Source: Empedobacter brevis NBRC 14943 = ATCC 43319 (GTDB taxonomy: Bacteria > Bacteroidota > Bacteroidia > Flavobacteriales > Weeksellaceae). Taken from it: a stretch of 64,000 bases of DNA. This document shows, in pieces, positions 1 through 64,000 of this stretch. The DNA lies in the NCBI RefSeq assembly GCF_000382425.1, contig NZ_KB908291.1, positions 372,001 through 436,000 on the forward strand. Direction: 5' to 3'. The stretch's first letter is position 1. Every line of letters begins with the position of its first letter. The position numbers were made by a program, and so were the translations under genes. The notes under the pieces are model-generated. The model was given only the letters and a program-made list of their open reading frames with translations, was not told the DNA's origin and ran no database searches.

Positions 1-1
1 T

Positions 2-640
<639 letters not shown>

Positions 641-650
641 TAATAAAGAA

Positions 651-682
651 AAAAGAACCACTTTGAAAGTGGTTCTTTTTTT
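651..682. terminator. Bidirectional hairpin terminator between hemB and a convergent gene
   Basis: An A-run, the stem AGAACCACTTT, a very short loop, AAAGTGGTTCT and a T-run form a symmetric intrinsic terminator. It serves hemB on the plus strand and the convergent small gene on the minus strand, whose stop codon lies at the edge of the T-run. Confidence 0.9.
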
Positions 683-1043
683 AAAGCGTATAGCTAATCA
701 TTTTTGTTCTAAACTGCTGTTTTTCTAACGTAGAAAGCAAATATTTTTGCTCGGCTAAAGCTTGCTCTTTTTTGTGGTAATTTTTCTCATACCCCGTCTG
801 AATCTCTTTTAAAGACGAGATCGAACCGTTCTTTAACAAGTAATTCTGGAATGTTGTATACCTATCCGCCAACTTTCCATAAATCTCCTTACTTTCGAGA
901 TCTGCTTCATAAATATCCGTTACAAAAACTTCATTATTTTGTCCATAAGCAATGGAAAAAAAATAATACGTTTGATTATTCTTTGTTTGACTGAAAACCA
1001 CCCCAGCAACAAAGAATAGAAATAATACTAAACCTTTTTTCAT
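681..1043 (-). CDS. Small secreted protein of unknown function
   Basis: 120 aa. It begins with a clear Sec signal peptide (MKKGLVLFLFFVAGVVFSQ; cleavage probably just before or after the Q), so it should be periplasmic or outer-membrane associated. The mature part (about 100 aa) is rich in Lys, Glu and Tyr and has no cysteines. Its second half looks helical and charged (KKEQALAEQKYLLSTLEKQQ). I do not recognise a family. It is convergent with hemB and divergent from ffh, with about 115 bases of shared upstream region. Confidence 0.7.
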   Translation of the reverse strand: MKKGLVLFLFFVAGVVFSQTKNNQTYYFFSIAYGQNNEVFVTDIYEADLESKEIYGKLADRYTTFQNYLLKNGSISSLKEIQTGYEKNYHKKEQALAEQKYLLSTLEKQQFRTKMISYTL

Positions 1044-1131
1044 TCAACCAAAATTTGAGTGCACAATTTAATTATAAAAATTTAATTAAGAGCCTTATTG
1101 TGTAATTTTATATAATTCGGTATAAATTTTT

Positions 1132-1139
1132 TATATTTG
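1132..1139 (+). promoter_or_regulatory. Candidate -7 promoter element for ffh
   Basis: TATATTTG matches the Bacteroidota -7 consensus TAnnTTTG and lies 20 bases before the ffh start codon. No convincing -33 TTG is seen at the usual 19-21 base spacing, so this is a weak call. Confidence 0.4.
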
Positions 1140-1159
1140 CGGTATAAAATTGACTCAAA

Positions 1160-2521
1160 ATGTTTCAAAATCTTCAGGATAAATTAGATAAGGCACTACA
1201 TACTTTAAAAGGAAAAGGACAAATTACTGAAATTAATGTTGCAGAAACAGTAAAAGAAGTGCGTAGAGCACTTGTTGATGCCGATGTTAGTTATAAAGTT
1301 GCTAAAGATTTTACAAATACGGTAAAAGAAAAGGCTTTAGGAGAAAACGTAATCACATCTCTGAATCCTGGACAATTAATGGTAAAAATTGTTCACGATG
1401 AATTAGCAAAATTAATGGGAGGTGAGGTAGTAGAACTTCAAATAGAAGCGAATCCTACAATTATTTTGATTGCTGGTTTACAAGGTTCCGGTAAAACAAC
1501 TTTTTCCGGAAAATTAGCTAATTTCCTTAAAACGAAGAAAAATAAAAAAGTATTGCTAGTTGCAGGTGACGTTTATCGCCCGGCCGCTATCAATCAATTG
1601 CAGGTTTTAGGAGAGCAAATTGGTGTTGATGTATATGCTGATTTAGAAAATAAAAATCCTGTTGAAATTGCTCAAGCAGCGATTGCTCAAGCAAAACAAA
1701 ATGGAAACAATGTCATTATAGTCGATACTGCTGGTCGTTTAGCAATTGATGAGCAAATGATGGATGAAATTCGCCGCGTTCATCAAACTGTCAACCCAAC
1801 CGAAACTTTGTTTGTTGTCGATTCTATGACTGGGCAAGATGCGGTAAATACTGCAAAAGCATTCAACGAAGTTTTAAATTACAATGGGGTTGTACTTACA
1901 AAATTAGATGGAGATACTCGTGGTGGAGCTGCTTTAACGATTAGAACTGTTGTCGATAAACCAATTAAGTTTATCTCGACTGGTGAAAAGATGGAAGCTT
2001 TAGATGTTTTCTATCCAGAGCGTATGGCGGATCGTATTTTGGGAATGGGAGACGTTGTTTCGTTAGTAGAACGCGCTCAGGAACAATTTGACGAAGAGGA
2101 AGCAAAACGTTTACAAAAGAAAATTGCGAAAAACAGTTTTGATTTTGACGATTTCCTAAAACAAATCCAGCAAATTAAACGTATGGGTAATATGAAGGAT
2201 TTGGTTGGAATGATTCCAGGTGCCGGAAAAGCATTAAAAGATGTAGAAATTGATGACAATGCTTTTAAAGGTGTTGAAGCAATTATACATTCTATGACCA
2301 AAAAAGAACGTCAGAATCCAACGATTATCGATAATTCTCGTAAGAAAAGAATTGCTGCCGGTTCTGGGACTTCTTTACAGGAAGTCAACCAGCTATTGAA
2401 ACAATTCTCTGAGATGGGAAAAATGATGAAATTTATGAATTCTTCTAATGGTAAAAAGATGATGGAAACCATGTCTAAAAATATGCCTGCCGGAGGATTC
2501 CCCGGAATGCCAAAGATGTAA
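1160..2521 (+). CDS. ffh: Signal recognition particle protein Ffh (SRP54 GTPase)
   Basis: Binds signal sequences of nascent inner-membrane proteins, pairs with 4.5S RNA, and docks with FtsY in a GTP-dependent way. 453 aa, normal for the family. The N-domain helices (1-95) are followed by the G domain: P-loop GLQGSGKTT (106-114), VLLVAGDVYRPAA (131-143), DTAGR (189-193) and TKLDGDTRGG (247-256). The M domain has KRMGNMKDLVGMIPG and a Met-rich tail (KMMKFMN...GGFPGMPKM). It is a single gene with its own promoter and a strong terminator. It is core genome and anchors this end of the window to the chromosome. Confidence 0.98.
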   Translation: MFQNLQDKLDKALHTLKGKGQITEINVAETVKEVRRALVDADVSYKVAKDFTNTVKEKALGENVITSLNPGQLMVKIVHDELAKLMGGEVVELQIEANPTIILIAGLQGSGKTTFSGKLANFLKTKKNKKVLLVAGDVYRPAAINQLQVLGEQIGVDVYADLENKNPVEIAQAAIAQAKQNGNNVIIVDTAGRLAIDEQMMDEIRRVHQTVNPTETLFVVDSMTGQDAVNTAKAFNEVLNYNGVVLTKLDGDTRGGAALTIRTVVDKPIKFISTGEKMEALDVFYPERMADRILGMGDVVSLVERAQEQFDEEEAKRLQKKIAKNSFDFDDFLKQIQQIKRMGNMKDLVGMIPGAGKALKDVEIDDNAFKGVEAIIHSMTKKERQNPTIIDNSRKKRIAAGSGTSLQEVNQLLKQFSEMGKMMKFMNSSNGKKMMETMSKNMPAGGFPGMPKM

Positions 2522-2528
2522 AAAATTT

Positions 2529-2582
2529 AATATTATCATAAAAAAAGCTCCCACTAGTGGGAGCTTTTTTTATGATAATATT
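2529..2582. terminator. 54-bp perfect palindrome acting as bidirectional terminator
   Basis: Starting 8 bases after the ffh stop, 27 bases on the left (ending in GCTCCCACT) are the exact reverse complement of the next 27 (AGTGGGAGC...). The GC-rich inner stem is flanked by A7 and T7 runs, as in an intrinsic terminator, but pairing continues outward through the A/T runs without mismatch. Confidence 0.9.
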
Positions 2583-2676
2583 TTTTTAAATTCCAGAGAA
2601 GAGCAAAATTTCTACGTGCATTATTTTTCTTATTAAAAGAAAATGAGTATATTAGAAATAATTAACACTTAACAAT

Positions 2677-4185
2677 ATGAAGAAAGCTCTACTTCCGGTT
2701 TTCTCCTTATTTTCCATTTACGCTATTGCACAGCATGATATTGTATGGGAAAAATCTATTGGAGGAGAACAGGCAGAATATCTGTATAACGCCATCCAAA
2801 CACCTGATTATGGTTTCATCATTTTAGGGAGTTCGGGTTCTGACCTATCAAATACTCAGAATAATTCATCCAAAGGAGATTTAGATTATTTTATCTCAAA
2901 AATTGATGAAAACGGAAAACAGGAATGGCAACACACTTTTGGTGGCTCAGGAAATGATTTTCTTTATGCTGCTGTTTCCACACCAGATGGAGGAATATTA
3001 TTAGCAGGATCTTCAGATTCCGGCAAAGGACGAGATAAAACGGAAAATTCTAAAGGACTTCACGATTATTGGGTCATTAAATTAGATGCAGGAAAACACC
3101 TGCAATGGCAAAAAACATTAGGCGGTTCGGGAAATGATTTTTTACGTCAAGTTATAAAAACCCAAGACGGCGGCTATCTTTTGGCAGGAGAATCAAATTC
3201 CGGTAAAAGTAGCGATAAACAAGATGATGGTTTCGGCGGTTTTGATTATTGGCTGATTAAATTAGACTCGAAAGGAAATGTCTTATGGGAAAAAACGATT
3301 GGTGGAAATCTAAATGAAGAAGTAAAATACATCAAAGAAATAAAAGGTGGCTATCTTTTATTAGGCAATACCAATTCAATCGATGAAACAGTTACAAAAC
3401 AAGACAAGGGATTTGATGTTGAAATGGTTTTACTTTCTCAGCAAGGAGACGTCCAAACCAAAAAACGACTTGTCTCTACAGAAGAAGATGATTTACTCCA
3501 TGCTGTTGATGTGAATGACGAACAACACTTCAATCTTTTAATTTCAAGTATAGAGAATGAACAACGTATGTTGCACATTTTAACGGTTGACGAAAAAGGC
3601 AATACTCATACAGAAATAAAAAAAGAATTAAAGAATAATCTTCTGCTTAATCACATTTTTGAACAAAAAGGCAGAAGCTTTTTAATTGCCGGAAGTGAAC
3701 AAGGATTTAAAAAAGACAGGAATATTGAACCAACTTCTTTTTTTACGGTATTTACACTGAATGAAAATGGCTCTGAAAATTGGAAAAAAGAACTGAAAGA
3801 ATCCGGATTTAATGATTTACAATTTGCTATTCAAACACGAGACGAATCAATTATTTTAATTGGGAACTCTAATTCAAAGAATTCCTCAACATCCTTTAAC
3901 CAAGACTTTAGAATGATTAAATTAGGAAATAAAGAAAGCAAAGCACCGCGTGAATTGGTTGAAATTTATCCCAATCCAACCTCTGATTATGTCAATTTAC
4001 TCATTCAACAGGAATTTGAACCATCGAAAGGAGCAGTTTATACTCTTGCAGGACAAAAATTACAAGATTTTAAACTGACGACCCGTACAACCGCAATAGA
4101 TTTAAGAAATTACCCGAGTGGTGTTTATATTCTTCAATTTGTTGTGAATAACCAAACGCACGCGATAAAAGTTCTTAAAAAGTAA
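2677..4185 (+). CDS. Secreted repeat protein with T9SS type A sorting domain
   Basis: 502 aa. An N-terminal signal peptide (MKKALLPVFSLFSIYAIAQ) is followed by repeats of about 50-60 residues carrying GGSGNDFLYAAVSTPDGGIL-like and DYWVIKLD motifs, typical of beta-propeller-like secreted proteins. The C-terminal ~75 residues form a type IX sorting domain: EIYPNPTSDYVNLLI, then VYTLAGQKL, then PSGVYILQF and a basic end (IKVLKK). It should cross the outer membrane through T9SS and be cell-surface or released. Its stop is 3 bases before the next start, so it is probably co-transcribed with the two RHS genes. Its binding target is unknown. Confidence 0.9.
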   Translation: MKKALLPVFSLFSIYAIAQHDIVWEKSIGGEQAEYLYNAIQTPDYGFIILGSSGSDLSNTQNNSSKGDLDYFISKIDENGKQEWQHTFGGSGNDFLYAAVSTPDGGILLAGSSDSGKGRDKTENSKGLHDYWVIKLDAGKHLQWQKTLGGSGNDFLRQVIKTQDGGYLLAGESNSGKSSDKQDDGFGGFDYWLIKLDSKGNVLWEKTIGGNLNEEVKYIKEIKGGYLLLGNTNSIDETVTKQDKGFDVEMVLLSQQGDVQTKKRLVSTEEDDLLHAVDVNDEQHFNLLISSIENEQRMLHILTVDEKGNTHTEIKKELKNNLLLNHIFEQKGRSFLIAGSEQGFKKDRNIEPTSFFTVFTLNENGSENWKKELKESGFNDLQFAIQTRDESIILIGNSNSKNSSTSFNQDFRMIKLGNKESKAPRELVEIYPNPTSDYVNLLIQQEFEPSKGAVYTLAGQKLQDFKLTTRTTAIDLRNYPSGVYILQFVVNNQTHAIKVLKK

Positions 4186-4188
4186 GCC

Positions 4189-7100
4189 ATGAAAAAAATA
4201 TACTTCCAATTATTGTGTTTATCCTTAAGCGGCCCTACTTTCGCACAAACGAATCCGACTGAATTAAGTAACACATCTTCGTTAACTCCTGACATGTTTC
4301 CCAAAACGCCGGAAGCAAACGGGCTAAGCAAATTTGTCGATATACCTTCGGGAAATTATACCGGTGTCGCTACTTTTACAATTCCACTTTATGAAATCGA
4401 TTTAAACGGAACGAAAATTCCAATCCAACTAAGCTATTCAACAAAAGGAGTCACGGTAGGCGAAATTGCAACAAGAACAGGTTTAGGATGGAGTTTAGAC
4501 ACAGGAGCTTCACTTTCGCAGCAAGTAATTGGAACACCGGATTTTATACGAACAGGAACCCGGCCTGTTATAGATCACCTAACATTTGATCCTATTCACA
4601 ATGAGAATGACAAACAGTTGGCAAGAGAGGTCTTGGATATTATGCAGGGAAGCACCAAACCGCAAGATTTGCAACCGGATGTTTATTCGTATAATATTGT
4701 AGGGAGTGGCGGGCATTTTATTGTTCGTTCAAATGGAATTGATGGCGTTCCCATACCTATGAATCAAGATAAAATAAGGAGATCATGGGACTATATGAAA
4801 ATTTACAATGACAAAGGAGTTCTTCACAATTTTACAACAGATCAATTGGTTCAAAGTTTTAATTCGTGCAATACAAACGCTGGGTTTGAATACAATGATC
4901 CCAATTATAAAATAGGACAAATCATTACACCAACTCAGCATAAAGTGACGTATCACTACAATGAATACGTGAATTCAACGTACGTGACCTCTGTTTCTAG
5001 TTCAAAAACGATTTCCACTCATAGAAGTGGACCTTTACCAAATAATTTTGGACAAGCTCCAGAAACTTGTCACAATTATTCTGTGAACAAGGAATCTATT
5101 TTAACAAAAATAGATTTTCCAAACGGATACATTGAATTTACTTATGTTACTACCTTAAACAAAGGAGACACAGATAGAAAGGATTTACCCGGAGATAAAA
5201 TATTAAAAACAATTCGTGTTAAAAATAATGCAGGAGCTCTTCTTCGAAATTATGAATTGAATTATAAATACGTCCAAGCTACAGAAACATATCCAATTGA
5301 CCGAAATTATCTAAAAGGAATTGACTATCGTTTATTTTTGACTTCTGTAGAAGAAAAAAATAGTAAAGGAGTATACAAGTTAGACTATTATGAAGGATCC
5401 AAGAACCCCACACGAATTTCAAATGATCAGGATTATTGGGGAATTTACAATGGAAAAGGAAATACGACAGCTATTCCTACTGTACGCAACATTGTGGGAT
5501 TAGAAGGTTTTTTGTTTAATTTTTCCGGCGCAAATAAACAGCCAGATCTTACTTATGGAGTGATTGGGAATTTGAAAAGAATCACTTATCCTACGAAAGG
5601 ATTTACTGAAATAAAATACGAAAATGATGAGTTCTTTAAAGATTTTACTTTGCCTGAAGATTATGAAATAATCGATTATCCCGGGTATGTGAGTACAGAT
5701 TCTAATTTGAATTATGATTTTGATATCACCCACTATTTCGAGAAAAAAATAAGCGGAACCTTTAACGTAATAGGAAGACAAAACGAGCCAAGTGCACATG
5801 GAGGATGTAAAATCCAGATTAAAAATCTATCCAATAATTCGATTATTTTTGAATCTGATAAATATGGGAATTGGTCAACTGATGTAAATGACGGAAGCTA
5901 TAGAATAGCTATTTTTCCTGCTACCATGTATAATTATGAGTGCGAAGCTGAATTCACAACAATCGAAAAAATACCAAAAGAAACTTCAGATACCGGAATT
6001 ATCGGAACATTAAGAGTTCAGCGTATACAATCTGAGGATGCAAAAGGACATACCATCACAAGAGAATTCACGTATAAAAATCCTGTTACCCGTAAATCTT
6101 CGGGAAAAAATTTTGGAGAAAGTTATTTTGATCCTGTTCTTTATGATGAAATTCCTTTTAAACCGGATGAAGCAACCCTTTACACGTCTTATTTACAGAA
6201 GCTTTCTATCACCAATAATCCGGGGTGGCAGACTTCTACAGTTCGTGGAAAATCTATTGGGTACGAATATGTGCAGGAAATTTATAAGGGCGATGGAATA
6301 TCGTTCAAAAAACAATACCGTTTTGATAATGAACATGACAATGGTTATGGATACCGCCCCCGACATGTTATTCAACTTTTTTGGCCAATGGATGGTTTTC
6401 AAAGAGGAGAGTTAAAAGAAACGATTGAGTATGATGCATCCGGTGAATGGGTGAAAAAAGAAATTTATGAACCTGATTACAGCACAGAACTAAACAAAGG
6501 TTTATTGAATAATAATGGTGGAGAAGCCATAGATGTCGGAATTGTACTTAAATATGGGTCAAAGGTAGATGAACGTCCCTTTATTTTTGATGTATTTTCA
6601 GTTAAAAACTATTGGATTAAACCTTTGAAGAAAACGACAATCGAAAAATTAAATGGTCAGGAGATTGTAAAAGAAGAAACATACGAGTATAAATCTCCTC
6701 CAAAACATACTTATCCGTGGAAAATCAGTTCATTGAACAGTAGAAATGAAAAAATAGTTCAGGAAACAACTTATCCGTTGGATGACCCGAGTGAAACGAA
6801 TATGTCGGATTTGATTGAGATGAATATTCATTCGGCGCCTGTTAGAAAGAAAACGACCAATATCACCAAAAATATAAAGCTAGAAGAAACAAAAAGTACG
6901 TATGGTAAATTCACCACAAAAAATTTCGTTTTACCTCAATTTGTTTATGTCAACAAAGGAAATCAGCCAATTGACACATCAATAGATAAGGAAATAACAT
7001 TTGACGCTTACGATACGTATGGGAATTTGACACAGTATACGGTAAAAGATGTCACAACAAGTGTTATTTGGGGATACAAAGGAACGTATCCGGTTGCGAA

Positions 7101-7398
7101 GATAGAAGGTGCAAGGATTTCTGATTTCTCAGCAACTGACATCAAAGCAATTGAAGATGCTGTAGATAATGCCACATTGGTAACGAAATTAAAAAGTCTG
7201 ATTAGCACGACTTCGGCAGCCATGATAACCGGTTATGTGTACGAGCCATTGAAGGGTGTTCAGCAAATGATCAACCCTAACGGAACCTCTGTTTATTACA
7301 ATTATGATGCGTATGGCCGATTATTAAATGTCATGAAAGAAGACGTCAACGGTGTGAAAACGACGGTGAAATCGAATGAGTATAATTATAAAAATTAA
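4189..7398 (+). CDS. RHS/YD-repeat-type exported protein, first half of an RHS pair
   Basis: 1069 aa. The signal peptide MKKIYFQLLCLSLSGPTFAQ is followed by a conserved block (SKFVDIPSGNYTGVATFTIPLY, then TRTGLGWSLDTGASLSQQV), common to large Bacteroidota RHS-like and SpvB/TcB-like beta-rich proteins. Near the end are YD-type motifs (YDTYGNLTQY, VYYNYDAYGRLLNV). It has no toxin tip and no T9SS tail. It sits 3 bases after the T9SS protein and 4 bases before the RHS toxin, implying one operon. By analogy with the TcB/TcC pair it may form half of a hollow shell around the toxin; that is inference. The organisation as a full gene is clear. Confidence 0.85.
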   Translation: MKKIYFQLLCLSLSGPTFAQTNPTELSNTSSLTPDMFPKTPEANGLSKFVDIPSGNYTGVATFTIPLYEIDLNGTKIPIQLSYSTKGVTVGEIATRTGLGWSLDTGASLSQQVIGTPDFIRTGTRPVIDHLTFDPIHNENDKQLAREVLDIMQGSTKPQDLQPDVYSYNIVGSGGHFIVRSNGIDGVPIPMNQDKIRRSWDYMKIYNDKGVLHNFTTDQLVQSFNSCNTNAGFEYNDPNYKIGQIITPTQHKVTYHYNEYVNSTYVTSVSSSKTISTHRSGPLPNNFGQAPETCHNYSVNKESILTKIDFPNGYIEFTYVTTLNKGDTDRKDLPGDKILKTIRVKNNAGALLRNYELNYKYVQATETYPIDRNYLKGIDYRLFLTSVEEKNSKGVYKLDYYEGSKNPTRISNDQDYWGIYNGKGNTTAIPTVRNIVGLEGFLFNFSGANKQPDLTYGVIGNLKRITYPTKGFTEIKYENDEFFKDFTLPEDYEIIDYPGYVSTDSNLNYDFDITHYFEKKISGTFNVIGRQNEPSAHGGCKIQIKNLSNNSIIFESDKYGNWSTDVNDGSYRIAIFPATMYNYECEAEFTTIEKIPKETSDTGIIGTLRVQRIQSEDAKGHTITREFTYKNPVTRKSSGKNFGESYFDPVLYDEIPFKPDEATLYTSYLQKLSITNNPGWQTSTVRGKSIGYEYVQEIYKGDGISFKKQYRFDNEHDNGYGYRPRHVIQLFWPMDGFQRGELKETIEYDASGEWVKKEIYEPDYSTELNKGLLNNNGGEAIDVGIVLKYGSKVDERPFIFDVFSVKNYWIKPLKKTTIEKLNGQEIVKEETYEYKSPPKHTYPWKISSLNSRNEKIVQETTYPLDDPSETNMSDLIEMNIHSAPVRKKTTNITKNIKLEETKSTYGKFTTKNFVLPQFVYVNKGNQPIDTSIDKEITFDAYDTYGNLTQYTVKDVTTSVIWGYKGTYPVAKIEGARISDFSATDIKAIEDAVDNATLVTKLKSLISTTSAAMITGYVYEPLKGVQQMINPNGTSVYYNYDAYGRLLNVMKEDVNGVKTTVKSNEYNYKN

Positions 7399-7402
7399 TC
7401 CG

Positions 7403-10400
7403 ATGAGAAAGTTACTTTTACTATTTAGTTTATTTTCCGTCAACGCATTCGCTCAAACGAAAACGGAAAATTATACGATGGAAACCGTTTGTTTAAATGG
7501 CAATTGTACAGAAAAAATACAAACCATAAAATACTTAGATGGATTAGGACGGGAAATACAATCCATTTCCAACTCATTTAATCCAAATCTCAAGGCATTG
7601 GTTAACCTGACCGAATATGATTCGCTGGGAAGACAAGCAAGAGAATATTTACCAATGGCGGTTTCTTCAACACTTGAATTTCAACCGGGGTTGAATGAAT
7701 CTGCTGTAAAAGGGTATTACAACGGACTGAATTTATATGGTACGGATGCAAATTATGTGTATGCTGAAACAAAATTTGAAAACAATCCTTTGCAACGCAA
7801 AATTAAAACTTCTGCACCAGGCGAAAGCTGGAAAATGGATGGTGGTCATGAAATCCGTTATGAGTATGCCTTCAATTCGGCAGCAGATCATGTAAAGAAA
7901 TTTGATTTATCGACAACTTATCATACAACAGAAAAAATATACATCAATAGCTTAACCGCAACACCAACTGTGTATCCGCAAAATATGTTGTACAAGACTA
8001 TTATTCGCAACGAAAATTGGCAGTCATCAGACGGCAATACCAATAACCTGACAGAAAAATACACCGATAAGGAAGGGCAGGTGGTGTTGGAACGAAAATT
8101 CAACCAGGGTACCGCTTTAAATACCTATTATATTTACGATGTCTATGGAAACTTAGCCTATGTTTTGCCGCCTCTTTTAAGTGAAAAAGGAACGATAAGC
8201 ACCACTTTATTAAACAATTTGGGGTATCAGTACCGCTATGATTCCAGAAACCGGCTGGTTCAAAAAATGGAACCGGGAAAATTGTGGGAATCTATTGTAT
8301 ACGACAAGAACGATAGAGTAGTGTACACACAATCGGCCAACCAAACCAACCAAGAGTGGAGTTTTATAAAATACGATAAATACGGGCGTGTCGTTTATTC
8401 AGGTTTGCATACCTCATCCGCAACGCGACTTGCTTTACAAAATGAATTGAATGGTTCTACAGTTAATTTTGAAGAGAAATCAACAGGTAGTTTTCAGAAC
8501 AATGGGCTAAACAATATTTACTACACCAATGCTGCATTTCCCAAAACCAATATGACGGTATTGATTGTCAATTATTATGACACGTACGAAAATACAGGAG
8601 TTACATTTCCAACAGCTGCTTACCATACCATTGTAAATGATCCGTCTTCAAAAAAACTGAAAGGATTGGGGACAACGAGTTTCGTGAATATATTGGGGAC
8701 AACGACATGGAATAAAACCTATAATTTTTATGAGCAGGATTACCTGCGTTCGGTTGCAACAGAAATTCATTACCCTGGAAACGGGTATACAAAAAGTTTT
8801 TTTAAGCTGAACTATGTCGATCAGCCGACTGACAGTAAAGTTGTTCACAAACGTCCAAATTCATCGGAAGCCGAAAGAATAATAGAAGAACATTTTGATT
8901 ATGATGATTTATTGCGTCTGACTAAACATACACACCGGGTTAACAGTGGAAAACTGGAAACATTGGCCGTTAATAGGTACGATGATTTAGGCCGATTAAC
9001 GTCTAAAAAAGTAGGAAATACAGAAGTTAATCCATTGCAAACCATTGATTATAAATACAACATCCGGGGATGGATGACAGATCTGAACAATGTGGATGCT
9101 TCCTTATCGGATGCAACCAGGCTTTTTGCTTTCAAAATAAGTTATGACCAATTGAAGTACGGACCAAGACGGGCTGCAACTGCAACCGGTTTATACAATG
9201 GGAACATCAGCCAGACTTTTTGGAAATCCTCTTCCAATAATACGTTAAGAAGCTATGATTACAGCTATGATGGAATAAATCAATTGACAGATGCTATTTT
9301 CTACAAAGGAACAGGGATTTATGCAAAAAATTACTACAACGAAAATATCACCTATGATCATAACGGGAACATCACAACATTGCAGCGTAACGGAGATACC
9401 GAAAGCGGCTCTACACCTGTTGTTATTGATAATCTACGTTATACTTATAGTTCAAATACCAACAAACTTTCTGCTCTTACAGACTCATCCGCTCATCCGT
9501 CCGGATTTAGTTCTAACAAAACAGGGGTTTTATACGAATATGATGCTGCCGGAAATCTGAAAAAAGACCACAGTAAAGATATTATAGAAATCAAATACAA
9601 TCACCTGAATTTAGCGACAGAAGTTATTTGGTTAAATGGCAGTACCATAACATTTGTGTACGATGCAACAGGGAAGAAGGTACAAAAAAAAGTTTCTAAA
9701 ACCAACCCGGGAAGTAATCCTGTTCCTGTTCGGACAGATTATTTAAATGGTTTTCAGTATAAAAACGGAAGTTTACAGTTTTTTCCTACCGCAGAAGGTT
9801 ATGTCAATGTTATTGTAAAAGACAATAACGAAAAACTAAGTTACGTTTACAATTATAAAGACCATTTGGGAAATACACGTGTCAGTTATGCGTGGGACGA
9901 ACATGAAAATAAATTAAAAACGATTGAGGAGAACCATTATTATCCTTACGGTTTGCAACACAACGGCTACCAAGGAGGAAGAGTTATAGGGGATTTAGAT
10001 GAAGGAGAAATTTCTTATCCAAAAACCGCGGCATTGCCGGGTATTGATATTGGTACAGAACGTATGAGTTATTCGGGTAGCGAAAGTTATGCGTACCACT
10101 ATAACGGTAACGAGTTTCAAAGTGAGTTGGGGATGAATTGGTACGATATGAATCTGCGAATGTACGATCCTGCTCTTGCGCGTTGGATGGTGCAAGATCC
10201 TGTTATTCATTATACCAAATCGACCTACAACGCTTTTGATAACAATCCTGTATATTTTGCAGATCCTAGCGGAGCTACTGCAGAAGGCAGTAATGAGAGT
10301 AGCAATAGTAGTACACAAATTAGTTCCGGAGTAGGAGGAATTACGTTTGATTTAGCCACTCATCCCGGAGCAATTGGATATCAAAGTTATTCTGAAGGGT

Positions 10401-11068
10401 ATACTTCAGTAACCCGTAGATTAGAAAGAGTTGATGATCCTGAATTAAAAAATGCTGGAAATCTTTATTTAGATAGTAGTGATGATTTAGATGCTGAAAT
10501 TGATGGGTATCTTCTTATTAATAGAGTTTATACAACTTATCATCCAGGAAGTGTAGTAGGACTAAATACACCTAGTTGGATAGGAAATTTAAATGATGGT
10601 ATAGGAGGTTTTGGAGGAGGTCTTTCATATAATGGTAGAAACGGAAATAGATTATTTGTAGGAACAGCCCGTCCAGGTAAGCCTGTTAATTTAGGGATTA
10701 CAAAATTCTATGGAAATGGAAAAACTTATATAAAACCTGTTTATATGAATAGAGCCGGAAGTGTTCTAGGAAAAGGAAGTGCAGTAACTACAGTTGTTCT
10801 TGGTAGTATTAGTATTGCTGATGGTATTGAGGAAGACGGAGGTACATTTGGTCAAAATGCTGCAGTAGCTACTGGAGGAGTGGCTGGAGGAGCTGCTGGA
10901 GCTTGGGGAGGAGCTGTATTAGGAGCTGAAATAGGAGCTGGAGTTGGTGTTTGGTTTGGTGGTGTAGGAGCAGCACCTGGGGCTCTTATTGGAGGTATTG
11001 TAGGTGGAATCGTGGGAGGTATAATAGGAACAGAAGCTGGAGAAACAGCAGTTAAAGCCGCTTATTAA
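7403..11068 (+). CDS. RHS repeat protein with RHS core and variable C-terminal toxin region
   Basis: I place the start at 7403 because MRKLLLLFSLFSVNAFAQ is a signal peptide; an ATG at 7376 would overlap the upstream gene and bury it. About 1221 aa. The N-terminal block IKYLDGLGREIQSI resembles DUF6443, followed by many YD repeats (YDSLGRQ, YDKYGRVVY, YDDLGRLTS). The RHS-associated core is LGMNWYDMNLRMYDPALARWM...YNAFDNNPVYFADPSGA, ending near residue 957. The remaining ~264 aa differ in composition: a polar stretch, then a Gly/Ala-rich tail with repeated GG/GxxxG (VGGIVGGIVGGIIG), suggesting membrane activity. The following gene is the likely immunity protein. Toxin activity is inferred. Confidence 0.88.
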   Translation: MRKLLLLFSLFSVNAFAQTKTENYTMETVCLNGNCTEKIQTIKYLDGLGREIQSISNSFNPNLKALVNLTEYDSLGRQAREYLPMAVSSTLEFQPGLNESAVKGYYNGLNLYGTDANYVYAETKFENNPLQRKIKTSAPGESWKMDGGHEIRYEYAFNSAADHVKKFDLSTTYHTTEKIYINSLTATPTVYPQNMLYKTIIRNENWQSSDGNTNNLTEKYTDKEGQVVLERKFNQGTALNTYYIYDVYGNLAYVLPPLLSEKGTISTTLLNNLGYQYRYDSRNRLVQKMEPGKLWESIVYDKNDRVVYTQSANQTNQEWSFIKYDKYGRVVYSGLHTSSATRLALQNELNGSTVNFEEKSTGSFQNNGLNNIYYTNAAFPKTNMTVLIVNYYDTYENTGVTFPTAAYHTIVNDPSSKKLKGLGTTSFVNILGTTTWNKTYNFYEQDYLRSVATEIHYPGNGYTKSFFKLNYVDQPTDSKVVHKRPNSSEAERIIEEHFDYDDLLRLTKHTHRVNSGKLETLAVNRYDDLGRLTSKKVGNTEVNPLQTIDYKYNIRGWMTDLNNVDASLSDATRLFAFKISYDQLKYGPRRAATATGLYNGNISQTFWKSSSNNTLRSYDYSYDGINQLTDAIFYKGTGIYAKNYYNENITYDHNGNITTLQRNGDTESGSTPVVIDNLRYTYSSNTNKLSALTDSSAHPSGFSSNKTGVLYEYDAAGNLKKDHSKDIIEIKYNHLNLATEVIWLNGSTITFVYDATGKKVQKKVSKTNPGSNPVPVRTDYLNGFQYKNGSLQFFPTAEGYVNVIVKDNNEKLSYVYNYKDHLGNTRVSYAWDEHENKLKTIEENHYYPYGLQHNGYQGGRVIGDLDEGEISYPKTAALPGIDIGTERMSYSGSESYAYHYNGNEFQSELGMNWYDMNLRMYDPALARWMVQDPVIHYTKSTYNAFDNNPVYFADPSGATAEGSNESSNSSTQISSGVGGITFDLATHPGAIGYQSYSEGYTSVTRRLERVDDPELKNAGNLYLDSSDDLDAEIDGYLLINRVYTTYHPGSVVGLNTPSWIGNLNDGIGGFGGGLSYNGRNGNRLFVGTARPGKPVNLGITKFYGNGKTYIKPVYMNRAGSVLGKGSAVTTVVLGSISIADGIEEDGGTFGQNAAVATGGVAGGAAGAWGGAVLGAEIGAGVGVWFGGVGAAPGALIGGIVGGIVGGIIGTEAGETAVKAAY

Positions 11069-11085
11069 GAAATAAATAAAAAGTA

Positions 11086-11634
11086 ATGGAAACAAAAATA
11101 ATTAAGTTCAGTAATAAAAAAGTCGTATTATGGATACTAGGAGGAGGGATACTGGGAGTTTTAGGTATTCTTTTTACAATTTTCCCCTACAAATTTACTA
11201 CAATTTTAGTAAAGAATATCCTATTGATAAGACTTATCGGTATTATAGCAGCACTATTTTTTGGTTTTGTATTAATTACCTTGATTAGAAAAGTTTTATT
11301 TGATAAAAATTTAGGAATTATAATAAATGAAAAAGGAATTTTTGATAATTCTAGTTTTGTAGCAGTAGGTTTAATTAAGTGGGAAGATATAATTTCAATA
11401 AAGAAAAGTAACGTTGGAAAAACAAGTTTTTTACTTATAGATGTTAAAAATCCAGAAAATTATATTAAGACATCAAATAAAATAAAATCAAACTTACTTA
11501 AAGCAAATTATAGATCTTATGGGACTCCTATATCAATATCTTCTAATTTTATAAATTGTGATTTTGATCAATTGGAAGAGTATATTTTAGATGGATTTAA
11601 ACTGCACAAAACTAGTTATGATTCAAAGTATTAG
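11086..11634 (+). CDS. Membrane protein resembling the STM3941 family, probable immunity protein
   Basis: 182 aa, starting 17 bases after the RHS toxin. Two hydrophobic segments near the N-terminus (about residues 14-33 and 43-66) are followed by a soluble PH-like region (IIINEKGIFDN...VGLIKWEDIISI...FLLIDVKNPENYI). This arrangement matches proteins annotated as STM3941 family, which I know only by pattern. Its place directly behind the variable toxin tip, on the same strand and with similar AT-rich composition, is typical for the immunity gene of a polymorphic toxin. A membrane immunity protein would fit the glycine-zipper-like toxin tail. The function is inferred from position. Confidence 0.65.
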   Translation: METKIIKFSNKKVVLWILGGGILGVLGILFTIFPYKFTTILVKNILLIRLIGIIAALFFGFVLITLIRKVLFDKNLGIIINEKGIFDNSSFVAVGLIKWEDIISIKKSNVGKTSFLLIDVKNPENYIKTSNKIKSNLLKANYRSYGTPISISSNFINCDFDQLEEYILDGFKLHKTSYDSKY

Positions 11635-11777
11635 AATTATTTGTAGTATTATACACTATCAATGGTTTAAATTTGAACTGTAATCATCTGACATTATGCA
11701 AATACAACTGTACATGGCAAAATTAAATTTCAAAAACCCTAAAAACTCTAATCTTATTTAATTGACAAGGAGTTCTT

Positions 11778-11859
11778 CAATGCATTTATAGGACTTGTCA
11801 TGTTTTGTATATTATTTTTAGGAGGTGCATATCTATTGGATTTATTAGGATTATTATAA
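11778..11859 (+). pseudogene. 3' remnant of the small membrane gene found intact at 18833-19069
   Basis: The last 26 codons (AFIGLVMFCILFLGGAYLL...) and stop match the end of the 78-aa gene at 18833. Upstream sequence (11640-11777) is unrelated to the rest of that gene and has no open frame. This marks a recombination breakpoint at 11778. The 11635-11777 stretch otherwise holds nothing I can identify. Confidence 0.8.
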
Positions 11860-11949
11860 CCTGCTTTGAGGTCCATTGATATTGGTACAGAACGTATGAG
11901 TTATTCGGGTAGCGAAAGTTATGCTTACCATTATAATGATTATGGAGAA

Positions 11950-11969
11950 AAAAGTTTAAATAAACTTTT
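11950..11969. other. Hairpin in the extra segment that breaks the RHS core frame (copy 1)
   Basis: AAAAGTTTA and TAAACTTTT pair around a 2-base spacer. The hairpin lies in a segment of about 50 bases (11937-11992) that is absent from the full-length RHS gene. There the frame runs directly from SYAYHYNGNEFQSELG; here the extra bases put the two parts of the core in different frames and add a stop at 11961. The same segment occurs at 19141-19196. Confidence 0.7.
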
Positions 11970-12014
11970 GACGAACATACCGCACGAAGTGCTGAGTTTC
12001 AAAGTGAGTTGGGG

Positions 12015-12929
12015 ATGAATTGGTACGATATGAATCTGCGGATGTACGATCCTGCTCTTGCCCGTTGGATGGTGCAAGATCCTGTTATTCATTATACCAA
12101 ATCGACCTATAACGCTTTTGATAACAACCCTGTATTTTTTGCAGATCCTAGTGGAGCTGACGCAGAAGGAGGGGAAACACCTGATCCTAAATTGGCTTTT
12201 GGTGTTCCACTAAGCAGTGTCATGAGAACGAGCTCGGTAGAAACAACTATACAAGGAAAAAGTACAAATAATGCTATTATTAATTTTAGATATAAAGAAG
12301 ATTCAGGAAAGTTTAATGTAAAAGATTTTAAAAAAGCAGGTTGGGATATCATAAATGTAGATACAACAGAAGAAGCTGTTGACAAAATTGGAAACAGAAA
12401 ATTCAATAATTTAATGCTCTTTACCCATGGAGGTATATGGAGATTCGATGATGGTACTTCAGAATCTGGTATTTTCTTAAATTCTATTAATGACGAAAAT
12501 ACATGGGCTGATAGATTAAATTGGGTAACAGATAGTGATATAACAAAATACCAATTAAATGTCTTAACAAATTTTATAGCAAAATATGAAATTCAAAATT
12601 TAATTAGATTAGGTAAATCTGTAAATAATGGCAAAAATTTTATATTTATGGCTTGCGATATGGCTTATTCTAATACTGTAAATGCAGCTTTCTTTTCGCA
12701 AAGTATAGGAAATAATGTTGACGTATTTATGAATAGAGATAAATATTCAAGTAGCTATACCACATATTTAGATACAGGTTCAATAAGTGTAGAAATCAAA
12801 AGTTTTTTTAATAAAAATATGACCTTATCTGAACATTATGAAAAAGGTTGGTTAAAAGCAAATTCCGGAAATGTAACAAATATAAAAAACATACAAATCA
12901 ATGAAAATGGCGTTAAAGTTATTAAGTAG
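12015..12929 (+). CDS. Orphan RHS C-terminal tip 1, putative His/Cys protease-like toxin
   Basis: 304 aa from the first ATG. It starts inside the RHS core (MNWYDMNLRMYDPALARWM...ADPSGA, residues 1-47) and continues into a tip unrelated to that of the full-length RHS protein. It has no signal peptide and cannot be exported alone. The tip has LMLFTHGG (His138) after a hydrophobic strand and FIFMACDMA (Cys214) after another, the layout of clan CD (caspase/gingipain-like) peptidases, then IGNNVDVFMNRD. About half of the tip matches orphan tip 2. It overlaps the following lipoprotein gene by 23 bases. It is probably a silent donor cassette; catalysis is inferred. Confidence 0.75.
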   Translation: MNWYDMNLRMYDPALARWMVQDPVIHYTKSTYNAFDNNPVFFADPSGADAEGGETPDPKLAFGVPLSSVMRTSSVETTIQGKSTNNAIINFRYKEDSGKFNVKDFKKAGWDIINVDTTEEAVDKIGNRKFNNLMLFTHGGIWRFDDGTSESGIFLNSINDENTWADRLNWVTDSDITKYQLNVLTNFIAKYEIQNLIRLGKSVNNGKNFIFMACDMAYSNTVNAAFFSQSIGNNVDVFMNRDKYSSSYTTYLDTGSISVEIKSFFNKNMTLSEHYEKGWLKANSGNVTNIKNIQINENGVKVIK

Positions 12930-13500
12930 AATAGTTAAGATTAGCTTATTGTTGTTAATCATTAATGGATGTACAGTTAAACATAGAATCGAATTGGAAG
13001 GTTGTCCTAAAAATTTTAATTTTTCTTCTGAAGAAAGATTAAAAAACTATCCTTTTAACAATTCTGAGAACATTGTATTCATTTCTTATACACAGAAACA
13101 ACCAGGGCTTATAGGAACGGAATTGTCTAAGTATTTATCAAAATTATATAAAAAAACTAAAAAATTTGAACCAGAAGATGTTAACGAGGCCTATTATCTT
13201 GGTAAAGAAGATATTAATGAATTAACAGATGTGTTTTATAATTACGGCTATAATAAAGGAAATATAACCGTTTCTTCGTCTGGATGTTATATGCCCAAAA
13301 ATGCTATTCTATTTTTAGATAGTGAAGATTATCTTAGTGATTATATTGAAATCTGTTTTGAATGTGGTGTCGTGAAATTTAGTAATGAAAAAATGAATTT
13401 AGGTTATAATTGCTCAGATAAATTAGGACTGATAAAAAAGCTATTTGAGAAGTATAATATTAAGTACTTAAAACTTGAAGATCAAAGATCTACAAATTAA
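12907..13500 (+). CDS. Lipoprotein, probable immunity protein for orphan tip 1
   Basis: 197 aa. I choose ATG 12907 because MALKLL matches the start of the homologous genes at 14174 and 20093; an in-frame ATG at 12901 adds two residues. A hydrophobic signal (ISLLLLIINGC) ends in a lipobox cysteine, so the protein is exported and lipid-anchored. The mature part has a Cys-containing segment (EICFECGVVKF). The start lies inside the toxin reading frame, giving translational coupling. A periplasmic lipoprotein would suit protection against a protease-like tip. The function is inferred from position only. Confidence 0.65.
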   Translation: MALKLLSRIVKISLLLLIINGCTVKHRIELEGCPKNFNFSSEERLKNYPFNNSENIVFISYTQKQPGLIGTELSKYLSKLYKKTKKFEPEDVNEAYYLGKEDINELTDVFYNYGYNKGNITVSSSGCYMPKNAILFLDSEDYLSDYIEICFECGVVKFSNEKMNLGYNCSDKLGLIKKLFEKYNIKYLKLEDQRSTN

Positions 13501-13505
13501 TAAAA

Positions 13506-14159
13506 ATGGAGGAATTAAAGTGGTTAAATAAAATTAAATTTTGTGTAGCAGTATATCTTTTATCATTTTCAACACATGCTCAAGAATCTGACTATACATC
13601 TATCTACAACGATTCTATTCCTAATAAAATGGAATTTGATGTAAAAGAAGTTATTTTAGAAAAAAACAATGAATTATATAAAATTAAAGAAAATAAAGGA
13701 TATACAATTTATCTGATGGGTTCTCATAAAGAGTATTCTAAGTGGAAAGACAAAACAGGTTCTGGTGAATTATTGAGAGTATTAATTGTTTCTCATTCGT
13801 CAGATATTAAAATAGCATTTGTTATAGATGATCGTTATTATATAGAAAGACAAAAAAATAAAATAACAATAAAAAAAGTTTTTAAACTTAATGGAGCAAG
13901 AAATCCTTTTCTGTTGGATTCTAATCTAAAAATAAAAGAGATAACCCGATTTTCTATTAAAAAAGGTGAATTATATTTTCAGAATGTGCATAAACCTTGT
14001 GAAATAAAAATTCGAAAGAAGGTAAATGATTTAACTATCGAAGAAATTTTTGTATTATTTACGGACCCTAATTTTGAAGTAAAGGCAAGTGATTGCAAAT
14101 TACTTTTAATTTATCAACCGTTTTCCGATTGGAAAATAAATCAACCATTGGATAAATAA
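13506..14159 (+). CDS. Secreted putative immunity protein, paralogue A
   Basis: 217 aa with an N-terminal signal peptide (residues about 8-25, ending SFSTHAQ). It is a clear paralogue of the next gene: the first ~47 residues are nearly identical (KWLNKIKFCVAVYLLSF, ESDYTSIYNDSIPNKMEFDVKE) and the ends are similar (VKASDCKLLLIYQPFSDW), while the centre differs strongly. Conserved ends with a variable centre fit immunity genes under diversifying selection and recombination. It follows the lipoprotein gene by 5 bases. I know no named family for it. Confidence 0.65.
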   Translation: MEELKWLNKIKFCVAVYLLSFSTHAQESDYTSIYNDSIPNKMEFDVKEVILEKNNELYKIKENKGYTIYLMGSHKEYSKWKDKTGSGELLRVLIVSHSSDIKIAFVIDDRYYIERQKNKITIKKVFKLNGARNPFLLDSNLKIKEITRFSIKKGELYFQNVHKPCEIKIRKKVNDLTIEEIFVLFTDPNFEVKASDCKLLLIYQPFSDWKINQPLDK

Positions 14160-14173
14160 ACATATCAATCAAA

Positions 14174-14827
14174 ATGGCGTTAAAGTGGTTAAATAAAATT
14201 AAATTTTGTGTAGCAGTATATCTCTTATCATTTTCAATACATGCTCAAGAATCTGACTATACATCTATCTACAACGATTCTATTCCTAATAAAATGGAAT
14301 TCGATGTAAAGGAAATGATTAAAGTAGACGGATATGAATATTATAAAATAAAAGAAGATGATGAATATATCTTCAAATTTCTAGTCCAAAAAAGGTTTCT
14401 TACAAATTTACCTGAACGGTATTTATATACAATTCCGGCACGTATTATTATAGAATCTAAAAAGGACAATAGAAAAATTGCTTTTATTCTGAATGATTAT
14501 TATGCAATCATAAAAAGAAAGAATATAATTTATATAAATAATGCAGGGCCTTTAACAACAACAAAAGTTTTGAATCCCTTATTATTAAAGCAAGATTATA
14601 AAATTAAAGAAATAACAAGCATTTACATGGATAAAGAAATTATTTTTCAAGATGTCGATAAACCTTGTGAATTAAAAATACGTGAGAAACCTGAAAATCT
14701 AACGATAGAAAGTTTCTTTAATTTATTTGAAGATTCAAATTTTAAAGTGAAAGCAAGTAATTGTAAGCTACTTTTTATGTATAGTCCATTTTCTGACTGG
14801 GAAACGGGACATCCGTTGGATAAATAA
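14174..14827 (+). CDS. Secreted putative immunity protein, paralogue B
   Basis: 217 aa, paralogue of 13506-14159 with the same signal peptide (SFSIHAQ) and ends, and a different centre (FLVQKRFLTNLPERYLY). The DNA just before and over its start (14164-14231) is almost identical to 20083-20150, where it forms the end of orphan tip 2 and the start of a truncated immunity gene. So this gene appears to have been the cognate partner of a tip like orphan tip 2 and was later separated from it. It is a periplasmic protein of unknown fold. Confidence 0.65.
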   Translation: MALKWLNKIKFCVAVYLLSFSIHAQESDYTSIYNDSIPNKMEFDVKEMIKVDGYEYYKIKEDDEYIFKFLVQKRFLTNLPERYLYTIPARIIIESKKDNRKIAFILNDYYAIIKRKNIIYINNAGPLTTTKVLNPLLLKQDYKIKEITSIYMDKEIIFQDVDKPCELKIREKPENLTIESFFNLFEDSNFKVKASNCKLLFMYSPFSDWETGHPLDK

Positions 14828-14850
14828 ATTTGAAAAACATTAAAAATTAA

Positions 14851-15537
14851 TCTTGTCTAGGAGGAGGTATAGAAAGTGTACAACTTGGATTTGGAGTTAC
14901 TCTTGCAAATGTAGCAGGTGTTGGTGCAATAGAATCTACCGCTGCTCCGGGATATGGAGGAAATACTAGCACTAGTAATCCAACTCCTAAAGATAAAAAA
15001 GAGGATGATAAAAATTCACAAAATGGAGATCCTAAGAAAATAAGAGAACAAATTGTAAAAAATGTAAAAGATAATGAGAACTCCACAGCGTATAACTATG
15101 ATGTTTTAAAAGATGAATTTGGTGTCAACACTAATAAATGTAATAAATTCGTATATGATGTACTTAAAAAATCAGGAATCAATGTTCCTAATATGGGTGG
15201 ATTAAAAGGTATTCTTGAGTTGGGAGGGCCTCCAACAGCTGGTCAATGGGGAGATCCAGATGTAACTATAAGAGGTTGGGAGGTTGTTTCAAAGCCTCAA
15301 GCTGGTGATATAGTTGCATATAAATATGGATATTCTGATGCAACTGGCCATGTAGCTATAATGATCTCTCAAACACATTCTATAGGAACCAGTGGTACAT
15401 ATAATAAAGTTTCAGTGACAGATTTTGGTTCTAATAAAAATCATCTTCCAGACGGTTCTACATATGTTTATAGAAGATATGTTGGATCAGTGTTTTCTAC
15501 AAAATCAGGAAATAACCCTTGGAGAGCATATCCTTAA
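14851..15537 (+). pseudogene. Start-less displaced RHS tip with NlpC/P60-like amidase domain
   Basis: The frame is open from the stop at 14848-14850 to 15537 (about 228 codons) but has no ATG before 15193 and no core. It begins SCLGGGIESVQLGFG, runs through a linker rich in Asn, Thr and Pro, then has a papain-like fold signature: catalytic Cys in NTNKCNKFVYDVL (codon at 15139), KPQAGDIVAYKYG, and His in ATGHVAIMIS (codon at 15349). This resembles NlpC/P60 or CHAP peptidoglycan amidases. Starting at ATG 15193 would lose the Cys. It is best read as a silent tip cassette. Confidence 0.7.
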
Positions 15538-15553
15538 AAACTAATTTATTATT

Positions 15554-16030
15554 ATGAAAAAAATTGTGTATATATGTTTTAGTATATTATTACTAATAAT
15601 TCTGTTTTTATTGCAGCAATATTATTTTCCAAATGCTCGTAGTTTTGAGCAAATGGAAACGTATAAGGTAGTTAATGAGAAAAATGAAATTATTCCTTGT
15701 AAACTATACAAAGAAAAAGATGAGATGCTTTATATTATTATATTCGATGATTACTACAAAAGGAGATTACATATAAATCTTGAAAAAAATCTAATTGGAT
15801 TTCCAGAATATGGATATAAGAATTATAGAGTAACAGATGGAGGAAAAACATTGTATTTATTTAAAGAGAATTTATTCTATAACGATGGAGTATTATTTCA
15901 TCCTTTTTCACCTATTGAACTTAATCAAATCGTGTTATCTCAAACTAAAAATAGGTTAGAGCTTTCAACAAAGTATCTACATGCTCTTAAGGAGTATGGA
16001 GATAAAATAATAGTAATATATCAGAACTAA
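15554..16030 (+). CDS. Membrane-anchored protein, probable immunity to the NlpC/P60-like tip
   Basis: 158 aa. One N-terminal hydrophobic segment (IVYICFSILLLIILFLLQ) acts as anchor or uncleaved signal, and the rest (about 135 aa) should face the periplasm, where a peptidoglycan amidase would act. It contains many aromatic residues (EYGYKNYRVTDGGKTLYLF). It starts 16 bases behind the tip cassette, the normal place for the cognate immunity gene. No family recognised; role inferred. Confidence 0.6.
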   Translation: MKKIVYICFSILLLIILFLLQQYYFPNARSFEQMETYKVVNEKNEIIPCKLYKEKDEMLYIIIFDDYYKRRLHINLEKNLIGFPEYGYKNYRVTDGGKTLYLFKENLFYNDGVLFHPFSPIELNQIVLSQTKNRLELSTKYLHALKEYGDKIIVIYQN

Positions 16031-16423
16031 AATTCCAAATCTCTTAGATTTGGGCGAGTGAAAGATACATATGGGAAATCAGCTTTCTTCTTCTCATTTA
16101 ATGGAAACATTGGATGGGGAGGAGGTCTAGGTTTTGATGCTGGAACTATTGAGACAACAAGTGGTAATGCATTTAGTATAAATGATATGGAAGGAGAAGG
16201 TTCTGCATACAATATAGGACTTACAACTCCAATTGGTGGAGCAGGTTATAATTATGGAGGAAGTATTGGAAAAGGAACACTTCCAAAAGATAAAGCTTTT
16301 TCTCCATCAAAATGGGGAACTAATGATAGAGGTTATATACAAAAATCAGTAAGTGTAGGACCAAGCGGAAAATTTGAAGTAGGAGTTATGTACCAAAACA
16401 GTCATACATATTTATTAAAATAA
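16031..16423 (+). pseudogene. Start-less displaced RHS tip, glycine-rich, unknown activity
   Basis: The frame opens immediately after the previous stop (16028-16030) and runs to 16423: NSKSLRFGRVKDTYGKSAFF, then a Gly-rich, beta-like stretch (NIGWGGGLGFDAG, IGGAGYNYGG) and FEVGVMYQNSHTY. There is no ATG before Met residues deep in the domain; the only possible early start is GTG 16058. Sudden onset without core or start is the same pattern as at 14851. The two small membrane genes that follow look like its immunity genes. The toxin class is not recognised. Confidence 0.6.
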
Positions 16424-16435
16424 AAATTAAGTCAT

Positions 16436-16807
16436 ATGAAAAAGGAATGGTGGATATTAATTATAATAATACTTTTCCCTATGGGATTAATAATAGGAAT
16501 AGGAACATTCAATTATTTAACAGAAACAAGAACAAGAAAACAAATCTATTTGGATAATGTTAAAAAATTAGCTTTTCACAATAGTATAAATAACATTTAT
16601 AAAGAGAAGAGGGATCATAATGTATTAATTATAAAAGGAAAAAGAAATGATGAAAAATATAAAATTTATTCAAATTGGGAGCATAAGTTTTTGATAGGCG
16701 ATTCAGTATCTAAAGATTCTGGTAGTTTAAAATTGGAACATTATAGAGATGGAAAGTTGTTAGAAGTATTAGATTACAATGATATTTATATAAGAGAAGG
16801 ATGGTGA
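16436..16807 (+). CDS. Small membrane-anchored protein, tandem duplicate 1 (putative immunity)
   Basis: 123 aa. MKKEWW precedes a single hydrophobic segment (ILIIIILFPMGLIIGIGTF), followed by about 95 residues of polar sequence. The last 36 residues (DSVSKDSGSLKLEHYRDG...DIYIREGW) are identical to those of the next gene, while the middle differs. The two genes overlap at ATGGTGA. Duplication with a conserved end and variable centre matches the immunity pattern at 13506/14174. Confidence 0.65.
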   Translation: MKKEWWILIIIILFPMGLIIGIGTFNYLTETRTRKQIYLDNVKKLAFHNSINNIYKEKRDHNVLIIKGKRNDEKYKIYSNWEHKFLIGDSVSKDSGSLKLEHYRDGKLLEVLDYNDIYIREGW

Positions 16808-16809
16808 AT

Positions 16810-17178
16810 ATGAAAAAAGAATGGTGGACATTATTAGCAGTAATATTATTGCCTCTATTAAGTTTATTTAGCTATATAGGGTATATAACCTTTTCAGATA
16901 AACGAACCAATAAAGAAGTATTTTTAGATATGGTTATTTTAGATAAATTTCATGAAAAAATTGATTCTATATACAGAGTCAAAAAACAACATAACGGATT
17001 AATTATTTCTGGTAATAATAAATCAATTGGTTGTCCTTTTGTTAATTGCGAGGAAAAATTATCAGTTGGCGATTCAGTATCTAAAGATTCTGGTAGTTTA
17101 AAGTTAGAACACTACAGAGATGGAAAGTTGTTAGAAGTATTAGATTACAATGACATTTATATAAGAGAAGGATGGTGA
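16810..17178 (+). CDS. Small membrane-anchored protein, tandem duplicate 2 (putative immunity)
   Basis: 122 aa from ATG 16810, chosen because it aligns with the MKKEWW start of the preceding paralogue; an ATG at 16801 lies inside that gene. It has one membrane segment (LLAVILLPLLSLFSYIGYI), a variable middle with two cysteines (IGCPFVNCEEKL), and the same C-terminal 36 residues as duplicate 1. It is translationally coupled to the upstream gene. Confidence 0.65.
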   Translation: MKKEWWTLLAVILLPLLSLFSYIGYITFSDKRTNKEVFLDMVILDKFHEKIDSIYRVKKQHNGLIISGNNKSIGCPFVNCEEKLSVGDSVSKDSGSLKLEHYRDGKLLEVLDYNDIYIREGW

Positions 17179-17268
17179 ATATCAAAAATTATTTAGATTA
17201 CTTAACATTTATAAAACGATGAAATAAACTTGAAGATAAGGTTTGAAATAATTCTAAACTAAAAAGAT

Positions 17269-17772
17269 ATGCAAAGAATTAGAGTTTTTGTTTATACTAT
17301 CTTTACGATAGTAATCATATCGTGTAAAATAAATAATGATCAATTAGAGAACATTCATGTTTCCCTATATCATCAAGAATTATTATATGATTCGATAAAT
17401 AGGGGTGATAAGAAGTTTGAGGTTAATTTAATTACGACATTGATCTTTGAAAATAAGAGTAATAAGGAAATATCAATACATAATAAATTATACAGTAAAT
17501 TTTATCTAATAAATCTAAAAGATACGATAGAATTAGTATCTAGACATCTACCAGAAGAAATTATTCCCGAAAAATCAACTTTAAAAATAGAATATAATAG
17601 TTCTACAAATTTTATTGAAAAAAATTATCCATCTCTTGAATTACAGAGCAAAATCAAAAATTCAATAATAAAGAATTATAATGGTGCTATTATCAAAAAA
17701 CATCCTAATTATGAAATTGTATCCTTAATACGTTTGTGGAATGCACCCCCAGATCCCAAATCAATTGAATAA
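17269..17772 (+). CDS. Lipoprotein of the immunity array, unknown function
   Basis: 167 aa. Signal ending in a lipobox (IFTIVIISC), so probably anchored in the inner or outer membrane. The mature part starts KINNDQLENIHVSLYHQ and has a central beta-like section (VNLITTLIFENKSNKEISI), as in domains that extend across a partner protein. It ends in a Pro-rich tail (NAPPDPKSIE). It lies 90 bases behind the duplicated small genes and in an AT-rich context. It is probably an immunity gene whose toxin tip has been lost. Confidence 0.6.
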   Translation: MQRIRVFVYTIFTIVIISCKINNDQLENIHVSLYHQELLYDSINRGDKKFEVNLITTLIFENKSNKEISIHNKLYSKFYLINLKDTIELVSRHLPEEIIPEKSTLKIEYNSSTNFIEKNYPSLELQSKIKNSIIKNYNGAIIKKHPNYEIVSLIRLWNAPPDPKSIE

Positions 17773-17803
17773 GATAAGCTATTTCAACCTTAAATAAATA
17801 CCT

Positions 17804-18256
17804 ATGATATTTAAAAAAAGTTTTGTTATACTTGCGTTAGTTTTTACTTTTTTAAATTGTAAAAACAAAGAAGAATTAATCATTTCTCAAATTGAAATTT
17901 CTATAGAGGAAAGTACTATCTTCACAGATTCAATACAATCAATGTTATGCATATATGCCAAACCTCTTAACGAAGATATATTTTTTCCAAGTCATTTAAT
18001 CTTTGAAGATAATACAAAGGAGCAAAGGGCTTATTTAAACAAATATGACCATGAGAATTTCTTAAATTCAAATTCAAATTTATTTTATTATATAAAATAT
18101 AATAAAATAAAAAGCGAAAAGGATTTTGAAAAACTAAAATCCCAAGTTATCCAATTGGAATTTTATCTACCTGATGGACGAAAGTTAAAAAAAGACGACA
18201 ATTTTCAAATCAAAAAAAGTAGTTTTAAATATATAGATACCCGTTTAGATATGTAA
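17804..18256 (+). CDS. Lipoprotein of the immunity array, unknown function
   Basis: 150 aa, lipobox signal (VILALVFTFLNC). The mature part is acidic then basic (IEISIEESTIFTDS; KKDDNFQIKKSSFKY). It follows the previous lipoprotein by 31 bases and precedes a membrane protein by 12 bases, so the four genes from 17269 to 19069 look like one operon without a toxin among them. No known family recognised. Confidence 0.6.
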   Translation: MIFKKSFVILALVFTFLNCKNKEELIISQIEISIEESTIFTDSIQSMLCIYAKPLNEDIFFPSHLIFEDNTKEQRAYLNKYDHENFLNSNSNLFYYIKYNKIKSEKDFEKLKSQVIQLEFYLPDGRKLKKDDNFQIKKSSFKYIDTRLDM

Positions 18257-18268
18257 AATTTTAAAAAA

Positions 18269-18799
18269 ATGAGAATAGTATATCTTTTAGGTTTAATAAT
18301 ATCCTTTCTATTCATTATACCAACATTATGGCAATATAATTTTAATCACAACTTTGTATTAATTTGTTTAGTTTGTATTCTGATTGTGTGTTTCAATAAA
18401 ATTATAACAAAAGAAATTAAAATTAATTTTTTTACAGTTATCGTAAATATTATATTAATATTCACGATAAGTATCGTTATTAATCTTAACAAATTAAAAG
18501 TTTTTACTATACAGAAATTAGATAATGATTATACAATAATTGTGTATTCAACTAATAGGTTTCCTAATTTATTAGGTAAAATAAAAAATGATTTCTACCT
18601 AAGAGAAAAAAAGAATTTTTTATACAGTAAAGATTACGCTACAGATTATAAAAAAATCAATAAAAATGTAGATATTCTATGTACAACTAATAATGATTGC
18701 CTAAAAGAGAATGATGTAAAAATGATTTATAAATTCTCTAATAATTTAAGCGTATTATATAGTTATAGAACTAAAACTTTTATAAAGCTTAAAAATTAG
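18269..18799 (+). CDS. Membrane protein of the immunity array, unknown function
   Basis: 176 aa. Three hydrophobic segments fill the first 75 residues (VYLLGLIISFLFIIP; FVLICLVCILIVCF; FFTVIVNIILIFTISIVI), followed by a soluble region of about 100 residues with NDYTIIVYSTNRFPNLLGKI and two cysteines close together (ILCTTNNDCLKE). It is strongly AT-rich. The same topology (membrane part, then soluble tail) is seen in the probable immunity protein behind the full-length RHS gene. Confidence 0.6.
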   Translation: MRIVYLLGLIISFLFIIPTLWQYNFNHNFVLICLVCILIVCFNKIITKEIKINFFTVIVNIILIFTISIVINLNKLKVFTIQKLDNDYTIIVYSTNRFPNLLGKIKNDFYLREKKNFLYSKDYATDYKKINKNVDILCTTNNDCLKENDVKMIYKFSNNLSVLYSYRTKTFIKLKN

Positions 18800-18832
18800 T
18801 TTTCAACTTATGTAACCTTTAAAATCTTAAAA

Positions 18833-19069
18833 ATGGAAGTACTATTTGAAATAATTTTCATGCGATTGATTATAAGGTTTTTAGGGGTAAACACCAGATA
18901 TTATTTCTTAAAAATTTTTAATAAACGCTTAACAAAAGAAGATTTAACCGGAACAAACGAGGACAGCAATATTGTACAAGACATTTACAATGCATTTATA
19001 GGACTTGTCATGTTTTGTATATTATTTTTAGGAGGCGCATATCTATTGGATTTATTAGGATTATTATAA
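18833..19069 (+). CDS. Small membrane protein of the immunity array
   Basis: 78 aa. An amphipathic N-terminal part (MEVLFEIIFMRLIIRFLG), a polar centre (KRLTKEDLTGTNEDSN) and a C-terminal membrane segment (FIGLVMFCILFLGGAYLLDLLGLL). Its last third is duplicated at 11778-11859 as part of the 431-bp direct repeat, which shows that this gene stood upstream of an orphan tip leader when the repeat was copied. Function unknown; candidate immunity protein. Confidence 0.6.
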   Translation: MEVLFEIIFMRLIIRFLGVNTRYYFLKIFNKRLTKEDLTGTNEDSNIVQDIYNAFIGLVMFCILFLGGAYLLDLLGLL

Positions 19070-19418
19070 CCTGCTTTGAGGTCCATTGATATTGGTACAG
19101 AACGTATGAGTTATTCGGGTATCGAAAGTTATGCCTACCATTATAATGATTATGAAGAAAAAAGTTTAAATAAACTTTTGACGAACATACCGCACGAAGT
19201 GCTGAGTTTCAAAGTGAGTTGGGAATGAATTGGTACGATATGAATATGCGGATGTACGATCCTGCTCTTGCCCGTTGGATGGTGCAAGATCCTGTTATTC
19301 ATTATACCAAATCGACCTACAACGCTTTTGATAACAACCCTGTATATTTTGCAGATCCCAGCGGAGCTGACGCAGAAGGAGGGGAAACACCTGATCCTAA
19401 ATTGGCTTTTGGTGTTCC
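18988..19418 (+). repeat. Direct repeat copy 2 (431 bp), orphan RHS tip leader
   Basis: Partner of 11778-12208, same length and order of parts: end of the 78-aa membrane gene, RHS core fragment, the frame-breaking segment with the AAAAGTTTA/TAAACTTTT hairpin, RHS core to DPSGA, and the start of the tip. Only scattered substitutions separate the copies. Confidence 0.9.
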
Positions 19419-20115
19419 GTATAGTAGCATTGCCCGTACAAGTGCTATTGAAACAACTATACAAGGAAAAAGTACAAATAACACGATTATTAATTTCTTA
19501 CATAAAGAAGAAGTTGGAGATTTTGATAAAGCTGATTTAAAGAAAAATGGGTGGGAGGTAATTGATGTAAACAATACAGATGAGGCTAATGCAGCTACAA
19601 AAGGAAAATCATTTAACAATTTGATGGTTCTAGCACATGGAGGTACTCTGACTATTGATAAAGAACCTACAGGGCAATACGGAATATTTCTTAGTTCAGA
19701 CAAAAATGATGAAAGTATGACAAATTGGGTTTGGGATTCTGATATTACAGCCTATCAATTAAAAACATTAACTAATAATGTTACAAAAAATAATATTGAA
19801 AATCTGGTTTCTATGGGAAAAACTGTAAACAATGGGAAAAATTATATTTTCATGACATGTAATATGGCTTGGGGAGGTAATACAATTGCTGATTTTTTAT
19901 CTACAAGTATTGGAAATAATGTCGATATTTTTATGAATAGAGATCGAAGTTACATGAGTACTTCTAATAAAAAAGTTACTGCATCTTCCGCACTTAATAC
20001 AAATTTTACTACTCCTGAGCTTTATAATAGCGGATGGATAAAATCTAACTCAGGAATAACAAAGGAAATTAAAAACATACAAATCAATCAAAATGGCGTT
20101 AAAGTGGTTAAATAA
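19225..20115 (+). CDS. Orphan RHS C-terminal tip 2, putative His/Cys protease-like toxin
   Basis: 296 aa from the first ATG. The core piece (MNWYDMNMRMYDPALARWM...DPSGA) is followed by a tip homologous to orphan tip 1 but clearly diverged. Both candidate catalytic residues are kept: LMVLAHGG (His138) and YIFMTCNMA (Cys212), with the conserved following block TSIGNNVDIFMNRD. There is no signal peptide. Its end (NQNGVKVVK) overlaps the start of a truncated immunity gene. It is a probable donor cassette that now lacks an intact immunity gene directly downstream. Confidence 0.75.
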   Translation: MNWYDMNMRMYDPALARWMVQDPVIHYTKSTYNAFDNNPVYFADPSGADAEGGETPDPKLAFGVPYSSIARTSAIETTIQGKSTNNTIINFLHKEEVGDFDKADLKKNGWEVIDVNNTDEANAATKGKSFNNLMVLAHGGTLTIDKEPTGQYGIFLSSDKNDESMTNWVWDSDITAYQLKTLTNNVTKNNIENLVSMGKTVNNGKNYIFMTCNMAWGGNTIADFLSTSIGNNVDIFMNRDRSYMSTSNKKVTASSALNTNFTTPELYNSGWIKSNSGITKEIKNIQINQNGVKVVK

Positions 20116-20161
20116 AATTAAATTTTGTGTAGCAGTATATCTCTTATCATTTATTTGTTGA
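20093..20161 (+). pseudogene. Truncated immunity gene start behind orphan tip 2
   Basis: 22 codons (MALKWLNKIKFCVAVYLLSF, then I-C-stop) are the same as the signal-peptide region of the gene at 14174. Homology ends at TCATTT, and a stop follows at once. The gene has lost its whole mature part, so this is a recombination or deletion endpoint and the right border of the RHS reservoir. Confidence 0.8.
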
Positions 20162-20452
20162 TGGTTATTTTATTTTTAAGCTTTTATTGAAATCAAATAA
20201 TTATCAAAAAAATATTCTTTCGTTTACAGCGATATCTTATTTTATTATGGAGCATAGATAATTTCTTATTTAACATAATATATATTATAGAATTAATATT
20301 TTACAAAAATATTAATGCAAATAATCTTTATTATGTTAAATAGATATTATTAAAAATATCTATTTTGAAAATACAATGTTAGTGGCTGTCATAATTTGAT
20401 TTGATAGTTTCAAGTCTTTCAATTGCGTCTTCACAATGTTAACTGTGGTTTT
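20162..20452. other. AT-rich non-coding stretch at the right border of the RHS reservoir
   Basis: No open frame of useful length. It holds one hairpin (AAATAGATAT at 20338-20347 pairing with ATATCTATTT at 20356-20365) and several short A/T-rich inverted repeats around ATAATATATATTAT. I see no further homology to the RHS cassettes. Confidence 0.5.
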
Positions 20453-20938
20453 TTATTCAATTAATTTTCCGTCTTTATAATTTTGGATTGTTTTTTCTTT
20501 TCCATTTTCGTTATACATTTCCCATTTTCCGTCATATACTCCGTTTTTCCAATTACCAATTCCTCTTAATTGTCCATTTTCATACCAATATTTATGAGTG
20601 CCGTTTGGTTTCCCTTCAACAAATTTTCCTTCACGTGCTTTTGTTCCGTTAGAATGCCAATATTCCCAAAATCCATTTTCTTTAAAATTTTTAATTAAGC
20701 CTTTAGAATAAATATTTCCGTTAAAATAATAAGATATTTTATTTCCGTTAGATATTGGTTTGAATTCAAGTTTTTCTGCTTTTTCAGGCGGTAAATTTTG
20801 TCCATTTTTGATAAAGTCAGATTTTGCAATTAACGTATCGCCTACATAAATCTCATATTCATCTAAATTTATTTCTTGAGAAAATAAATTTCCAAAAGCT
20901 AAAATTGAAAAAGTTAATGTCAGTAATATTCTTTTCAT
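20453..20938 (-). CDS. Secreted MORN-variant (YwqK-like) repeat protein
   Basis: 161 aa with a signal peptide (MKRILLTLTFSILAFGNLFSQ). The second half is a series of MORN-variant repeats of about 22 residues: NGFWEYWHSNGTKAREGKF, NGTHKYWYENGQLRGIG, YDGKWEMYNENGKEKTIQ, the pattern found in proteins annotated as YwqK-family antitoxins. It has its own promoter region and is convergent with the RHS array. Such proteins are often found near polymorphic toxins, but here the link is only positional. Confidence 0.75.
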   Translation of the reverse strand: MKRILLTLTFSILAFGNLFSQEINLDEYEIYVGDTLIAKSDFIKNGQNLPPEKAEKLEFKPISNGNKISYYFNGNIYSKGLIKNFKENGFWEYWHSNGTKAREGKFVEGKPNGTHKYWYENGQLRGIGNWKNGVYDGKWEMYNENGKEKTIQNYKDGKLIE

Positions 20939-21220
20939 CGGGTTTTGTTTAAAATCACAGCTAGCACCTAAATATACGAAAGTTTTTAAATCGAGTACTA
21001 TTTTGTTAAAATTAGCGTATATTCTTGTTTTTCAGCGTGATTTTAACGACGTATTTTGTATAAACTCTGGAAACGTTCATTTACCTGAAATGTGAGAAAA
21101 TAATCCACCTCAAACTGTTTTTTTTTGTAAGATTGTGTGGGCATGAACAGGAAGTAAGTATTTGATTTTCATGATTTATTTTAATATATTTATAAGTATT
21201 AACATTAAAAAATATGGATT

Positions 21221-21715
21221 ATGAAAAAAATATTATATTTTATTCCATTATTACTGCTATTTATATCCTGTCAAACGACTGAATATATTACCAATAGCAT
21301 TAATACTGATGAGCCTTTAAAAAATAGTTTTGTTTCTAAATTAAATCCTAATAAAAGTATTTCTGGAGATGACATTATTAATAAGATAAAAAAAGAGGCC
21401 GGACTTAATAATGAAGAGGAATTAAAGAATATTACTTTAAGAAAACTGACAAATATTGAAAAGTCGAAAGAAGATAGTTTAAAAGTTCTTTATGTCTTAC
21501 ACGCTAAAACAGATAAAGGTGTAAGTCTTGCTCATATTTTTTCTACAAATTCTGATAATACTTCATTAATTAGCGAAGACAGAACATGTAAATGTACTTC
21601 TACCAATTGTTCTCACGGCTGTAATGCTGAAATATTTGGAGGAAATTGTAGTTGTTCTCATTGTTCTCAAGAGTGTAAAAAAGAATCGATAGTTTCAGAA
21701 GAATTTGAATTGTAA
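21221..21715 (+). CDS. Lipoprotein with cysteine-rich C-terminal segment
   Basis: 164 aa. Lipobox signal (YFIPLLLLFISC), a helical polar middle, then a dense cysteine segment near residues 126-150 with CKC, CSHGC, CSC, CSHC and C: ten cysteines and two histidines in about 30 residues. This could be metal-binding or disulfide-knotted at the cell surface. Its family is not recognised. It is monocistronic: the stop is followed within a few bases by a 20-bp palindrome. Confidence 0.7.
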   Translation: MKKILYFIPLLLLFISCQTTEYITNSINTDEPLKNSFVSKLNPNKSISGDDIINKIKKEAGLNNEEELKNITLRKLTNIEKSKEDSLKVLYVLHAKTDKGVSLAHIFSTNSDNTSLISEDRTCKCTSTNCSHGCNAEIFGGNCSCSHCSQECKKESIVSEEFEL

Positions 21716-21719
21716 TAAA

Positions 21720-21739
21720 CCCACGGTTTAAACCGTGGG
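21720..21739. repeat. Palindromic repeat P1 (CCCACGGTTTAAACCGTGGG)
   Basis: Perfect 20-bp palindrome of the dispersed family with consensus GCCCAYGGTTTAAACCRTGGGC. It sits between the Cys-rich lipoprotein stop and the truncated HTH gene. Confidence 0.9.
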
Positions 21740-21740
21740 C

Positions 21741-21942
21741 AAAAAAAGGAACTCGGTAAACGAATTGTTGAGCTTCGTGAGAAAAAAGGCTGGAGTCAGT
21801 CTGACTTGGCAAGAGCCTGTCATAAGGACCGTCAAGCTATGGAAAAACTCGAAAGCGGAAAAGTTAATCCGACACTTTATACGTTGCTGGAAATTGCAAA
21901 TGCCTTGGAGGTTTCTTTGTCTAAGTTAGTTGATTTGGCTTA
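21741..21942 (+). pseudogene. Xre-type HTH regulator lacking its start
   Basis: The frame with codons from 21743 reads KKELGKRIVELREKKGWSQ, then DLARACHKDRQAMEKLESGK, then PTLYTLLEIANALEVSL and a stop at 21940-21942: a complete HTH_3 (Xre/Cro) domain. Upstream in frame there is only sequence from the palindrome (THGLNRGQ) and a stop at 21716, with no ATG, GTG or TTG. The homologous part begins right at the palindrome edge, which suggests that insertion or recombination at the palindrome removed the start. Confidence 0.75.
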
Positions 21943-22059
21943 ATCGGTTCAAAATCTTCTTGAAGTTGTAGTGATCTTGTTGGTCTTACAATTAAATTCC
22001 TGTATAGACACAAGCGAGGCGCTCGCAACGGGAATTATTTTATCTCCCACTGTTTTTGT

Positions 22060-22100
22060 CTCATGGATTCCACAGATGTTTTCTTTCCCGCTGATGCTTT
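22060..22100 (+). repeat. Short copy of dispersed repeat R3
   Basis: CATGGATTCCACAGATGTTT and TTCTTTCCCGCTGATG match the beginning of the longer R3 copies at 25451 and 40437. It lies in the 300-base non-coding stretch between the HTH remnant and the Crp/Fnr gene, directly before an R2 element. Confidence 0.6.
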
Positions 22101-22113
22101 ATAGCGAAAGAGA

Positions 22114-22192
22114 TTGCGTGAGGGATAGCAGTGAAAAGCCCACAACGTAGTGAGGACTTGTAATGGATAGCCCGACCCGCAGGGGCACGCCC
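22114..22192 (-). repeat. Dispersed repeat R2 copy a
   Basis: Reverse-oriented copy of the ~80-90 bp element that starts GGGCGTGCCCCTGCGGGTCG, continues GGCTATCC, has a variable middle able to fold, and ends CTATCCCTCACGCAA. Here the middle contains GTAGTGAGGACTTG and AAAGCCCAC. Confidence 0.85.
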
Positions 22193-22242
22193 TCCAATTC
22201 TTATCCATACATACCCTCTATTTTAATTGAATCGCATTTCGG

Positions 22243-22848
22243 ATGGATAAAAAATTCATTTTATCTTTGGGTCTGATGCTAAATTTTTCCGGGATGGATG
22301 AACTTGTGACCCTTTTATGCGATAAATATGCTGTTTCTGAATCGGCAATGGCTTTTTTGCTTTCTAAAATGAGCAAACGGACGTTTGCCAATCAGGAGGT
22401 GATTGTGGATGCGCATCATGCAAAACAGAATTATTATATTATTTCGAGTGGTATCTGGCGGGCGTTCCGGCTGGAGGATACGACGGAGATTACGCTTTGG
22501 TTTGAGCGGTACGGCGATGTGATGTACAGTGAGGTTTTTCCGAATTATTGTATTGAGTCGGTCGGGGTTAGCGAGGCGTATGTTATTCCGAAAACGGAAC
22601 TGGACCGGTTGTGCCTGGAATCGCACGAGATTTCGAACCTGATTCGCATTATCGTTGAAAAGTTTTATTTTGATGTGACGCATTCGTCTGTGGATTTGTC
22701 GAGCCAGATGGCGAAAGAGCGCTACCTGGCCATGTTAGAGAAGGACCCGGAGTTGTTTCAGCTGGTTCCGCAGAAATATATTGCTTCTTTTCTGGGGCTT
22801 ACACCTCAGTCGCTGAGCCGTATCCGCAAGGATATTTTCTCGAAATAG
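22243..22848 (+). CDS. Crp/Fnr-family transcriptional regulator
   Basis: 201 aa. The N-terminal cyclic-nucleotide-binding-like beta barrel covers about residues 30-125 (NQEVIVDAHHAKQNYYIISSG, where Y-I-I-S-S-G is typical). The C-terminal winged helix has AKERYLAMLEKDPELFQLVPQ and the recognition helix ASFLGLTPQSLSRIRKD, as in many Bacteroidota Crp/Fnr proteins. It is GC-richer than the RHS region. It is followed by a palindrome and then an MFS transporter on the same strand, so it probably controls that transporter. Signal ligand unknown. Confidence 0.9.
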   Translation: MDKKFILSLGLMLNFSGMDELVTLLCDKYAVSESAMAFLLSKMSKRTFANQEVIVDAHHAKQNYYIISSGIWRAFRLEDTTEITLWFERYGDVMYSEVFPNYCIESVGVSEAYVIPKTELDRLCLESHEISNLIRIIVEKFYFDVTHSSVDLSSQMAKERYLAMLEKDPELFQLVPQKYIASFLGLTPQSLSRIRKDIFSK

Positions 22849-22853
22849 CTGAA

Positions 22854-22869
22854 GTTACCATTTGGTAAC
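22854..22869. promoter_or_regulatory. Operator-like inverted repeat between regulator and transporter genes
   Basis: GTTACCA-TT-TGGTAAC, 7-bp arms with a 2-base spacer, about 60 bases before the MFS start. Position and symmetry suit a binding site of the neighbouring Crp/Fnr dimer; this is inference. Confidence 0.45.
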
Positions 22870-22926
22870 CGCTCCCGGATGGGGATGCCTTAGTATTGCA
22901 CAAAATTTAAACGGATTATTGTGGCA

Positions 22927-24147
22927 ATGTCAACGGGTACGGATTTAAGGGATTGGAGAAAGAAATTTGCGGTGATATGGTCGGGGCAGCTGTTTTCGAT
23001 TCTGACGAGTTCTATTGCGCAGTTTGCTTTTGTGCTTTGGATTGGTATGGAAACAGGCTCGGCAAAGGTGTTGGCTTATGCAACCATTGCGGGTTTGCTG
23101 CCCCAAATTCTTTTGGGGCCTTTTGCCGGGGTGTTTGTGGACAGGTGGAGCAAAAAGGCGACGATGATTGCCGCGGATAGTTTTGTGGCATTGTGTTCGG
23201 GGATTATTGCCCTGCTTTTTTACTGGAATCTTTTGGAATTGTGGTCCATTTACGTGTTGCTGGCGCTGCGTTCGGTTGGCGGTGCTTTTCATTCGCCGGC
23301 CATGAAATCGGCTATTCCGTTGCTGGCGCCTAAGAATCAGCTGGTGCGGATAGCGGGTATTAACGAGATTATTCAGTCGGTTTCGCTGATTTGCGGCCCG
23401 GCGCTGGGGGCGTATTTTTTGCTGACGTATAACATGAGTGTGATTATGCTGCTTGATGTGTTCGGGGCTTTTCTGGCGTGTGTGGCACTGGCTTTTGTGC
23501 ATATTCCGAAAGCGGAAAAAACGGAGCTGTCTACAGCTTCTGTTTTTAAGGATATGGTCGATGGCGGACGAATTATGCTGCGTAACAAACCGATGTCGTG
23601 GATTATGCTGTCGGAGATTATAGCACGCTTTTTTATTTTTCCGGTTATTGCGGTTACGCCGCTTCTGACGCTTAACTATTACAAGGGGACGCCTTACCAG
23701 GTGAGCCTGGTCGAGATTATTTTCGGGATTGGTTTACTCGCTGGCGGAGGTTTACTGGCACTGCTGAATCAGCGTTTCCGAAAAATTTCGCTTACCATTG
23801 CGGGCTATATCGGACTTGGGGTGACGTTGATGGTCTGCGGGTTGCTCCCTCCGAGTTTTTTTACGCTTTTTGCGGCCTTAACGGTTTTTCAGGGTATTGC
23901 AGTTCCGCTGTACGAGGGGTCTATCACGGCATTGATTCAGACGCAGTTTGAAACGCGGCATCTCGGCCGTGTATTTGGTTTAATGGGAAGCATCTGCCAG
24001 GTTCCGGCTATCATCGGCCTTCTGTTTACGGCGGAACTTGCAGATAAACTCGGCGTGCAGAATGTGTATATTGCAGGTGGTGCGGCGCTTTGTTTTTGTG
24101 CTGTGCTGGTGGTTTGTATCCCGAGTGTCCGAAATCTGGAACGATAA
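22927..24147 (+). CDS. MFS transporter (EntS-like MFS_3 type)
   Basis: 406 aa from ATG 22927; a GTG at 22921 in frame would add two residues and is less likely here. About 12 membrane segments. The cytoplasmic loop FAGVFVDRWSKKATMIAAD is the MFS motif A, and the opening WSGQLFSILTSSIAQFAFVLW is typical for the MFS_3/EntS group of exporters of siderophores, macrolides or other small molecules. It forms a unit with the Crp/Fnr gene 72 bases upstream. The substrate cannot be read from sequence. Confidence 0.88.
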   Translation: MSTGTDLRDWRKKFAVIWSGQLFSILTSSIAQFAFVLWIGMETGSAKVLAYATIAGLLPQILLGPFAGVFVDRWSKKATMIAADSFVALCSGIIALLFYWNLLELWSIYVLLALRSVGGAFHSPAMKSAIPLLAPKNQLVRIAGINEIIQSVSLICGPALGAYFLLTYNMSVIMLLDVFGAFLACVALAFVHIPKAEKTELSTASVFKDMVDGGRIMLRNKPMSWIMLSEIIARFFIFPVIAVTPLLTLNYYKGTPYQVSLVEIIFGIGLLAGGGLLALLNQRFRKISLTIAGYIGLGVTLMVCGLLPPSFFTLFAALTVFQGIAVPLYEGSITALIQTQFETRHLGRVFGLMGSICQVPAIIGLLFTAELADKLGVQNVYIAGGAALCFCAVLVVCIPSVRNLER

Positions 24148-24290
24148 TTTTTATATTTATATTATATTGTTAATCAATAGTTAAATTAAAATGACTTCGT
24201 GTATTACTTTAATCTAAATATTGTGATTTTCTCTTTCGCCCATGGGTTAAAATATGGGGGAAAGAAGTTTATAATTTCGAATATTTATTT

Positions 24291-24380
24291 GGGCGTGCCC
24301 CTGCGGGTCGGGCTATCCATTACAAGTCCTCGCTCCCGTTGCACTCCGCTGTGGGCTTTCCACTGCTATCCCTCACGCAA
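24291..24380 (+). repeat. Dispersed repeat R2 copy b
   Basis: Begins GGGCGTGCCCCTGCGGGTCG and ends CTATCCCTCACGCAA. The middle (AAGTCCTCGCTCCCG ... CGCTGTGGGCTTTCC) can fold into an imperfect hairpin. The 24148-24470 gap holds this element, palindrome copies and no gene. Confidence 0.88.
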
Positions 24381-24401
24381 ACCAATAACATTTTTCTTTC
24401 A

Positions 24402-24441
24402 CCCACGGTTTAATCATTCGCCCACGGTTTAAACCGTGGGC
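24402..24441. repeat. Palindromic repeat P2 with an adjacent half copy
   Basis: A half copy (CCCACGGTTTAA, 24402-24413) is followed by the perfect 22-bp palindrome GCCCACGGTTTAAACCGTGGGC at 24420-24441. A degenerate version also occurs at 24239-24260. Confidence 0.88.
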
Positions 24442-24470
24442 TTCGGATAACATTACATTCCTTTCAATTC

Positions 24471-25421
24471 TCAATGATATTCGGGCTCGGGTAAATGGAA
24501 ATAATCGCCTTGTGTTTGGTCTAATGCATCAGACAGCATGTTGAAATTTTCATGTGTTGGTTTCAGGTTGATGTACTTGTCTACAATGCTTCTGTGTTTG
24601 TAAATGATAAAGGTATTTTGTACATCGGGATTGATTTTATTCAGGTCGGCTTCGGTTGCTTTATCCGAAAAGGACGGCACAAACGTCAGGGCTGTGTTTT
24701 TGATGTTGAGCTCCTTTCCTATTTGCTCCAATTCTTTTTGCCTTGCCTTTTTACTGTACTTGCTCTCATTTTTGGGATAATTCGGAATGTTTAAACCCAG
24801 CACGATGTCGTGCTCGGCAATCTGCAGGCTGTCTTGCAGCAAGATGCGTACAATACCGCTTCCGCCCCTGTTTTCGAGCTTGTTTTTCTTTTTATACGGA
24901 ATGAGTAATTTATCATCATCAAAATGGATTTCGTCGGTATAATATTCGTTGGCTATACCAGGTTCTTTGACGGACAGGTGAATATGCGCCGGAGAGTCCT
25001 CATCCGGATAAGGCGCGGGACGTATGGTTTTTATGGTATACTTTCCGTTTACACCGGTTTTTACCCAACCGCGGATATAGCCGTGTCGTTTGGTTCTTTC
25101 ATCCATTTCGGGTTTCGGTGTATAGTAACCGCCGGCATCGGTTTGCCAGTAATAGAGGATAACATTTGGCGCGGGTGTTTTGCCATCGGGTTGAAAAACG
25201 GTTCCGGTAACGATTAGTTTTTGTCCTTTTTCATTCCATCCGGGACTTGTGCTAACAGAAGAAATTTCTTCAGGCATGCCAATATACATCAGTTCGCAGC
25301 CATCACAGCCGCCTCCTACAAGGACTGTCGTTTCTTTTTGTCCTTTTTCACTGGTCTGCCCGTTGCAGCTTACAAACAACAGGCACAGCAACAGGATGTT
25401 GCAACGCATTATTTTTTTCAT
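24471..25421 (-). CDS. Lipoprotein with intradiol ring-cleavage dioxygenase-like domain
   Basis: 316 aa from ATG 25421, chosen because it gives a proper lipobox signal (CNILLLCLLFVSC). The domain resembles protocatechuate/catechol intradiol dioxygenases: VTGTVFQPDGKTPAPNVILY, YWQTDAGGYY, IRGWVKTGVNGKYTIKTIRP, then PYPDEDSPAHIHLSV. Iron ligands of the family are two Tyr and two His; HIH and candidate tyrosines are visible. The C-terminal ~120 residues are an extra domain of unknown role. An exported lipidated form is unusual compared with cytosolic catabolic enzymes, so a true ring-cleaving role is uncertain. Confidence 0.8.
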   Translation of the reverse strand: MKKIMRCNILLLCLLFVSCNGQTSEKGQKETTVLVGGGCDGCELMYIGMPEEISSVSTSPGWNEKGQKLIVTGTVFQPDGKTPAPNVILYYWQTDAGGYYTPKPEMDERTKRHGYIRGWVKTGVNGKYTIKTIRPAPYPDEDSPAHIHLSVKEPGIANEYYTDEIHFDDDKLLIPYKKKNKLENRGGSGIVRILLQDSLQIAEHDIVLGLNIPNYPKNESKYSKKARQKELEQIGKELNIKNTALTFVPSFSDKATEADLNKINPDVQNTFIIYKHRSIVDKYINLKPTHENFNMLSDALDQTQGDYFHLPEPEYH

Positions 25422-25450
25422 ATGTATCATATTTGTGGGTGTATTTACTT

Positions 25451-25680
25451 TCACAGATTTCACAGATGTCTACAGAAATTTTCTTTCCCGCTGATGGCGC
25501 TGATATTCGCTGATCTTTTTTCTGCGTTGATCTGTGTGATCTGCGGGACATTTTTTCCCTCACAGAGATTGCACGGATGTCCACAGAAATTTTCTTTCCC
25601 ACTGATGGCGCTGATATTCGCTGATCTTTTTTCCGCGTTGATCTGTGTGATCTGCGGGACATTTTTTCCCTCACAGAACA
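25451..25680 (+). repeat. Tandem pair of dispersed repeat R3
   Basis: Two units of about 110 bp (25451-25559 and 25560-25671) share CACAGATTTCACAGATGT/TTGCACGGATGT, ACAGAAATTTTCTTTCCC, GCTGATGGCGCTGATATTCG, GTGTGATCTGCGGGACATTT. No coding sense. It lies between a LytTR gene and the dioxygenase-like gene, both on the minus strand. Confidence 0.85.
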
Positions 25681-25731
25681 AATATGAAGATAAAACCACC
25701 TGATATTCAAATGAAATGTGGTAAACGGAGT

Positions 25732-26577
25732 CTATTTTGATGTAAGCTGATGGTATTCTGAAAACCTGGATTTGAAGTTTTTTGCATAATTCCGGCTTAC
25801 TCTTAAAAGGGTATCGTTGGAAAGGGTGATATCGTAATCGCCGTTTTGTCGTGATTGCAGTGAAACGATTGTGGAAATGTTGACGATATGCGATTTGTGA
25901 ATGCGGACAAACTGCTTGTTATCCAATTGATTTTCCAGTGATTTCAATGTTGTGGTATACACATATTTTCGGGAAAGGTGGTAAATATTTACATAAGGTG
26001 AATTGGCCGAAAAATAAAAGATGTCTGTGACAGCGATGAGTGTTTTTCTGTTGTGACGGTCTGTAACCGGAAGGGTTGTGATACCCACAGACTGTTTAGT
26101 CTTTTCTTCTTTTTTAATTACGGGAATCACAGGTTGAGCGATTGTCTTTTTGACGGCTAACAATGTCAGACTATACAGGATAAGCGTTTGCAGAAAATAA
26201 GCCGATAATCCAAAGCTAAAGGTTTGTCCGTATGGAAATGTATGTTCGTAAAACATACCGGATAAAGCCCAGATTAATGCAGGATATACTGCCAAATGCA
26301 TGCTGATAATGCATCCCGTAAAAATAAATTTCAGCCCGGAGTGCTTTGTATTGTCCACCAGCTTTAGCTGTAAAGGCAGCAACGGTAGAAACAAAAACCA
26401 ATAGGCAGTACTGAACAGTAAGGATTCTGAAATGTAAAAGGCAGAGTTCCGAAAAAGGGTAAAGATATAATCCAACGCAACATTCGCCGTAAGCAGTACC
26501 AGCAGACAGGCACCGAAAATGACTTTCCGCTTTTGGCTGTGCTGTAAAGATTGATATGGTATCGGGTAAAGGCTCAC
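25732..26577 (-). CDS. Membrane-linked LytTR-family transcriptional regulator
   Basis: 281 aa. Four hydrophobic segments in the first ~155 residues (VIFGACLLVLLTANVALDYI and others), a polar linker, then a LytTR DNA-binding domain (about 185-280): IFYFSANSPYVNIYHLSRKY, TTLKSLENQL, FVRIHKSHIVNISTIVSL. This fusion of membrane part and LytTR domain, without receiver domain, is common in Flavobacteriia. The signal sensed is unknown. It is a single gene; upstream is a 30-bp palindrome after 100 bases. Confidence 0.9.
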   Translation of the reverse strand: MSLYPIPYQSLQHSQKRKVIFGACLLVLLTANVALDYIFTLFRNSAFYISESLLFSTAYWFLFLPLLPLQLKLVDNTKHSGLKFIFTGCIISMHLAVYPALIWALSGMFYEHTFPYGQTFSFGLSAYFLQTLILYSLTLLAVKKTIAQPVIPVIKKEEKTKQSVGITTLPVTDRHNRKTLIAVTDIFYFSANSPYVNIYHLSRKYVYTTTLKSLENQLDNKQFVRIHKSHIVNISTIVSLQSRQNGDYDITLSNDTLLRVSRNYAKNFKSRFSEYHQLTSK

Positions 26578-26676
26578 GGTACTTTAATGCTATTAATGAT
26601 TGTTTTTTATATATGCGTTGCAAACTGCTACATCCTGCTGTAAAACGTTTGTTTTGTTGAAGATACGAAAAATATC

Positions 26677-26706
26677 CATAGCCCACGATTTAAATCGTGG
26701 GCTATG
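26677..26706. repeat. Palindromic repeat P3 (30 bp)
   Basis: CATAGCCCACGATTT and AAATCGTGGGCTATG are exact reverse complements with no loop. Same family as the GTTTAAAC palindromes, but both arms carry the paired changes to GATTTAAATC. It ends 3 bases before the stop of the next minus-strand gene. Confidence 0.9.
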
Positions 26707-26709
26707 AAT

Positions 26710-27180
26710 TTATTCATCGTAATTGATTCCCATAAAGCTGCTGGCGCTTCTCGGGTCGTACACCGACCATACACTGCCCCATGAAAAACGAAATGAACAG
26801 CTTGGGTAAGGTGTTTTCTTTTTTCGTGTTGGCGGTATTCCCAGTATGTGCGATAAGAAGGTAGTATTTCGGTGAAAGACGTTCATTTCTTTTTGTTCTG
26901 TCCAGTCGTCCCATGTTTTTGCATCGGATTCTCCGTGGGTATTCATAAAAATCCGGTCCAGCTGGTTTCCCAAAAAGCATAGATCAAGGGTCAGCTGATA
27001 CCCATCTACGTTAATCGCTTTAAAATAATACCAGAAATAGCCTGTCTTCACATCGCGCATGCCGTTAGTATACTTTTTATAAAATTCGGTTTGCTGAAGG
27101 TCTTCCAGAAACATTCCTTTTCGGAACTTCAGGTTGTATTTTTTTAGTGTGACGATTCCGCTATCTGCATTAATTTCCAT
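26710..27180 (-). CDS. Cytosolic protein of unknown function
   Basis: 156 aa without signal peptide or membrane segment. It is rich in aromatic residues (GYFWYYFKAINVDGYQLTLDLCFLG) and ends SCSFRFSWGSVWSVYDPRSASSFMGINYDE. The SWGSVWSVYDPRS end is similar in style to immunity or YxiF-like proteins, but I cannot assign it. Compact genes on both sides and normal composition support it as a real gene. Confidence 0.6.
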   Translation of the reverse strand: MEINADSGIVTLKKYNLKFRKGMFLEDLQQTEFYKKYTNGMRDVKTGYFWYYFKAINVDGYQLTLDLCFLGNQLDRIFMNTHGESDAKTWDDWTEQKEMNVFHRNTTFLSHILGIPPTRKKKTPYPSCSFRFSWGSVWSVYDPRSASSFMGINYDE

Positions 27181-27234
27181 TGCTTGCTGTTGTGTACCAG
27201 AGCGTAAATATAATGGATTTGGCTGTGATTTATT

Positions 27235-27627
27235 TTACAACTTTTCAGCAAACGCGATGATATGTCCGTCCGGATCGGCAACATAACCTGCTCTATCGCC
27301 CCAATCCCTGTCTTCCACCGGGCTGATACACCATGCTCCTGCTTTTACGGCGTTTTCAAATTCAAATTCGACGTTGTCTACATAAAAATAAAGTTCACAT
27401 CGCGGAATACCGTTTCCTTCGTCCGGATGTGGTGTTTTATCGGACAGGATTTTAGCAATACCTTTATTGGGCATTATTCCCAGTTTACAGTTTTCGGCCA
27501 GTTTAAATTCCGTCATGCCGGGTACATCCAGGTCCGGTGGCTGGCGGAACAGCCGGGCATAAAAGTCCGTACTCGCCTGCTGGTCGTTTACATACAAGAT
27601 GGTTTGGATTTGTTGAATGTGTTTCAT
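27235..27627 (-). CDS. VOC-family (glyoxalase/bleomycin-resistance-like) protein
   Basis: 130 aa, the usual length of a single VOC unit with two beta-alpha-beta-beta-beta modules: IQTILYVNDQQASTDFYARLF at the start, CELYFYVDNVEFEFENAVKAG in the middle, and DRAGYVADPDGHIIAFAEKL at the end. These proteins bind a metal or small molecule in a cytosolic dimer; the substrate is unknown. Its start overlaps the stop of the upstream gene in ATGA, so the two are translationally coupled. Confidence 0.87.
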   Translation of the reverse strand: MKHIQQIQTILYVNDQQASTDFYARLFRQPPDLDVPGMTEFKLAENCKLGIMPNKGIAKILSDKTPHPDEGNGIPRCELYFYVDNVEFEFENAVKAGAWCISPVEDRDWGDRAGYVADPDGHIIAFAEKL

Positions 27628-28247
27628 GGGTTGGGTGTTTCACTGTAATGAAGTTCCTGTAGTTTTGGCAAGGGCCTGATAAAAACGGTTCGTTCTCTTT
27701 TGTTTACTATTTCTCCTGAACCTGACAGTGTATCCGTTTCGGTTCTGATTCCCGGCACTAAATCAATTTCTATTTCTGTAAAGGTAGTACTTTCTTCAAT
27801 ATAGCCTTTGGTTGCATTATTTGTAAGCACATGTACGCGAACTAATTCAAAATTCCCGTTTTGATAGTTAAAATCATACGTGGTATTTCCGCCTTTTGTT
27901 TCCCGCCACATACGCAAAATACCGTCTTCAATAAAAAAACTCGGTATCTGGTAACCGTTGAATTTTCCTTGTTTTTCAACAGGATATTGCGGTTCAATCA
28001 GCTGAGTAGTGGCTACAGCTAAGGTTACTTCTCCGTTGGGCTGCGAAAGGTATACTTCCAGTTTTAGCGGACGTGTGTCGTTCAGGGTATCCATCAGCAC
28101 GATTATTTTATCCATTTTACCATCGTTATTCAAATCGCCTTCCTCCTCTCTTATCGGAACGGTATAGTGTTCTGGATTTGCCTTCTGCTGAGCGAATACG
28201 TTCGTACAAATAATCAGCGTAACAAAAAAAGTAAAAAAATGGTTCAT
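27624..28247 (-). CDS. Secreted protein with EF-hand-like calcium loop
   Basis: 207 aa from ATG 28247, which gives a signal peptide (MNHFFTFFVTLIICTNVFAQ); the longer in-frame start at 28277 adds ten residues before it. Early in the mature part is EGDLNNDGKMDKIIVLMD, a DxNxDGxxD calcium-binding loop as in FG-GAP/VCBS or dockerin-like proteins. The rest is predicted beta-rich. Periplasmic or surface; function unknown. It is coupled by ATGA to the VOC gene. Confidence 0.75.
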   Translation of the reverse strand: MNHFFTFFVTLIICTNVFAQQKANPEHYTVPIREEEGDLNNDGKMDKIIVLMDTLNDTRPLKLEVYLSQPNGEVTLAVATTQLIEPQYPVEKQGKFNGYQIPSFFIEDGILRMWRETKGGNTTYDFNYQNGNFELVRVHVLTNNATKGYIEESTTFTEIEIDLVPGIRTETDTLSGSGEIVNKRERTVFIRPLPKLQELHYSETPNP

Positions 28248-28311
28248 TGTCTGGATTTGAGATGCACTAAAATACAAAATAAATGACTATGTTGTTTTCG
28301 CGGTATTTATC

Positions 28312-28399
28312 GGGCGTGCCCCTGCGGGTCGGGCTTTCCGTTGCAATCTTTTTATGCGTCCCTCACAAAAAGGATTTTCACTACAATCCCTCACGCAAA
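28312..28399 (+). repeat. Dispersed repeat R2 copy c
   Basis: Ends conserved (GGGCGTGCCCCTGCGGGTCG ... ATCCCTCACGCAA). The middle is different from copies a, b and e: AATCTTTTTATGCGTCCCTC followed by ACAAAAAGGATTTTC, i.e. another foldable pair of arms (ATCTTTTT with AAAAAGGAT). Confidence 0.87.
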
Positions 28400-28405
28400 C
28401 CCCTT

Positions 28406-28439
28406 CACCCACGATTTGCCCATGGTTTAAACCATGGGC
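28406..28439. repeat. Palindromic repeat P4 with half copy
   Basis: A half copy (CACCCACGATTT) is followed by the perfect 22-bp palindrome GCCCATGGTTTAAACCATGGGC at 28418-28439, 8 bases before the stop of the NYN gene. Confidence 0.9.
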
Positions 28440-28446
28440 TTGGGTA

Positions 28447-29235
28447 TTATTTTCTTTTGACCAACGGATGATTTAAAGCACCTACCTGATTTCGGATAAC
28501 CTCGTATTCGTCCAGGTTTTCAAATAATTTGGACAGGGAGGCAAAGTTATAGGTCCGCGTATCAAAACTGGGATCTATTTTTCTAATATTTCCCCCGACT
28601 GTCGAAATGTAGGCGATTTCAGTATCGTCAGTTGAAATATCAAAGGCTTTTGAGATGGTGTCATTGTCCTTTTCTGTTAAAAAACTTTTCTTTTTAGGCG
28701 TTCTTTTAACCGTTTTTTCGGTTTTACTAAGTGTTGCTCTGCGCCTGCTTGCCGTTTTCTGTTCGGGTTCTTTTGGTTCTTTTTCTTCGATTATTTTAGG
28801 GGTGATATTCTCGGTATACGTAAAGATATCGCAGGACTGAACAAAAGATTCTGGTGTTTTCTTTTCGCCGATTCCCATGACAAACAGCCCTTCTTCCCTG
28901 ATTCGTTTTGCCAGGCCGGTATAATCGCTGTCGCTGGAAACAATGCAGAATCCTTCTACATTTTTACTGTGTAAAATGTCCATGGCATCAATGATTAACG
29001 CACTATCGGTCGAATTTTTCCCAGACGTATAAGAGAACTTTTGAATCGGGTTAATTGAATGCTGATTGATTAAGGTTTTCCACGAATTCATCACCGGCGA
29101 AGTCCAGTCGCCATATATTCTCCTGATGGTAGCTTTTCCGTATTTGGAAACTTCCGCAATGGTTTCTTTTAATAGTTTTGCCTGTGCATTGTCGCCATCG
29201 ATTAAAATGGCTATGTTGAATTTATTTTCACTCAT
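28447..29235 (-). CDS. NYN-domain ribonuclease-like protein with OST-HTH/LOTUS domain
   Basis: 262 aa. The N-terminal NYN (PIN-like) domain has the expected acidic residues: AILIDGDNAQAKLL (residues 9-22), NSTDSALIIDAMDIL and VSSDSDYTGLAKRIREEG. A basic, low-complexity linker (KTASRRRATLSKTEKTVKRT) leads to a C-terminal OST-HTH/LOTUS-like domain (IRKIDPSFDTRTYNFASLSK). Such proteins are thought to cut or bind RNA; in bacteria they are widespread and poorly studied. It is a cytosolic single gene. Confidence 0.88.
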   Translation of the reverse strand: MSENKFNIAILIDGDNAQAKLLKETIAEVSKYGKATIRRIYGDWTSPVMNSWKTLINQHSINPIQKFSYTSGKNSTDSALIIDAMDILHSKNVEGFCIVSSDSDYTGLAKRIREEGLFVMGIGEKKTPESFVQSCDIFTYTENITPKIIEEKEPKEPEQKTASRRRATLSKTEKTVKRTPKKKSFLTEKDNDTISKAFDISTDDTEIAYISTVGGNIRKIDPSFDTRTYNFASLSKLFENLDEYEVIRNQVGALNHPLVKRK

Positions 29236-29328
29236 TATGTTATGTTTTTTAGGTTCGGTTAATGGTTAAAAGGTTGATGAATTCTGACGGAACCCAAGCA
29301 GACGTTTGCACCAACGGCAAAGCTTTTG

Positions 29329-29643
29329 CTATTTTGATACATATATTCCTGTGTTTGATGTTACCGGGTCTTTTATATGCAAACGTTTGTCTCCTGAGAG
29401 TATTCTTGTTTCTATATTTACGAGAATCGCTTTAGGGATATCGTTTTGATAAATCGTGTCTTTGTTAAGACGATTCAGCGGTTTGTTAAAGTCGAGTACA
29501 TCTCCTATGTAAAATCCGTCGGAATATTTCCAGAAGCCTCCTTCCTGAAGTTGATTTTCCCGGTTTTGGCAAGAGGACATCACGCATAAAACCACAGCTC
29601 CTGAAATGATTGCCTGTTTAGTTTTCACTGGTTTGTAACTCAT
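29329..29643 (-). CDS. Small lipoprotein of unknown function
   Basis: 104 aa. The signal ([14 protein letters not shown]) ends in a lipobox cysteine near residue 25. The mature part is about 80 aa with [18 protein letters not shown]. Its start lies 26 bases inside the end of the macrodomain gene, so the two are translationally linked even though one is exported and one cytosolic. No family recognised. Confidence 0.65.
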
Positions 29644-30145
29644 TTTTCAGGATATTAAAATTGTCTTCATCAAAACTTACGAGAATTATTTCTTCGATCG
29701 GGCTTTCCGACTGCAGGAAGTGACGGATGGCCTGCAGGGCAACCTGTGCTGCCTTTTCTTTTGGAAATTTATAGATTCCGGTGCTGATACTTGGAAATGC
29801 AATGGTTTTGCAATTGGTTTCAGCAGCTAAGCTAAGCGCGTTTAAATAGCAGTTTCTAAGCAGTTCATTTTCATTTTTTGTACCGCCGTTCCAAACGGGC
29901 CCTACTGTATGAATCACATAGTTAGCGTTGAGTTTTCCTGCTGTTGTTATGACGGCTTTCCCTACTTTACAGCCTCCTTGCCTTGCAATGATTTTCCGGC
30001 AATCCTCCAGTATTTCGCTACCGCCGGCACGATGTATGGCACCGTCTACTCCGCCTCCGCCAAGAAGCGAGGTATTTGCGGCATTTACAATGGCGTCGGC
30101 TTCCAGTTTTGTGATGTCGCCTTTTTTGATGGTGATGTTGCTCAT
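29618..30145 (-). CDS. Macrodomain protein, probable O-acetyl-ADP-ribose deacetylase (YmdB-like)
   Basis: 175 aa, full macrodomain. Diagnostic parts are [20 protein letters not shown] (ADP-ribose binding Asn), [32 protein letters not shown], and [15 protein letters not shown]. It removes ADP-ribose or acetyl groups from ADP-ribose derivatives in the cytosol; some family members counter ADP-ribosylating toxins. Length and motifs match YmdB-type enzymes well. It is the first gene of a two-gene unit with a small lipoprotein. Confidence 0.93.
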
Positions 30146-30408
30146 GGCTGCTTTTTGGGTTTAACTATTCCGGACGTAGCTATGGCAGCAGAAATTTAAA
30201 CGTTTTGTTTTGTACTCCCTAACCTAAGTCCTCTACTAATTTACAAAAAAAATATAAACGGCTTTTGCGACAGGGTATGTTATCGTGTTTTAATAATTGT
30301 TTAGATAGTTGGTTTTATAGGTTTTTGGTGAGTGTGATTATTCAATAAGCACGAGCGAGGGGGATATAATCTTTCAATTATTAATTTGTGATTAGATAGT
30401 AATAAGTG

Positions 30409-31293
30409 TTATTCCGTCAATAAGTATTCTCTTCCTCCTACAATATAGCTTATTACCTTTGTAACATAATATTTAGTAATTCTTATTTGTCCTCCTTCAT
30501 CAATTTTTCTAGAATGATTTAAAATTACTTTTAATTTTACATTGTTATTATGAATTATTGAACCATCAAATACAAGCTTTTTAAACTTTTGGTCTTCCAT
30601 TACAAAATTAATTATCTGGCCATTTAAAAAACCTCTCCATCTAAAATTACCTTGTTTTAATACAGATGAAATCAAATCTATAGTTACTTCATTATCTTTA
30701 ATATCAGGAATATCTTCATTAAATAAAATAAATTGTTCGTAATCACCTAATCTTAATTCAGATTCTTTAGTAGTAGGTGTAAAATTGTATAATTTTCTTA
30801 TAGATATTTTCTTAATTTGTTTATTTAATGTAAGTTTTTTGAAAAAATTTGACCTTCTCCAAACTATCTTATAATTCTTTAGAAGAAAATCTATAATTTT
30901 TTTGAAAGTATTTTCATCAATATTGCCCTTATAGCTTATCCCAAGTTTTTTTAATTCTTCTTTTTTTAGTAAATTATCTAATTCTAAATTTTCAATTTGA
31001 GCCTTATCTAATCTTTTATCTTTAATAGGATATCTAGATAAAATTAGTGTTACTACACTTACAATAAGATTTATTATTTCGTTATTTTCATTGACAAATT
31101 TCCAAATTTCAATAAATCCACCTTCTTTTGGTGGTGAAGATTCGATTCTTACACGTAAATCTAAATCATTAATAATTTCTTGAAAAAGTATTAAAAGTTC
31201 TTTCTCACTTTCATTTCTAAAAAAAGCATCAATTTCATGCGATTCATCATGGAAGTAATAGTGTAGTTCAATTTGATTCGAAAATATCTTCAT
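30409..31293 (-). CDS. Unknown protein, partner of HNH endonuclease
   Basis: 294 aa, about 72% AT and unlike the GC-richer neighbours on both sides. Near residues 70-90 is a hydrophobic segment (INLIVSVVTLILSRYP) that may be one membrane helix. A charged helical part (KAQIENLELDNLLKKEELKK) and a C-terminal beta-rich part (NFRWRGFLNGQIINFVME) follow. It lies 60 bases after the HNH gene on the same strand, so the two probably form one module. Family not recognised; a defence role is inferred from the partner only. Confidence 0.6.
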   Translation of the reverse strand: MKIFSNQIELHYYFHDESHEIDAFFRNESEKELLILFQEIINDLDLRVRIESSPPKEGGFIEIWKFVNENNEIINLIVSVVTLILSRYPIKDKRLDKAQIENLELDNLLKKEELKKLGISYKGNIDENTFKKIIDFLLKNYKIVWRRSNFFKKLTLNKQIKKISIRKLYNFTPTTKESELRLGDYEQFILFNEDIPDIKDNEVTIDLISSVLKQGNFRWRGFLNGQIINFVMEDQKFKKLVFDGSIIHNNNVKLKVILNHSRKIDEGGQIRITKYYVTKVISYIVGGREYLLTE

Positions 31294-31353
31294 AGCAGAT
31301 GGAAAATTTAAGTATGTAATAAAAGGTTATTCAATTGATTGAATAATTTAGCA

Positions 31354-32202
31354 TTAAGTTTGTGTGTTTAGTAATTCTTTTAGTTCATCAATTGTTAAAA
31401 ATTTTCCATCAAATTGTTTATGTAACATTCTATGACAATTTGAACATACTAAACTTAAATCATCCAAACTTGTCTCTGTTACCCCTGATTCTGAAATTGG
31501 AGTATTATGGTGACACTCTATAAATTCAACCCCATATTTATCAATAAATGAAAATTCACAAATTTCACATTTTAAATTTTGTTTCTGAATAGCTAATTGT
31601 TTTTTAGCCTTAATAATATTTCTGTCCCTTTCTCTTGCAAAATGAGTTACTAGTCTCAATCTTCCTTCAATAACAGATAATGATGTATCACTATTATCAA
31701 TTTCAATTTCTACACTTCTTGTAAAAATTGGAGAAGTTTCAAATTCTTTTCTAAAAAATGGTATAAACTGATCCCAAATATTTTTTAGTAAAATGTCATA
31801 GTTTTCTACATTAGAAATATTTGCTATTTCACAAGCGTTTCCTTGGCTTATTCCTTGAAAATTCACATTACTCCAAAATGTAGATGAAACAGGAATGGCA
31901 TTTGAAGCATCTGTTTTAGCAATTAATTTTACTTTTCTTCCGTATTTATAATTTTCTCTATCTTCTTCTCTTCTAATATTGTCAATAGGAGTTACTAAAT
32001 GAGTAAAAACTTTTTTCTTATTTATGTTTTGATGAAGAAGAATTATTTCTCCAATTTTAGGACTCAAGACATTCCCTTTATGATGAGTTGGAAAGTGTAA
32101 AGTAAATTCTTCGTCTTCCAAGTCGATATATGCTTGGCCTATGTCTGAATTAGTAATATTTTTTGCCCAAATTATATCAAATGGAGTATAAGGTCTATTC
32201 AT
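31354..32202 (-). CDS. HNH endonuclease with possible EVE/PUA-like N-terminal domain
   Basis: 282 aa. The C-terminal HNH domain (about 200-275) has CEICEFSFIDKYG, then FIECHHNTPISE, then LDDLSLVCSNCHRMLHK: a zinc-bound CxxC...CxxC with the His-His and Asn/His core. The N-terminal half (WAKNITNSDIGQAYID, GEIILLHQN, KKVFTHLVTPID, YKYGRKVKLIA) looks like a small beta-barrel reader such as EVE or PUA, which in other enzymes recognises modified bases. If correct this would be a type IV restriction-like enzyme. HNH is sure; the N-terminal assignment is tentative. Confidence 0.8.
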   Translation of the reverse strand: MNRPYTPFDIIWAKNITNSDIGQAYIDLEDEEFTLHFPTHHKGNVLSPKIGEIILLHQNINKKKVFTHLVTPIDNIRREEDRENYKYGRKVKLIAKTDASNAIPVSSTFWSNVNFQGISQGNACEIANISNVENYDILLKNIWDQFIPFFRKEFETSPIFTRSVEIEIDNSDTSLSVIEGRLRLVTHFARERDRNIIKAKKQLAIQKQNLKCEICEFSFIDKYGVEFIECHHNTPISESGVTETSLDDLSLVCSNCHRMLHKQFDGKFLTIDELKELLNTQT

Positions 32203-32312
32203 TTAAGTATCTTTTTATGTTTCCGCTATCTCCCAAATATACACAATAATCCATATTCTACAACTATGCGATATATTTTACAGTTAATTGTATTTTAACC
32301 CGCTAACCTTCG

Positions 32313-32792
32313 TTATTCTCCCATTTCCAGTTGTAAAACAGATTTGATTTTTTGTTTTTCAAGGGTGAATTCAAAAAAGGAGTTTTTGTCGTTTTCGAGG
32401 GTTTCAAAAAAACGGTGTTGTGGTATTGTTTTGGTCGTGAAATAGGTAAAATCGTCGGATAAGTCCAACCGATGTTCCTGAGAGGAAACACATTTAAGGT
32501 CGTACAGGTTGGTACATTGTTCGTTGTTGCCCTCTGCATCGCTGACTGATGCTATGGCGGTTTCTATCGTTGCACAATTAAAATGCACCACTCGCCTGCC
32601 CGCTTCTGTTGTTAACCTAACGTTGGTGGCAAACAGTACGGAATCTGCTGTTATGGTTTTTTCACAACTACAGTTTTTGTCCGGGGTTTTAGGATTGTTA
32701 CAGGCAAACAGCAATAATGCTGTTAGGGAATAGATAACCAGTTTAAGGGGGATATGATGGTAGATAACATTATTATTGGCGGGCTTTTTCAT
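32313..32792 (-). CDS. Lipoprotein of unknown function
   Basis: 159 aa from ATG 32792 (MKKPANNNVIYHHIPLKLVI); an upstream in-frame ATG at 32837 would give an overlong signal. The lipobox is ALLLFAC. The mature part begins NNPKTPDKNCSCEK and contains several cysteines (NCSC, NCAT, QCTN, KCVS) that may form disulfides. It ends LQLEMGE. No named family. Single gene; composition matches the neighbouring mosaic, not the AT-rich HNH module. Confidence 0.68.
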   Translation of the reverse strand: MKKPANNNVIYHHIPLKLVIYSLTALLLFACNNPKTPDKNCSCEKTITADSVLFATNVRLTTEAGRRVVHFNCATIETAIASVSDAEGNNEQCTNLYDLKCVSSQEHRLDLSDDFTYFTTKTIPQHRFFETLENDKNSFFEFTLEKQKIKSVLQLEMGE

Positions 32793-32865
32793 GTCTTTTC
32801 TCTGTGTCGTGCGTGATTTGCTCACTGTTTTATTCAAATATTTTACAGATATATAGAATTTATAC

Positions 32866-33225
32866 TCATTTCTTCCGTTTCTTTTTTGCTGATGCTACGG
32901 CTTTTTCATTGTAATCGAGGCAGAGATTTAACCAGAACGCCAACTCTTTTTGGGTTTTGTAACCGCTTGCTTCTACATAACAATAACCTTTGTATTCGCG
33001 CCCTTTCATAATCGTGGGCAGAAAACCTGTCCGTTCGGAAAGCTGTTCTGTGAGTTCAGGATTAAAACGACACATCAGGATATCGCCTTTTACATTAATG
33101 CACATTTTATCATTAACCAAAAAGGCTAATCCGCCAAACATTTTCTTTTCTTCTATTTTTATATCCTGAACGGTGCTCAGGTATTCTCTCACACGGTTTT
33201 CGAGGTTGTTGTCGTTGGTTATCAT
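32866..33225 (-). CDS. TfoX/Sxy N-terminal domain protein
   Basis: 119 aa. The single TfoX_N domain is visible: IEEKKMFGGLAFLVNDKMCI, VKGDILMCRFNPE, MKGREYKGYCYVEASGYKTQ, and LAFWLNLCLDYN, ending in a basic tail (AKKKRKK). TfoX (Sxy) regulates competence in gammaproteobacteria, but short stand-alone TfoX_N proteins in Bacteroidota have no proven role. Cytosolic, single gene, with a 22-bp palindrome 28 bases upstream of its start. Confidence 0.88.
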   Translation of the reverse strand: MITNDNNLENRVREYLSTVQDIKIEEKKMFGGLAFLVNDKMCINVKGDILMCRFNPELTEQLSERTGFLPTIMKGREYKGYCYVEASGYKTQKELAFWLNLCLDYNEKAVASAKKKRKK

Positions 33226-33253
33226 TGGTTTTATGGTTGATTTTTTCTTTCTA

Positions 33254-33275
33254 GCCCATGGTTTAAACCATGGGC
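33254..33275. repeat. Palindromic repeat P5
   Basis: Perfect 22-bp palindrome GCCCATGGTTTAAACCATGGGC between the TfoX-like gene and the broken amidohydrolase gene. Confidence 0.9.
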
Positions 33276-33397
33276 GAAAGAAACAATTAAATATACCAAT
33301 ATTATTTTTATAATCGATTGAAAATTAAGGATTAAAAAAGTTGTTTAAGACAAAATATCCGGCTTTCTATTATTTAGGTCATAAATTATTTATCTTG

Positions 33398-33721
33398 TCA
33401 TCTATTATATTCATCAATTTTTATATTTCTGTTGGCATTGTTTGCCTCTTCTATGGCTTTCAGTATAGCAGCGATTTGAACTTTATCTATCCAATTTTTG
33501 CCAAAGAAAACATATTCTATTGTTTTTGTGTTCTTTATATCTTCTAACGGATTTTTTGAAAGTAACACTAAATCGGCATTATAGCCTGCTTTGATTTTCC
33601 CGGTATTGTTTTTCATCCAACTGCCGGGTTCTGCCGTTGCGGCGTAAAGTGCCTGTGCGTTTGTCATGCCGGATTCAGATAATGACTGTAATTCGTCATG
33701 CAGCGAAAATCCGGGAACCAT
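33398..33721 (-). pseudogene. C-terminal part of a broken amidohydrolase
   Basis: 107 codons beginning MVPGFSLHDELQSLSESGMT, followed by ALYAATAEPGSWM, GKIKAGYNADLVLLSKNPLED: the standard last quarter of a metal-dependent amidohydrolase of the imidazolonepropionase-like type. Its ATG overlaps the stop of the upstream part in a different frame. The His-rich and Asp-containing segment that normally precedes VPGFSLH is absent, so this is a fragment, not an independent protein. Confidence 0.75.
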
Positions 33722-34737
33722 TATAAAGGTGTTCCTTCAATAATTTTAGGATTCGCATATTTTAATTCTATTTTTTTCAGTTCAGATTTTAAATCAAATC
33801 GCTGCCGTGGAAAGCTTTCAACGATTGAAATGGTAGACGTTACACAGATATTGTTTTCTTTTATTTTTTTCGCAATTTGATTGGCATGTGCCTGTAAGAA
33901 ATTGAGGTATTCTTCCGGGTTTTTAGCAATTGATTTTCCAAAATCGTCCATATTTTTTTTGGTTATTTCTTCAATATGGGCCATTTCTTTCTGACCTGAC
34001 GGATAAAATGTTTCTAAGCTAACTAATGGTATATGCCCGACAACAGGAATATTGTATTTTTGGGCAATATCGATTGTTGTTTTAAACATTTCGGGATTAA
34101 CAAAACCATACATTTTAAGGGCGCCGTACCCTTGTTCTTTTAGTTTTTTTATTTCTTTTTCGGCCTTATTTTCAGTTGCATAATTGATGGATTGCCGGGT
34201 CCACTGGTAGTAATAGCCCTTTATTCCGCTTTCGCTGTATATGGGCGGAGAGGCGATAAAAAGCCGTGGTCCGATTCCGTTTTCCTGTATTGATTTTCGC
34301 CATTCTAAGGTAATTGGTCTTCCGGCCATTTCTCTCACAGAAGTTACGCCATTGGCTAAATACAGGAATAAATCGTTTTTACTTTCTTTTAAATGCACGT
34401 GTGAATCGATAAACCCGGGAATTAAATACTTGTTTGTTCCGTCGAGTATAACGGCATTTTTTTCAATGGATTGATGTGTGCCTAAACGAATTATTTTTCC
34501 GTTTTTTATAACGATATCCTGATTTTTGATGAAGTGGCTGCAATCTTCTGAAAGTACATTGGTGTTTTTTATGATGACTGTTTCAGCTTGTTTAACCATG
34601 GAAGAAACGGAAATAACTTCGGTCGATTTGCCTAATACTTTGTTCAATTCATTATCTGCCCAGAAAAATACACAACTAGTAATACCCAGTAATGCCATCA
34701 TTACGTACAGCCCTTTTCTGAATCTCATTTTCTTCAT
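33721..34737 (-). pseudogene. N-terminal part of a broken secreted amidohydrolase
   Basis: 338 codons. The lipobox-like signal (MMALLGITSC) is followed by VIIKNGKIIRLG, then YLIPGFIDSHVHL (first metal-binding HxH), NGVTSVREMAG, GALKMYGFVNPE and VVGHIPLV. The frame ends ANPKIIEGTPL-stop, and the remaining family sequence resumes out of frame at MVPGFSLH. Family members carry a GTD-type segment with the catalytic aspartate between these points; it is missing, so I infer an internal deletion plus frameshift rather than a single-base error. Confidence 0.75.
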
Positions 34738-34839
34738 AAATTTATTATTTTAATTGTGATGTAAAATAAGGTGATGAAAATGTGAATTCTGCTGTAAAAC
34801 AGGGATTAGGTACGAAATGGGCTGTTTTAGGGATGAAAA

Positions 34840-35649
34840 TTATAAGGACAATAATTGTTCTTTATACGTTTTAGAAACCGGGAGTTCCATTTGCGTCAAC
34901 AGTATTGTATTCTGATTTTTCCAGGCTTTAAAATGGGTCGGATTTATCAAATGCGAACGATGAATCTGAATTAAAAAATCAACATCTTCCTGAACTTTTT
35001 TAAGTGTACTGCGGATTAATTTTGTTTTGAGCTGCTGTTCATCTGTATAAAAAATTTCGACATAATTCTGAGAATTAGAAATACAGACTAAATCATTCCG
35101 GTTTATTTTCAGAATATCCAGTTTGTTTTCTCCCCTGATTACGATGTCATCATTACTGATGGTGGCAGTCTCCGTTTTGGCCGGAATAAGTTTTACCGAA
35201 TATCGCCTGGCTAACAGAAATATTGGTGTTGAAATGAGTGCTGATTTTAAAATGATGACCGTTAAAAACTCGACAAAACGATAGCCGCCATTTAAAACAG
35301 GGCTTTTGTAGTAAAAATAGGTGCTGAACAAAAAAAGCAGGTAAAAAGACAATAGGCTGATGAGCTCAAATCCAATGTTCCATTTTGCTATTTTGTCGTA
35401 CACTTTTTTCTGAAGCAAAGTAATTAATCCATAACACAGAAAAGCTATAAAACTGAATCCGCCACTTATAAGCAGCCATTGTTTGGCACTGATGGTTCCG
35501 TCGTCAAAGGGCTGGATAAAAAAAGCGAAAATAAAGAACCAGAAACTGATAAAAACTCCGATCAGCAAATGGTGTTTTACCGAAGGATTTATTTTTATGT
35601 TTCTTATAAGCAAGGTGTAAATATTGAAATTTTGCATTTTAAGTGTCAA
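34840..35649 (-). CDS. Membrane-linked LytTR-family transcriptional regulator
   Basis: 269 aa. Four hydrophobic segments (HHLLIGVFISFWFFIFAFFI, WLLISGGFSFIAFLCYGLIT, FELISLLSFYLLFLFSTYFY, LKSALISTPIFLLA) precede a LytTR domain: ILKINRNDLVCISNSQNYVE, KTKLIRSTLKKVQED, FLIQIHRSHLINPTHFKAW. IQPFDDG after the first helix is the usual QPFG-like loop of these Flavobacterial regulators. It starts near the stop of the HD-domain gene (8 bases), so both are probably in one transcript. Confidence 0.9.
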   Translation of the reverse strand: MTLKMQNFNIYTLLIRNIKINPSVKHHLLIGVFISFWFFIFAFFIQPFDDGTISAKQWLLISGGFSFIAFLCYGLITLLQKKVYDKIAKWNIGFELISLLSFYLLFLFSTYFYYKSPVLNGGYRFVEFLTVIILKSALISTPIFLLARRYSVKLIPAKTETATISNDDIVIRGENKLDILKINRNDLVCISNSQNYVEIFYTDEQQLKTKLIRSTLKKVQEDVDFLIQIHRSHLINPTHFKAWKNQNTILLTQMELPVSKTYKEQLLSL

Positions 35650-35657
35650 GGCGTTTT

Positions 35658-36254
35658 TTAGTCTTCTTTTTTCAGAATTCCTTTTTCAATACTTTCCTTC
35701 ATCAGGTTTTCTGCATACTTCCAAATGGTTGCTGAACCTTCTTTAATGGCTTTTTTCTTTTCATACACTTTTTCATACGGCACATTAAATTCTGCCCATG
35801 TACCTCCATTGTTCGAGGTGTTCTGCAGCAACGGTTCTAACCTGTCCATGGTTTTTGCAAATTTGGCTTCATTGGTATGACCGTCTTCAAATTCTTTCCA
35901 GATGGTTATAAACTCTTCCGCCTGCTCTGCCGGTAAAAGTCCGAATATTCTTTTTGCAGCGCTCAGCTCTTCGTCTGTATTTGTATGGTTTTTGGCAGTG
36001 TCGTAAATAAATGTGTCGCCTGCGTCTATTTCCACAATATCATGGATTAATACCATTTTTAAAACTTTTAGCACATCAACCGGATGGTCAGCATGTTCTG
36101 CCAGTACAATAGTCATCATGGCTAAATGCCAGCTATGTTCCGCATCGTTTTCGTGCCTGTCGCTATTGAATAATTTCGTTTTGCGCAGCATGTATTTTAA
36201 CTTGTCAATCTCTTTAATAAAGGCTATTTGTTTTACTAAATGGTCAGCATTCAT
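35658..36254 (-). CDS. HD-domain hydrolase (YfbR/HDDC2-like nucleotidase)
   Basis: 198 aa. HD superfamily metal-binding residues are visible in order: RHENDAEHSWHLAMM (first His), VLIHDIVEIDAGD (His-Asp), and FAKTMDRLEPLL (last Asp). This pattern and length fit the 5'-deoxynucleotidase/HDDC2 group, which removes phosphate from deoxynucleotides. Cytosolic. It lies directly upstream of the LytTR gene on the same strand. Confidence 0.9.
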   Translation of the reverse strand: MNADHLVKQIAFIKEIDKLKYMLRKTKLFNSDRHENDAEHSWHLAMMTIVLAEHADHPVDVLKVLKMVLIHDIVEIDAGDTFIYDTAKNHTNTDEELSAAKRIFGLLPAEQAEEFITIWKEFEDGHTNEAKFAKTMDRLEPLLQNTSNNGGTWAEFNVPYEKVYEKKKAIKEGSATIWKYAENLMKESIEKGILKKED

Positions 36255-36361
36255 GTTAAGGATAAAAAATATTTAATAACAGTCTAAAGTTATGAAAAAT
36301 AGAAAAACTTCGCCTATGGTTTAACCTTTTCGTCCAAGGTTTAAACTTTTCTTTTCGCCCA

Positions 36362-36387
36362 TAGCCCATAGTTTAAACCATGGGCTA
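36362..36387. repeat. Palindromic repeat P6
   Basis: TAGCCCATAGTTTAAACCATGGGCTA has one mismatch between arms. Its right end supplies the stop codon (TAG, 36385-36387) of the next minus-strand lipoprotein gene. Two decayed relatives lie just left (CTATGGTTTAACC at 36313 and CCAAGGTTTAAAC at 36335). Confidence 0.85.
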
Positions 36388-37167
36388 AAGATTGTCGGTT
36401 ATTTTTACTTTGTAATACTCATATTCGTTGCCATCTTCTTTGTATTGGATAATCTCCCCGAAATAGAGTGTTGTATCGTCTGTCCAGAATTCCTTTTCGG
36501 TTGTACAAAGCCACTGGTTGTATTGCTTTTTAAACATTTTATCGAGTTCGAATACTTTTTGAAATGTCCCGTTTTTCTTTTCCTGGATAAAATAATAGTA
36601 GCACTCCTGCCCTTCAAATACTTTATTGAGTCTGTATTTTTCGCCGGGCGATGTTATAATCAGTTCCAGGTTACCTATAGCATAGGTGCCTTGTCCGGTT
36701 GTTAAATTAAAGCTGACATCGGTGGTATGGCCACATTCGAGTAAAAGCACATCCTCAGCCGGAAAATATGCCACAAAACTACATTCGCTTACATCGACTT
36801 CGTTTTGATTTGAAATTCCGTTTCTGAAATGGATTGCATTAATTCCTAAATAATTGCCCGTTTCTTTAAAATCGACTATCCCGGATAATTGTTGTTGCAC
36901 GGTTTTAAAATCGGTTACCTTTTCCAACGGTTTATTTACTTTGGCGTGCTGACGGGCAGTATGAAATTCTTTTGCACTTATTTTTTCTATTTGCAGTGTT
37001 TTTTTAACCGGATGCGGATGTGACGAAGCAACGGTATCGGTGGCCGTTATTTTAGGATTCAGGGTTTCATTAGATGGTTTGACGGTATTTATTTTGATCT
37101 CCTGTTTGCAGGATATGATTCCTGTAGTCAATACGATAATGACCGATAGTTTTTTTATAGATTTCAT
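36385..37167 (-). CDS. Lipoprotein of unknown function
   Basis: 260 aa. Signal with lipobox (VIIVLTTGIISC). The mature protein has a polar, probably disordered start, then ISAKEFHTARQHAKVNKPLE and a beta-rich region with two cysteines (DVSECSFVAYFPAEDVLLLECG). Its start overlaps the stop of the upstream lipoprotein in ATGA. Its stop codon lies in a dispersed palindrome, so the original C-terminus may have been changed by insertion of the repeat. Confidence 0.68.
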   Translation of the reverse strand: MKSIKKLSVIIVLTTGIISCKQEIKINTVKPSNETLNPKITATDTVASSHPHPVKKTLQIEKISAKEFHTARQHAKVNKPLEKVTDFKTVQQQLSGIVDFKETGNYLGINAIHFRNGISNQNEVDVSECSFVAYFPAEDVLLLECGHTTDVSFNLTTGQGTYAIGNLELIITSPGEKYRLNKVFEGQECYYYFIQEKKNGTFQKVFELDKMFKKQYNQWLCTTEKEFWTDDTTLYFGEIIQYKEDGNEYEYYKVKITDNL

Positions 37168-37760
37168 TTTCTTATAGTATGGTAGACGTTAAAAGCGGTG
37201 TAAATACGCGTTTCTTTCCGTTTACCGTTTTTATAGATTTCGACTTTCTCTTTGTCGCCCGATTTTTTATTGAAATAGATGATTTCGGTGACCATTCTTT
37301 TTCTGTTGAACAACTCTGTTTTAAGGTTCCGGCCGTCTTCCTGGTAATGTATGCTGCTCAGGTTGCCGTTCTTTTTATAAAAATACGTTTTTGAATTATA
37401 AAAATTGCCTTGTTCAATGGTTTTACCTTCATAAACGTAGCTGGCGGTATATTTTCCTTCCTGAATGAGTTGTTGTTTATCGTTATAGATAAAATAATAC
37501 GAGCCATCTTTCGGATTGCGCAGTTCATAACGCATGGCTAATTGTGCTTTTGAACATGGTCGGTGCTGTACGTATTCTTCTGCCCGGAAAACCGCAGTAT
37601 CATTTTGCGAAACCCAGAGTGTATCGGTATCCTGTACACCTGTTTTTTGGTATATGTTGTATGTGATTTTCTTGTCTGTTTGGGAATCATCATTTGTATG
37701 GCACCCCGTACAGCCAGAGGTAATCGTCAGCACAAGAATTAGTAAGGATAAGATATTCAT
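37164..37760 (-). CDS. Lipoprotein with MORN-like repeats
   Basis: 198 aa. Signal MNILSLLILVLTITSGC with lipobox Cys17. The later part has repeated YxxGxxx patterns (KDGSYYFIYNDKQQLIQEGK, GKTIEQGNFYNSKTYFYKKN, KEKVEIYKNGKRKETRIY), similar to MORN-variant/YwqK-like repeats. Translationally coupled (ATGA) with the next lipoprotein, and 27 bases behind a third one: a run of three exported lipoproteins, probably acting together. Function unknown. Confidence 0.7.
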   Translation of the reverse strand: MNILSLLILVLTITSGCTGCHTNDDSQTDKKITYNIYQKTGVQDTDTLWVSQNDTAVFRAEEYVQHRPCSKAQLAMRYELRNPKDGSYYFIYNDKQQLIQEGKYTASYVYEGKTIEQGNFYNSKTYFYKKNGNLSSIHYQEDGRNLKTELFNRKRMVTEIIYFNKKSGDKEKVEIYKNGKRKETRIYTAFNVYHTIRK

Positions 37761-37787
37761 TTGTATTTTTTTGTTGCTATTATTGTG

Positions 37788-38735
37788 TTAACACGGAAAC
37801 CACCAGTGCATAAAGTAAACTCTTCCGTCTTTAAAAAATAGTTTAATATGCCCGTCGGAGATGCCTTTTTCATCTTCTTTTAACTGTATAACCCACAGTT
37901 TTCCTTCTTTATCCATGCCCAACCTTCCTTTTACGGCAGTCGGAAACAGTTGTTCTATCGCATTCATTGTGGTATGGGTATCTATGCGGATGCCTTTGTA
38001 GGTGATAAAATTACCGTTGCGAAACCAGAATTCATCTACCGCTACGCTGTCGTTACTGGTTTCAAAACGCGAGCCGTTTTTATAGCAATAGGTATCGTCG
38101 GGGGCTTCGGTATCGAAAATGGTAACACATGGAGCTTCTTCTGAAAGTCGTTTTATGCTGTCGGGTTGACCAAAAACTTTTTCAAAGTCACGGCGTGTAA
38201 AAAACCGTTTCAGCTTACCATTGAAGCGGATATCTTCTGCCAGCATTACGTCATTTGAGACAGCACCCGCGCCGGGCTTGGCAATGGGTGCACCGGTATT
38301 GCACAACTTATACCAGTCGTTTTTCTGAAGAAGGGTTGTATCGTATTGTAAAACCTGTGGATTATCCGGGTCGTTGGTAATGTCCAGCAGTTTACCTGTC
38401 TGCCGGTAAAGTTCCAGCCAGCCTACGGCATGTTCTGTTACTCTTTTTTCGGAAGGTGTTTCGGAAATATCATTGATTACATACAGTTTAATGGTGGCTT
38501 TTTCAGGTGTCAGATAGGCAATCCGCGCTTGTACCACCGTATCGTTAAAATGCGTAAATGCAACGGCATTACTCGACCTGACAAGATTCGACAACAGTTG
38601 TTCACACGAAACGGCTGTTTGTACCATTTTACTGTCGGCATGGACAGTATCTGTTCCCTGCTGGGTTTTATGATCTGAAGGTCCCCGGCATGAAAACAAT
38701 GCAATGGTTATAAAAAGGATGAATAGTCTTGACAT
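37788..38735 (-). CDS. Lipoprotein of unknown function
   Basis: 315 aa from ATG 38735, which gives a lipobox signal (MSRLFILFITIALFSC); a longer frame to 38774 adds only polar residues before it. The mature part has VSCEQLLSNLVRSSN, a middle region FTRRDFEKVFGQPDSIKRLS and an end with KLWVIQLKEDEKGISDGHIK. The last block is a wedge of alternating polar and aromatic residues as in beta sheets. First gene of the three-lipoprotein unit; R3 repeats lie just upstream. Confidence 0.7.
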   Translation of the reverse strand: MSRLFILFITIALFSCRGPSDHKTQQGTDTVHADSKMVQTAVSCEQLLSNLVRSSNAVAFTHFNDTVVQARIAYLTPEKATIKLYVINDISETPSEKRVTEHAVGWLELYRQTGKLLDITNDPDNPQVLQYDTTLLQKNDWYKLCNTGAPIAKPGAGAVSNDVMLAEDIRFNGKLKRFFTRRDFEKVFGQPDSIKRLSEEAPCVTIFDTEAPDDTYCYKNGSRFETSNDSVAVDEFWFRNGNFITYKGIRIDTHTTMNAIEQLFPTAVKGRLGMDKEGKLWVIQLKEDEKGISDGHIKLFFKDGRVYFMHWWFPC

Positions 38736-38755
38736 AGGTTGCTCTTTTGCTTTTT

Positions 38756-38935
38756 TTATTTCACGGATATGCACAGAGATTTGCTGTCTGCATTTATCTG
38801 CGTAATCTGCGGGCTATTATTTTTTTTCCGTGTATATCGCTGATTTTCACTGATTGTTTTGTTCTGCACATTCTTTCTGCGTTTATCTGCGTAATCTGCG
38901 GGCTGTTTCCTCACTTATGTATATGGAAATCTGCT
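38756..38935 (+). repeat. Dispersed repeat R3, two partial units
   Basis: Contains TTTATCTGCGTAATCTGCGG twice (38791 and 38881 region), CACGGATATGCACAGAGATT and CGCTGATTTTCACTGATTGT. Same family as 25451-25680, in a different arrangement. Confidence 0.8.
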
Positions 38936-38940
38936 GTTTT

Positions 38941-39414
38941 TCACGTCAGATTTGTCACTATCTTTTTCAAAAGGACAATTTGCCCCAGATGATAGTAGCT
39001 GTGTTCTATCATACCGTCGATATTTCTTTGATAACTGCCGTATTTTTCATCTACAAAATGTTCCTGCAATTTTTCTTCAGGCAGTTTTTCAATTAGCTGA
39101 GCGAGTTCTTCCGAATCTTTCCAGAAGCGCGCAAGGAAAGCCTCCCATTGTGCCTGTGATTCCATCGGAGGAAAATCGAAACTATACTGGTCTTTTATGT
39201 CTAAGTTTCCTCCCAGAAATACATTTTTTACCCCGTTGATATAGTAATGAATGTGTTGTGCAAGCAGGGAAATGGTATTGACATCCTGACATTTTGCCGT
39301 GGCTGTTTTCCAATCGATATTTTCCAGCTCGTTTTTAAAATTTGTATTGGCTATCCAGGTGCCGTTCAGGGTGACTTCGCGCAACCGGTTGGCCAGTTTG
39401 GTTTGATGGTTCAT
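38941..39414 (-). CDS. DinB-like (DUF1572-type) four-helix protein
   Basis: 157 aa. The helical DinB fold is indicated by the early NRLREVTLNGTWIANTNFKN, conserved QHIHYYINGVKNVFLGG with a metal-type His, and the final MIEHSYYHLGQIVLLKKI, where HxxxH supplies further ligands. Such proteins are metal-dependent, often thiol-transferase-like enzymes with unknown substrate. Cytosolic. Another DinB-like gene lies at 41878. Confidence 0.82.
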   Translation of the reverse strand: MNHQTKLANRLREVTLNGTWIANTNFKNELENIDWKTATAKCQDVNTISLLAQHIHYYINGVKNVFLGGNLDIKDQYSFDFPPMESQAQWEAFLARFWKDSEELAQLIEKLPEEKLQEHFVDEKYGSYQRNIDGMIEHSYYHLGQIVLLKKIVTNLT

Positions 39415-39458
39415 GTTTTATTGTTTTTTCTCACAGATTTCAGGAGTGTTCACGGAAA

Positions 39459-39500
39459 GATATCTTTAGCTCATGGTTTAAACCATGGGCGAAAGATATC
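39459..39500. repeat. Palindromic repeat P7 with extended arms
   Basis: Core GCTCATGGTTTAAACCATGGGC (one mismatch) is flanked by GATATCTTT on the left and AAAGATATC on the right, extending the inverted repeat to about 42 bases. R3-like sequence (TCACAGATTTCAGGAGTGTT) precedes it. Confidence 0.85.
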
Positions 39501-39536
39501 CGTTCAATATATTCTGTGTTTTCTTTGCGCTTATTT

Positions 39537-40388
39537 TTATCCATTCAGCAATGCCTCGGCACTCATTTTACCAAAATTATTGGCTGCCAAAGGACTGTCG
39601 CCTGTAATTAACTTTCTGTCGGTGAAGCAGGCGCCTGAAATGTCATTATTTAAAATTTCTACACCTAAGGCTTCTAATTTTTCGCCGTAGAACCATGGCA
39701 TTTCACCGGGTACATACCCTATTCCGGGTGTTTGTGTATCGATTACATCCGGGAAAGATTTTATCCGGTAACCTTTGTACGGGAAGTTTTCGGGTGCTTC
39801 GTTATGCGCAGCAGCCAATAATGCGGCCGGTCCGTGGCAGATGGCCAGCATAAATTTACCGCTATCAATGGACCAGTTGATGACTTTTTTCAGGTCGTCA
39901 TTTTCCGGTAATCCCAGCATAGCACCGTGGCCTCCGGGCAGAAATACCGCAACATATTCGGTATCGGACTCCATATTGCCCGCTACAAAATCTGCCAGGC
40001 TTTTTGGTTGCTGAAACTGTGTACTATATTTCTCGAAAATGCTTTTTACAGCTTCGTCTTCCGAAGGCATTGCCCACATTTCTATGGCTACGGGAGCACC
40101 TGTAGGCGTGAAAATAGCAGCTTCGAATCCTGCTGCTTCCAGGTGCAGCATCGGGACTAATGTTTCTACGGGATGGTTTCCTGTCGAGAACTTTTTACCG
40201 TTTTTCATCGTCATATACCGTTCTTCGGTACACACGACCATTATTTTTTTATGCTTGTCGGTATTGGGGTTGTCATACTTGCTGAAATCGTAATCGGTTT
40301 TAGCCGCTACAAATTGCGAGCGCGAAAACGGTGATGGTTCGTAACCGATGCCGTCAAAAACGGGTTCTTTGCTTAATTCTTGTGTCAT
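39537..40388 (-). CDS. hchA: Hsp31-type chaperone/glyoxalase III (DJ-1/PfpI superfamily)
   Basis: 283 aa, the length of HchA. DJ-1/PfpI nucleophile elbow FMLAICHGPAALLAAAH with the reactive Cys, GGHGAMLGLPEND before it, and the His-containing flanks. The N-terminal part PSPFSRSQFVAAKTDYDFS and PTGAPVAIEMWAMPSED are typical for Hsp31. It detoxifies methylglyoxal and has been described as a holding chaperone; acts in the cytosol. Single gene among small stress or detoxification genes, with R3 repeats upstream. Confidence 0.88.
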   Translation of the reverse strand: MTQELSKEPVFDGIGYEPSPFSRSQFVAAKTDYDFSKYDNPNTDKHKKIMVVCTEERYMTMKNGKKFSTGNHPVETLVPMLHLEAAGFEAAIFTPTGAPVAIEMWAMPSEDEAVKSIFEKYSTQFQQPKSLADFVAGNMESDTEYVAVFLPGGHGAMLGLPENDDLKKVINWSIDSGKFMLAICHGPAALLAAAHNEAPENFPYKGYRIKSFPDVIDTQTPGIGYVPGEMPWFYGEKLEALGVEILNNDISGACFTDRKLITGDSPLAANNFGKMSAEALLNG

Positions 40389-40436
40389 AATGGTTGTTTT
40401 TAAGTTGATTTTGATAATGTTATGGTTATTTTTTTT

Positions 40437-40640
40437 CTCTCTCAGATTTCAAGGATGTCCACATAAATTTATTTCCCGCTGATGTCGCTGATTTTCGCTG
40501 ATCGTTTTATCCTACACATTTTTTCTGCGTTTATCTGCGGGCTATTATTTTTCTACCGCTGATTTATTTCTTTATTTTTATTCTCACTGATTTCACGGAA
40601 GTGTACAGAACTAAACAAATCTGTGTTATTCTGTCTCGTC
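40437..40640 (+). repeat. Dispersed repeat R3
   Basis: CTCAGATTTCAAGGATGTCC, TTTCCCGCTGATGTCGCTGA, TTTTTCTGCGTTTATCTGCG and a second CACTGATTTCACGGAAGTGT: same family as 25451-25680 and 38756-38935. No gene fits in this 265-base gap. Confidence 0.8.
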
Positions 40641-40655
40641 TGTGAGTTATTATTG

Positions 40656-41093
40656 TCACTTCACCCTGCAGGAGCATTCATAATGGGCACTGATATAGGC
40701 AATAGACTCTTTGCAGAGTGTTTCTAAAACGGAAAGGTCAATATCGGACAGTTTTTTCACATAGATACAGGCTTTGCTCATTTTGAATTTGCCGAGATGA
40801 TCCATCACAGCTTTACTGCGTTCTGTGTCGGAATAAACATACAGGGAAAAAGCGGCTTTTCGAGGGGAAAACGCAATAACGGGCGCATCTCCTTCGTGTC
40901 CGCTGGCGTATTTGTAATGGTAATTGCCAAAGCCGATAATGGTGGGTCCCCACATAGCAGGCGCAGCACCGGACCATTCCTGCATGAGTTCTATCAGCCG
41001 GAAGCTGTCTGCTTTTTTCTGGTCGTTGTCAACATAGGTGTTTACAAAATCGGTCACGTCCTGTCCCGTATAGGTGGTTTTAGTTTTTGCCAT
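40656..41093 (-). CDS. DUF1801-family protein
   Basis: 145 aa from ATG 41093 (MAKTKTTYTGQDVTDFVNTY); the longer frame to 41150 overlaps the upstream gene and is less likely. DUF1801 features: RLIELMQEWSGAAPAMWGPT, IIGFGNYHYKYASG, and FSPRKAAFSLYVY. A small cytosolic alpha/beta protein without known reaction. Last gene of a four-gene minus-strand run (DinB, VOC, DUF2200, DUF1801) with gaps of 1-35 bases. Confidence 0.87.
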   Translation of the reverse strand: MAKTKTTYTGQDVTDFVNTYVDNDQKKADSFRLIELMQEWSGAAPAMWGPTIIGFGNYHYKYASGHEGDAPVIAFSPRKAAFSLYVYSDTERSKAVMDHLGKFKMSKACIYVKKLSDIDLSVLETLCKESIAYISAHYECSCRVK

Positions 41094-41103
41094 GATTTTG
41101 AAA

Positions 41104-41466
41104 TTATTGCCGTAAGATCTTGTCCATTTTTCTTCCTTTTGCCAGTTCATCCACCAGTTTATCTAGGTACCTGGCCTGGCGGGTCAGCGGATTTTCGATT
41201 TCTTCTATACGATAGCCGCAGATAACACCTGTTATCAGGTTGGCGTTGGGGTTAAGTTTAGCCTTTTCAAAAAAGGTTTCAAACGTGGCTTTATCGTCAA
41301 TGAGTTTTTGCAATTGTTTCGCATCAAAACCGGTAAGCCATTCAATGACCTGTTGCAGCTCTTCTTTTGTACGGCCTTTGCTTTCTACTTTGGTGATATA
41401 ATGCGGATATACGGATGCAAAGGTCATTTTCGCAATGCGCGCATCGTGTTCGGGCGTTGTTTTCAT
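41104..41466 (-). CDS. DUF2200-family protein
   Basis: 120 aa, the normal length for DUF2200. Characteristic: [37 protein letters not shown], and [20 protein letters not shown]. Cytosolic, function unknown. It begins 1 base after the stop of the VOC gene and ends 10 bases before the DUF1801 start, so the three are very likely one transcript. Confidence 0.88.
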
Positions 41467-41467
41467 A

Positions 41468-41842
41468 TCAATCTGTTTGTGTGCTTACCGCCCAGTAGTT
41501 ACCTGCAAAATCGTAGAATGCTCCTCTGGTGTCGGGGTCGCCTGGTTTTTCAATAGGTTCACAGCCGTTTTCAACGGCTTTTTCAAATGTTTTGAAAACA
41601 TCGGGGACATATAGATGCAGCATGGTTTTGTTTGCGGCATACTCTTCAGTGCTGTCGCTTATCATGATAACACTGTCGTCCAGTTTTACTTCTATGTGAC
41701 CAATTTTTCCGTCTTCACGGTCGAATCGTCTCAGTATCTTACCATCAAAAACTGCGACCAGCAAATCGACCAGCTTTAGGGCATTGTCTACAATTAAATA
41801 AGGTGAAAGCGAATTGTACTGCTCGGGTTTATAGTTTTTCAT
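41468..41842 (-). CDS. VOC-family (PhnB/glyoxalase-like) protein
   Basis: 124 aa. [20 protein letters not shown] begins the first module, and [20 protein letters not shown] with [20 protein letters not shown] the second; the end [19 protein letters not shown] is the usual last strand. The His in GHIEV and Glu-type ligands suggest a metal site. Cytosolic, substrate unknown. Second gene in the DinB-VOC-DUF2200-DUF1801 run. Confidence 0.87.
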
Positions 41843-41877
41843 GTTGTTTTCATTTTACAGGGTGGAATATTTTAGGA

Positions 41878-42360
41878 TTACTCTTTTTGATTTAACAGTT
41901 TCAGTGTAATCCCGATTTGTCCTAAATGGTAAATATCGTGATGAATCAATCCTTCTACTAGGTATTTGTAGGAATAACCGGGTACGTAATCGTTTTCTTC
42001 CAGATAAGCATCGGTTTTGTCTGCCAGCAGGTTCACTAATTCGGTTTGACTTTCTAATAAGTCTGTTTTTAATTTTTCCCACCCAATGGTTTTCAGCTCT
42101 TCGTTAGTCCGCCAGTTTTCGGGGCTGTCCATGGTAACATATGATTTGACGCCCTGTAATTTTTTGATACCTTCAATGCGCCAAATCAGGATATGCGCCG
42201 CTAGTTCTGCCACGCTGTGAAGTTCCGGAAGGGGCCTGATAAAAGCGTTTTCTTCGTTTACGTTTTCCAGTTTTTTACTGAAATTTTCGTCCAGCCAGCT
42301 GCTTCCCTCATTGTTATTTTTTAATTGCTGCACAAAGTTGTTAATCAGTTTATTTTCCAT
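41878..42360 (-). CDS. DinB-family protein
   Basis: 160 aa, four-helix DinB fold: ELHSVAELAAHILIWRIEGI (first metal His at AAHIL), middle helix around ELKTIGWEKLKTDLLESQTE, and VEGLIHHDIYHLGQIGITLK, with the HHDIYH metal site near the end. Likely a metal-dependent enzyme of unknown substrate. First gene of a four-gene run; 35 bases before the VOC gene. Confidence 0.88.
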   Translation of the reverse strand: MENKLINNFVQQLKNNNEGSSWLDENFSKKLENVNEENAFIRPLPELHSVAELAAHILIWRIEGIKKLQGVKSYVTMDSPENWRTNEELKTIGWEKLKTDLLESQTELVNLLADKTDAYLEENDYVPGYSYKYLVEGLIHHDIYHLGQIGITLKLLNQKE

Positions 42361-42507
42361 CCTTTTTCAATTATTGTTTTACCATCCGGCTAAACGACAC
42401 GCTTCAAGTTACATGATAACGGGCAGTGAATGTCTAAGATACAAAAAAAGCGGATGTAATTTATATTCGCTTTTTCTCTCACGAATTTCACGGATATTCA
42501 CGGAAAG

Positions 42508-42547
42508 ATATCTTTAGCCCATGGTTTAAACCATGGGCTAAAGATAT
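42508..42547. repeat. Palindromic repeat P8, 40-bp perfect
   Basis: Twenty bases (from ATATCTTTAGCCCATGGTTT) pair exactly with the next twenty with no loop. Core is the common GCCCATGGTTTAAACCATGGGC, with the same ATATCTTTA flank as P7. R3-like TCACGAATTTCACGGATATT lies immediately left. Confidence 0.92.
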
Positions 42548-42584
42548 ATATTACGTTTCATTTTATACTTCATATTAACCTTCC

Positions 42585-42842
42585 TTACTCCAAATTTCGC
42601 GATTTTATTTCTTTTTTTACCGCATTATTTGCCGCGAGGCTCTTTATCATGGGAACCAGCAGCAGAACCGGTAAAAGCGTGAAAAACCGAAATCCGTTTT
42701 TGATGGCACCATACACCGCGACAACTAAAATCCCTATTAGGAACCCTATGAGAACAGCGTGCAGAATACGGTTTGCATGTATCTTTTTTTGTTTTTCCAG
42801 TAATTCGTCGTCGCTCAGTTCAGACAGTTTATTGTTAGTCAT
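42585..42842 (-). CDS. Small membrane protein flanking DUF3667 gene
   Basis: 85 aa with two membrane segments (AVLIGFLIGILVVAVYGAI; FFTLLPVLLLVPMI) and a polar start containing LSELSDDELLEKQKK. It is a clear relative of the 91-aa protein at 43638 (similar layout, LATLIPVFTLPVMF). The two lie on both sides of the DUF3667 gene in one transcript, with gaps of -11 and +11 bases. Function unknown. Confidence 0.75.
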   Translation of the reverse strand: MTNNKLSELSDDELLEKQKKIHANRILHAVLIGFLIGILVVAVYGAIKNGFRFFTLLPVLLLVPMIKSLAANNAVKKEIKSRNLE

Positions 42843-42853
42843 TGAGGGTCTTT

Positions 42854-43648
42854 TTATTGCGGTTGTACGTATTTTAAAGCTTCAGGGCCTTTCAGCATGG
42901 CGAAAATAACGCCGATAATCATCAAAATCATTAAGATGATAATGAATCCTGCCAATGTCAGTAAAACGGTTATAAGCACACGTCCGATAATACTTTTTAA
43001 CGGTTTATCGGGGTAAAATTCTTTGAAAAACCAGACTAAAATAAACGGAATGATTAACGTATAAATGGTCGCAATGGGAATGATGAAAGACGCATTGCTT
43101 TTAAAAATATACATAAACGGGTAAATAACAAAAATGCTTATCAATGTATAAAAAGTCAGGATATAAGCATTCATCACGATGTGTTCGTAATAATTGTGTC
43201 CCCATTTTCTGAATGCGAGTTTGGTAAAAAGCGCAAATAACGGGATTAAACACAGCATAATAACCGAATTATAACTCGACGTAATGGTCATATAATCGTT
43301 CATAAACTGCGAATTCACATGTTGTTTCGCATAATACGCCCCCATTATTTCGTTTAACCCGATAATTTTATAGGAAATAAACGCTGAAATACCGCTTAAA
43401 ACAAACGCCAGTAAAATCGGTTTGTAATGATTTACCCTGTTGCCGTCGATAAAATCGCGAGCGGTTTTTCCGGGATTTTTGATAATGTTTTTTACAGAAT
43501 ACAGAAACCCTTTGTTGGTGTGTAAAACGGTGTATTGTATCTCGTCGGTAATGTATTTTTTGTCGATTCGTTTGTATTTTTTCTGTCCGCAGTTGCTGCA
43601 GAAATTCCCGGTGATGGTCTGGTTACAGTTCAGGCAGTTATCGTCCAT
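42854..43648 (-). CDS. DUF3667 integral membrane protein with zinc ribbon
   Basis: 264 aa. An N-terminal zinc ribbon (CLNCNQTITGNFCSNCGQKK) is followed by TARDFIDGNRVNHYKPILLA, the DUF3667 signature, then about five membrane segments (ILLAFVLSGISAFISY, SVIMLCLIPLFALFT, ILTFYTLISIFVIYPFM, and others). Inner membrane, role unknown; common in Bacteroidota. Its start overlaps the upstream small membrane gene by 11 bases, so the three-gene set is co-translated. Confidence 0.88.
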   Translation of the reverse strand: MDDNCLNCNQTITGNFCSNCGQKKYKRIDKKYITDEIQYTVLHTNKGFLYSVKNIIKNPGKTARDFIDGNRVNHYKPILLAFVLSGISAFISYKIIGLNEIMGAYYAKQHVNSQFMNDYMTITSSYNSVIMLCLIPLFALFTKLAFRKWGHNYYEHIVMNAYILTFYTLISIFVIYPFMYIFKSNASFIIPIATIYTLIIPFILVWFFKEFYPDKPLKSIIGRVLITVLLTLAGFIIILMILMIIGVIFAMLKGPEALKYVQPQ

Positions 43649-43913
43649 TTTGATTGTGTTTTCTCGTGTTTATTTCTTTGTTTATGAGGCTCAGATTCGC
43701 CAGTAAAGGCATAAACATGACGGGGAGTGTAAAAACAGGAATAAGGGTAGCCAGGGGAACGTTTTTGAGACCTTTTGTGGCAAAAAGATAACTGAAAAAA
43801 GCTATGACCAGCAGAAAAACAATGCCGAAACCTATCGTAACGCCTTTTAAAAGGTCTCTTTTTTTAATTAGTTTTTCGGTGCTTACTGCCGATAATCTGT
43901 TGTGGTTATTCAT
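43638..43913 (-). CDS. Small membrane protein, paralogue upstream of DUF3667 gene
   Basis: 91 aa with two membrane segments (VTIGFGIVFLLVIAFFSYLF; LATLIPVFTLPVMFMPLL) and a polar start (AVSTEKLIKKRDLLKG). Similar in plan to the 85-aa protein at 42585. First gene of the three-gene membrane set. No function known. Confidence 0.75.
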   Translation of the reverse strand: MNNHNRLSAVSTEKLIKKRDLLKGVTIGFGIVFLLVIAFFSYLFATKGLKNVPLATLIPVFTLPVMFMPLLANLSLINKEINTRKHNQNGR

Positions 43914-44118
43914 ATTTCTGATGTGTTAAATTTTTTGTTAATATACAAATTCATCTCAAAAATAAATCACTTGGAACCTACTATTTTTCAGTCCATTTTA
44001 TAACAAATTAAATTATTGAAAAACAGTAAAATACACTGACAACCCTCCCCTTTCGGGGTGTATCTGTCCCGGGTATTAAATTGTCAAAGTGTTGAGTAAA
44101 ACTTCGCTTGATAAGCGT

Positions 44119-45498
44119 TTAAAAATGAAAAAAATACCGCAGTAATCCGAATGCTAAACTGATAAGTACCAGGTAAAGCATATTGATGTTGTATTTTATC
44201 AACAGAAATAAGGAAAAAAACACCCAGCCTAAAGCTACCCAGTCCATGGCAGCAAATGAAAGAGCGGACGATTTAAACAAAATTTCACCACCCAGGTAAA
44301 ACGCAAGGTTAACAATAACCCCGACTACTGTGGCCGTGATAAGCGAAAGCACATATTGAATCATAGGGTAATCCTGTGCTTTTTCAATTAAAGGAGCACC
44401 CATAAATATCAGGATAAAATTGGGCAGAAATGTAAAGTAGGCGGCAACGAGCAGGCCGACAGTTCCCATGAGAATGGATCCGTTAAAATGATTGAACCCC
44501 GCCATAAAACCCACATACGCCAGTACAATAACCAACGGTCCCGGTGTGGTTTCGGCAAGTGCAAACCCGTCAACCATCTGCGTTTTGGAAAGCCACATCA
44601 GTTTGTTGGTCACCATCTGGGCAACATACGGAATAACGGTATAGGAACCGCCAATGGTAAGAAACGCGGCTTGTGTAAAGAGTAACGACGATTTTTGCCA
44701 GAAAGCGGCATCGTCTAAAAAGTAGAGAATTCCGATAAACGGCAGCAGCCACAGCAGCAGGAATACGATGGACTGTTTTACCAGACGCGAAGCCGGTATT
44801 TTTTGCGGCAGCTGTTCCGAATGAATGTAATAGTCCTGTTCCCGCTCTTCTTTTCCCTTTTTTTTCTTTTTCAACCGGGTGTGTTTGGGGAAAAACAGGT
44901 GAACCAGGATGCCAAACAGGATGACTGAAAAAACAATCCACGGCATCGGGATACGCACAAAATAAGACAACACAAAAGCAGCAATAGCTACACCGTAATG
45001 AACCGGGGTAATAAGTGCCTTTTGCCCTACTTTCCAGGTAGCGAATACAATAATGGCGAGTACAGCCGGTTTCAGCCCGTCGAAAACGGAAAGCAGTAAA
45101 GGCGTATTGCCATAAATGGAATAGATGCAGCTGAGTCCGAGTAAAATACAAACAGAAGGCAGCACAAAGAGCACTCCTGAAGCTACGCCGCCTTTTATAC
45201 CGTGGAGTTTCCACCCGATGTAAATGGAAAGCTGGTGCGCCTCGGGCCCGGGTAAAATCATACAGGCATTGAGGGCATGATAGAATTTGCTGTTACTGAT
45301 CCATCGTTTTTTGGTCACCAAAAAATCGTGCATAATGCTAATATGCCCCGTGGTACCGCCAAAACTAATCCACCCTAAAATAAACCAGAACCGTAAGGCT
45401 TCTGAAAAAGATGGCGGTGAAATAACAGCTGTTTCTGCTTCTTTTTGTTCTGTACTTCGGATACTGAATTCCGGAGCGGCAAGTTTGGATTCAGGCAT
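44119..45498 (-). CDS. chrA: Chromate efflux transporter ChrA, two-domain type
   Basis: 459 aa with about ten membrane segments in two homologous halves. The first half has SEALRFWFILGWISFGGTTG and NACMILPGPEAHQLSIYIGW; the second has FTQAAFLTIGGSYTVIPYVA and FALAETTPGPLVIVLAYVGF. GG and PGP motifs in both halves are diagnostic for the CHR family. A basic linker KKKKKGKEEREQDYY separates the halves. It exports chromate or related anions from the cytosol. Single gene with a 205-base free region downstream and 318 bases upstream in which I see no gene. Confidence 0.93.
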   Translation of the reverse strand: MPESKLAAPEFSIRSTEQKEAETAVISPPSFSEALRFWFILGWISFGGTTGHISIMHDFLVTKKRWISNSKFYHALNACMILPGPEAHQLSIYIGWKLHGIKGGVASGVLFVLPSVCILLGLSCIYSIYGNTPLLLSVFDGLKPAVLAIIVFATWKVGQKALITPVHYGVAIAAFVLSYFVRIPMPWIVFSVILFGILVHLFFPKHTRLKKKKKGKEEREQDYYIHSEQLPQKIPASRLVKQSIVFLLLWLLPFIGILYFLDDAAFWQKSSLLFTQAAFLTIGGSYTVIPYVAQMVTNKLMWLSKTQMVDGFALAETTPGPLVIVLAYVGFMAGFNHFNGSILMGTVGLLVAAYFTFLPNFILIFMGAPLIEKAQDYPMIQYVLSLITATVVGVIVNLAFYLGGEILFKSSALSFAAMDWVALGWVFFSLFLLIKYNINMLYLVLISLAFGLLRYFFHF

Positions 45499-45816
45499 TT
45501 TATATTAACGGGTATTTTTGTTATGCTGTAAAGTTTACCATCATCATTAAACGATTGTGTTTGTAATAGTATATAGCTTAATGTTAAACTTTAATAAAAA
45601 GCATATTTTAATCTAATTTAGAACTACTTAACAAAATAATATTTAATATTTTTATTCGCAATTAAAGATACGAATTCGTGCCGTAACCTCCTACTTTTTT
45701 CAGGTTATTTTCCCGTTATTTTCCGGTTAAAAAACAGTACTGCTATGGCTGTTTTCTCTTTTCTTTTCCGGGTACTTTTTAGGAAAGAATCTTTTGCCCA
45801 AGTTTGAAACCGTAAG
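45499..45816. other. Non-coding stretch between chrA and the OsmC gene
   Basis: 318 bases, AT-rich near 45580-45660. It contains a decayed GTTTAAAC-type palindrome fragment (TTTTGCCCAAGTTTGAAACC, 45791-45810) and no ORF that looks like a gene. It probably carries the chrA promoter. Confidence 0.4.
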
Positions 45817-46293
45817 TTAAAAATTCCTTTTACAAGTAACCAGCGGCTGATGCTTAACAGGAAAATTGACAGAATTCGCGATAAAGCAAAATTCGCGGGC
45901 TTTGGTATGCAGTTCAATGGCTTTTGCAACCATGTCTTCACTTTTTACCGTGACATGCGGATGCAGTGTTACCTCGGTAAAACGACCGTTTCCGTCCTTT
46001 TCCTCGCGCAGTATTCCCTCCGCTGTGTCCACATACGCCTCCACGATAACGTTGTTCACGGCACAAAAATGCAGGTACCACAGCATATGGCAGGAAGAAA
46101 GCGACGACACAAGAAAATCTTCCGGATTGTGCCGGGTGCTGTCGCCCCGAAAAGCAGGATCCGACGAGCCCAGAATCAAAGGTTTGTTTTCAACAGCGAT
46201 GGTATGGCTTCGTTCGTAGTTTTTATAATGGTCGGTTCCGGAACCGGTATTGCCGGTCCATTCAATTTTAGATTGGTAGGTATGTTCTTTCAT
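45817..46293 (-). CDS. OsmC-family peroxiredoxin-like protein
   Basis: 158 aa. Two reactive cysteines of the OsmC/Ohr family are in LVSSLSSCHMLWYLHFC and AREFCFIANSVNFPVKHQP. The beginning YQSKIEWTGNTGSGTDHYKN and the middle FRGDSTRHNPEDFL fit the OsmC subgroup. It reduces organic hydroperoxides in the cytosol with a thiol donor. Single gene. Confidence 0.9.
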   Translation of the reverse strand: MKEHTYQSKIEWTGNTGSGTDHYKNYERSHTIAVENKPLILGSSDPAFRGDSTRHNPEDFLVSSLSSCHMLWYLHFCAVNNVIVEAYVDTAEGILREEKDGNGRFTEVTLHPHVTVKSEDMVAKAIELHTKAREFCFIANSVNFPVKHQPLVTCKRNF

Positions 46294-46396
46294 AACACTA
46301 TCGTTTGATTTTCAATGGTACGCTATTCATGCAACTTCACAGGCACCGGTGTTTGTTCGGTTCTGCTATATGGCTATTGTTTCCCTGATATATTTT

Positions 46397-47566
46397 CTAA
46401 AAATCGCGAAACTCATCGAACCACTTATTCCCCGTTTCAGGAGAAATGTTTAACGACGAAACTTCTACAAGCTGGCTCACCGCAAGGCCTGTATCCTCTC
46501 TTTCTACCGTTTCAATGTCCGGCAGGTTGTTGATGATACTGATAAGCCCGGCAACAGCCGTTTTGACTTCTTTTTCTGTTTTGGCTTTTGCAATTTCTTT
46601 TACAGCCGTTTTGTATGCTTTTGTTGCAATTTTAGCCTTTTTAGGTTCCCAGTTTGTAAACGGAATACCGTATTCTGTGGTAAACCAAACAGCACTTCGC
46701 AATTTAGATACCGAAGAATACTCCAGTTCCTTTTCTTTTGCCAGTTGTTTTAATTCGGTGCTGAGCCTTTTGCCCGTTGTGCTGTCAATGTTCCACCCGA
46801 TAAACGATTTCAGATGTGGCCATGAATTTAAAGCCGGAAAATGTTCAATATCCGGTGCATAGCGTATCCCGATACGTTCCAGGTTTTTCAATTTGCTTAA
46901 ACAAGCAACGTTTGCCATATTACCGGTTATATTCAGGTTTTTAAGGTGCGGAAACTGAAGCAGGCTTTGGCAGTCAAATGCCTGTGCTAAGGGCTCAACA
47001 GCAATATCGAGCGAAGTAATGCGGGCCAGGCTTTTTAAATGCGGAAGCTGATACGGTAAGGCCGATTTTTCTTTTTTCGTCTGCGGATTAATGATAACAA
47101 ACGGATTGGCGTGTGTGGCAGCAATATCAAAATGTTCCACAATTCCGAATAAACCAAGTCGTTGTATTCCCGAATGCGCGGTGTTTTGATGATCTAAAAT
47201 AACGTTTACCGGGGTATCTTTCGCAGTAATATACAAACTGCGAATCTGAGCCGCACTCAGGTCAATGGAAACCGGTTTATCCGGGCACCATGAGAAATCT
47301 TCAACAGCTCTTTTTTCCGACCATTTTACAAACCCGGTATCATTTCCCCAATAGTAGAAAAACCGTGGCCACAGTCCGCCGGCAGGCGTTGTAAAAGCAT
47401 CAAACGCATTCCAGTTAACAGGCAGGTCTTTTTCCACCAGTACATCATATTTTTTCTTGTCCCTACCCGCCTGTCCGATCGAAAAACTACCTTGTCCGGC
47501 CTGTATTTTCACTTTGTGACTGTCCGCCCCTGTCAGTGAAAGTGTTATAGCATTATCGCTGTTCAT
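46397..47566 (-). CDS. Leucine-rich-repeat-like cytosolic protein
   Basis: 389 aa from ATG 47566 (MNSDNAITLSLTGADSHKVK); an in-frame ATG at 47608 is possible. No signal peptide. The middle contains irregular leucine-rich repeats: LPHLKSLARITSLDIA, LLQFPHLKNLNITGNMANVA, LSKLKNLERIGIRYAPDIEH, LNSWPHLKSFIGWN. The C-terminal ~130 residues are helical (KTAVKEIAKAKTEKEVKTAV). Such proteins may bind other proteins; nothing more specific can be said. Confidence 0.75.
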   Translation of the reverse strand: MNSDNAITLSLTGADSHKVKIQAGQGSFSIGQAGRDKKKYDVLVEKDLPVNWNAFDAFTTPAGGLWPRFFYYWGNDTGFVKWSEKRAVEDFSWCPDKPVSIDLSAAQIRSLYITAKDTPVNVILDHQNTAHSGIQRLGLFGIVEHFDIAATHANPFVIINPQTKKEKSALPYQLPHLKSLARITSLDIAVEPLAQAFDCQSLLQFPHLKNLNITGNMANVACLSKLKNLERIGIRYAPDIEHFPALNSWPHLKSFIGWNIDSTTGKRLSTELKQLAKEKELEYSSVSKLRSAVWFTTEYGIPFTNWEPKKAKIATKAYKTAVKEIAKAKTEKEVKTAVAGLISIINNLPDIETVEREDTGLAVSQLVEVSSLNISPETGNKWFDEFRDF

Positions 47567-47681
47567 GTTTTGTGTTTTGTGTTTTGCAAATGTGCCTTTC
47601 TTCTCCAAGTTACAAAAAATACAAGTAAAATATTTAGGTTCAGTTAAGTAAATAACAAAATGATAACTTCAACGAAAGGGG

Positions 47682-47769
47682 TTTGCGTGAGGGATAGCAG
47701 CGGCATCCTTTTGCATCATGTAATGATGCAAAAGATACAGCGGATAGCCCGACCCGAAGGGACACGCCC
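47682..47769 (-). repeat. Dispersed repeat R2 copy d
   Basis: Reverse-oriented. Ends as in other copies (GGGCGTGTCCCTTCGGGTCG ... CTATCCCTCACGCAA), but the middle is a nearly perfect hairpin (CTTTTGCATCAT-GTA-ATGATGCAAAAG) that shares no sequence with the middles of copies a, b and e. Confidence 0.88.
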
Positions 47770-47801
47770 AAAATATTAAACGTTTCTGTTTGCGGAGGGC
47801 A

Positions 47802-48200
47802 TCAGTCCAGCAAACCGTTTTCTTTCAGGTGGTCAAAAATTAACTGGTCGACTTCTGAGATTTTGTCTTTATCGGAATGGTGCAGCCATTTCATTTCTTC
47901 AATCTCGGCGCTGACTTCTAATTCTCCCGTGTAGGCCGCGGTGTAGCATGTCATGCGTACTATGATGCCTTCTGCGTGTCCGTGTGCCTGTGCTTCGAAT
48001 GTGCCCAGGTAGCGGAGTGTCTGGCTGTCAAGGGTTACGCTGAGTTCTTCGTTTATTTCGCGCAGCAGTGCCTGTTCATCGGTTTCTCCGGTTTCTCTTT
48101 TTCCGCCGGGAATATAATATTTGTCTTTGCCGTAACTTTTTGTGGAAAGAATGGTGTTGTTTTTCAGCTCTATCCAGGCGAGCTTGTCAATTATTTTCAT
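47802..48200 (-). CDS. Nudix hydrolase (MutT-like)
   Basis: 132 aa. The Nudix box is complete: GGKRETGETDEQALLREINE followed by E-L (residues 32-53, GX5EX7REUXEEXGU with small deviation at the end). Residues before it, YYIPGG, and after it, RYLGTFEAQAHGHAEGIIVR, match MutT/NUDT-type pyrophosphatases that clean up nucleoside diphosphate derivatives. Cytosolic. It ends 32 bases after an R2 element and starts 24 bases after the CDF transporter gene. Confidence 0.92.
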   Translation of the reverse strand: MKIIDKLAWIELKNNTILSTKSYGKDKYYIPGGKRETGETDEQALLREINEELSVTLDSQTLRYLGTFEAQAHGHAEGIIVRMTCYTAAYTGELEVSAEIEEMKWLHHSDKDKISEVDQLIFDHLKENGLLD

Positions 48201-48224
48201 TTTTTGGTAAAAAGGGTTTGTATT

Positions 48225-49148
48225 TTATTTAGTTGTTGTGTCATTTAAATATGATTTTGCTTTGTTTTCATCAAAGGGTTCGATGTGCACAAAAACATTG
48301 GCAATTTCGGGCATATGCAGTATGAGGTAGTCTTTCAGGGCATGGGCAATTTCGTGTCCTTGTTTGACATTTAGCTGCGGGTCGACCACGGCGTGAATAT
48401 CGATTAGGAACGACATCCCAATTTTGCGGACGTAACATTTGTCAATGGCCATTACACCATCAACGTGCAGCGATAATTCTCTTACTTTGCTTACCATATC
48501 TTCAAAGAGGTTTTCGTCCATAATTTCACCCAGTGCGGGGCGGAAAATGTGGTAGCAGTTGTAGAGGATAAAACCGGCTGCAAACAACGCGGCCCAGTCG
48601 TCGGCATATTCGTAGCCTTTGCCCAGCCAAAGGGCAATGGATATCCCGATAAATGCGGCAACTGAGGTAATGGCATCGCTTCTGTGGTGCCAGGCATCGG
48701 CTTTTAACGAGGTGCTGTTCAGTAATTTTGCACGTCGGTTAACGACATGGTAGCTGATTTCTTTCCACAGGATGATTGCGCCCAGTACAAACAGTGTCCA
48801 TGCTTCGGGCAGTTCGTGAGGGGTTCTCAGGTTGATGATACTTTGATGGGCAATGACAGTGGCGGATATGACGAGGAAAATAACAACGATAAACGTGACC
48901 AATGGTTCTATTCGTCCGTGGCCGTACGGATGGTTGTCATCTGCGGGGCGTTTGGAGTATTTGATACCCAGCAGTACGAGAACGGAGGAAAAAATATCGG
49001 TTGTCGATTCGATTGCGTCTGCAATCAGGGCAAAGGAATTTCCGAAAAATCCCGCCAGCCATTTGATAATGGCGAGCCCCAAACTTCCGAGAATACTGAA
49101 ATACACCGTTTTTTCCGCCATAGCGGCTTTCTCTGTTCCTGTAGCCAT
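48225..49148 (-). CDS. Cation diffusion facilitator (CDF) metal transporter
   Basis: 307 aa from ATG 49148 (MATGTEKAAMAEKT); an ATG at 49160 is also possible. The CDF motif SFALIADAIESTTDIFSSVL, the loop HPYGHGRIEPL and the second metal-binding helix KADAWHHRSDAITSVAA (HxxxD) are clear, followed by a cytoplasmic domain with HVDGVMAIDKCYVRKIG and HALKDYL. Six membrane helices expected. Exports Zn, Fe, Mn or similar divalent ions by proton exchange; the exact metal is not readable. Confidence 0.93.
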   Translation of the reverse strand: MATGTEKAAMAEKTVYFSILGSLGLAIIKWLAGFFGNSFALIADAIESTTDIFSSVLVLLGIKYSKRPADDNHPYGHGRIEPLVTFIVVIFLVISATVIAHQSIINLRTPHELPEAWTLFVLGAIILWKEISYHVVNRRAKLLNSTSLKADAWHHRSDAITSVAAFIGISIALWLGKGYEYADDWAALFAAGFILYNCYHIFRPALGEIMDENLFEDMVSKVRELSLHVDGVMAIDKCYVRKIGMSFLIDIHAVVDPQLNVKQGHEIAHALKDYLILHMPEIANVFVHIEPFDENKAKSYLNDTTTK

Positions 49149-49338
49149 TTTGTACGTCATTTGCTGCGTACAAAGTACGGAAATAATTTAGTGGGGAAAA
49201 ATTTATACGGACGTTTTATCGCCAAAAAACGGATAAATTCTACCTCCTGCTCTGCTAATGTATTCGTAACCGGATGGTATAGGTAATCTGGCAAGGTTCT
49301 TGTCGTCATTACCGGAGTGATAACAATTAAAAATTAAC

Positions 49339-49794
49339 ATGATGAACAAGAAAATCTTACTTACCGGTGTCAGCCTGATGTTTATCGGCGCACTAATGTC
49401 TTGCAATTCGGGGAATAAAGCGGACAAACAAACGACGGAAACGGAAACAACGCAGGCAGCAACGTCAACGGAATTTGCAACGGGAACGTATAAAGGGACT
49501 ATTCCCGTGGGCGAAAACGGAAAAGAAAACTACCATATTACTTTTAACACGGATTCTTCGTTTGCCTTGAAAGAGCAAATGCTGACGGCTGATAATAAGG
49601 TAGATGCTGAGTTTGATGCGAAAGGACAATGGAAATATGATAAAGAGGCGCAAAAAGTCTATTTAAAATACGATAACCTGATGGACCGTGTGACATCGTT
49701 TTCTATTATTGACGGAACGACTATACAGGTGCATAACGGCAGTATGGGAACGAAAGAAACGTCGGGTGACGCGTATAATCTTGTAAAAGAATAA
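49339..49794 (+). CDS. NlpE-like lipoprotein
   Basis: 151 aa. The lipobox signal (VSLMFIGALMSC) is followed by a Thr/Glu/Ala-rich linker and a small beta barrel: FATGTYKGTIPVGENGKENY, ITFNTDSSFALKEQMLTADN, GQWKYDKEAQKVYLKYDN. This resembles the N-terminal domain of NlpE (copper/envelope-stress lipoprotein), but the CxxC motif of classical NlpE is absent. Outer-membrane lipoprotein, divergent from the CDF transporter. Start codons at 49339 and 49342 are both possible. Confidence 0.8.
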   Translation: MMNKKILLTGVSLMFIGALMSCNSGNKADKQTTETETTQAATSTEFATGTYKGTIPVGENGKENYHITFNTDSSFALKEQMLTADNKVDAEFDAKGQWKYDKEAQKVYLKYDNLMDRVTSFSIIDGTTIQVHNGSMGTKETSGDAYNLVKE

Positions 49795-49810
49795 ATCGTT
49801 ACAAATAATT

Positions 49811-49845
49811 AAAAGCCCTTTACCAATGCTGTAAAGGGCTTTTTT
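49811..49845 (+). terminator. Intrinsic terminator of the NlpE-like gene
   Basis: AAAAGCCCTTTAC, a 7-base loop, GTAAAGGGCTTTT and a T-run, 16 bases behind the stop. Confidence 0.92.
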
Positions 49846-49874
49846 TATGAGGAAATTGTGATGATGGCCTCACA

Positions 49875-49898
49875 AGCCCATGGTTTAAACCATGGGCT
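49875..49898. repeat. Palindromic repeat P9 (24 bp)
   Basis: AGCCCATGGTTT pairs perfectly with AAACCATGGGCT. It is the last copy of this family in the window; none is seen from 50 to 64 kb. Confidence 0.9.
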
Positions 49899-49962
49899 GC
49901 GATTGAATTTATAAGAACCACAACAATGATATTAAGCGTAATCCTGACAGCGAGTCAAATAA

Positions 49963-50371
49963 AAAGAGATTATTTTAACCTCTTTATGTGTAGGAATATT
50001 ATTATACCTCTTCCTGATTGTTTATCAACCTTTCGGAACCGGTCAGTTTGAACACGCCTATAAGTATTTACTCCTATTTCCGTATGCGCTCTTCACTGCT
50101 TTTTCATTTTGTAGTGTCAACTTGTTCGTAATGAAACAGAAAAGAAAATGGACACTTGGTTCGGAATTGTTTAAAACCGGTTTGATTTTAGTGTTGATTT
50201 CCCTGTTATCATACTTCTACAATGCCTTGTTTTTGAGCAAAGTGAAGCTGTCTTTTGAGAATTTTTTGTATATGTTTTTCTATACTTCGGCATTGGGACT
50301 GCCTGTTCTTCTATAGCTATTCTGGCACGGTATATTTATCTCAATAATCATAACAAACACCTGTAACGACC
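49963..50371 (+). pseudogene. Decayed membrane part of a LytTR-type regulator
   Basis: In one frame after a stop at 49960-49962: VGILLYLFLIVYQPFGTGQF, EHAYKYLLLFPYALFTAFSF, then KRKWTLGSELFKTGLILVLI and a stop at 50314. The continuation AILARYIYLNNHNKHL is in another frame. QPFG after the first helix and the later helices match the membrane half of LytTR regulators such as 34840-35649. No LytTR domain follows. The gene has lost its start and DNA-binding domain and carries a frameshift. Remaining bases to 50600 contain another short gene end (FILKEEMEKQGYGKCISLLT). Confidence 0.72.
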
Positions 50372-50602
50372 GTTCTTACAGCATGTAGCGCACAGAAGTC
50401 CGCAGTAAAACGGGAGATGCGCATCTTGGTCATGTTTTTAACGACGGCCCTAAAGACAAAGGCGGACTCAGTTATTGCATCAACGTGCATCGCTGAAATT
50501 TATCCTGAAAGAGGAAATGGAAAAACAAGGGTACGGCAAATGCATTTCACTGCTTACGCCAGCTAAAGGCGCTAAATAAAAACACTCAATTTTAGATACA
50601 AT

Positions 50603-50636
50603 AAAAAATCACGGCAGTTAAGTCGTGATTTTTTTA
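50603..50636. terminator. Hairpin terminator
   Basis: AAAAATCACG, a 10-base loop and CGTGATTTTTTT. It lies between the decayed LytTR region (plus) and the convergent secreted-protein gene (minus), and can serve both. Confidence 0.85.
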
Positions 50637-50642
50637 TGTGAG

Positions 50643-51221
50643 CTATTTATAATACAATTTATACCGGATACCTACATCATTATACGTATTTTGAGGGGTC
50701 GATGTACTTATGTAGGTATCTATAATTGTTTTCATATTTTTATGGTTTACCGCCTGAAAAATAAATTGTTTACAGTGTTTACTCGGTTCAAATCGCAACC
50801 CGATATAATACCGTTTATTTTTCTCTAATTTCAGGTTATATGGTTCTACGTTAAATATTTTTTTCTGCCCCAAAGAGGCATCTATTGTATAATAAATGTC
50901 GTTATCGGGAATGATGCGTAGAAAATTTTCATCAAAAATGAGTAACCTGCTCACGAACTCATCACACAGCTGTACATCTGTACTTCCGAAATAAAATTCA
51001 ATCCCTCTTAGTAAAACATCCTTCTTTAATAAAACCGAGGTGGCAATTGAACTGGCAGAATGCACCCTTACCTGTGATAGTCGTCCTTTATTTTCTATAA
51101 ACATCTTGTTTTTTTCAAAAGGTTTCATGTTTATTTCTGCAAGATGTATCGTGTCCGCTGTTTGTCCGAATGCTGCCAGGTTCCCTAAAAATATCGCACT
51201 GTTGATAATAAATTTCTTCAT
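50643..51221 (-). CDS. Secreted protein of unknown function
   Basis: 192 aa with a signal peptide (MKKFIINSAIFLGNLAAFGQ). The mature part is beta-rich: HSASSIATSVLLKKDVLLRG, FDENFLRIIPDNDIYYTIDA, KRYYIGLRFEPSKHCKQFIF, ending YNDVGIRYKLYYK. It resembles jelly-roll-like proteins, but I do not recognise a family. Periplasmic or surface. Single gene followed by the hairpin terminator. Confidence 0.72.
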   Translation of the reverse strand: MKKFIINSAIFLGNLAAFGQTADTIHLAEINMKPFEKNKMFIENKGRLSQVRVHSASSIATSVLLKKDVLLRGIEFYFGSTDVQLCDEFVSRLLIFDENFLRIIPDNDIYYTIDASLGQKKIFNVEPYNLKLEKNKRYYIGLRFEPSKHCKQFIFQAVNHKNMKTIIDTYISTSTPQNTYNDVGIRYKLYYK

Positions 51222-51234
51222 TTTTTAAAAGTTG

Positions 51235-51264
51235 ATATAGGCTAACCATTAGGTTAGCCTATAT
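51235..51264. terminator. Perfect 13-bp hairpin between two minus-strand genes
   Basis: ATATAGGCTAACC, loop ATTA, GGTTAGCCTATAT. It lies 29 bases downstream of the small secreted gene on the minus strand and just upstream of the next gene; it probably ends the former. The T-run on the minus strand is weak. Confidence 0.6.
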
Positions 51265-51293
51265 TTTAATTCAATAGCATAAAATTAATGTTT

Positions 51294-51533
51294 TTAACAT
51301 AGGATATCCGATATTGTTGCTGTTGAACGAACCTTTATCCAAAACACATAGTGATTACACACCTCTGTTACGACTGTACAACTAGTTCCTCCTCCTGTTG
51401 TTTCTGTATGACACTCAGTTCCCCAAAATTTACCAGCAGGTTCTTTAGAATCTGTTGATGATGCAAATAATAAAGTCAACGAAAACACTGATAGGAATGT
51501 CGCAATTAACATTTTTGATTTAAAAATTTTCAT
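51294..51533 (-). CDS. Small secreted cysteine-containing protein
   Basis: 79 aa. A long hydrophobic signal (MLIATFLSVFSLTLLFASS) is followed by about 48 residues with four cysteines (GTECHTETTGGGTSCTVVTE, VCNHYVF, and the last residue Cys79). The small size, secretion and Cys content fit a secreted peptide or envelope factor; NVEALA-like or bacteriocin-type peptides are possible, but no motif proves it. Divergent from the lipoprotein at 51971, with 437 non-coding bases between. Confidence 0.6.
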   Translation of the reverse strand: MKIFKSKMLIATFLSVFSLTLLFASSTDSKEPAGKFWGTECHTETTGGGTSCTVVTEVCNHYVFWIKVRSTATISDILC

Positions 51534-51970
51534 AATAAGTTAGTTTTAATAGTTAATATTAGTATCTAATTAATTTACTCCCATTTTATAAACCAAGCTT
51601 ATCCTTCAAAAGAATAATCACAAATATAATTTATTGATAAGCAGACATATAAAAATAAACATATTTATTTTATTAATTCTTTAAAAAGAGATTTATTTTA
51701 AAAAAATAATTATATTAGTCAAATAATTTTATGATTTACAGCTGATAATAGTTTTTACAAAATAAAAAAGAAAGCATTTTGTCGAAAAATGCTATTATAT
51801 TTTATCAAAGAAAGAGCTGCTAAAAACCAAAATCTTGGGTTAAATCCCACTTCTCTATAGAGTGTATATAAAGTAAAATCTATCTAAAACAAAAGAATAA
51901 GATGTCTTTCATTCAATGAAATAATCATACGTTTAATAGTCATAAGTACTATGACATAAAATTTATTAAA
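51534..51970. other. AT-rich divergent intergenic region
   Basis: No open frame that looks like a gene. One small hairpin (AGCATTTT-GTCGA-AAAATGCT, 51773-51793) and several A/T tracts. It probably carries divergent promoters for the small secreted gene and the lipoprotein. Confidence 0.45.
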
Positions 51971-52717
51971 ATGCAAAAAACAGGAAAATACGTGCCATTT
52001 ATTATGCTAATTCTAGCAATAATATTTAATGCTTGTGCTAGTGATAATTATGAGATTGATAAAGAATCTATTAGCAAAAGTGAAAATTTAAATTCAAAAT
52101 CCAGTATTGCCAACGTAAAGTTTAGCTTTGATACCTACGAAAGATTCAAGGGGAAACTGTTAGATATAAATAATTTAGACATCCCTCAAAATACAACGAG
52201 ATTGGAACAAAATAATTTTATTTTAAATCATGTAAACGAGCATTACAATACAGCTATTGATTTTGATAAAGGTCTGAAAGAATCAAAATCTTCAAAAGAA
52301 ATATTTAATTGGTTAACGAAGAACACTACTTTTAATGAAGTAGATGTGAGTATATTAACTAACTTTAGTTCAAATTTAGTATCAATGAGTTTTGATGATG
52401 CTGTTTTGCTTTTAGAAGAAGAATTGTCTGAACAAGAAATAGATGTTTTTAAATTTGAAAAGTATCAGTCTATAGTAAATGGTGTAAAACTTATTGAGTA
52501 TCAAAATAAAGGTTTCTTTACTATACAAAGTAATGGTTGGGAATGTGCATTTGCTCTTGGTAAGTTGGCTCTTGCATCTGCTTCATTAATTATAGCTTGT
52601 AATCCACCAGCATTAGGAGCTACTGTTGGAACTGCTTGTTATCTTGCTGCTGCCAGCTTTATTGCAGCATCAGCATCTGTTGGACTGGCTTGTGGAGGAG
52701 ATGATGATGATGAATAA
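51971..52717 (+). CDS. Lipoprotein with bacteriocin-like hydrophobic Cys-containing C-terminus
   Basis: 248 aa. The lipobox signal (FIMLILAIIFNAC) leads to a polar helical region (residues 25-190). The last ~60 residues change sharply to a hydrophobic, Ala/Gly/Cys-rich segment: WECAFALGKLALASASLIIA, CNPPALGATVGTACYLAAAS, SVGLACGG, then an acidic end (DDDDE). Such a tail resembles halocin C8-like or circular-type bacteriocin domains; this is only pattern similarity. The stop is directly followed by the ATG of a small membrane protein, a candidate immunity partner. Confidence 0.65.
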   Translation: MQKTGKYVPFIMLILAIIFNACASDNYEIDKESISKSENLNSKSSIANVKFSFDTYERFKGKLLDINNLDIPQNTTRLEQNNFILNHVNEHYNTAIDFDKGLKESKSSKEIFNWLTKNTTFNEVDVSILTNFSSNLVSMSFDDAVLLLEEELSEQEIDVFKFEKYQSIVNGVKLIEYQNKGFFTIQSNGWECAFALGKLALASASLIIACNPPALGATVGTACYLAAASFIAASASVGLACGGDDDDE

Positions 52718-52936
52718 ATGATGAGAAAATTTCTAACAAAATACCCGGTAATTTACCTGTTGTTCTTTTGCTTATTGGCATTAGTAGCTGGTATAGAAAG
52801 TGGTGACCTGATTAAAAACGGATTACCCGAGCATAACGGAACAGCTTATTTAAAAATATTTGGCATCCTCATTAATGTCATACTGTCGTTTTACTTTCTT
52901 TCCGCCTTTATAAAAATAAAAAACAAAAGAAAGTAA
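52718..52936 (+). CDS. Small membrane protein coupled to the Cys-tail lipoprotein
   Basis: 72 aa with two membrane segments (VIYLLFFCLLALVAGIESG; LKIFGILINVILSFYFLSAF) and a basic end (KIKNKRK). It starts at the base after the preceding stop, indicating coupled translation. Small two-helix proteins of this type often give immunity to bacteriocins; here the role is inferred from position. Confidence 0.65.
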   Translation: MMRKFLTKYPVIYLLFFCLLALVAGIESGDLIKNGLPEHNGTAYLKIFGILINVILSFYFLSAFIKIKNKRK

Positions 52937-52963
52937 AAAATTTCATTTTATAAAAAGGAGGTT

Positions 52964-53461
52964 ATGAAAGGAAATGGACGTATAATCGGACTGTCATTTT
53001 TATTATGCTTCATCGGATTTTTAACCCGGGATTTTTTCCTGAGTTATTCCATGACAGCCATAACAGGCGAAAATATGTTATTTGACAAAAGTTGGGAATT
53101 GCCCTATCAAAGCTTTCCGTTAGCCGTTTTTATTTTCTCTTTTGGCATAATTCCTTTTTTGTATTTAATCGTCAAAAAGGTATGTAAATTAACCACTCCG
53201 ACAAGCCAATATGTATCAATAGCTTTAATCATTACCTCCGGCTTACTGTTTTATGCTCTCAGAATACTGTATCTTAAAATCAAGGCGGCTAAAATACACG
53301 ATCTGTTACAGCGGGCAGAATTTGCCGAAGGAGCCGAAATACCAAGCATTCGGTTTGAAGAAGTGAATTTAGAAATCTACCTTTTAACGGGTTTAATAGC
53401 CGGTACTTTACTCAGTATACTGATGTATAGAAAAAAAGCAGGCAAAGGTGTAGAGAAATGA
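52964..53461 (+). CDS. Four-helix membrane protein of unknown function
   Basis: 165 aa with four membrane segments (IIGLSFLLCFIGFLTRDFFL; LAVFIFSFGIIPFLYLIVKK; YVSIALIITSGLLFYALRIL; EIYLLTGLIAGTLLSILM). It follows the 72-aa protein by 27 bases and is GC-richer than the lipoprotein. Third gene of a likely operon starting at 51971. Confidence 0.7.
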   Translation: MKGNGRIIGLSFLLCFIGFLTRDFFLSYSMTAITGENMLFDKSWELPYQSFPLAVFIFSFGIIPFLYLIVKKVCKLTTPTSQYVSIALIITSGLLFYALRILYLKIKAAKIHDLLQRAEFAEGAEIPSIRFEEVNLEIYLLTGLIAGTLLSILMYRKKAGKGVEK

Positions 53462-53637
53462 CGGAGTAAAGGGTAAATAGAACGTTAGGCATATATCAAA
53501 AATCCAGACACTGTCCGGACAATTTGTATATCAAAAAAATATAATCAAAACGGATTTATTTGATGATTTTACTTCTTTACATTTTTTAGAGAAAATAAAG
53601 TATATTCGTAAAGAGCTGTAATGAAATACGTAATTCT

Positions 53638-55140
53638 ATGAAAATCGCTATCCTGTCTTTAATGTTGATTTTGTTTACAACATCTTGTTCATCACAAGAA
53701 AAAGATTTCAATGTCAACTATGAAAATTTTGAAATTAGCATCCCGGGTAATCCCGGTCCCTGGTTAAAACAAAATGGAAAATTCTATTGCTATTTCACAA
53801 CAGACAATGATAAGTTAAGTTCCAGTTCGAACCATCATTTTTACATTCTAAATAAAAACGGACAAATTGAATCTAGGATAACAGTTCCTGAACAGTTACA
53901 GACTTTTTATTATGACCTTTATATAAAGAATGATACAATCTTTACAACAGAATACTATAACCAGAATACATTTTTCCTAGACGAAAAAAATAAAAGATGG
54001 GTAGAAACAAAAAAAGGGATTGACTTGTATTATCAGGACGATAATTATGAAGTTTATTCTCTGGATTTTGGAGAATGGGGCGGAGTTACTTGGTTTAAAG
54101 ATAAAAAAAATGGGAAGCAATATGAATTTGAAGCTTCAGCTCCCATAATCAACAAATTAAATAATTCCTATTTTATTACACTTGAAAATGGAATCTTAGA
54201 AATTAAAAATCCTCAATCGCTTGAAGAAAGTAAAGAACCTTACGATTATAAAAAAGCTGTTCTTCAAGAAAAGTATTTCAGAGAAGGAAGCTATTCTTTA
54301 AAAGGAACAAAAACAATTTATAAATATAAAAATGACGACTATTTCAATCCAAAATTTTCATTCGCTACTTCTTTTATATCACATCATAAATTGTTTAATA
54401 TTTACAAAGACAGTATTTCCACTAAAATAGGAATAATCGAGAATGGAAACTTAAAACCTGTCTATAAGTTCAAAGAGCAAATGATACCAATCCGCCGGAA
54501 TTATGATTGGCGACAACCTATCCAAAACAATACCTCACAGTCGTTTCAATTTTACACAAAAGAGCAGAATAAATATGGAATTGTAGATATTCAAGATAAT
54601 GTTCTGACTATAACAACTTTCCGGAATACTTATAAAGAAAGTGTATTAAGTAAAAGGGAAATGAAACAATGGTTTGAATATTATTTTAATGATTATTTTG
54701 AAAATTTTGAGAAATTAAAATTAGATAAAGTTGATTCCGCTGAAATGAAGGTCATGGCAACCGATATGACTCAAAACCATAAAATTTCACATTATCTGCT
54801 GGATGACAAAGAGGTTGAAACTCCGAGACTTTATAGAAAATATGAAGAACCTGAATTGAAATTGAATACTTCATATTACTATTCTCCAAAAGAAAAAATA
54901 GTTGAACTGATTCAATTTGAATGGACGGAAAATAAAACTACTGACAAATGGATTACCTCCATTAATGAAGACAATACCAACTACAAATTAAAGTTTGACG
55001 AAATCTCAAAATATCTCATCAAAAAGTTAGGTCAACCTAAACTTATAGATCATGGAACGCAAGAATGGGAAGTTAAAAATAAAGTAATTCAATTAGTTTA
55101 TAACAGAAACCTTGTTGAGCTTACTATGTATAAAAAATAA
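53638..55140 (+). CDS. Large lipoprotein of unknown function
   Basis: 500 aa. Lipobox signal (MLILFTTSCSSQ). The long mature part is aromatic and Lys-rich with short beta-type units (GKFYCYFTTDNDKLSSSSNH, YNQNTFFLDEKNKRWVETKK, KYGIVDIQDNVLTITTFRN), suggesting a propeller or repeated beta fold. No catalytic motif seen. A TATATTCG box (53601-53608) lies 30 bases before the start and may be the -7 element. Single gene. Confidence 0.7.
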   Translation: MKIAILSLMLILFTTSCSSQEKDFNVNYENFEISIPGNPGPWLKQNGKFYCYFTTDNDKLSSSSNHHFYILNKNGQIESRITVPEQLQTFYYDLYIKNDTIFTTEYYNQNTFFLDEKNKRWVETKKGIDLYYQDDNYEVYSLDFGEWGGVTWFKDKKNGKQYEFEASAPIINKLNNSYFITLENGILEIKNPQSLEESKEPYDYKKAVLQEKYFREGSYSLKGTKTIYKYKNDDYFNPKFSFATSFISHHKLFNIYKDSISTKIGIIENGNLKPVYKFKEQMIPIRRNYDWRQPIQNNTSQSFQFYTKEQNKYGIVDIQDNVLTITTFRNTYKESVLSKREMKQWFEYYFNDYFENFEKLKLDKVDSAEMKVMATDMTQNHKISHYLLDDKEVETPRLYRKYEEPELKLNTSYYYSPKEKIVELIQFEWTENKTTDKWITSINEDNTNYKLKFDEISKYLIKKLGQPKLIDHGTQEWEVKNKVIQLVYNRNLVELTMYKK

Positions 55141-55142
55141 AA

Positions 55143-55376
55143 ACCGCAACCCTTACCACGTTAACGACGTTGCTGATGTCCTTCGTGGCATTGCCCGACA
55201 ATTCAGGCTATGCCGGTTTGTTTTTTATGGCGATAAGTCCGTTGTTTATTTTTGTTTTTATGATTTGGACACTTCTTTTAGCAGTCATCAACCAAAAAAA
55301 ACGTTTTCCGCAAATTAGCCGTCTCTCTTCTGTTCCCCTTATTTTTGAATACCTTGCGGCGACCATTACCATGTGA
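55143..55376 (+). pseudogene. Fragment of a membrane-protein gene
   Basis: The open frame codes for TLTTLLMSFVALPDNSGYAG, then LFFMAISPLFIFVFMIWTLL, then INQKKRFPQISRL, membrane-like and codon-consistent, but it begins directly after the stop of the previous gene without a good start. ATG 55176 would give a 67-aa protein. It is probably a remnant of a larger membrane protein; a small real gene is not excluded. Confidence 0.45.
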
Positions 55377-55505
55377 ACGATGAGCAGTGATACTGTACAA
55401 GCGGAATTTCGCGGTGGCAGAAAATAATAAAAGGACACGAAAATTTTTAGTTTTAAAAATTAATCATTATATTGACTATCACTATTTTAACTAAAATTAT
55501 TTACA

Positions 55506-56231
55506 ATGAAAAAAGCGTTCTATTTTATATTCGCCATGTCAGCACTTAGCCTTAGCCTTGTATCATGTTTGTCGGATGACAAAAATAACAACCTGCCTGC
55601 AACTGAACAGAAAATTCAATCCAATAAGAATAAGCCTGAAAAAGAGGCCGCATTCTATGAAGTGGAAAGTGTTGTTGTGGATTATAAATCGGCAGAAGAA
55701 AAAAAATCGAGGTTAGATGAATTAAATACCTACTACCTAAACAACTTATACAATGAAAGTGATTTCGATTCAAGATACCAAGTAGCCGGAAGCAGTATTG
55801 ATGATTATAAAGAAAAGAAAAAACTCGTATTAAAATTTGTGAGGGTTAATTTAGATGATATGAACTTTGACCAATTAGCTGCATTTATTGGAGCATATCC
55901 ATTAGATTACAAAACAAATACAGAAGAGAAAAAAGAAAAGTTACTACATCAGTGCGTAGGGGGAACTAACGATAGTAAAACATTAACTTTAGACAGACCT
56001 ACTGGTTTAGGTAGTGCTGCGGCATATGGTAAAAAAGTTGCCGATTTTGCAGCTGAATGTCTTGATGGAGGGGGTTGTATTGAAATATGTACAGCAGCAT
56101 CAAGTATTCAGGCTAATGAAAACACAATAGTATTTGAAAAAGATGCTGACAGATCTGAATATATAGAAATGGTAGAGAGAACCAAAGAAATGGCAGCAAA
56201 GAAATTAAGAGATTTCAATAGTAAATTCTAA
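55506..56231 (+). CDS. Lipoprotein of unknown function
   Basis: 241 aa. Lipobox signal (ALSLSLVSC). The mature protein is helical and highly charged (SAEEKKSRLDELNTYYLNNL, IDDYKEKKKLVLKFVRVNLD). Near the C-terminus is a short Ala/Gly/Cys segment (GSAAAYGKKVADFAAECLDG, GGCIEICTAASS), weakly similar in style to the tail of the lipoprotein at 51971. It may belong to the same type of exported factor. Single gene. Confidence 0.65.
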   Translation: MKKAFYFIFAMSALSLSLVSCLSDDKNNNLPATEQKIQSNKNKPEKEAAFYEVESVVVDYKSAEEKKSRLDELNTYYLNNLYNESDFDSRYQVAGSSIDDYKEKKKLVLKFVRVNLDDMNFDQLAAFIGAYPLDYKTNTEEKKEKLLHQCVGGTNDSKTLTLDRPTGLGSAAAYGKKVADFAAECLDGGGCIEICTAASSIQANENTIVFEKDADRSEYIEMVERTKEMAAKKLRDFNSKF

Positions 56232-56625
56232 TCAATTACTGTATATTAAATATACCGCCTAGATTTTTCCAGTTTTTTTATTTACTATTTTGTACAAAAA
56301 CGAAGTTCCTTCCTGCTGGCACAAGTGTTTTGCTCGTGTCCATTATAAATACTAAAAAAATATAAATGGATAATCGGATAGATGAAACTGCACGGGCTCG
56401 GAAGACTCATGACGTCCGGTTACTGCACAGCTTTTCTGTTTGTATTCCTAAAAGTATCCTTTAGCCGTCACTATTTTTTCATTCTCTTAAATTTTTGTAA
56501 GTTAGTTTTATTGTACGGCTGCGTTTGGTTTAAAAGCAAAGCTCAATTCGATTTAGTTTACGGCTTTGTAAAATTTTTTCGTTAGGTAACCTGTTATAAA
56601 AATCGCGGATAGAGCATTAATAAAA
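56232..56625. other. 394-base gap with hairpin and attC-like box
   Basis: No gene seen. There is an imperfect hairpin (GGCACAAG ... CTCGTGTCC, 56318-56341). Close to the acetyltransferase start is CGTTAGGTAAC at 56580-56590, where GTTAGGT fits the integron R' box GTTRRRY. It is preceded by sequence rich in short inverted repeats (TACGGCTGCG, TACGGCTTTG). Confidence 0.4.
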
Positions 56626-57171
56626 ATGAATATGAATTTACAAACAGAAAGATTAAATTTAAACCCTGTCTCAGAAAAGGATATTGAAGATATTTTCGCA
56701 TTACAATCTTTAGAAGAAACAGCCCGGTTTAACACTTCAAAAGTTCCGGAAACCATTGAGGAAACAAAGGAAACAGTTGAAAAATGGATTATTGAAAATA
56801 AGAAAGATAAAGCCAAACAATTTACATTTGCTGTCCATTTGCTGAATGAAAATCAGTTTATCGGATTGATAGGAATGAATTTGGGAAAAGAACATTATAA
56901 AAACGCTGAAGTCTGGTTTCAACTCCATTATAAATTTTGGAACAAAGGCTATGCAACAGAAAGTTTAAATAAAATATTAGATTTCGGTTTTGAAGAATTG
57001 AAACTTCATCGAATAGAAGCCGGTTGTGCAATTGATAATATTGGTTCTGTAAGTGTTTTAGAAAAAGTAGGCATGTTAAGAGAAGCCCATACCAGAAAAT
57101 TACTTCCGTTACAATCAGGATGGTCAGACAATTATGGTTATGCCATTTTATCAACTGACAAAAGAAAATAA
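56626..57171 (+). CDS. GNAT-family N-acetyltransferase (RimJ/RimL-like)
   Basis: 181 aa. The RimJ/RimL-type fold is clear: LQTERLNLNPVSEKDIEDIF at the start, NQFIGLIGMNLGKEHYKNAE, then FQLHYKFWNKGYATESLNKI with the acetyl-CoA loop, and LHRIEAGCAIDNIGSVSVLE leading to KVGMLREAHTRKLLPLQSGW. It transfers acetyl from acetyl-CoA to an amine; substrate unknown. Cytosolic. It is bordered by an attC-like box upstream and by GCACTAACAAAA downstream, so it may be a cassette gene. Confidence 0.9.
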   Translation: MNMNLQTERLNLNPVSEKDIEDIFALQSLEETARFNTSKVPETIEETKETVEKWIIENKKDKAKQFTFAVHLLNENQFIGLIGMNLGKEHYKNAEVWFQLHYKFWNKGYATESLNKILDFGFEELKLHRIEAGCAIDNIGSVSVLEKVGMLREAHTRKLLPLQSGWSDNYGYAILSTDKRK

Positions 57172-57230
57172 ATGCTTTCCGTTGCTCACACAAGCTCGTA
57201 AGCCCGCACTAACAAAATAGAATAATTACA

Positions 57231-57262
57231 AAAAAAGCTTCTCGTAATTGAGAAGCTTTTGT
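57231..57262. terminator. Bidirectional hairpin terminator
   Basis: AAAAGCTTCTC, 6-base loop, GAGAAGCTTTT with A and T runs outside, between the convergent acetyltransferase and erythromycin esterase-like genes. Confidence 0.9.
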
Positions 57263-57269
57263 TAGTATC

Positions 57270-58523
57270 TTAAAAATGCTCAGCAGCATTCGACGATTTA
57301 ATAAAAACAAACCCGTCAAAACATTTATTTAACTGTATAGGCTCCACAATAGTATAGGTTTCTTTTCCGGCAACAACAGGATTATACCCGATAAAACGCA
57401 TTCGCAATGCTTCATTATACCGGTTGCTTTTATCCGTTTCAAAATCCACAAAATAATTATCGAAAGCAGACTGACTCATTTTCAATTCCCACGAATTCTC
57501 TAAAACAGCAGGAAAAGTATACGGTTTAAACAAGTTGTTTTTCGTATCCACATTATCGGTCATGGCACTGTACGATCCCATAGACGAAAATGTTGCCAGG
57601 GCGTAATAAGCAGCACCGTATTTTTTCTTTAAAAAACCACCCATACCCGTAATTAAAGTTGGCTGCAAAGAAATATGCCCGTTATGCGCAATCACAACCA
57701 TTTTTTTGTTGTAAGCACTTTCTATGTTCATAATATTTTCAGCCATTGCCGCATCGCGGTCAAAAGTATAATCCTCTTTACTGGCACGATAAAAATTCTC
57801 AAAACCCAACTTCAGGTTTTTAAGCGCCAACACCGCATCCCTGTCCAGTTTATCCGCAAAAAGACTGTCAATTTTTTTCACAATATCATACCCCTCTACC
57901 CCATTTTTAATCAGGCTTTTCATATCCAGACTGTACGATGGATTGTTAGACTGCGTCCAGGCATGGTCCAAAACACCCGCTTTGTTTTTCAGATTGTCAA
58001 CCAAAGAAGAATACGCCCCGTTACTTTTCAGCGCATTGTTCTCTAAAATAACCGCACTGTTTGTCAGGAAATTAATATCAAAACCCGTCACCACAATTTT
58101 GTCATCATGCTTTTTGTTATACGCCCTAATCCATAAAAACAAATCCTCAAATTCCTTTGTCTGCCAAATCGATAAAAGATAGTCCTTCATCACCTGTTTC
58201 ATATCCTGTTCAGAATTTATCCCCTTATTCAAAAAATAAGAATCCCCAAAAGCACTTTCAAAAGCAAGAAGCCTAACATTATGTTTTGTCATCAACTCCT
58301 TTGCAATTTCACTTCGTATAACATTAAATTCCTTCGTTCCGTGCGTCCCTTCCCCCAGGGCAACAATCGTCCGGTCTTTTACCGTTTCAACAATTTTCTT
58401 AACCGACTTAAAACGTTCCTTTTTCTGATTATAGACCAAATCGACTTCAGTTGAAGCGATGTTTTGAGCGAATACGAACGAGGAGAACATCAAAAAGGCC
58501 GCAGCCAGCACTTTGTTTTTCAT
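57270..58523 (-). CDS. Erythromycin esterase-like secreted protein
   Basis: 417 aa from ATG 58523, which gives a signal peptide (MKNKVLAAAFLMFSSFVFAQ). The Ere domain has all expected blocks: IVALGEGTHGTKEFNVIRSE, LLAFESAFGDSYFLN, FDRDAAMAENI and VVIAHNGHISLQPT (catalytic His and Glu residues). EreA/EreC open the macrolide lactone ring. Many Bacteroidota homologues are exported and their substrate is unknown, so resistance should not be assumed. Single gene with its own terminator. Confidence 0.87.
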   Translation of the reverse strand: MKNKVLAAAFLMFSSFVFAQNIASTEVDLVYNQKKERFKSVKKIVETVKDRTIVALGEGTHGTKEFNVIRSEIAKELMTKHNVRLLAFESAFGDSYFLNKGINSEQDMKQVMKDYLLSIWQTKEFEDLFLWIRAYNKKHDDKIVVTGFDINFLTNSAVILENNALKSNGAYSSLVDNLKNKAGVLDHAWTQSNNPSYSLDMKSLIKNGVEGYDIVKKIDSLFADKLDRDAVLALKNLKLGFENFYRASKEDYTFDRDAAMAENIMNIESAYNKKMVVIAHNGHISLQPTLITGMGGFLKKKYGAAYYALATFSSMGSYSAMTDNVDTKNNLFKPYTFPAVLENSWELKMSQSAFDNYFVDFETDKSNRYNEALRMRFIGYNPVVAGKETYTIVEPIQLNKCFDGFVFIKSSNAAEHF

Positions 58524-58642
58524 AATAGAGTGTATTTTCAATATAAGACGCCACATCCATAAAAAGGTTACACACCATGGTGAAATAAATTCATATACAA
58601 CACTACTTTTACGTCAGAAATCTCTCTAACCAATGTTTTTTG

Positions 58643-58730
58643 GGGCGTGCCCCTGCGGGTCGGGCTATCCGTTACAAGTCCTCACTACGTTACACTTCGC
58701 TGTGGGCTTTCCACTCCTATCCCTCACGCA
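58643..58730 (+). repeat. Dispersed repeat R2 copy e
   Basis: GGGCGTGCCCCTGCGGGTCG ... CTATCCCTCACGCAA, with the middle AAGTCCTCACTACG ... CGCTGTGGGCTTTCC as in copies a and b. Confidence 0.88.
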
Positions 58731-58784
58731 ACACGGTTTAAATTTGGAAGTTCGCGCTAACGGAAGAAGCTATTTTTAGCGCTG

Positions 58785-58905
58785 TGAAAGTCTCTGTTTT
58801 CTGTGAGAAATAAAAAGCCCGCAGCGAATAAAGAAAAAATCAGCGAGAATCCGCGACATCAGCGGGAGATAAAAGTTAGCCCGCAGATGAAGCAGAGAAC
58901 AATCC
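58785..58905 (-). repeat. Dispersed repeat R3, reverse orientation
   Basis: Reverse complement contains TCATCTGCGGGCTAAC, TCCCGCTGATGTCGCGGATT and CTCGCTGATTTTTTCTTTAT, the order seen in forward copies at 25451 and 40437. It lies between an R2 element and a small lipoprotein gene. Confidence 0.75.
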
Positions 58906-59043
58906 ATAAAAAAGAATAACCTCATACAGTTGAACTTTCAGACTCGTGCCCTCACCCGTTTCTTAGAAAAGAATTCATATAAATATCTCTACATAAAGAG
59001 AAAAAACATATATTTGAGCTATAACCTCTTACACCTAAATCGT

Positions 59044-59457
59044 ATGAAAAAAATCATTCTACTACATCTTGTTGTTGGCTGTATTCTCCTCGGATGCCTG
59101 GCATCCTGTACCAAACTCCAAAAAAAGCAAAGCGATTTGGTTTACAATCTTCATTCAAAATCATTAACCTTACAAGACACCTCTTATTTTATTTCTGTTA
59201 TACACGTACTTGATAACGGGAAAAAAGATACCGCATTTGTCGAATTTGAAGACAAATTAACCCAAGTTCATTTAAAGACACTACCCAATTACCTCACAAA
59301 AGACATTTCAGGAAATTTTGATCAGCTACTGACAAGTACCAAACTGGATTTTGTGGTGCTTTTAGAACCAAAAGACACTAAAAAGGGTAGAAAGTTCTTT
59401 AAATTCAGAACCATTAACCCCGATTCCGTTGGAAATATTTACGGCCGTGAATGGTAG
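59044..59457 (+). CDS. Lipoprotein of unknown function
   Basis: 137 aa from ATG 59044, which gives a signal (MKKIILLHLVVGCILLGC) with candidate lipobox cysteines at 18 and 23; the frame extends upstream to 58930 but only through non-signal residues. A TATATTTG box (59009-59016) lies 28 bases before this start. The mature part is beta-rich (SYFISVIHVLDNGKKDTAFV, KLDFVVLLEPKDTKKGRKFF). No family recognised. Confidence 0.68.
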   Translation: MKKIILLHLVVGCILLGCLASCTKLQKKQSDLVYNLHSKSLTLQDTSYFISVIHVLDNGKKDTAFVEFEDKLTQVHLKTLPNYLTKDISGNFDQLLTSTKLDFVVLLEPKDTKKGRKFFKFRTINPDSVGNIYGREW

Positions 59458-59512
59458 ATAACAATTAACCCGGAAGAAAAAAAATGCTAATAATTTTTGT
59501 TAAATACATACC

Positions 59513-59707
59513 ATGAAAAATTTTTTAAACACAACCATCAAATTAAAACATCTTTTAGCAATCCTTATTTTTGTCGGAATGGCAAAGTTTGGAATAGAAA
59601 TATACAAGAGCTTTTATTATATGAACATCACGAAAAACGTTTCTGCAGAAGAAGCCGCAAATATTATAATGAAAGAAAAATACGAAAAATGGTGGTTGAG
59701 ACTTTAA
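59513..59707 (+). CDS. Small membrane protein
   Basis: 64 aa. One membrane segment (LKHLLAILIFVGMAKFGIEI) followed by a short helical tail (SAEEAANIIMKEKYEKWWL). It starts 55 bases behind the lipoprotein. The ATG, a clean hydrophobic helix and codon use suggest a real short gene, but confidence is limited by its size. Confidence 0.5.
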   Translation: MKNFLNTTIKLKHLLAILIFVGMAKFGIEIYKSFYYMNITKNVSAEEAANIIMKEKYEKWWLRL

Positions 59708-59753
59708 CCACCGCCAATACTTTTTCCGTTAGCCACATATCGTCACATTGAGA

Positions 59754-59923
59754 AAAACCGCACCACAAAAGTATATTGGAGCGGTTACAGCAGGTATTTT
59801 AACGATTTTGGAAGGTGTCAGCCTGTACCCCTTTTTCGCTGCCAGCTCAACAAGGGAAAATAACACGGTATACCCTATTTTAGATTCAATCTATTTTACT
59901 GCGCACCAGTTATTTATTGCATA
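59754..59923 (+). pseudogene. Remnant of a membrane-protein gene
   Basis: One frame codes for KYIGAVTAGILTILEGVSLY, then PFFAASSTRENN, then ILDSIYFTAHQLFIA and a stop. It has a membrane-helix character and no start codon. It is the only gene-like material in the 59708-60054 gap, which otherwise carries a possible promoter and attC-like sequence. Confidence 0.45.
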
Positions 59924-59948
59924 ATTTAAGAAATATCCATTATATTCG
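59917..59948 (+). promoter_or_regulatory. Candidate promoter of the HEPN-like gene
   Basis: TTG (59917-59919), 21-base spacer and TATATTCG (59941-59948) fit the Bacteroidota -33/-7 pattern (TTG, 19-21 bases, TAnnTTTG) with one mismatch. It is the best such match I found in the window and would start transcription about 100 bases before the gene. Confidence 0.5.
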
Positions 59949-60025
59949 CACAACAGCTATAACACGTAACAAAATATTCGAAAAGGTTACTCAATTTAAA
60001 AACTTTCGGATAGTTGGGTGTTGTG
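59949..60025 (+). other. attC-like imperfect inverted repeat upstream of the HEPN-like gene
   Basis: CACAACA (59949-59955) pairs with TGTTGTG (60019-60025), and GTTGGGT at 60013-60019 fits the R' box GTTRRRY. Inside is ATAACACGTAACAAAAT. It resembles the outer part of an integron attC site, but the match is weaker than at the next site. Confidence 0.35.
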
Positions 60026-60054
60026 GGAAATATTACATCACAGAACTTTAAAAA

Positions 60055-60561
60055 ATGCATACTACTCAATTTATCGAACAATTTAATCAAGCCTTTAATG
60101 AAAATGGTAGAAAGTTAATTCAAGAATTTTTTATTAGTTTTTCAAGATTTGAATATGCTCTTAAAGCTTCAGATTTTATAAATGGAAATGATAGAATAAC
60201 ACGAAACTGGGATGCTTATGTAGTTTCAATTTCAAGTATATTTGATCCTACAAAAAATGAAATTTTACAAGAATCTGTCAATTATCTTATTGAAAACCCT
60301 CCCAAAATCCAAGCGATAAATGAAAATGGTATAATTTGGAGTGATAGAAATTTAGATCAGAGCACTCCTATTGTTAATAAATTAAGGCTGCATATTTCTG
60401 ATGTAAGAAATAATTTATTTCATGGTGGAAAGTTTAATGGAACTTTTAGCCCAGAAAACTCGAGAAATTATAAATTATTACAAAGTTGTCTTATAATTTT
60501 AAATGAATGGATAGAAATTAGCCCGAATATTAAAAATAATTTTAGCCAACCTATAGAATAA
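60055..60561 (+). CDS. HEPN-like protein, putative RNase of a defence cassette
   Basis: 168 aa, all-helical, cytosolic. Near the C-terminus is VRNNLFHGGKFNG: Arg118 to His123 form the Rx4H motif of HEPN ribonucleases, inside the typical helix IVNKLRLHISDVRNNLFHGG. The N-terminal half (LIQEFFISFSRFEYALKASD) fits a HEPN-type helical bundle. HEPN proteins cut RNA in toxin-antitoxin and abortive-infection systems; here no partner gene adjoins it. AT-rich. Confidence 0.75.
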   Translation: MHTTQFIEQFNQAFNENGRKLIQEFFISFSRFEYALKASDFINGNDRITRNWDAYVVSISSIFDPTKNEILQESVNYLIENPPKIQAINENGIIWSDRNLDQSTPIVNKLRLHISDVRNNLFHGGKFNGTFSPENSRNYKLLQSCLIILNEWIEISPNIKNNFSQPIE

Positions 60562-60578
60562 TTACTGTTGCTAATATC

Positions 60579-60693
60579 GGTTTGGCGAAATGTGAGGAGA
60601 AGTTATAATTTGAACTTTTTGTAATATTTTGCCGCCGATGCTGTGAGCATTGGCTTTTTTATGTAACTTAGTCAATCTGCCGAACCGTTAGGC
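60579..60693 (+). other. attC-like recombination site between HEPN-like and SIR2-like genes
   Basis: GGTTTGGC (60579-60586) pairs with GCCGAACC (60679-60686) with one mismatch, and GTTAGGC (60687-60693) is an exact R' box (GTTRRRY). The left end has GCTAATAT, a poor R'' box. The layout (paired ends, long unpaired middle, GTTAGGC at the right edge) is that of integron attC sites. No integrase gene is present in the window. Confidence 0.5.
60634..60660 (+). terminator. Intrinsic terminator inside the attC-like site
   Basis: GCCGATGCT, loop GTG, AGCATTGGC and T6. It ends the HEPN-like transcript, so the SIR2-like gene needs its own promoter. Confidence 0.85.
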
Positions 60694-60741
60694 GCTATTA
60701 TAAACGAAAATCCGATTATATTAGATTGAAAGCAAAAATAC

Positions 60742-62076
60742 ATGAGTGATTATTTAGACATATCAACATCTTTACATACAAATTCTCTAACACTATTTGT
60801 TGGAACGGGTTTTAGTAAATACATTACAAATGGAGAAGCCCCAAATTGGCTTGAGCTTTTAGTAGACTGTACAAAAGCTATCGACAAAAACGACAAACTA
60901 CTTAATCAATTATTTAATTCGGACTCTTCGGGAAAAGTAAAAGAAGCAATTTATGACCTTACGATTTGTGCTCAGATTATTGAAGGTGAGTATCTTAAAA
61001 AAAGAAAAAACATTAAGGAGGAAATAGCAAAAATTATCAAAGGAAGGATAAATGAAAAAACAATTGACAAAAACAAACTAAAACATTTACAAAACTTTTT
61101 TTCGGCTCATCCAAACATAAATATTGTAACTACTAATTACGACACAATATTTTCTGACTTTGTGATTCCGTTTACGAGTCGAGTAGTAATTGAAGGAAGT
61201 ATTATTCCTAGACTTAATTCAGGACAAAATATCTATCACATTCACGGTTGTACAAACAGACCTGAAAGTTTAATTCTGACTATTAATGACTATTATAACT
61301 TTCAAAATTCAAACAATTATTTTTCTAGGAAATTTTTTACGCTTCTCCAAGAAACAACAGTAGCAATTTTGGGTTATTCGTTGGGTGACTTCAATTTAAA
61401 CTCTATTCTTAATGAGGTTAAAAACTCCAAAAACGAGTCTTTCCGAAGAACAGAAATATATTATATAACCAGAGATGAAATACCTGATGTGATTGAGAAA
61501 TTTTATTCAATGACTTATGGCATAAAAGTTATTCAAAACACAAAGACAGATAGTTTTTTTGACAATATTGACTTGCAATATGACAAAGCAAAAAAACTAA
61601 TTGATACTGTTGAAGATTTGAAAGATATTATGGCAGAAACTCATAGTTATACTGATGAGTTTTTAAAATTAAGAATATCACTAACAACAATTCTATTACA
61701 AGCTGCAAGTATGGGCATTGACAGTAGAGACAAAAAATTCATAGAAACTCTTTTTACACTTTTGAAAAAGAAGCGAGATTTTACTAGAGAAGATAATGCA
61801 TGGGTACAATACGAACACCTCGCAGACTGGCTAATCGAAATTGCTTCAATTATTCTTATCAAAGGAACTGAATATGAAACAGAGTTTTGTGAAATTTCTA
61901 AGTATTCACTTAGTTATTCTAGCCGTAAATTATACAAAGGCTATTCATGGCATGCATGGGAGTCGTGGCATAATCGTTGGCATGAGATGAAGTTGGATAA
62001 TCAACTTATGTTAGAAGATATAATTAAAAACAACACGTGGACTTCATATTTAGAAATACCAGCAATTATAGAATAA
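60742..62076 (+). CDS. SIR2-like defence protein (NADase type)
   Basis: 444 aa. The N-terminal SIR2 domain (about 1-260) has FVGTGFSKY (NAD loop, residues 19-27), VTTNYDTIF (129-137), YHIHGC with the catalytic His168, and ILGYSLGD (209-216). The C-terminal ~180 residues are helical without known domain. SIR2 proteins of this layout in bacteria degrade NAD on phage infection and stop growth (defence-associated sirtuins). It is a single gene between attC-like sites and clearly AT-rich. The NADase activity is inferred from the family. Confidence 0.85.
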   Translation: MSDYLDISTSLHTNSLTLFVGTGFSKYITNGEAPNWLELLVDCTKAIDKNDKLLNQLFNSDSSGKVKEAIYDLTICAQIIEGEYLKKRKNIKEEIAKIIKGRINEKTIDKNKLKHLQNFFSAHPNINIVTTNYDTIFSDFVIPFTSRVVIEGSIIPRLNSGQNIYHIHGCTNRPESLILTINDYYNFQNSNNYFSRKFFTLLQETTVAILGYSLGDFNLNSILNEVKNSKNESFRRTEIYYITRDEIPDVIEKFYSMTYGIKVIQNTKTDSFFDNIDLQYDKAKKLIDTVEDLKDIMAETHSYTDEFLKLRISLTTILLQAASMGIDSRDKKFIETLFTLLKKKRDFTREDNAWVQYEHLADWLIEIASIILIKGTEYETEFCEISKYSLSYSSRKLYKGYSWHAWESWHNRWHEMKLDNQLMLEDIIKNNTWTSYLEIPAIIE

Positions 62077-62079
62077 CAC

Positions 62080-62171
62080 ACCTAACAAGAGTTTGACGCA
62101 ATGGAGGATTAAGTCTAAATTGAAACTTTTCGCTTCAATATCCACCAATTCGTAAATCCCCGAATCGTTAG
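62080..62171 (+). other. attC-like recombination site between SIR2-like and GmrSD-like genes
   Basis: ACCTAAC (62080-62086) is an exact R'' box (RYYYAAC), followed by AAGAGTTTGACGCAATGGAG. The right end CCACCAATTCGTAAATCC, then CCCGAATCGTTAG, is partly complementary to it and ends in CGTTAG, the core of the R' box (the last bases GCA deviate). Confidence 0.5.
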
Positions 62172-62207
62172 CAAAAATTATAAAAACAAAGAACACTAAC
62201 CATTTTT

Positions 62208-63872
62208 ATGAAAGAAAACAAAATTATTGCAGAAAAAAAAGAGTTAAATTTTATATTCTCAGATTTTTGGTTTTTAATCCCAGAATATCAAAGATCATAC
62301 GTATGGGATACTGATAATATTCAAGATTTACTAGATGATTTATGGTTCGCCTACTTAAACAAATCGGAAAGCGAATATTTTTTAGGTTCACTTGTTTTAA
62401 AGAAAACTACTGAAACTAAATTTAATGAATTTGAAGTATTAGATGGTCAACAAAGATTAACAACTTTCTTTATATTAATGTCTGTTTTAAGAGATTCTTC
62501 GAACAATCAAGATTTGAAAGATGCATGTCAAGATAGAATTTTCCAAAAAGAAAACAAGTATAAAGGGATTCCTGAACGTATTAGAATTGAATACAAAATA
62601 AGAGATAATGTAGATCATTTTATTAAAAATTATATACTTGAGAAAGGAGGAACTTTAAAAAAGGATATTCTTTCGTTAATCGATAGTAAAAATGTTTCTA
62701 TCTCACATATGGCAAATGCTATAGAAACTATGAAAACTTTTTTTAAGGAAAAAAGTGAAAAGGAAATTGAGGACTTCGGTGTATTTCTAGGGTTAAAACT
62801 AATTTTCATATATGTTTCCACAGAAAACCGTGAAGATGCATTTAGAATGTTCACTATCTTAAATAACAGAGGAATTCCTTTAACAAGTGCAGATATTTTA
62901 AAGTCAATAAATATTGGAGAAATTTCAGATGAAAAAGAAAGAGAAAAATATGCAAAAAAATGGGAAGAAATTGAAGGAGAATTAGGAAACGATTTTGATA
63001 GATTTTTATCATTTATTAGAACAATAATTGTCAAAGAAAAAGCCAGACTAAATTTGTTAGATGAATTTGAAGATAATATTTATAAAAAAGAATTTCTTAA
63101 GAAAGGTAAAGAAACTATTGATTTAGTTAATGAGTATAAAAATATTTATGATATAATCATTAAATTGAATACCTCAGATAATCTTTCAAATGAATATAAA
63201 AATCTTCTAACAATAATGGATATTGGACTTCCATCTGGCGATTGGATTCCATCAGTACTTTTATATTTCAAAAAATTTGGAGATAATAAATTATTTGAAT
63301 TTTTAAAAAAGGTTGATTACAAGTTTAGTTCTGATTGGATCCTGCAATTTACTCCAACACAAAGGATTGATAACATGAATTCGATACTTAAAATCATCGA
63401 GTTGAGTAATACTCCAGATGAAGTTTTAAATAACAGCAAGCTTTTTACTGTCAATAAAGAATCTTTGGAATCTATACTTAGAGATGACATCTATGGAAGG
63501 AGATTTACAAGATATATACTTTTGAAGTATGAATATTTGTTAGGTGATAATACTGTTCACCTTTCAAACTATAAAACAATAAGTGTAGAGCATATTTTAC
63601 CTCAAAATCCTGTTGAAACTAGTGAATGGAAAAAAATATTTAATGAAGAAGATCGAGAGAAATTGACCCACAAATTAGGTAATTTAATATTGATAAGTAA
63701 AAAGAAGAATTCTTTACTTAGTAACTTAGATTTTTCAGAAAAAAAGAATAGATATTTTAATGGCAGAATAGATATATTTCCAAGTGGAAAAATTTTCACA
63801 AAGCAAATTGATTGGAATCCTGCTTTAATTAATGAAAGGCAGGATACTATGATTTCAGAACTTGTAAAATAA
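62208..63872 (+). CDS. GmrSD-like DUF262-DUF1524 restriction protein
   Basis: 554 aa. The N-terminal DUF262 (ParB-like NTPase fold) has WFLIPEYQRSYVWDTDNIQD (22-41) and VLDGQQRLTTFFIL (77-90, DGQQR motif). The C-terminal DUF1524 HNH-type nuclease has ISVEHILPQNP (His462), KLGNLILISKKKNSLLSNLD and FSEKKNRYFNGRI. Single-chain GmrSD-type proteins cut DNA carrying modified (glucosylated hydroxymethyl) cytosine, and others are part of broader phage defence. It is a cytosolic single-gene system behind an attC-like site and is intact. Confidence 0.9.
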   Translation: MKENKIIAEKKELNFIFSDFWFLIPEYQRSYVWDTDNIQDLLDDLWFAYLNKSESEYFLGSLVLKKTTETKFNEFEVLDGQQRLTTFFILMSVLRDSSNNQDLKDACQDRIFQKENKYKGIPERIRIEYKIRDNVDHFIKNYILEKGGTLKKDILSLIDSKNVSISHMANAIETMKTFFKEKSEKEIEDFGVFLGLKLIFIYVSTENREDAFRMFTILNNRGIPLTSADILKSINIGEISDEKEREKYAKKWEEIEGELGNDFDRFLSFIRTIIVKEKARLNLLDEFEDNIYKKEFLKKGKETIDLVNEYKNIYDIIIKLNTSDNLSNEYKNLLTIMDIGLPSGDWIPSVLLYFKKFGDNKLFEFLKKVDYKFSSDWILQFTPTQRIDNMNSILKIIELSNTPDEVLNNSKLFTVNKESLESILRDDIYGRRFTRYILLKYEYLLGDNTVHLSNYKTISVEHILPQNPVETSEWKKIFNEEDREKLTHKLGNLILISKKKNSLLSNLDFSEKKNRYFNGRIDIFPSGKIFTKQIDWNPALINERQDTMISELVK

Positions 63873-63878
63873 CTTCTG

Positions 63879-63940
63879 CTAACAAGGTATTAGCGAAATA
63901 GCGGTTTAATTCAAATTTTGCAAACCCTTCCCTCCTATTA
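63879..63940 (+). other. Left half of an attC-like site behind the GmrSD-like gene
   Basis: CTGCTAACAAGGTATTAGCG begins 4 bases after the stop, like CCTAACAAGAGTTTGACGCA behind the SIR2-like gene. No CGTTAG partner is present before the window ends, so the site is either incomplete or decayed. Confidence 0.35.
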
Positions 63941-63975
63941 TTACCAATTTACAAACAGGAACAAAAACAAACAAA

Positions 63976-64000
63976 AAGGTCGTTGCATTGCAACGACCTT
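63976..64000. terminator. Hairpin terminator at the window end
   Basis: A-run, AAGGTCGTTG, 5-base loop, CAACGACCTT; the likely T-run is beyond the window. It may end the GmrSD-like transcript or a convergent gene outside. Confidence 0.8.

Follow-up and report, generated by a model that had tools for sequence, protein, structure and literature searches.

A probable displacement array of orphan RHS toxin tips in Empedobacter brevis, and candidate recombinase-bearing tip units in its relatives

How do toxin tips come to lie behind an RHS gene, and can they be used again? The question is raised by a stretch of 64,000 nt from Empedobacter brevis NBRC 14943 = ATCC 43319 (contig NZ_KB908291.1, positions 372,001-436,000; hereafter the window), where, as an earlier note on this DNA described, four extra tips, T1, T2, T3 and T4, lie behind a single complete RHS gene (7403-11068) and share its strand (Table 1). 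The region appears to be a displacement array behind the RHS gene, and tip insertion in relatives is most likely carried out by a dedicated element, a reading to which we give a probability of roughly 0.8.

The complete gene has a DUF6443 domain (PF20041, E 4.4e-33) and an RHS-associated core (Rhs_assc_core, TIGR03696, E 1.6e-12). Its N-terminus resembles a signal peptide by eye. Homologues of the gene at 2677-4185 also precede other RHS pairs in the window genome and in E. tilapiae (loci L034, L035 and L091).

Table 1. Features of the RHS locus, in window coordinates.
Position	Strand	Feature	Supporting detail
2677-4185	+	Upstream gene (502 aa); C-terminus probably a sorting region of T9SS type	By eye
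4189-7398	+	RHS-like partner protein, 1069 aa	RHS_repeat match in Pfam falls short of cut-off; E. tilapiae has a homologous pair
7403-11068	+	Complete RHS gene: DUF6443, RHS core, active tip T0 beginning near 10262	
11086-11634	+	Probable immunity gene of active tip T0, STM3941 family	NCBIfam E 6.9e-35
11875-11936	+	5' RHS core fragment, module T1	60/62 nt as in full gene
11938-11994	+	Hairpin insert JE, frame-breaking, module T1	
11994-12169	+	3' core tract, module T1	167/176 nt as in full gene, frame shared
12009-12929	+	Orphan tip T1, same family as T4	
12901-13500	+	Probable immunity gene, overlapping T1 end	
13506-14159	+	Immunity-like gene, paralogue of 14174-14827	
14154-14199	+	Probable relic of lost tip end, ahead of 14174-14827	Repeat family D10
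14174-14827	+	Immunity-like gene, own tip missing	
14851-15537	+	Orphan tip T2, CHAP/NlpC-P60-like, RHS core lost	CHAP PF05257 E 2.9e-8
15554-16030	+	Probable immunity gene of T2	
16058-16423	+	Orphan tip T3, 5'-truncated	Frame open from 16031
16436-16807	+	Immunity-like gene behind T3	E. tilapiae homologue follows the fused tip
16801-17178	+	Paralogue of 16436-16807	
17269-17772	+	Immunity-like ORF	
17804-18256	+	Immunity-like ORF	
18269-18799	+	Immunity-like membrane ORF	Membrane by eye
18833-19069	+	Small ORF, membrane-like by eye	3' end also precedes T1; repeat family D2
19085-19146	+	5' RHS core fragment, module T4	59/62 nt as in full gene
19148-19204	+	Hairpin insert JE, second copy, module T4	
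19204-19379	+	3' core tract, module T4	167/176 nt as in full gene, frame shared
19219-20115	+	Orphan tip T4	
20099-20152	+	Start of lost immunity gene	98% identical to reference copy 13515-13568; repeat family D9

Fragments of the same core accompany two of the four downstream tips (T1 and T4) and are missing from the other two (T2 and T3). T1 and T4 are 57% identical to each other, their listed starts are TTG codons that both lie within core sequence, and each keeps 176 nt of in-frame core homology at 95% identity. A stretch of 300 nt that includes the 3' end of gene 18833-19069 is repeated as well, and because this stretch and the 176 nt of core before T1 and T4 recur at 95%, the array is not a product of chance. 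T1 and T4 were found on an RHS core in none of the 60 genomes searched, and a PDB sequence search with them gave a single match at E 0.23. The earlier note counted two tips without a start; the frames of T2 and T3 open directly after a stop codon and are startless at the 5' end. These two tips are relics stripped of their core, with immunity genes alongside. The window genome holds 24 matches to a core-end query, many of them on contigs C8, C15, C21, C22 and C1, and several of its contig ends fall inside tip sequence.

The earlier note would have taken one of these tips fused in frame to the full RHS gene of another strain as the sign of a swap, and T3 supplies a case from a relative: it terminates the orthologous RHS gene of E. 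tilapiae at 74% identity, with the frame broken upstream (in the public assembly the 3' half of the core and the tip share one frame and the 5' half lies in another). An orphan tip on contig C22 of the window genome is also the end of an intact E. tilapiae RHS gene (95% over 240/240 residues), and G010 and G012 have a tip in common (82% over 251 residues), which in G010 follows a long core at a contig edge and in G012 is an orphan. Since orphan tips of the window genome end RHS genes in E. tilapiae, the window array is a C-terminal-displacement array as known from enterobacteria, and an only partly usable reservoir. In such an array a new tip with its immunity gene would be joined to the RHS core, and the previous tip would be pushed downstream, losing its start and secretion signal, with the old immunity genes staying in place. 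The comparison places the same tip both as an orphan and joined to a core, and from it we infer this order of events.

Between and behind the tips lie 11 immunity-like ORFs (78-217 aa, plus strand), in keeping with the "about ten" immunity genes or fragments counted before. In Pfam none of the 11 has a match at the curated cut-off, and 17269-17772 comes closest, with THUMP at 20.4 bits where 20.6 is required; the NCBIfam scan covered four of them. The retention of old immunity genes, also proposed earlier, is borne out by 14174-14827, which is present without its tip and has a probable tip-end relic in front.

Judging from the sequence, recombination across the 176 nt of core could re-attach T1 and T4 to the active gene, and an in-frame swap would need a crossover 3' of the frame-breaking 57-nt insert. 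T2 and T3 have no RHS core, so core recombination is unable to attach them. The proposal of a tip-swapping reservoir worked by homologous recombination in the core thus stands only in part: two orphan tips of the window genome, T3 and that of C22, are joined to RHS cores in E. tilapiae, and the proposed route could serve T1 and T4 but fails for T2 and T3; in addition, tip units that carry recombinases and have fixed borders within the core of RHS genes are another likely route in this group (see below).

Hairpin inserts of this kind stand in orphan cores. A profile built from 21 insert copies, with up to 150 preliminary candidates scored per genome, matches at least 35 places (E of 7e-6 or less) in at least 8 of 14 Empedobacter genomes; among the matches listed, all insert places lie in loci with RHS core beside them, which rules out a general dispersed repeat, and the next matches reach at most 24 bits. 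Single copies fold as hairpins, and RNAalifold found no consensus structure in a mixed insert alignment. A search with the insert peptide at E of 1e-7 or less hit only the window genome among 395 genomes of the order, and gave zero matches in plasmids. A reading of the inserts as scars of the recombinase element described next is not supported: the two could not be linked by sequence, and of the three insert sites two differ from its insertion spot.

In relatives, a primase gene of the CHC2/Toprim type and two tyrosine recombinase genes can stand behind the tip and immunity gene that end an RHS locus; this is seen in Empedobacter, in other Flavobacteriales and on one Aureibacter plasmid. The border of this unit falls just before NGKE codons near the core end in eight of the nine genomes with a placeable border, and the insertion spot precedes the tip by about 50 codons. 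The unit of G002 (6,881 bp, 99.7% identical) is bordered by AATACAAATACAACGGCAAAGAGTTACA; G009 has the right end of a unit with the same site, and G013 a relic right end. NGKE-adjacent borders are also found in G101, G149, G199, G515 and G572, and on plasmid pAT2 of Aureibacter tunicatorum (unit of 8,169 bp, 99.98%). The exception is G360, where the start of the repeated unit is shifted upstream by about 90 nt, to NYYPFG codons. Units are stacked in several genomes. Recombinase places number 19, in 13 of the 395 genomes of the order. At 13 of these the second recombinase is followed by an RHS core end at a distance of up to about 1.6 kb, a further three have RHS in front only (the upstream gene at locus L263 was confirmed as RHS), and three show no RHS; the 3.6-kb recombinase contig of G009 (C79) shows none either.

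The tips that were compared are unrelated. Among 13 tips in or behind units (a 14th, in another frame, was left out), blastp found no pair with similarity beyond residue 60 at E 1e-5. Both recombinases of G002 contain the Phage_integrase domain (PF00589), with the catalytic residues recognized by eye. The first recombinase of the relatives (TR1) scores 107.9 bits against an integron-integrase model with a cut-off of 265. PADLOC returned three matches, all to the primase-like protein. The only clear relative from the plasmid searches was the Aureibacter record, other records showing 23-27% identity, and a scan of viral contigs with the second recombinase (TR2) gave zero matches. The relatives show two features of a site-specific integrative element: units inserted in tandem or stacked, with a border repeat at a fixed place (another spot of the core in G360), and recombinase genes inside the unit. 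The observed fixed borders, stacking and unrelated tips imply that new tips are probably inserted site-specifically in these genomes: the primase/two-recombinase element would insert at a fixed core spot, with a tip and an immunity gene of its own at the left end, and its recombinases would presumably catalyse this movement.

The window has no relative of TR1 or TR2 at E 1e-5 over its 64 kb, and elsewhere in the window genome the first recombinase is matched at 29% identity at best, on a different contig. The starts of T1 and T4 lie upstream of where the element inserts, in another core type, and neither tip has an element border. Because the window genome lacks a close relative of the recombinases, the route by which its array formed stays at candidate level, and the element and homologous recombination are both candidate builders. 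A wider reading, for which we see an even chance, would join the two data sets. It would posit a family of small integrative elements of Bacteroidota that has a fixed spot near the RHS core end as attachment site and loads a ready-made tip in frame, together with its immunity gene; each insertion would swap the tip and demote the old one to an orphan, as an integrase-driven, integron-like loader. Orphan arrays, including that of the window, would be at least partly its footprint, and the hairpins would mark or silence stored copies.

With somewhat less than an even chance, homologous recombination alone builds and uses the array, as in Salmonella: core fragments would recombine with the full gene's core, with circles or duplications as intermediates and no site-specific step. 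The in-frame homology kept by T1 and T4 speaks for this account, a swap over 522 bp at 95% identity has been described (Koskiniemi 2014, PMC3967940), and the window is without a recombinase relative; however, it leaves unexplained the coreless T2 and T3, as well as unit borders at a single core spot, recombinase genes within the unit and tandem or stacked units, all seen in relatives. Somewhat more tentatively, the downstream genes may be an independent defence, in which expressed orphan immunity genes act against the toxins of neighbours and the tips are debris. The excess of 11 immunity-like ORFs over five tips would fit, as would the duplication of immunity-like genes (13506/14174 and 16436/16801 in the window, a tandem of four similar genes in E. 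tilapiae) and the protection that orphan immunity arrays are described to give Bacteroidales (PMC12247911). The ORFs of T1 and T4 are still open, though, and orphan tips sit on cores in relatives; such a defence is in any case compatible with displacement rather than exclusive of it. It is very improbable that the extra tips, instead of being displaced parts of RHS, work as toxins in their own right, secreted or intracellular, each with its own start and function: T1 and T4 have long open frames with possible TTG starts, but begin within the RHS core, T2 and T3 are startless at the 5' end, and in a congener RHS cores carry T3 as well as the C22 tip. On the grounds of core fragments, missing 5' starts and the core-joined copies in E. 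tilapiae, the orphan tips are rejected as independent genes.

The displacement array of the window resembles the Rhs arrays described for Enterobacteriaceae (Jackson 2009, PMC2935791) in that a full gene is followed by dissociated tips with core fragments, and in that tips are shared with attached tips elsewhere. Unlike the arrays of that account, it belongs to Bacteroidota and to the DUF6443 type, and its relatives have recombinases inside tip units. Salmonella, as reported (PMC3967940), likewise has a main gene and an orphan rhs with about 95% identical core, and the orphan tip is attached in other strains; there the homology is 522 bp and the swap was shown by experiment, whereas the window offers 176 nt known from sequence, and its frame-breaking insert narrows the useful crossover region. 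The T6SS effector-immunity arrays of Vibrio cholerae (Kirchberger 2017, PMC5361080) share sequential displacement and the keeping of old immunity genes. Its authors draw the comparison with integrons and state that they know no evidence of integrase-aided insertion; the present analysis contributes a candidate integrase from relatives. For the Rhs genes of bee gut bacteria (PMC5727410, PMC8125069), orphan tips have been proposed to form a reservoir from which homologous recombination joins them to a core again, and nearby integrase-like genes have been suggested as movers; the portions of these papers considered here describe no attachment site or unit border, and their integrases are set beside ours by description only. 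The Bacteroidales orphan immunity arrays (PMC12247911) are alike in phylum, tyrosine recombinase and rows of orphan immunity genes; the sections drawn upon describe neither RHS core nor tips as units, and the recombinase is likened by description only.

The 2009 displacement model (PMC2935791), in the parts used here, invokes an integrase only by analogy, none being known with Rhs, and later accounts give such a role as unproven (PMC5361080, PMC5727410). The model leaves open how a tip is added ahead of the old ones without deletion. Tip units whose borders are fixed and which bring recombinases of their own make this addition a testable mechanism. They would also account for the spread of unrelated tips and immunity genes from strain to strain around an RHS core that is kept.

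The complete RHS gene in the window is followed on the same strand by four additional tips (T1-T4) and 11 immunity-like ORFs, which confirms the observation of the earlier note, where four further tips and about ten probable immunity genes or fragments were described in proposing a reservoir of tips behind one full-length gene. The window (C1:372001-436000) belongs to a 3.79 Mb genome of the genus Empedobacter, in the Flavobacteriales. Searching this genome with a 75-residue query from the core end returned 24 matches, many of them on contigs C8, C15, C21, C22 and C1. Further arrays of orphan tips, which lack a full RHS core, lie on C8, C15, C21 and C22, at the start of C1 and at the end of C5. 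Since several contig ends fall within tip sequence, the real array content is probably larger than that assembled. T1 (12153-12929) and T4 (19363-20115) share a conserved H-G-G followed later by a conserved C, a pattern that we take to be reminiscent of caspase-like (clan CD) peptidases.

Features of the RHS array in the window, with a complete tip-carrying element from a plasmid
Feature	Location	Description
RHS-like partner gene	4189-7398	directly before the complete RHS gene
Complete RHS gene	7403-11068	DUF6443 and RHS core domain
Insert copy	11938-11994	
T1	12009-12929	orphan tip
Relic	14154-14199	apparent end of a T4-like tip, ahead of an immunity gene without its tip
T2	14851-15537	orphan tip, CHAP
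T3	16058-16423	orphan tip
Insert copy	19148-19204	
T4	19219-20115	orphan tip
Relic	20099-20152	start of an immunity gene, remainder lost
Complete element	Aureibacter tunicatorum plasmid pAT2, NZ_AP025307.1	RHS gene, small gene, HTH, CHC2 protein, two recombinases

Empedobacter tilapiae MRS2 (NZ_SRPE01000016.1) has the nearest named locus, with 79.5% nucleotide identity to the window across 2648-10301. The active tip of its orthologous RHS gene differs from that in the window: it belongs to the T3 family (74% identical over about 124 shared residues) and is followed by homologues of both immunity-like genes standing behind T3 in the window. In that assembly the gene is split over two overlapping frames, the tip being in frame with the core's 3' portion. 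The comparison of relatives suggested earlier, for extra tips fused to an RHS core, thus favors fusion for the T3 family, with this frame split, but not for T1 and T4, which were found on no core. The T1 search of 60 genomes matched only the window genome and E. tilapiae, whose copy is also an orphan. The head of the window's active tip resembles that of an E. tilapiae orphan (82% nucleotide identity over 10112-10398).

A second full-length E. tilapiae gene (locus L071) carries a tip that matches an orphan on C22 of the window genome at 95% identity across the full 240 residues. Twenty full or nearly full genes were compared in the loci at hand. For 3 of them a tip at least 74% identical stands as an orphan in another genome: the two E. 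tilapiae genes above and, at 82%, the pair from genomes G010 and G012. One of the 20 recurs unchanged within its own genome, G002, and weaker or partial matches are also present. Elsewhere in E. tilapiae, four similar 126-aa genes stand in tandem behind an orphan tip (L091, 17681-19219), as would result from amplification of an immunity gene, and in L071 and L072 four orphan modules begin at one core position behind a shared leader of roughly 90 nt.

T1 and T4 are each preceded by a repeated 176-nt stretch of RHS core (167/176 nt identical in both cases) that keeps the frame of the full gene. A shorter 5' core piece (60/62 nt identical for T1, 59/62 for T4) lies ahead of a 57-nt insert, which shifts this piece out of frame relative to the 3' tract. 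Crossovers on the 3' side of the insert would therefore leave the swapped tip in frame, and those on its 5' side would not. The block ahead of T1 is a duplicate of that ahead of T4 (286/300 nt), and both include the 3' end of gene 18833-19069. No core is left at T2 or T3.

Related inserts of three kinds, roughly 50-75 nt long, occur at three fixed sites in Empedobacter RHS cores. A sequence profile of 21 copies identified at least 35 places in at least 8 of 14 Empedobacter genomes, with RHS core adjacent in all loci. One of the window copies shares 59 identical nt with a copy at the start of C1, and their flanking cores differ. Folded singly as DNA, five copies form hairpins (z -1.8 to -4.9). 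Most translated copies at the junction site contain a stop or frame shift, with in-frame copies in G003, G012 and G093, the last from another genus. Seven orphan core ends in G004 (L189, L190, L191) have a hairpin insert of another kind at that same site.

At the insertion-spot site, the insert or the G004 variant is present in 0 of 17 full-length genes versus 21 of 50 orphans (Fisher p 6e-4, assuming independent copies, which they are not). Here a copy counted as an orphan when its upstream open frame was shorter than 800 residues, so contig-edge fragments are included; three long partial genes, two duplicate rows and a further G001 orphan lie outside the count. An alignment of six full genes revealed none of the three inserts, and every copy seen so far is in an orphan. 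Purifying selection alone could account for their absence from full genes.

The identical copy in G002 belongs to a 6,881-bp tandem duplication (99.7%). Its unit starts inside the RHS core at the YKYNGKELQ codons, some 50 codons ahead of the variable tip, and contains the core end, tip, an immunity-like gene, a primase-like protein (CHC2, Toprim) and two phage-integrase-family proteins. Three copies of the 28-bp AATACAAATACAACGGCAAAGAGTTACA mark the borders, the first within the intact gene and the third running into a different tip. By eye, the first recombinase has a complete catalytic residue set, and the second, in locus L084, seemingly lacks the first catalytic arginine; it is perhaps an accessory subunit. 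At a contig end in G009 (C78) lies a backbone 87% identical to this one that shares its right end and site, and in G013 a relic of the right end adjoins an orphan. The pAT2 set is duplicated as an 8,169-bp unit (99.98%), followed by a gene annotated as polymorphic toxin type 47.

A search of 395 genomes of the order with the second recombinase identified at least 19 places in at least 13 genomes (E<=1e-35). An RHS core end lies within about 1.6 kb behind it in 13 of the 19; two are cut by a contig end and have an RHS end in front, one has an RHS gene in front only, and three are without RHS. Related recombinase pairs, two with the primase, have no RHS nearby in L262, L265 and L266 (G339, G424, G136), and therefore the backbone also has other uses. 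Borders were placed in nine genomes, a set outside which G055, G397 and G560 fall. Eight have the border just before the NGKE codons (G002, G009, G101, G149, G199, G515, G572 and Aureibacter). In G360 (L258; tandem unit at reverse-complement 2864, 9613, 16362) it lies about 90 nt upstream at NYYPFG codons, a second attachment site in the core. Tandem units are near-identical in G002, G101, G149, G360 and Aureibacter, and in G199 a pair of backbones with 98.3% identity across 2,991 nt carries differing tips. Of 14 tips taken from in or behind units, 13 were in the correct reading frame, and among these no pair was similar past residue 60 at E 1e-5.

Given the recurrent borders, internal recombinases, tandem and stacked copies and interchangeable tips, the simplest reading of this anatomy is that the tip-carrying element would insert site-specifically. 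The literature was covered by title and start of abstract, with few subscription journals and preprints only via PMC, and at that level describes no recombinase tip units bordered inside an RHS core. The excerpts used for comparison were from PMC2935791, PMC3967940, PMC5361080, PMC5727410, PMC8125069 and PMC12247911; the closest precedent comes from bee gut bacteria, where integrase-like genes lie close to Rhs genes (PMC5727410).

The window has no relative of either recombinase at E 1e-5, the best match to the first in its genome is 29% identical and lies outside the window, and the insertion spot lies downstream of where T1 and T4 begin. It is thus in the relatives, not in the window, that the element is seen, and for T1 and T4 homologous recombination remains a sufficient route.
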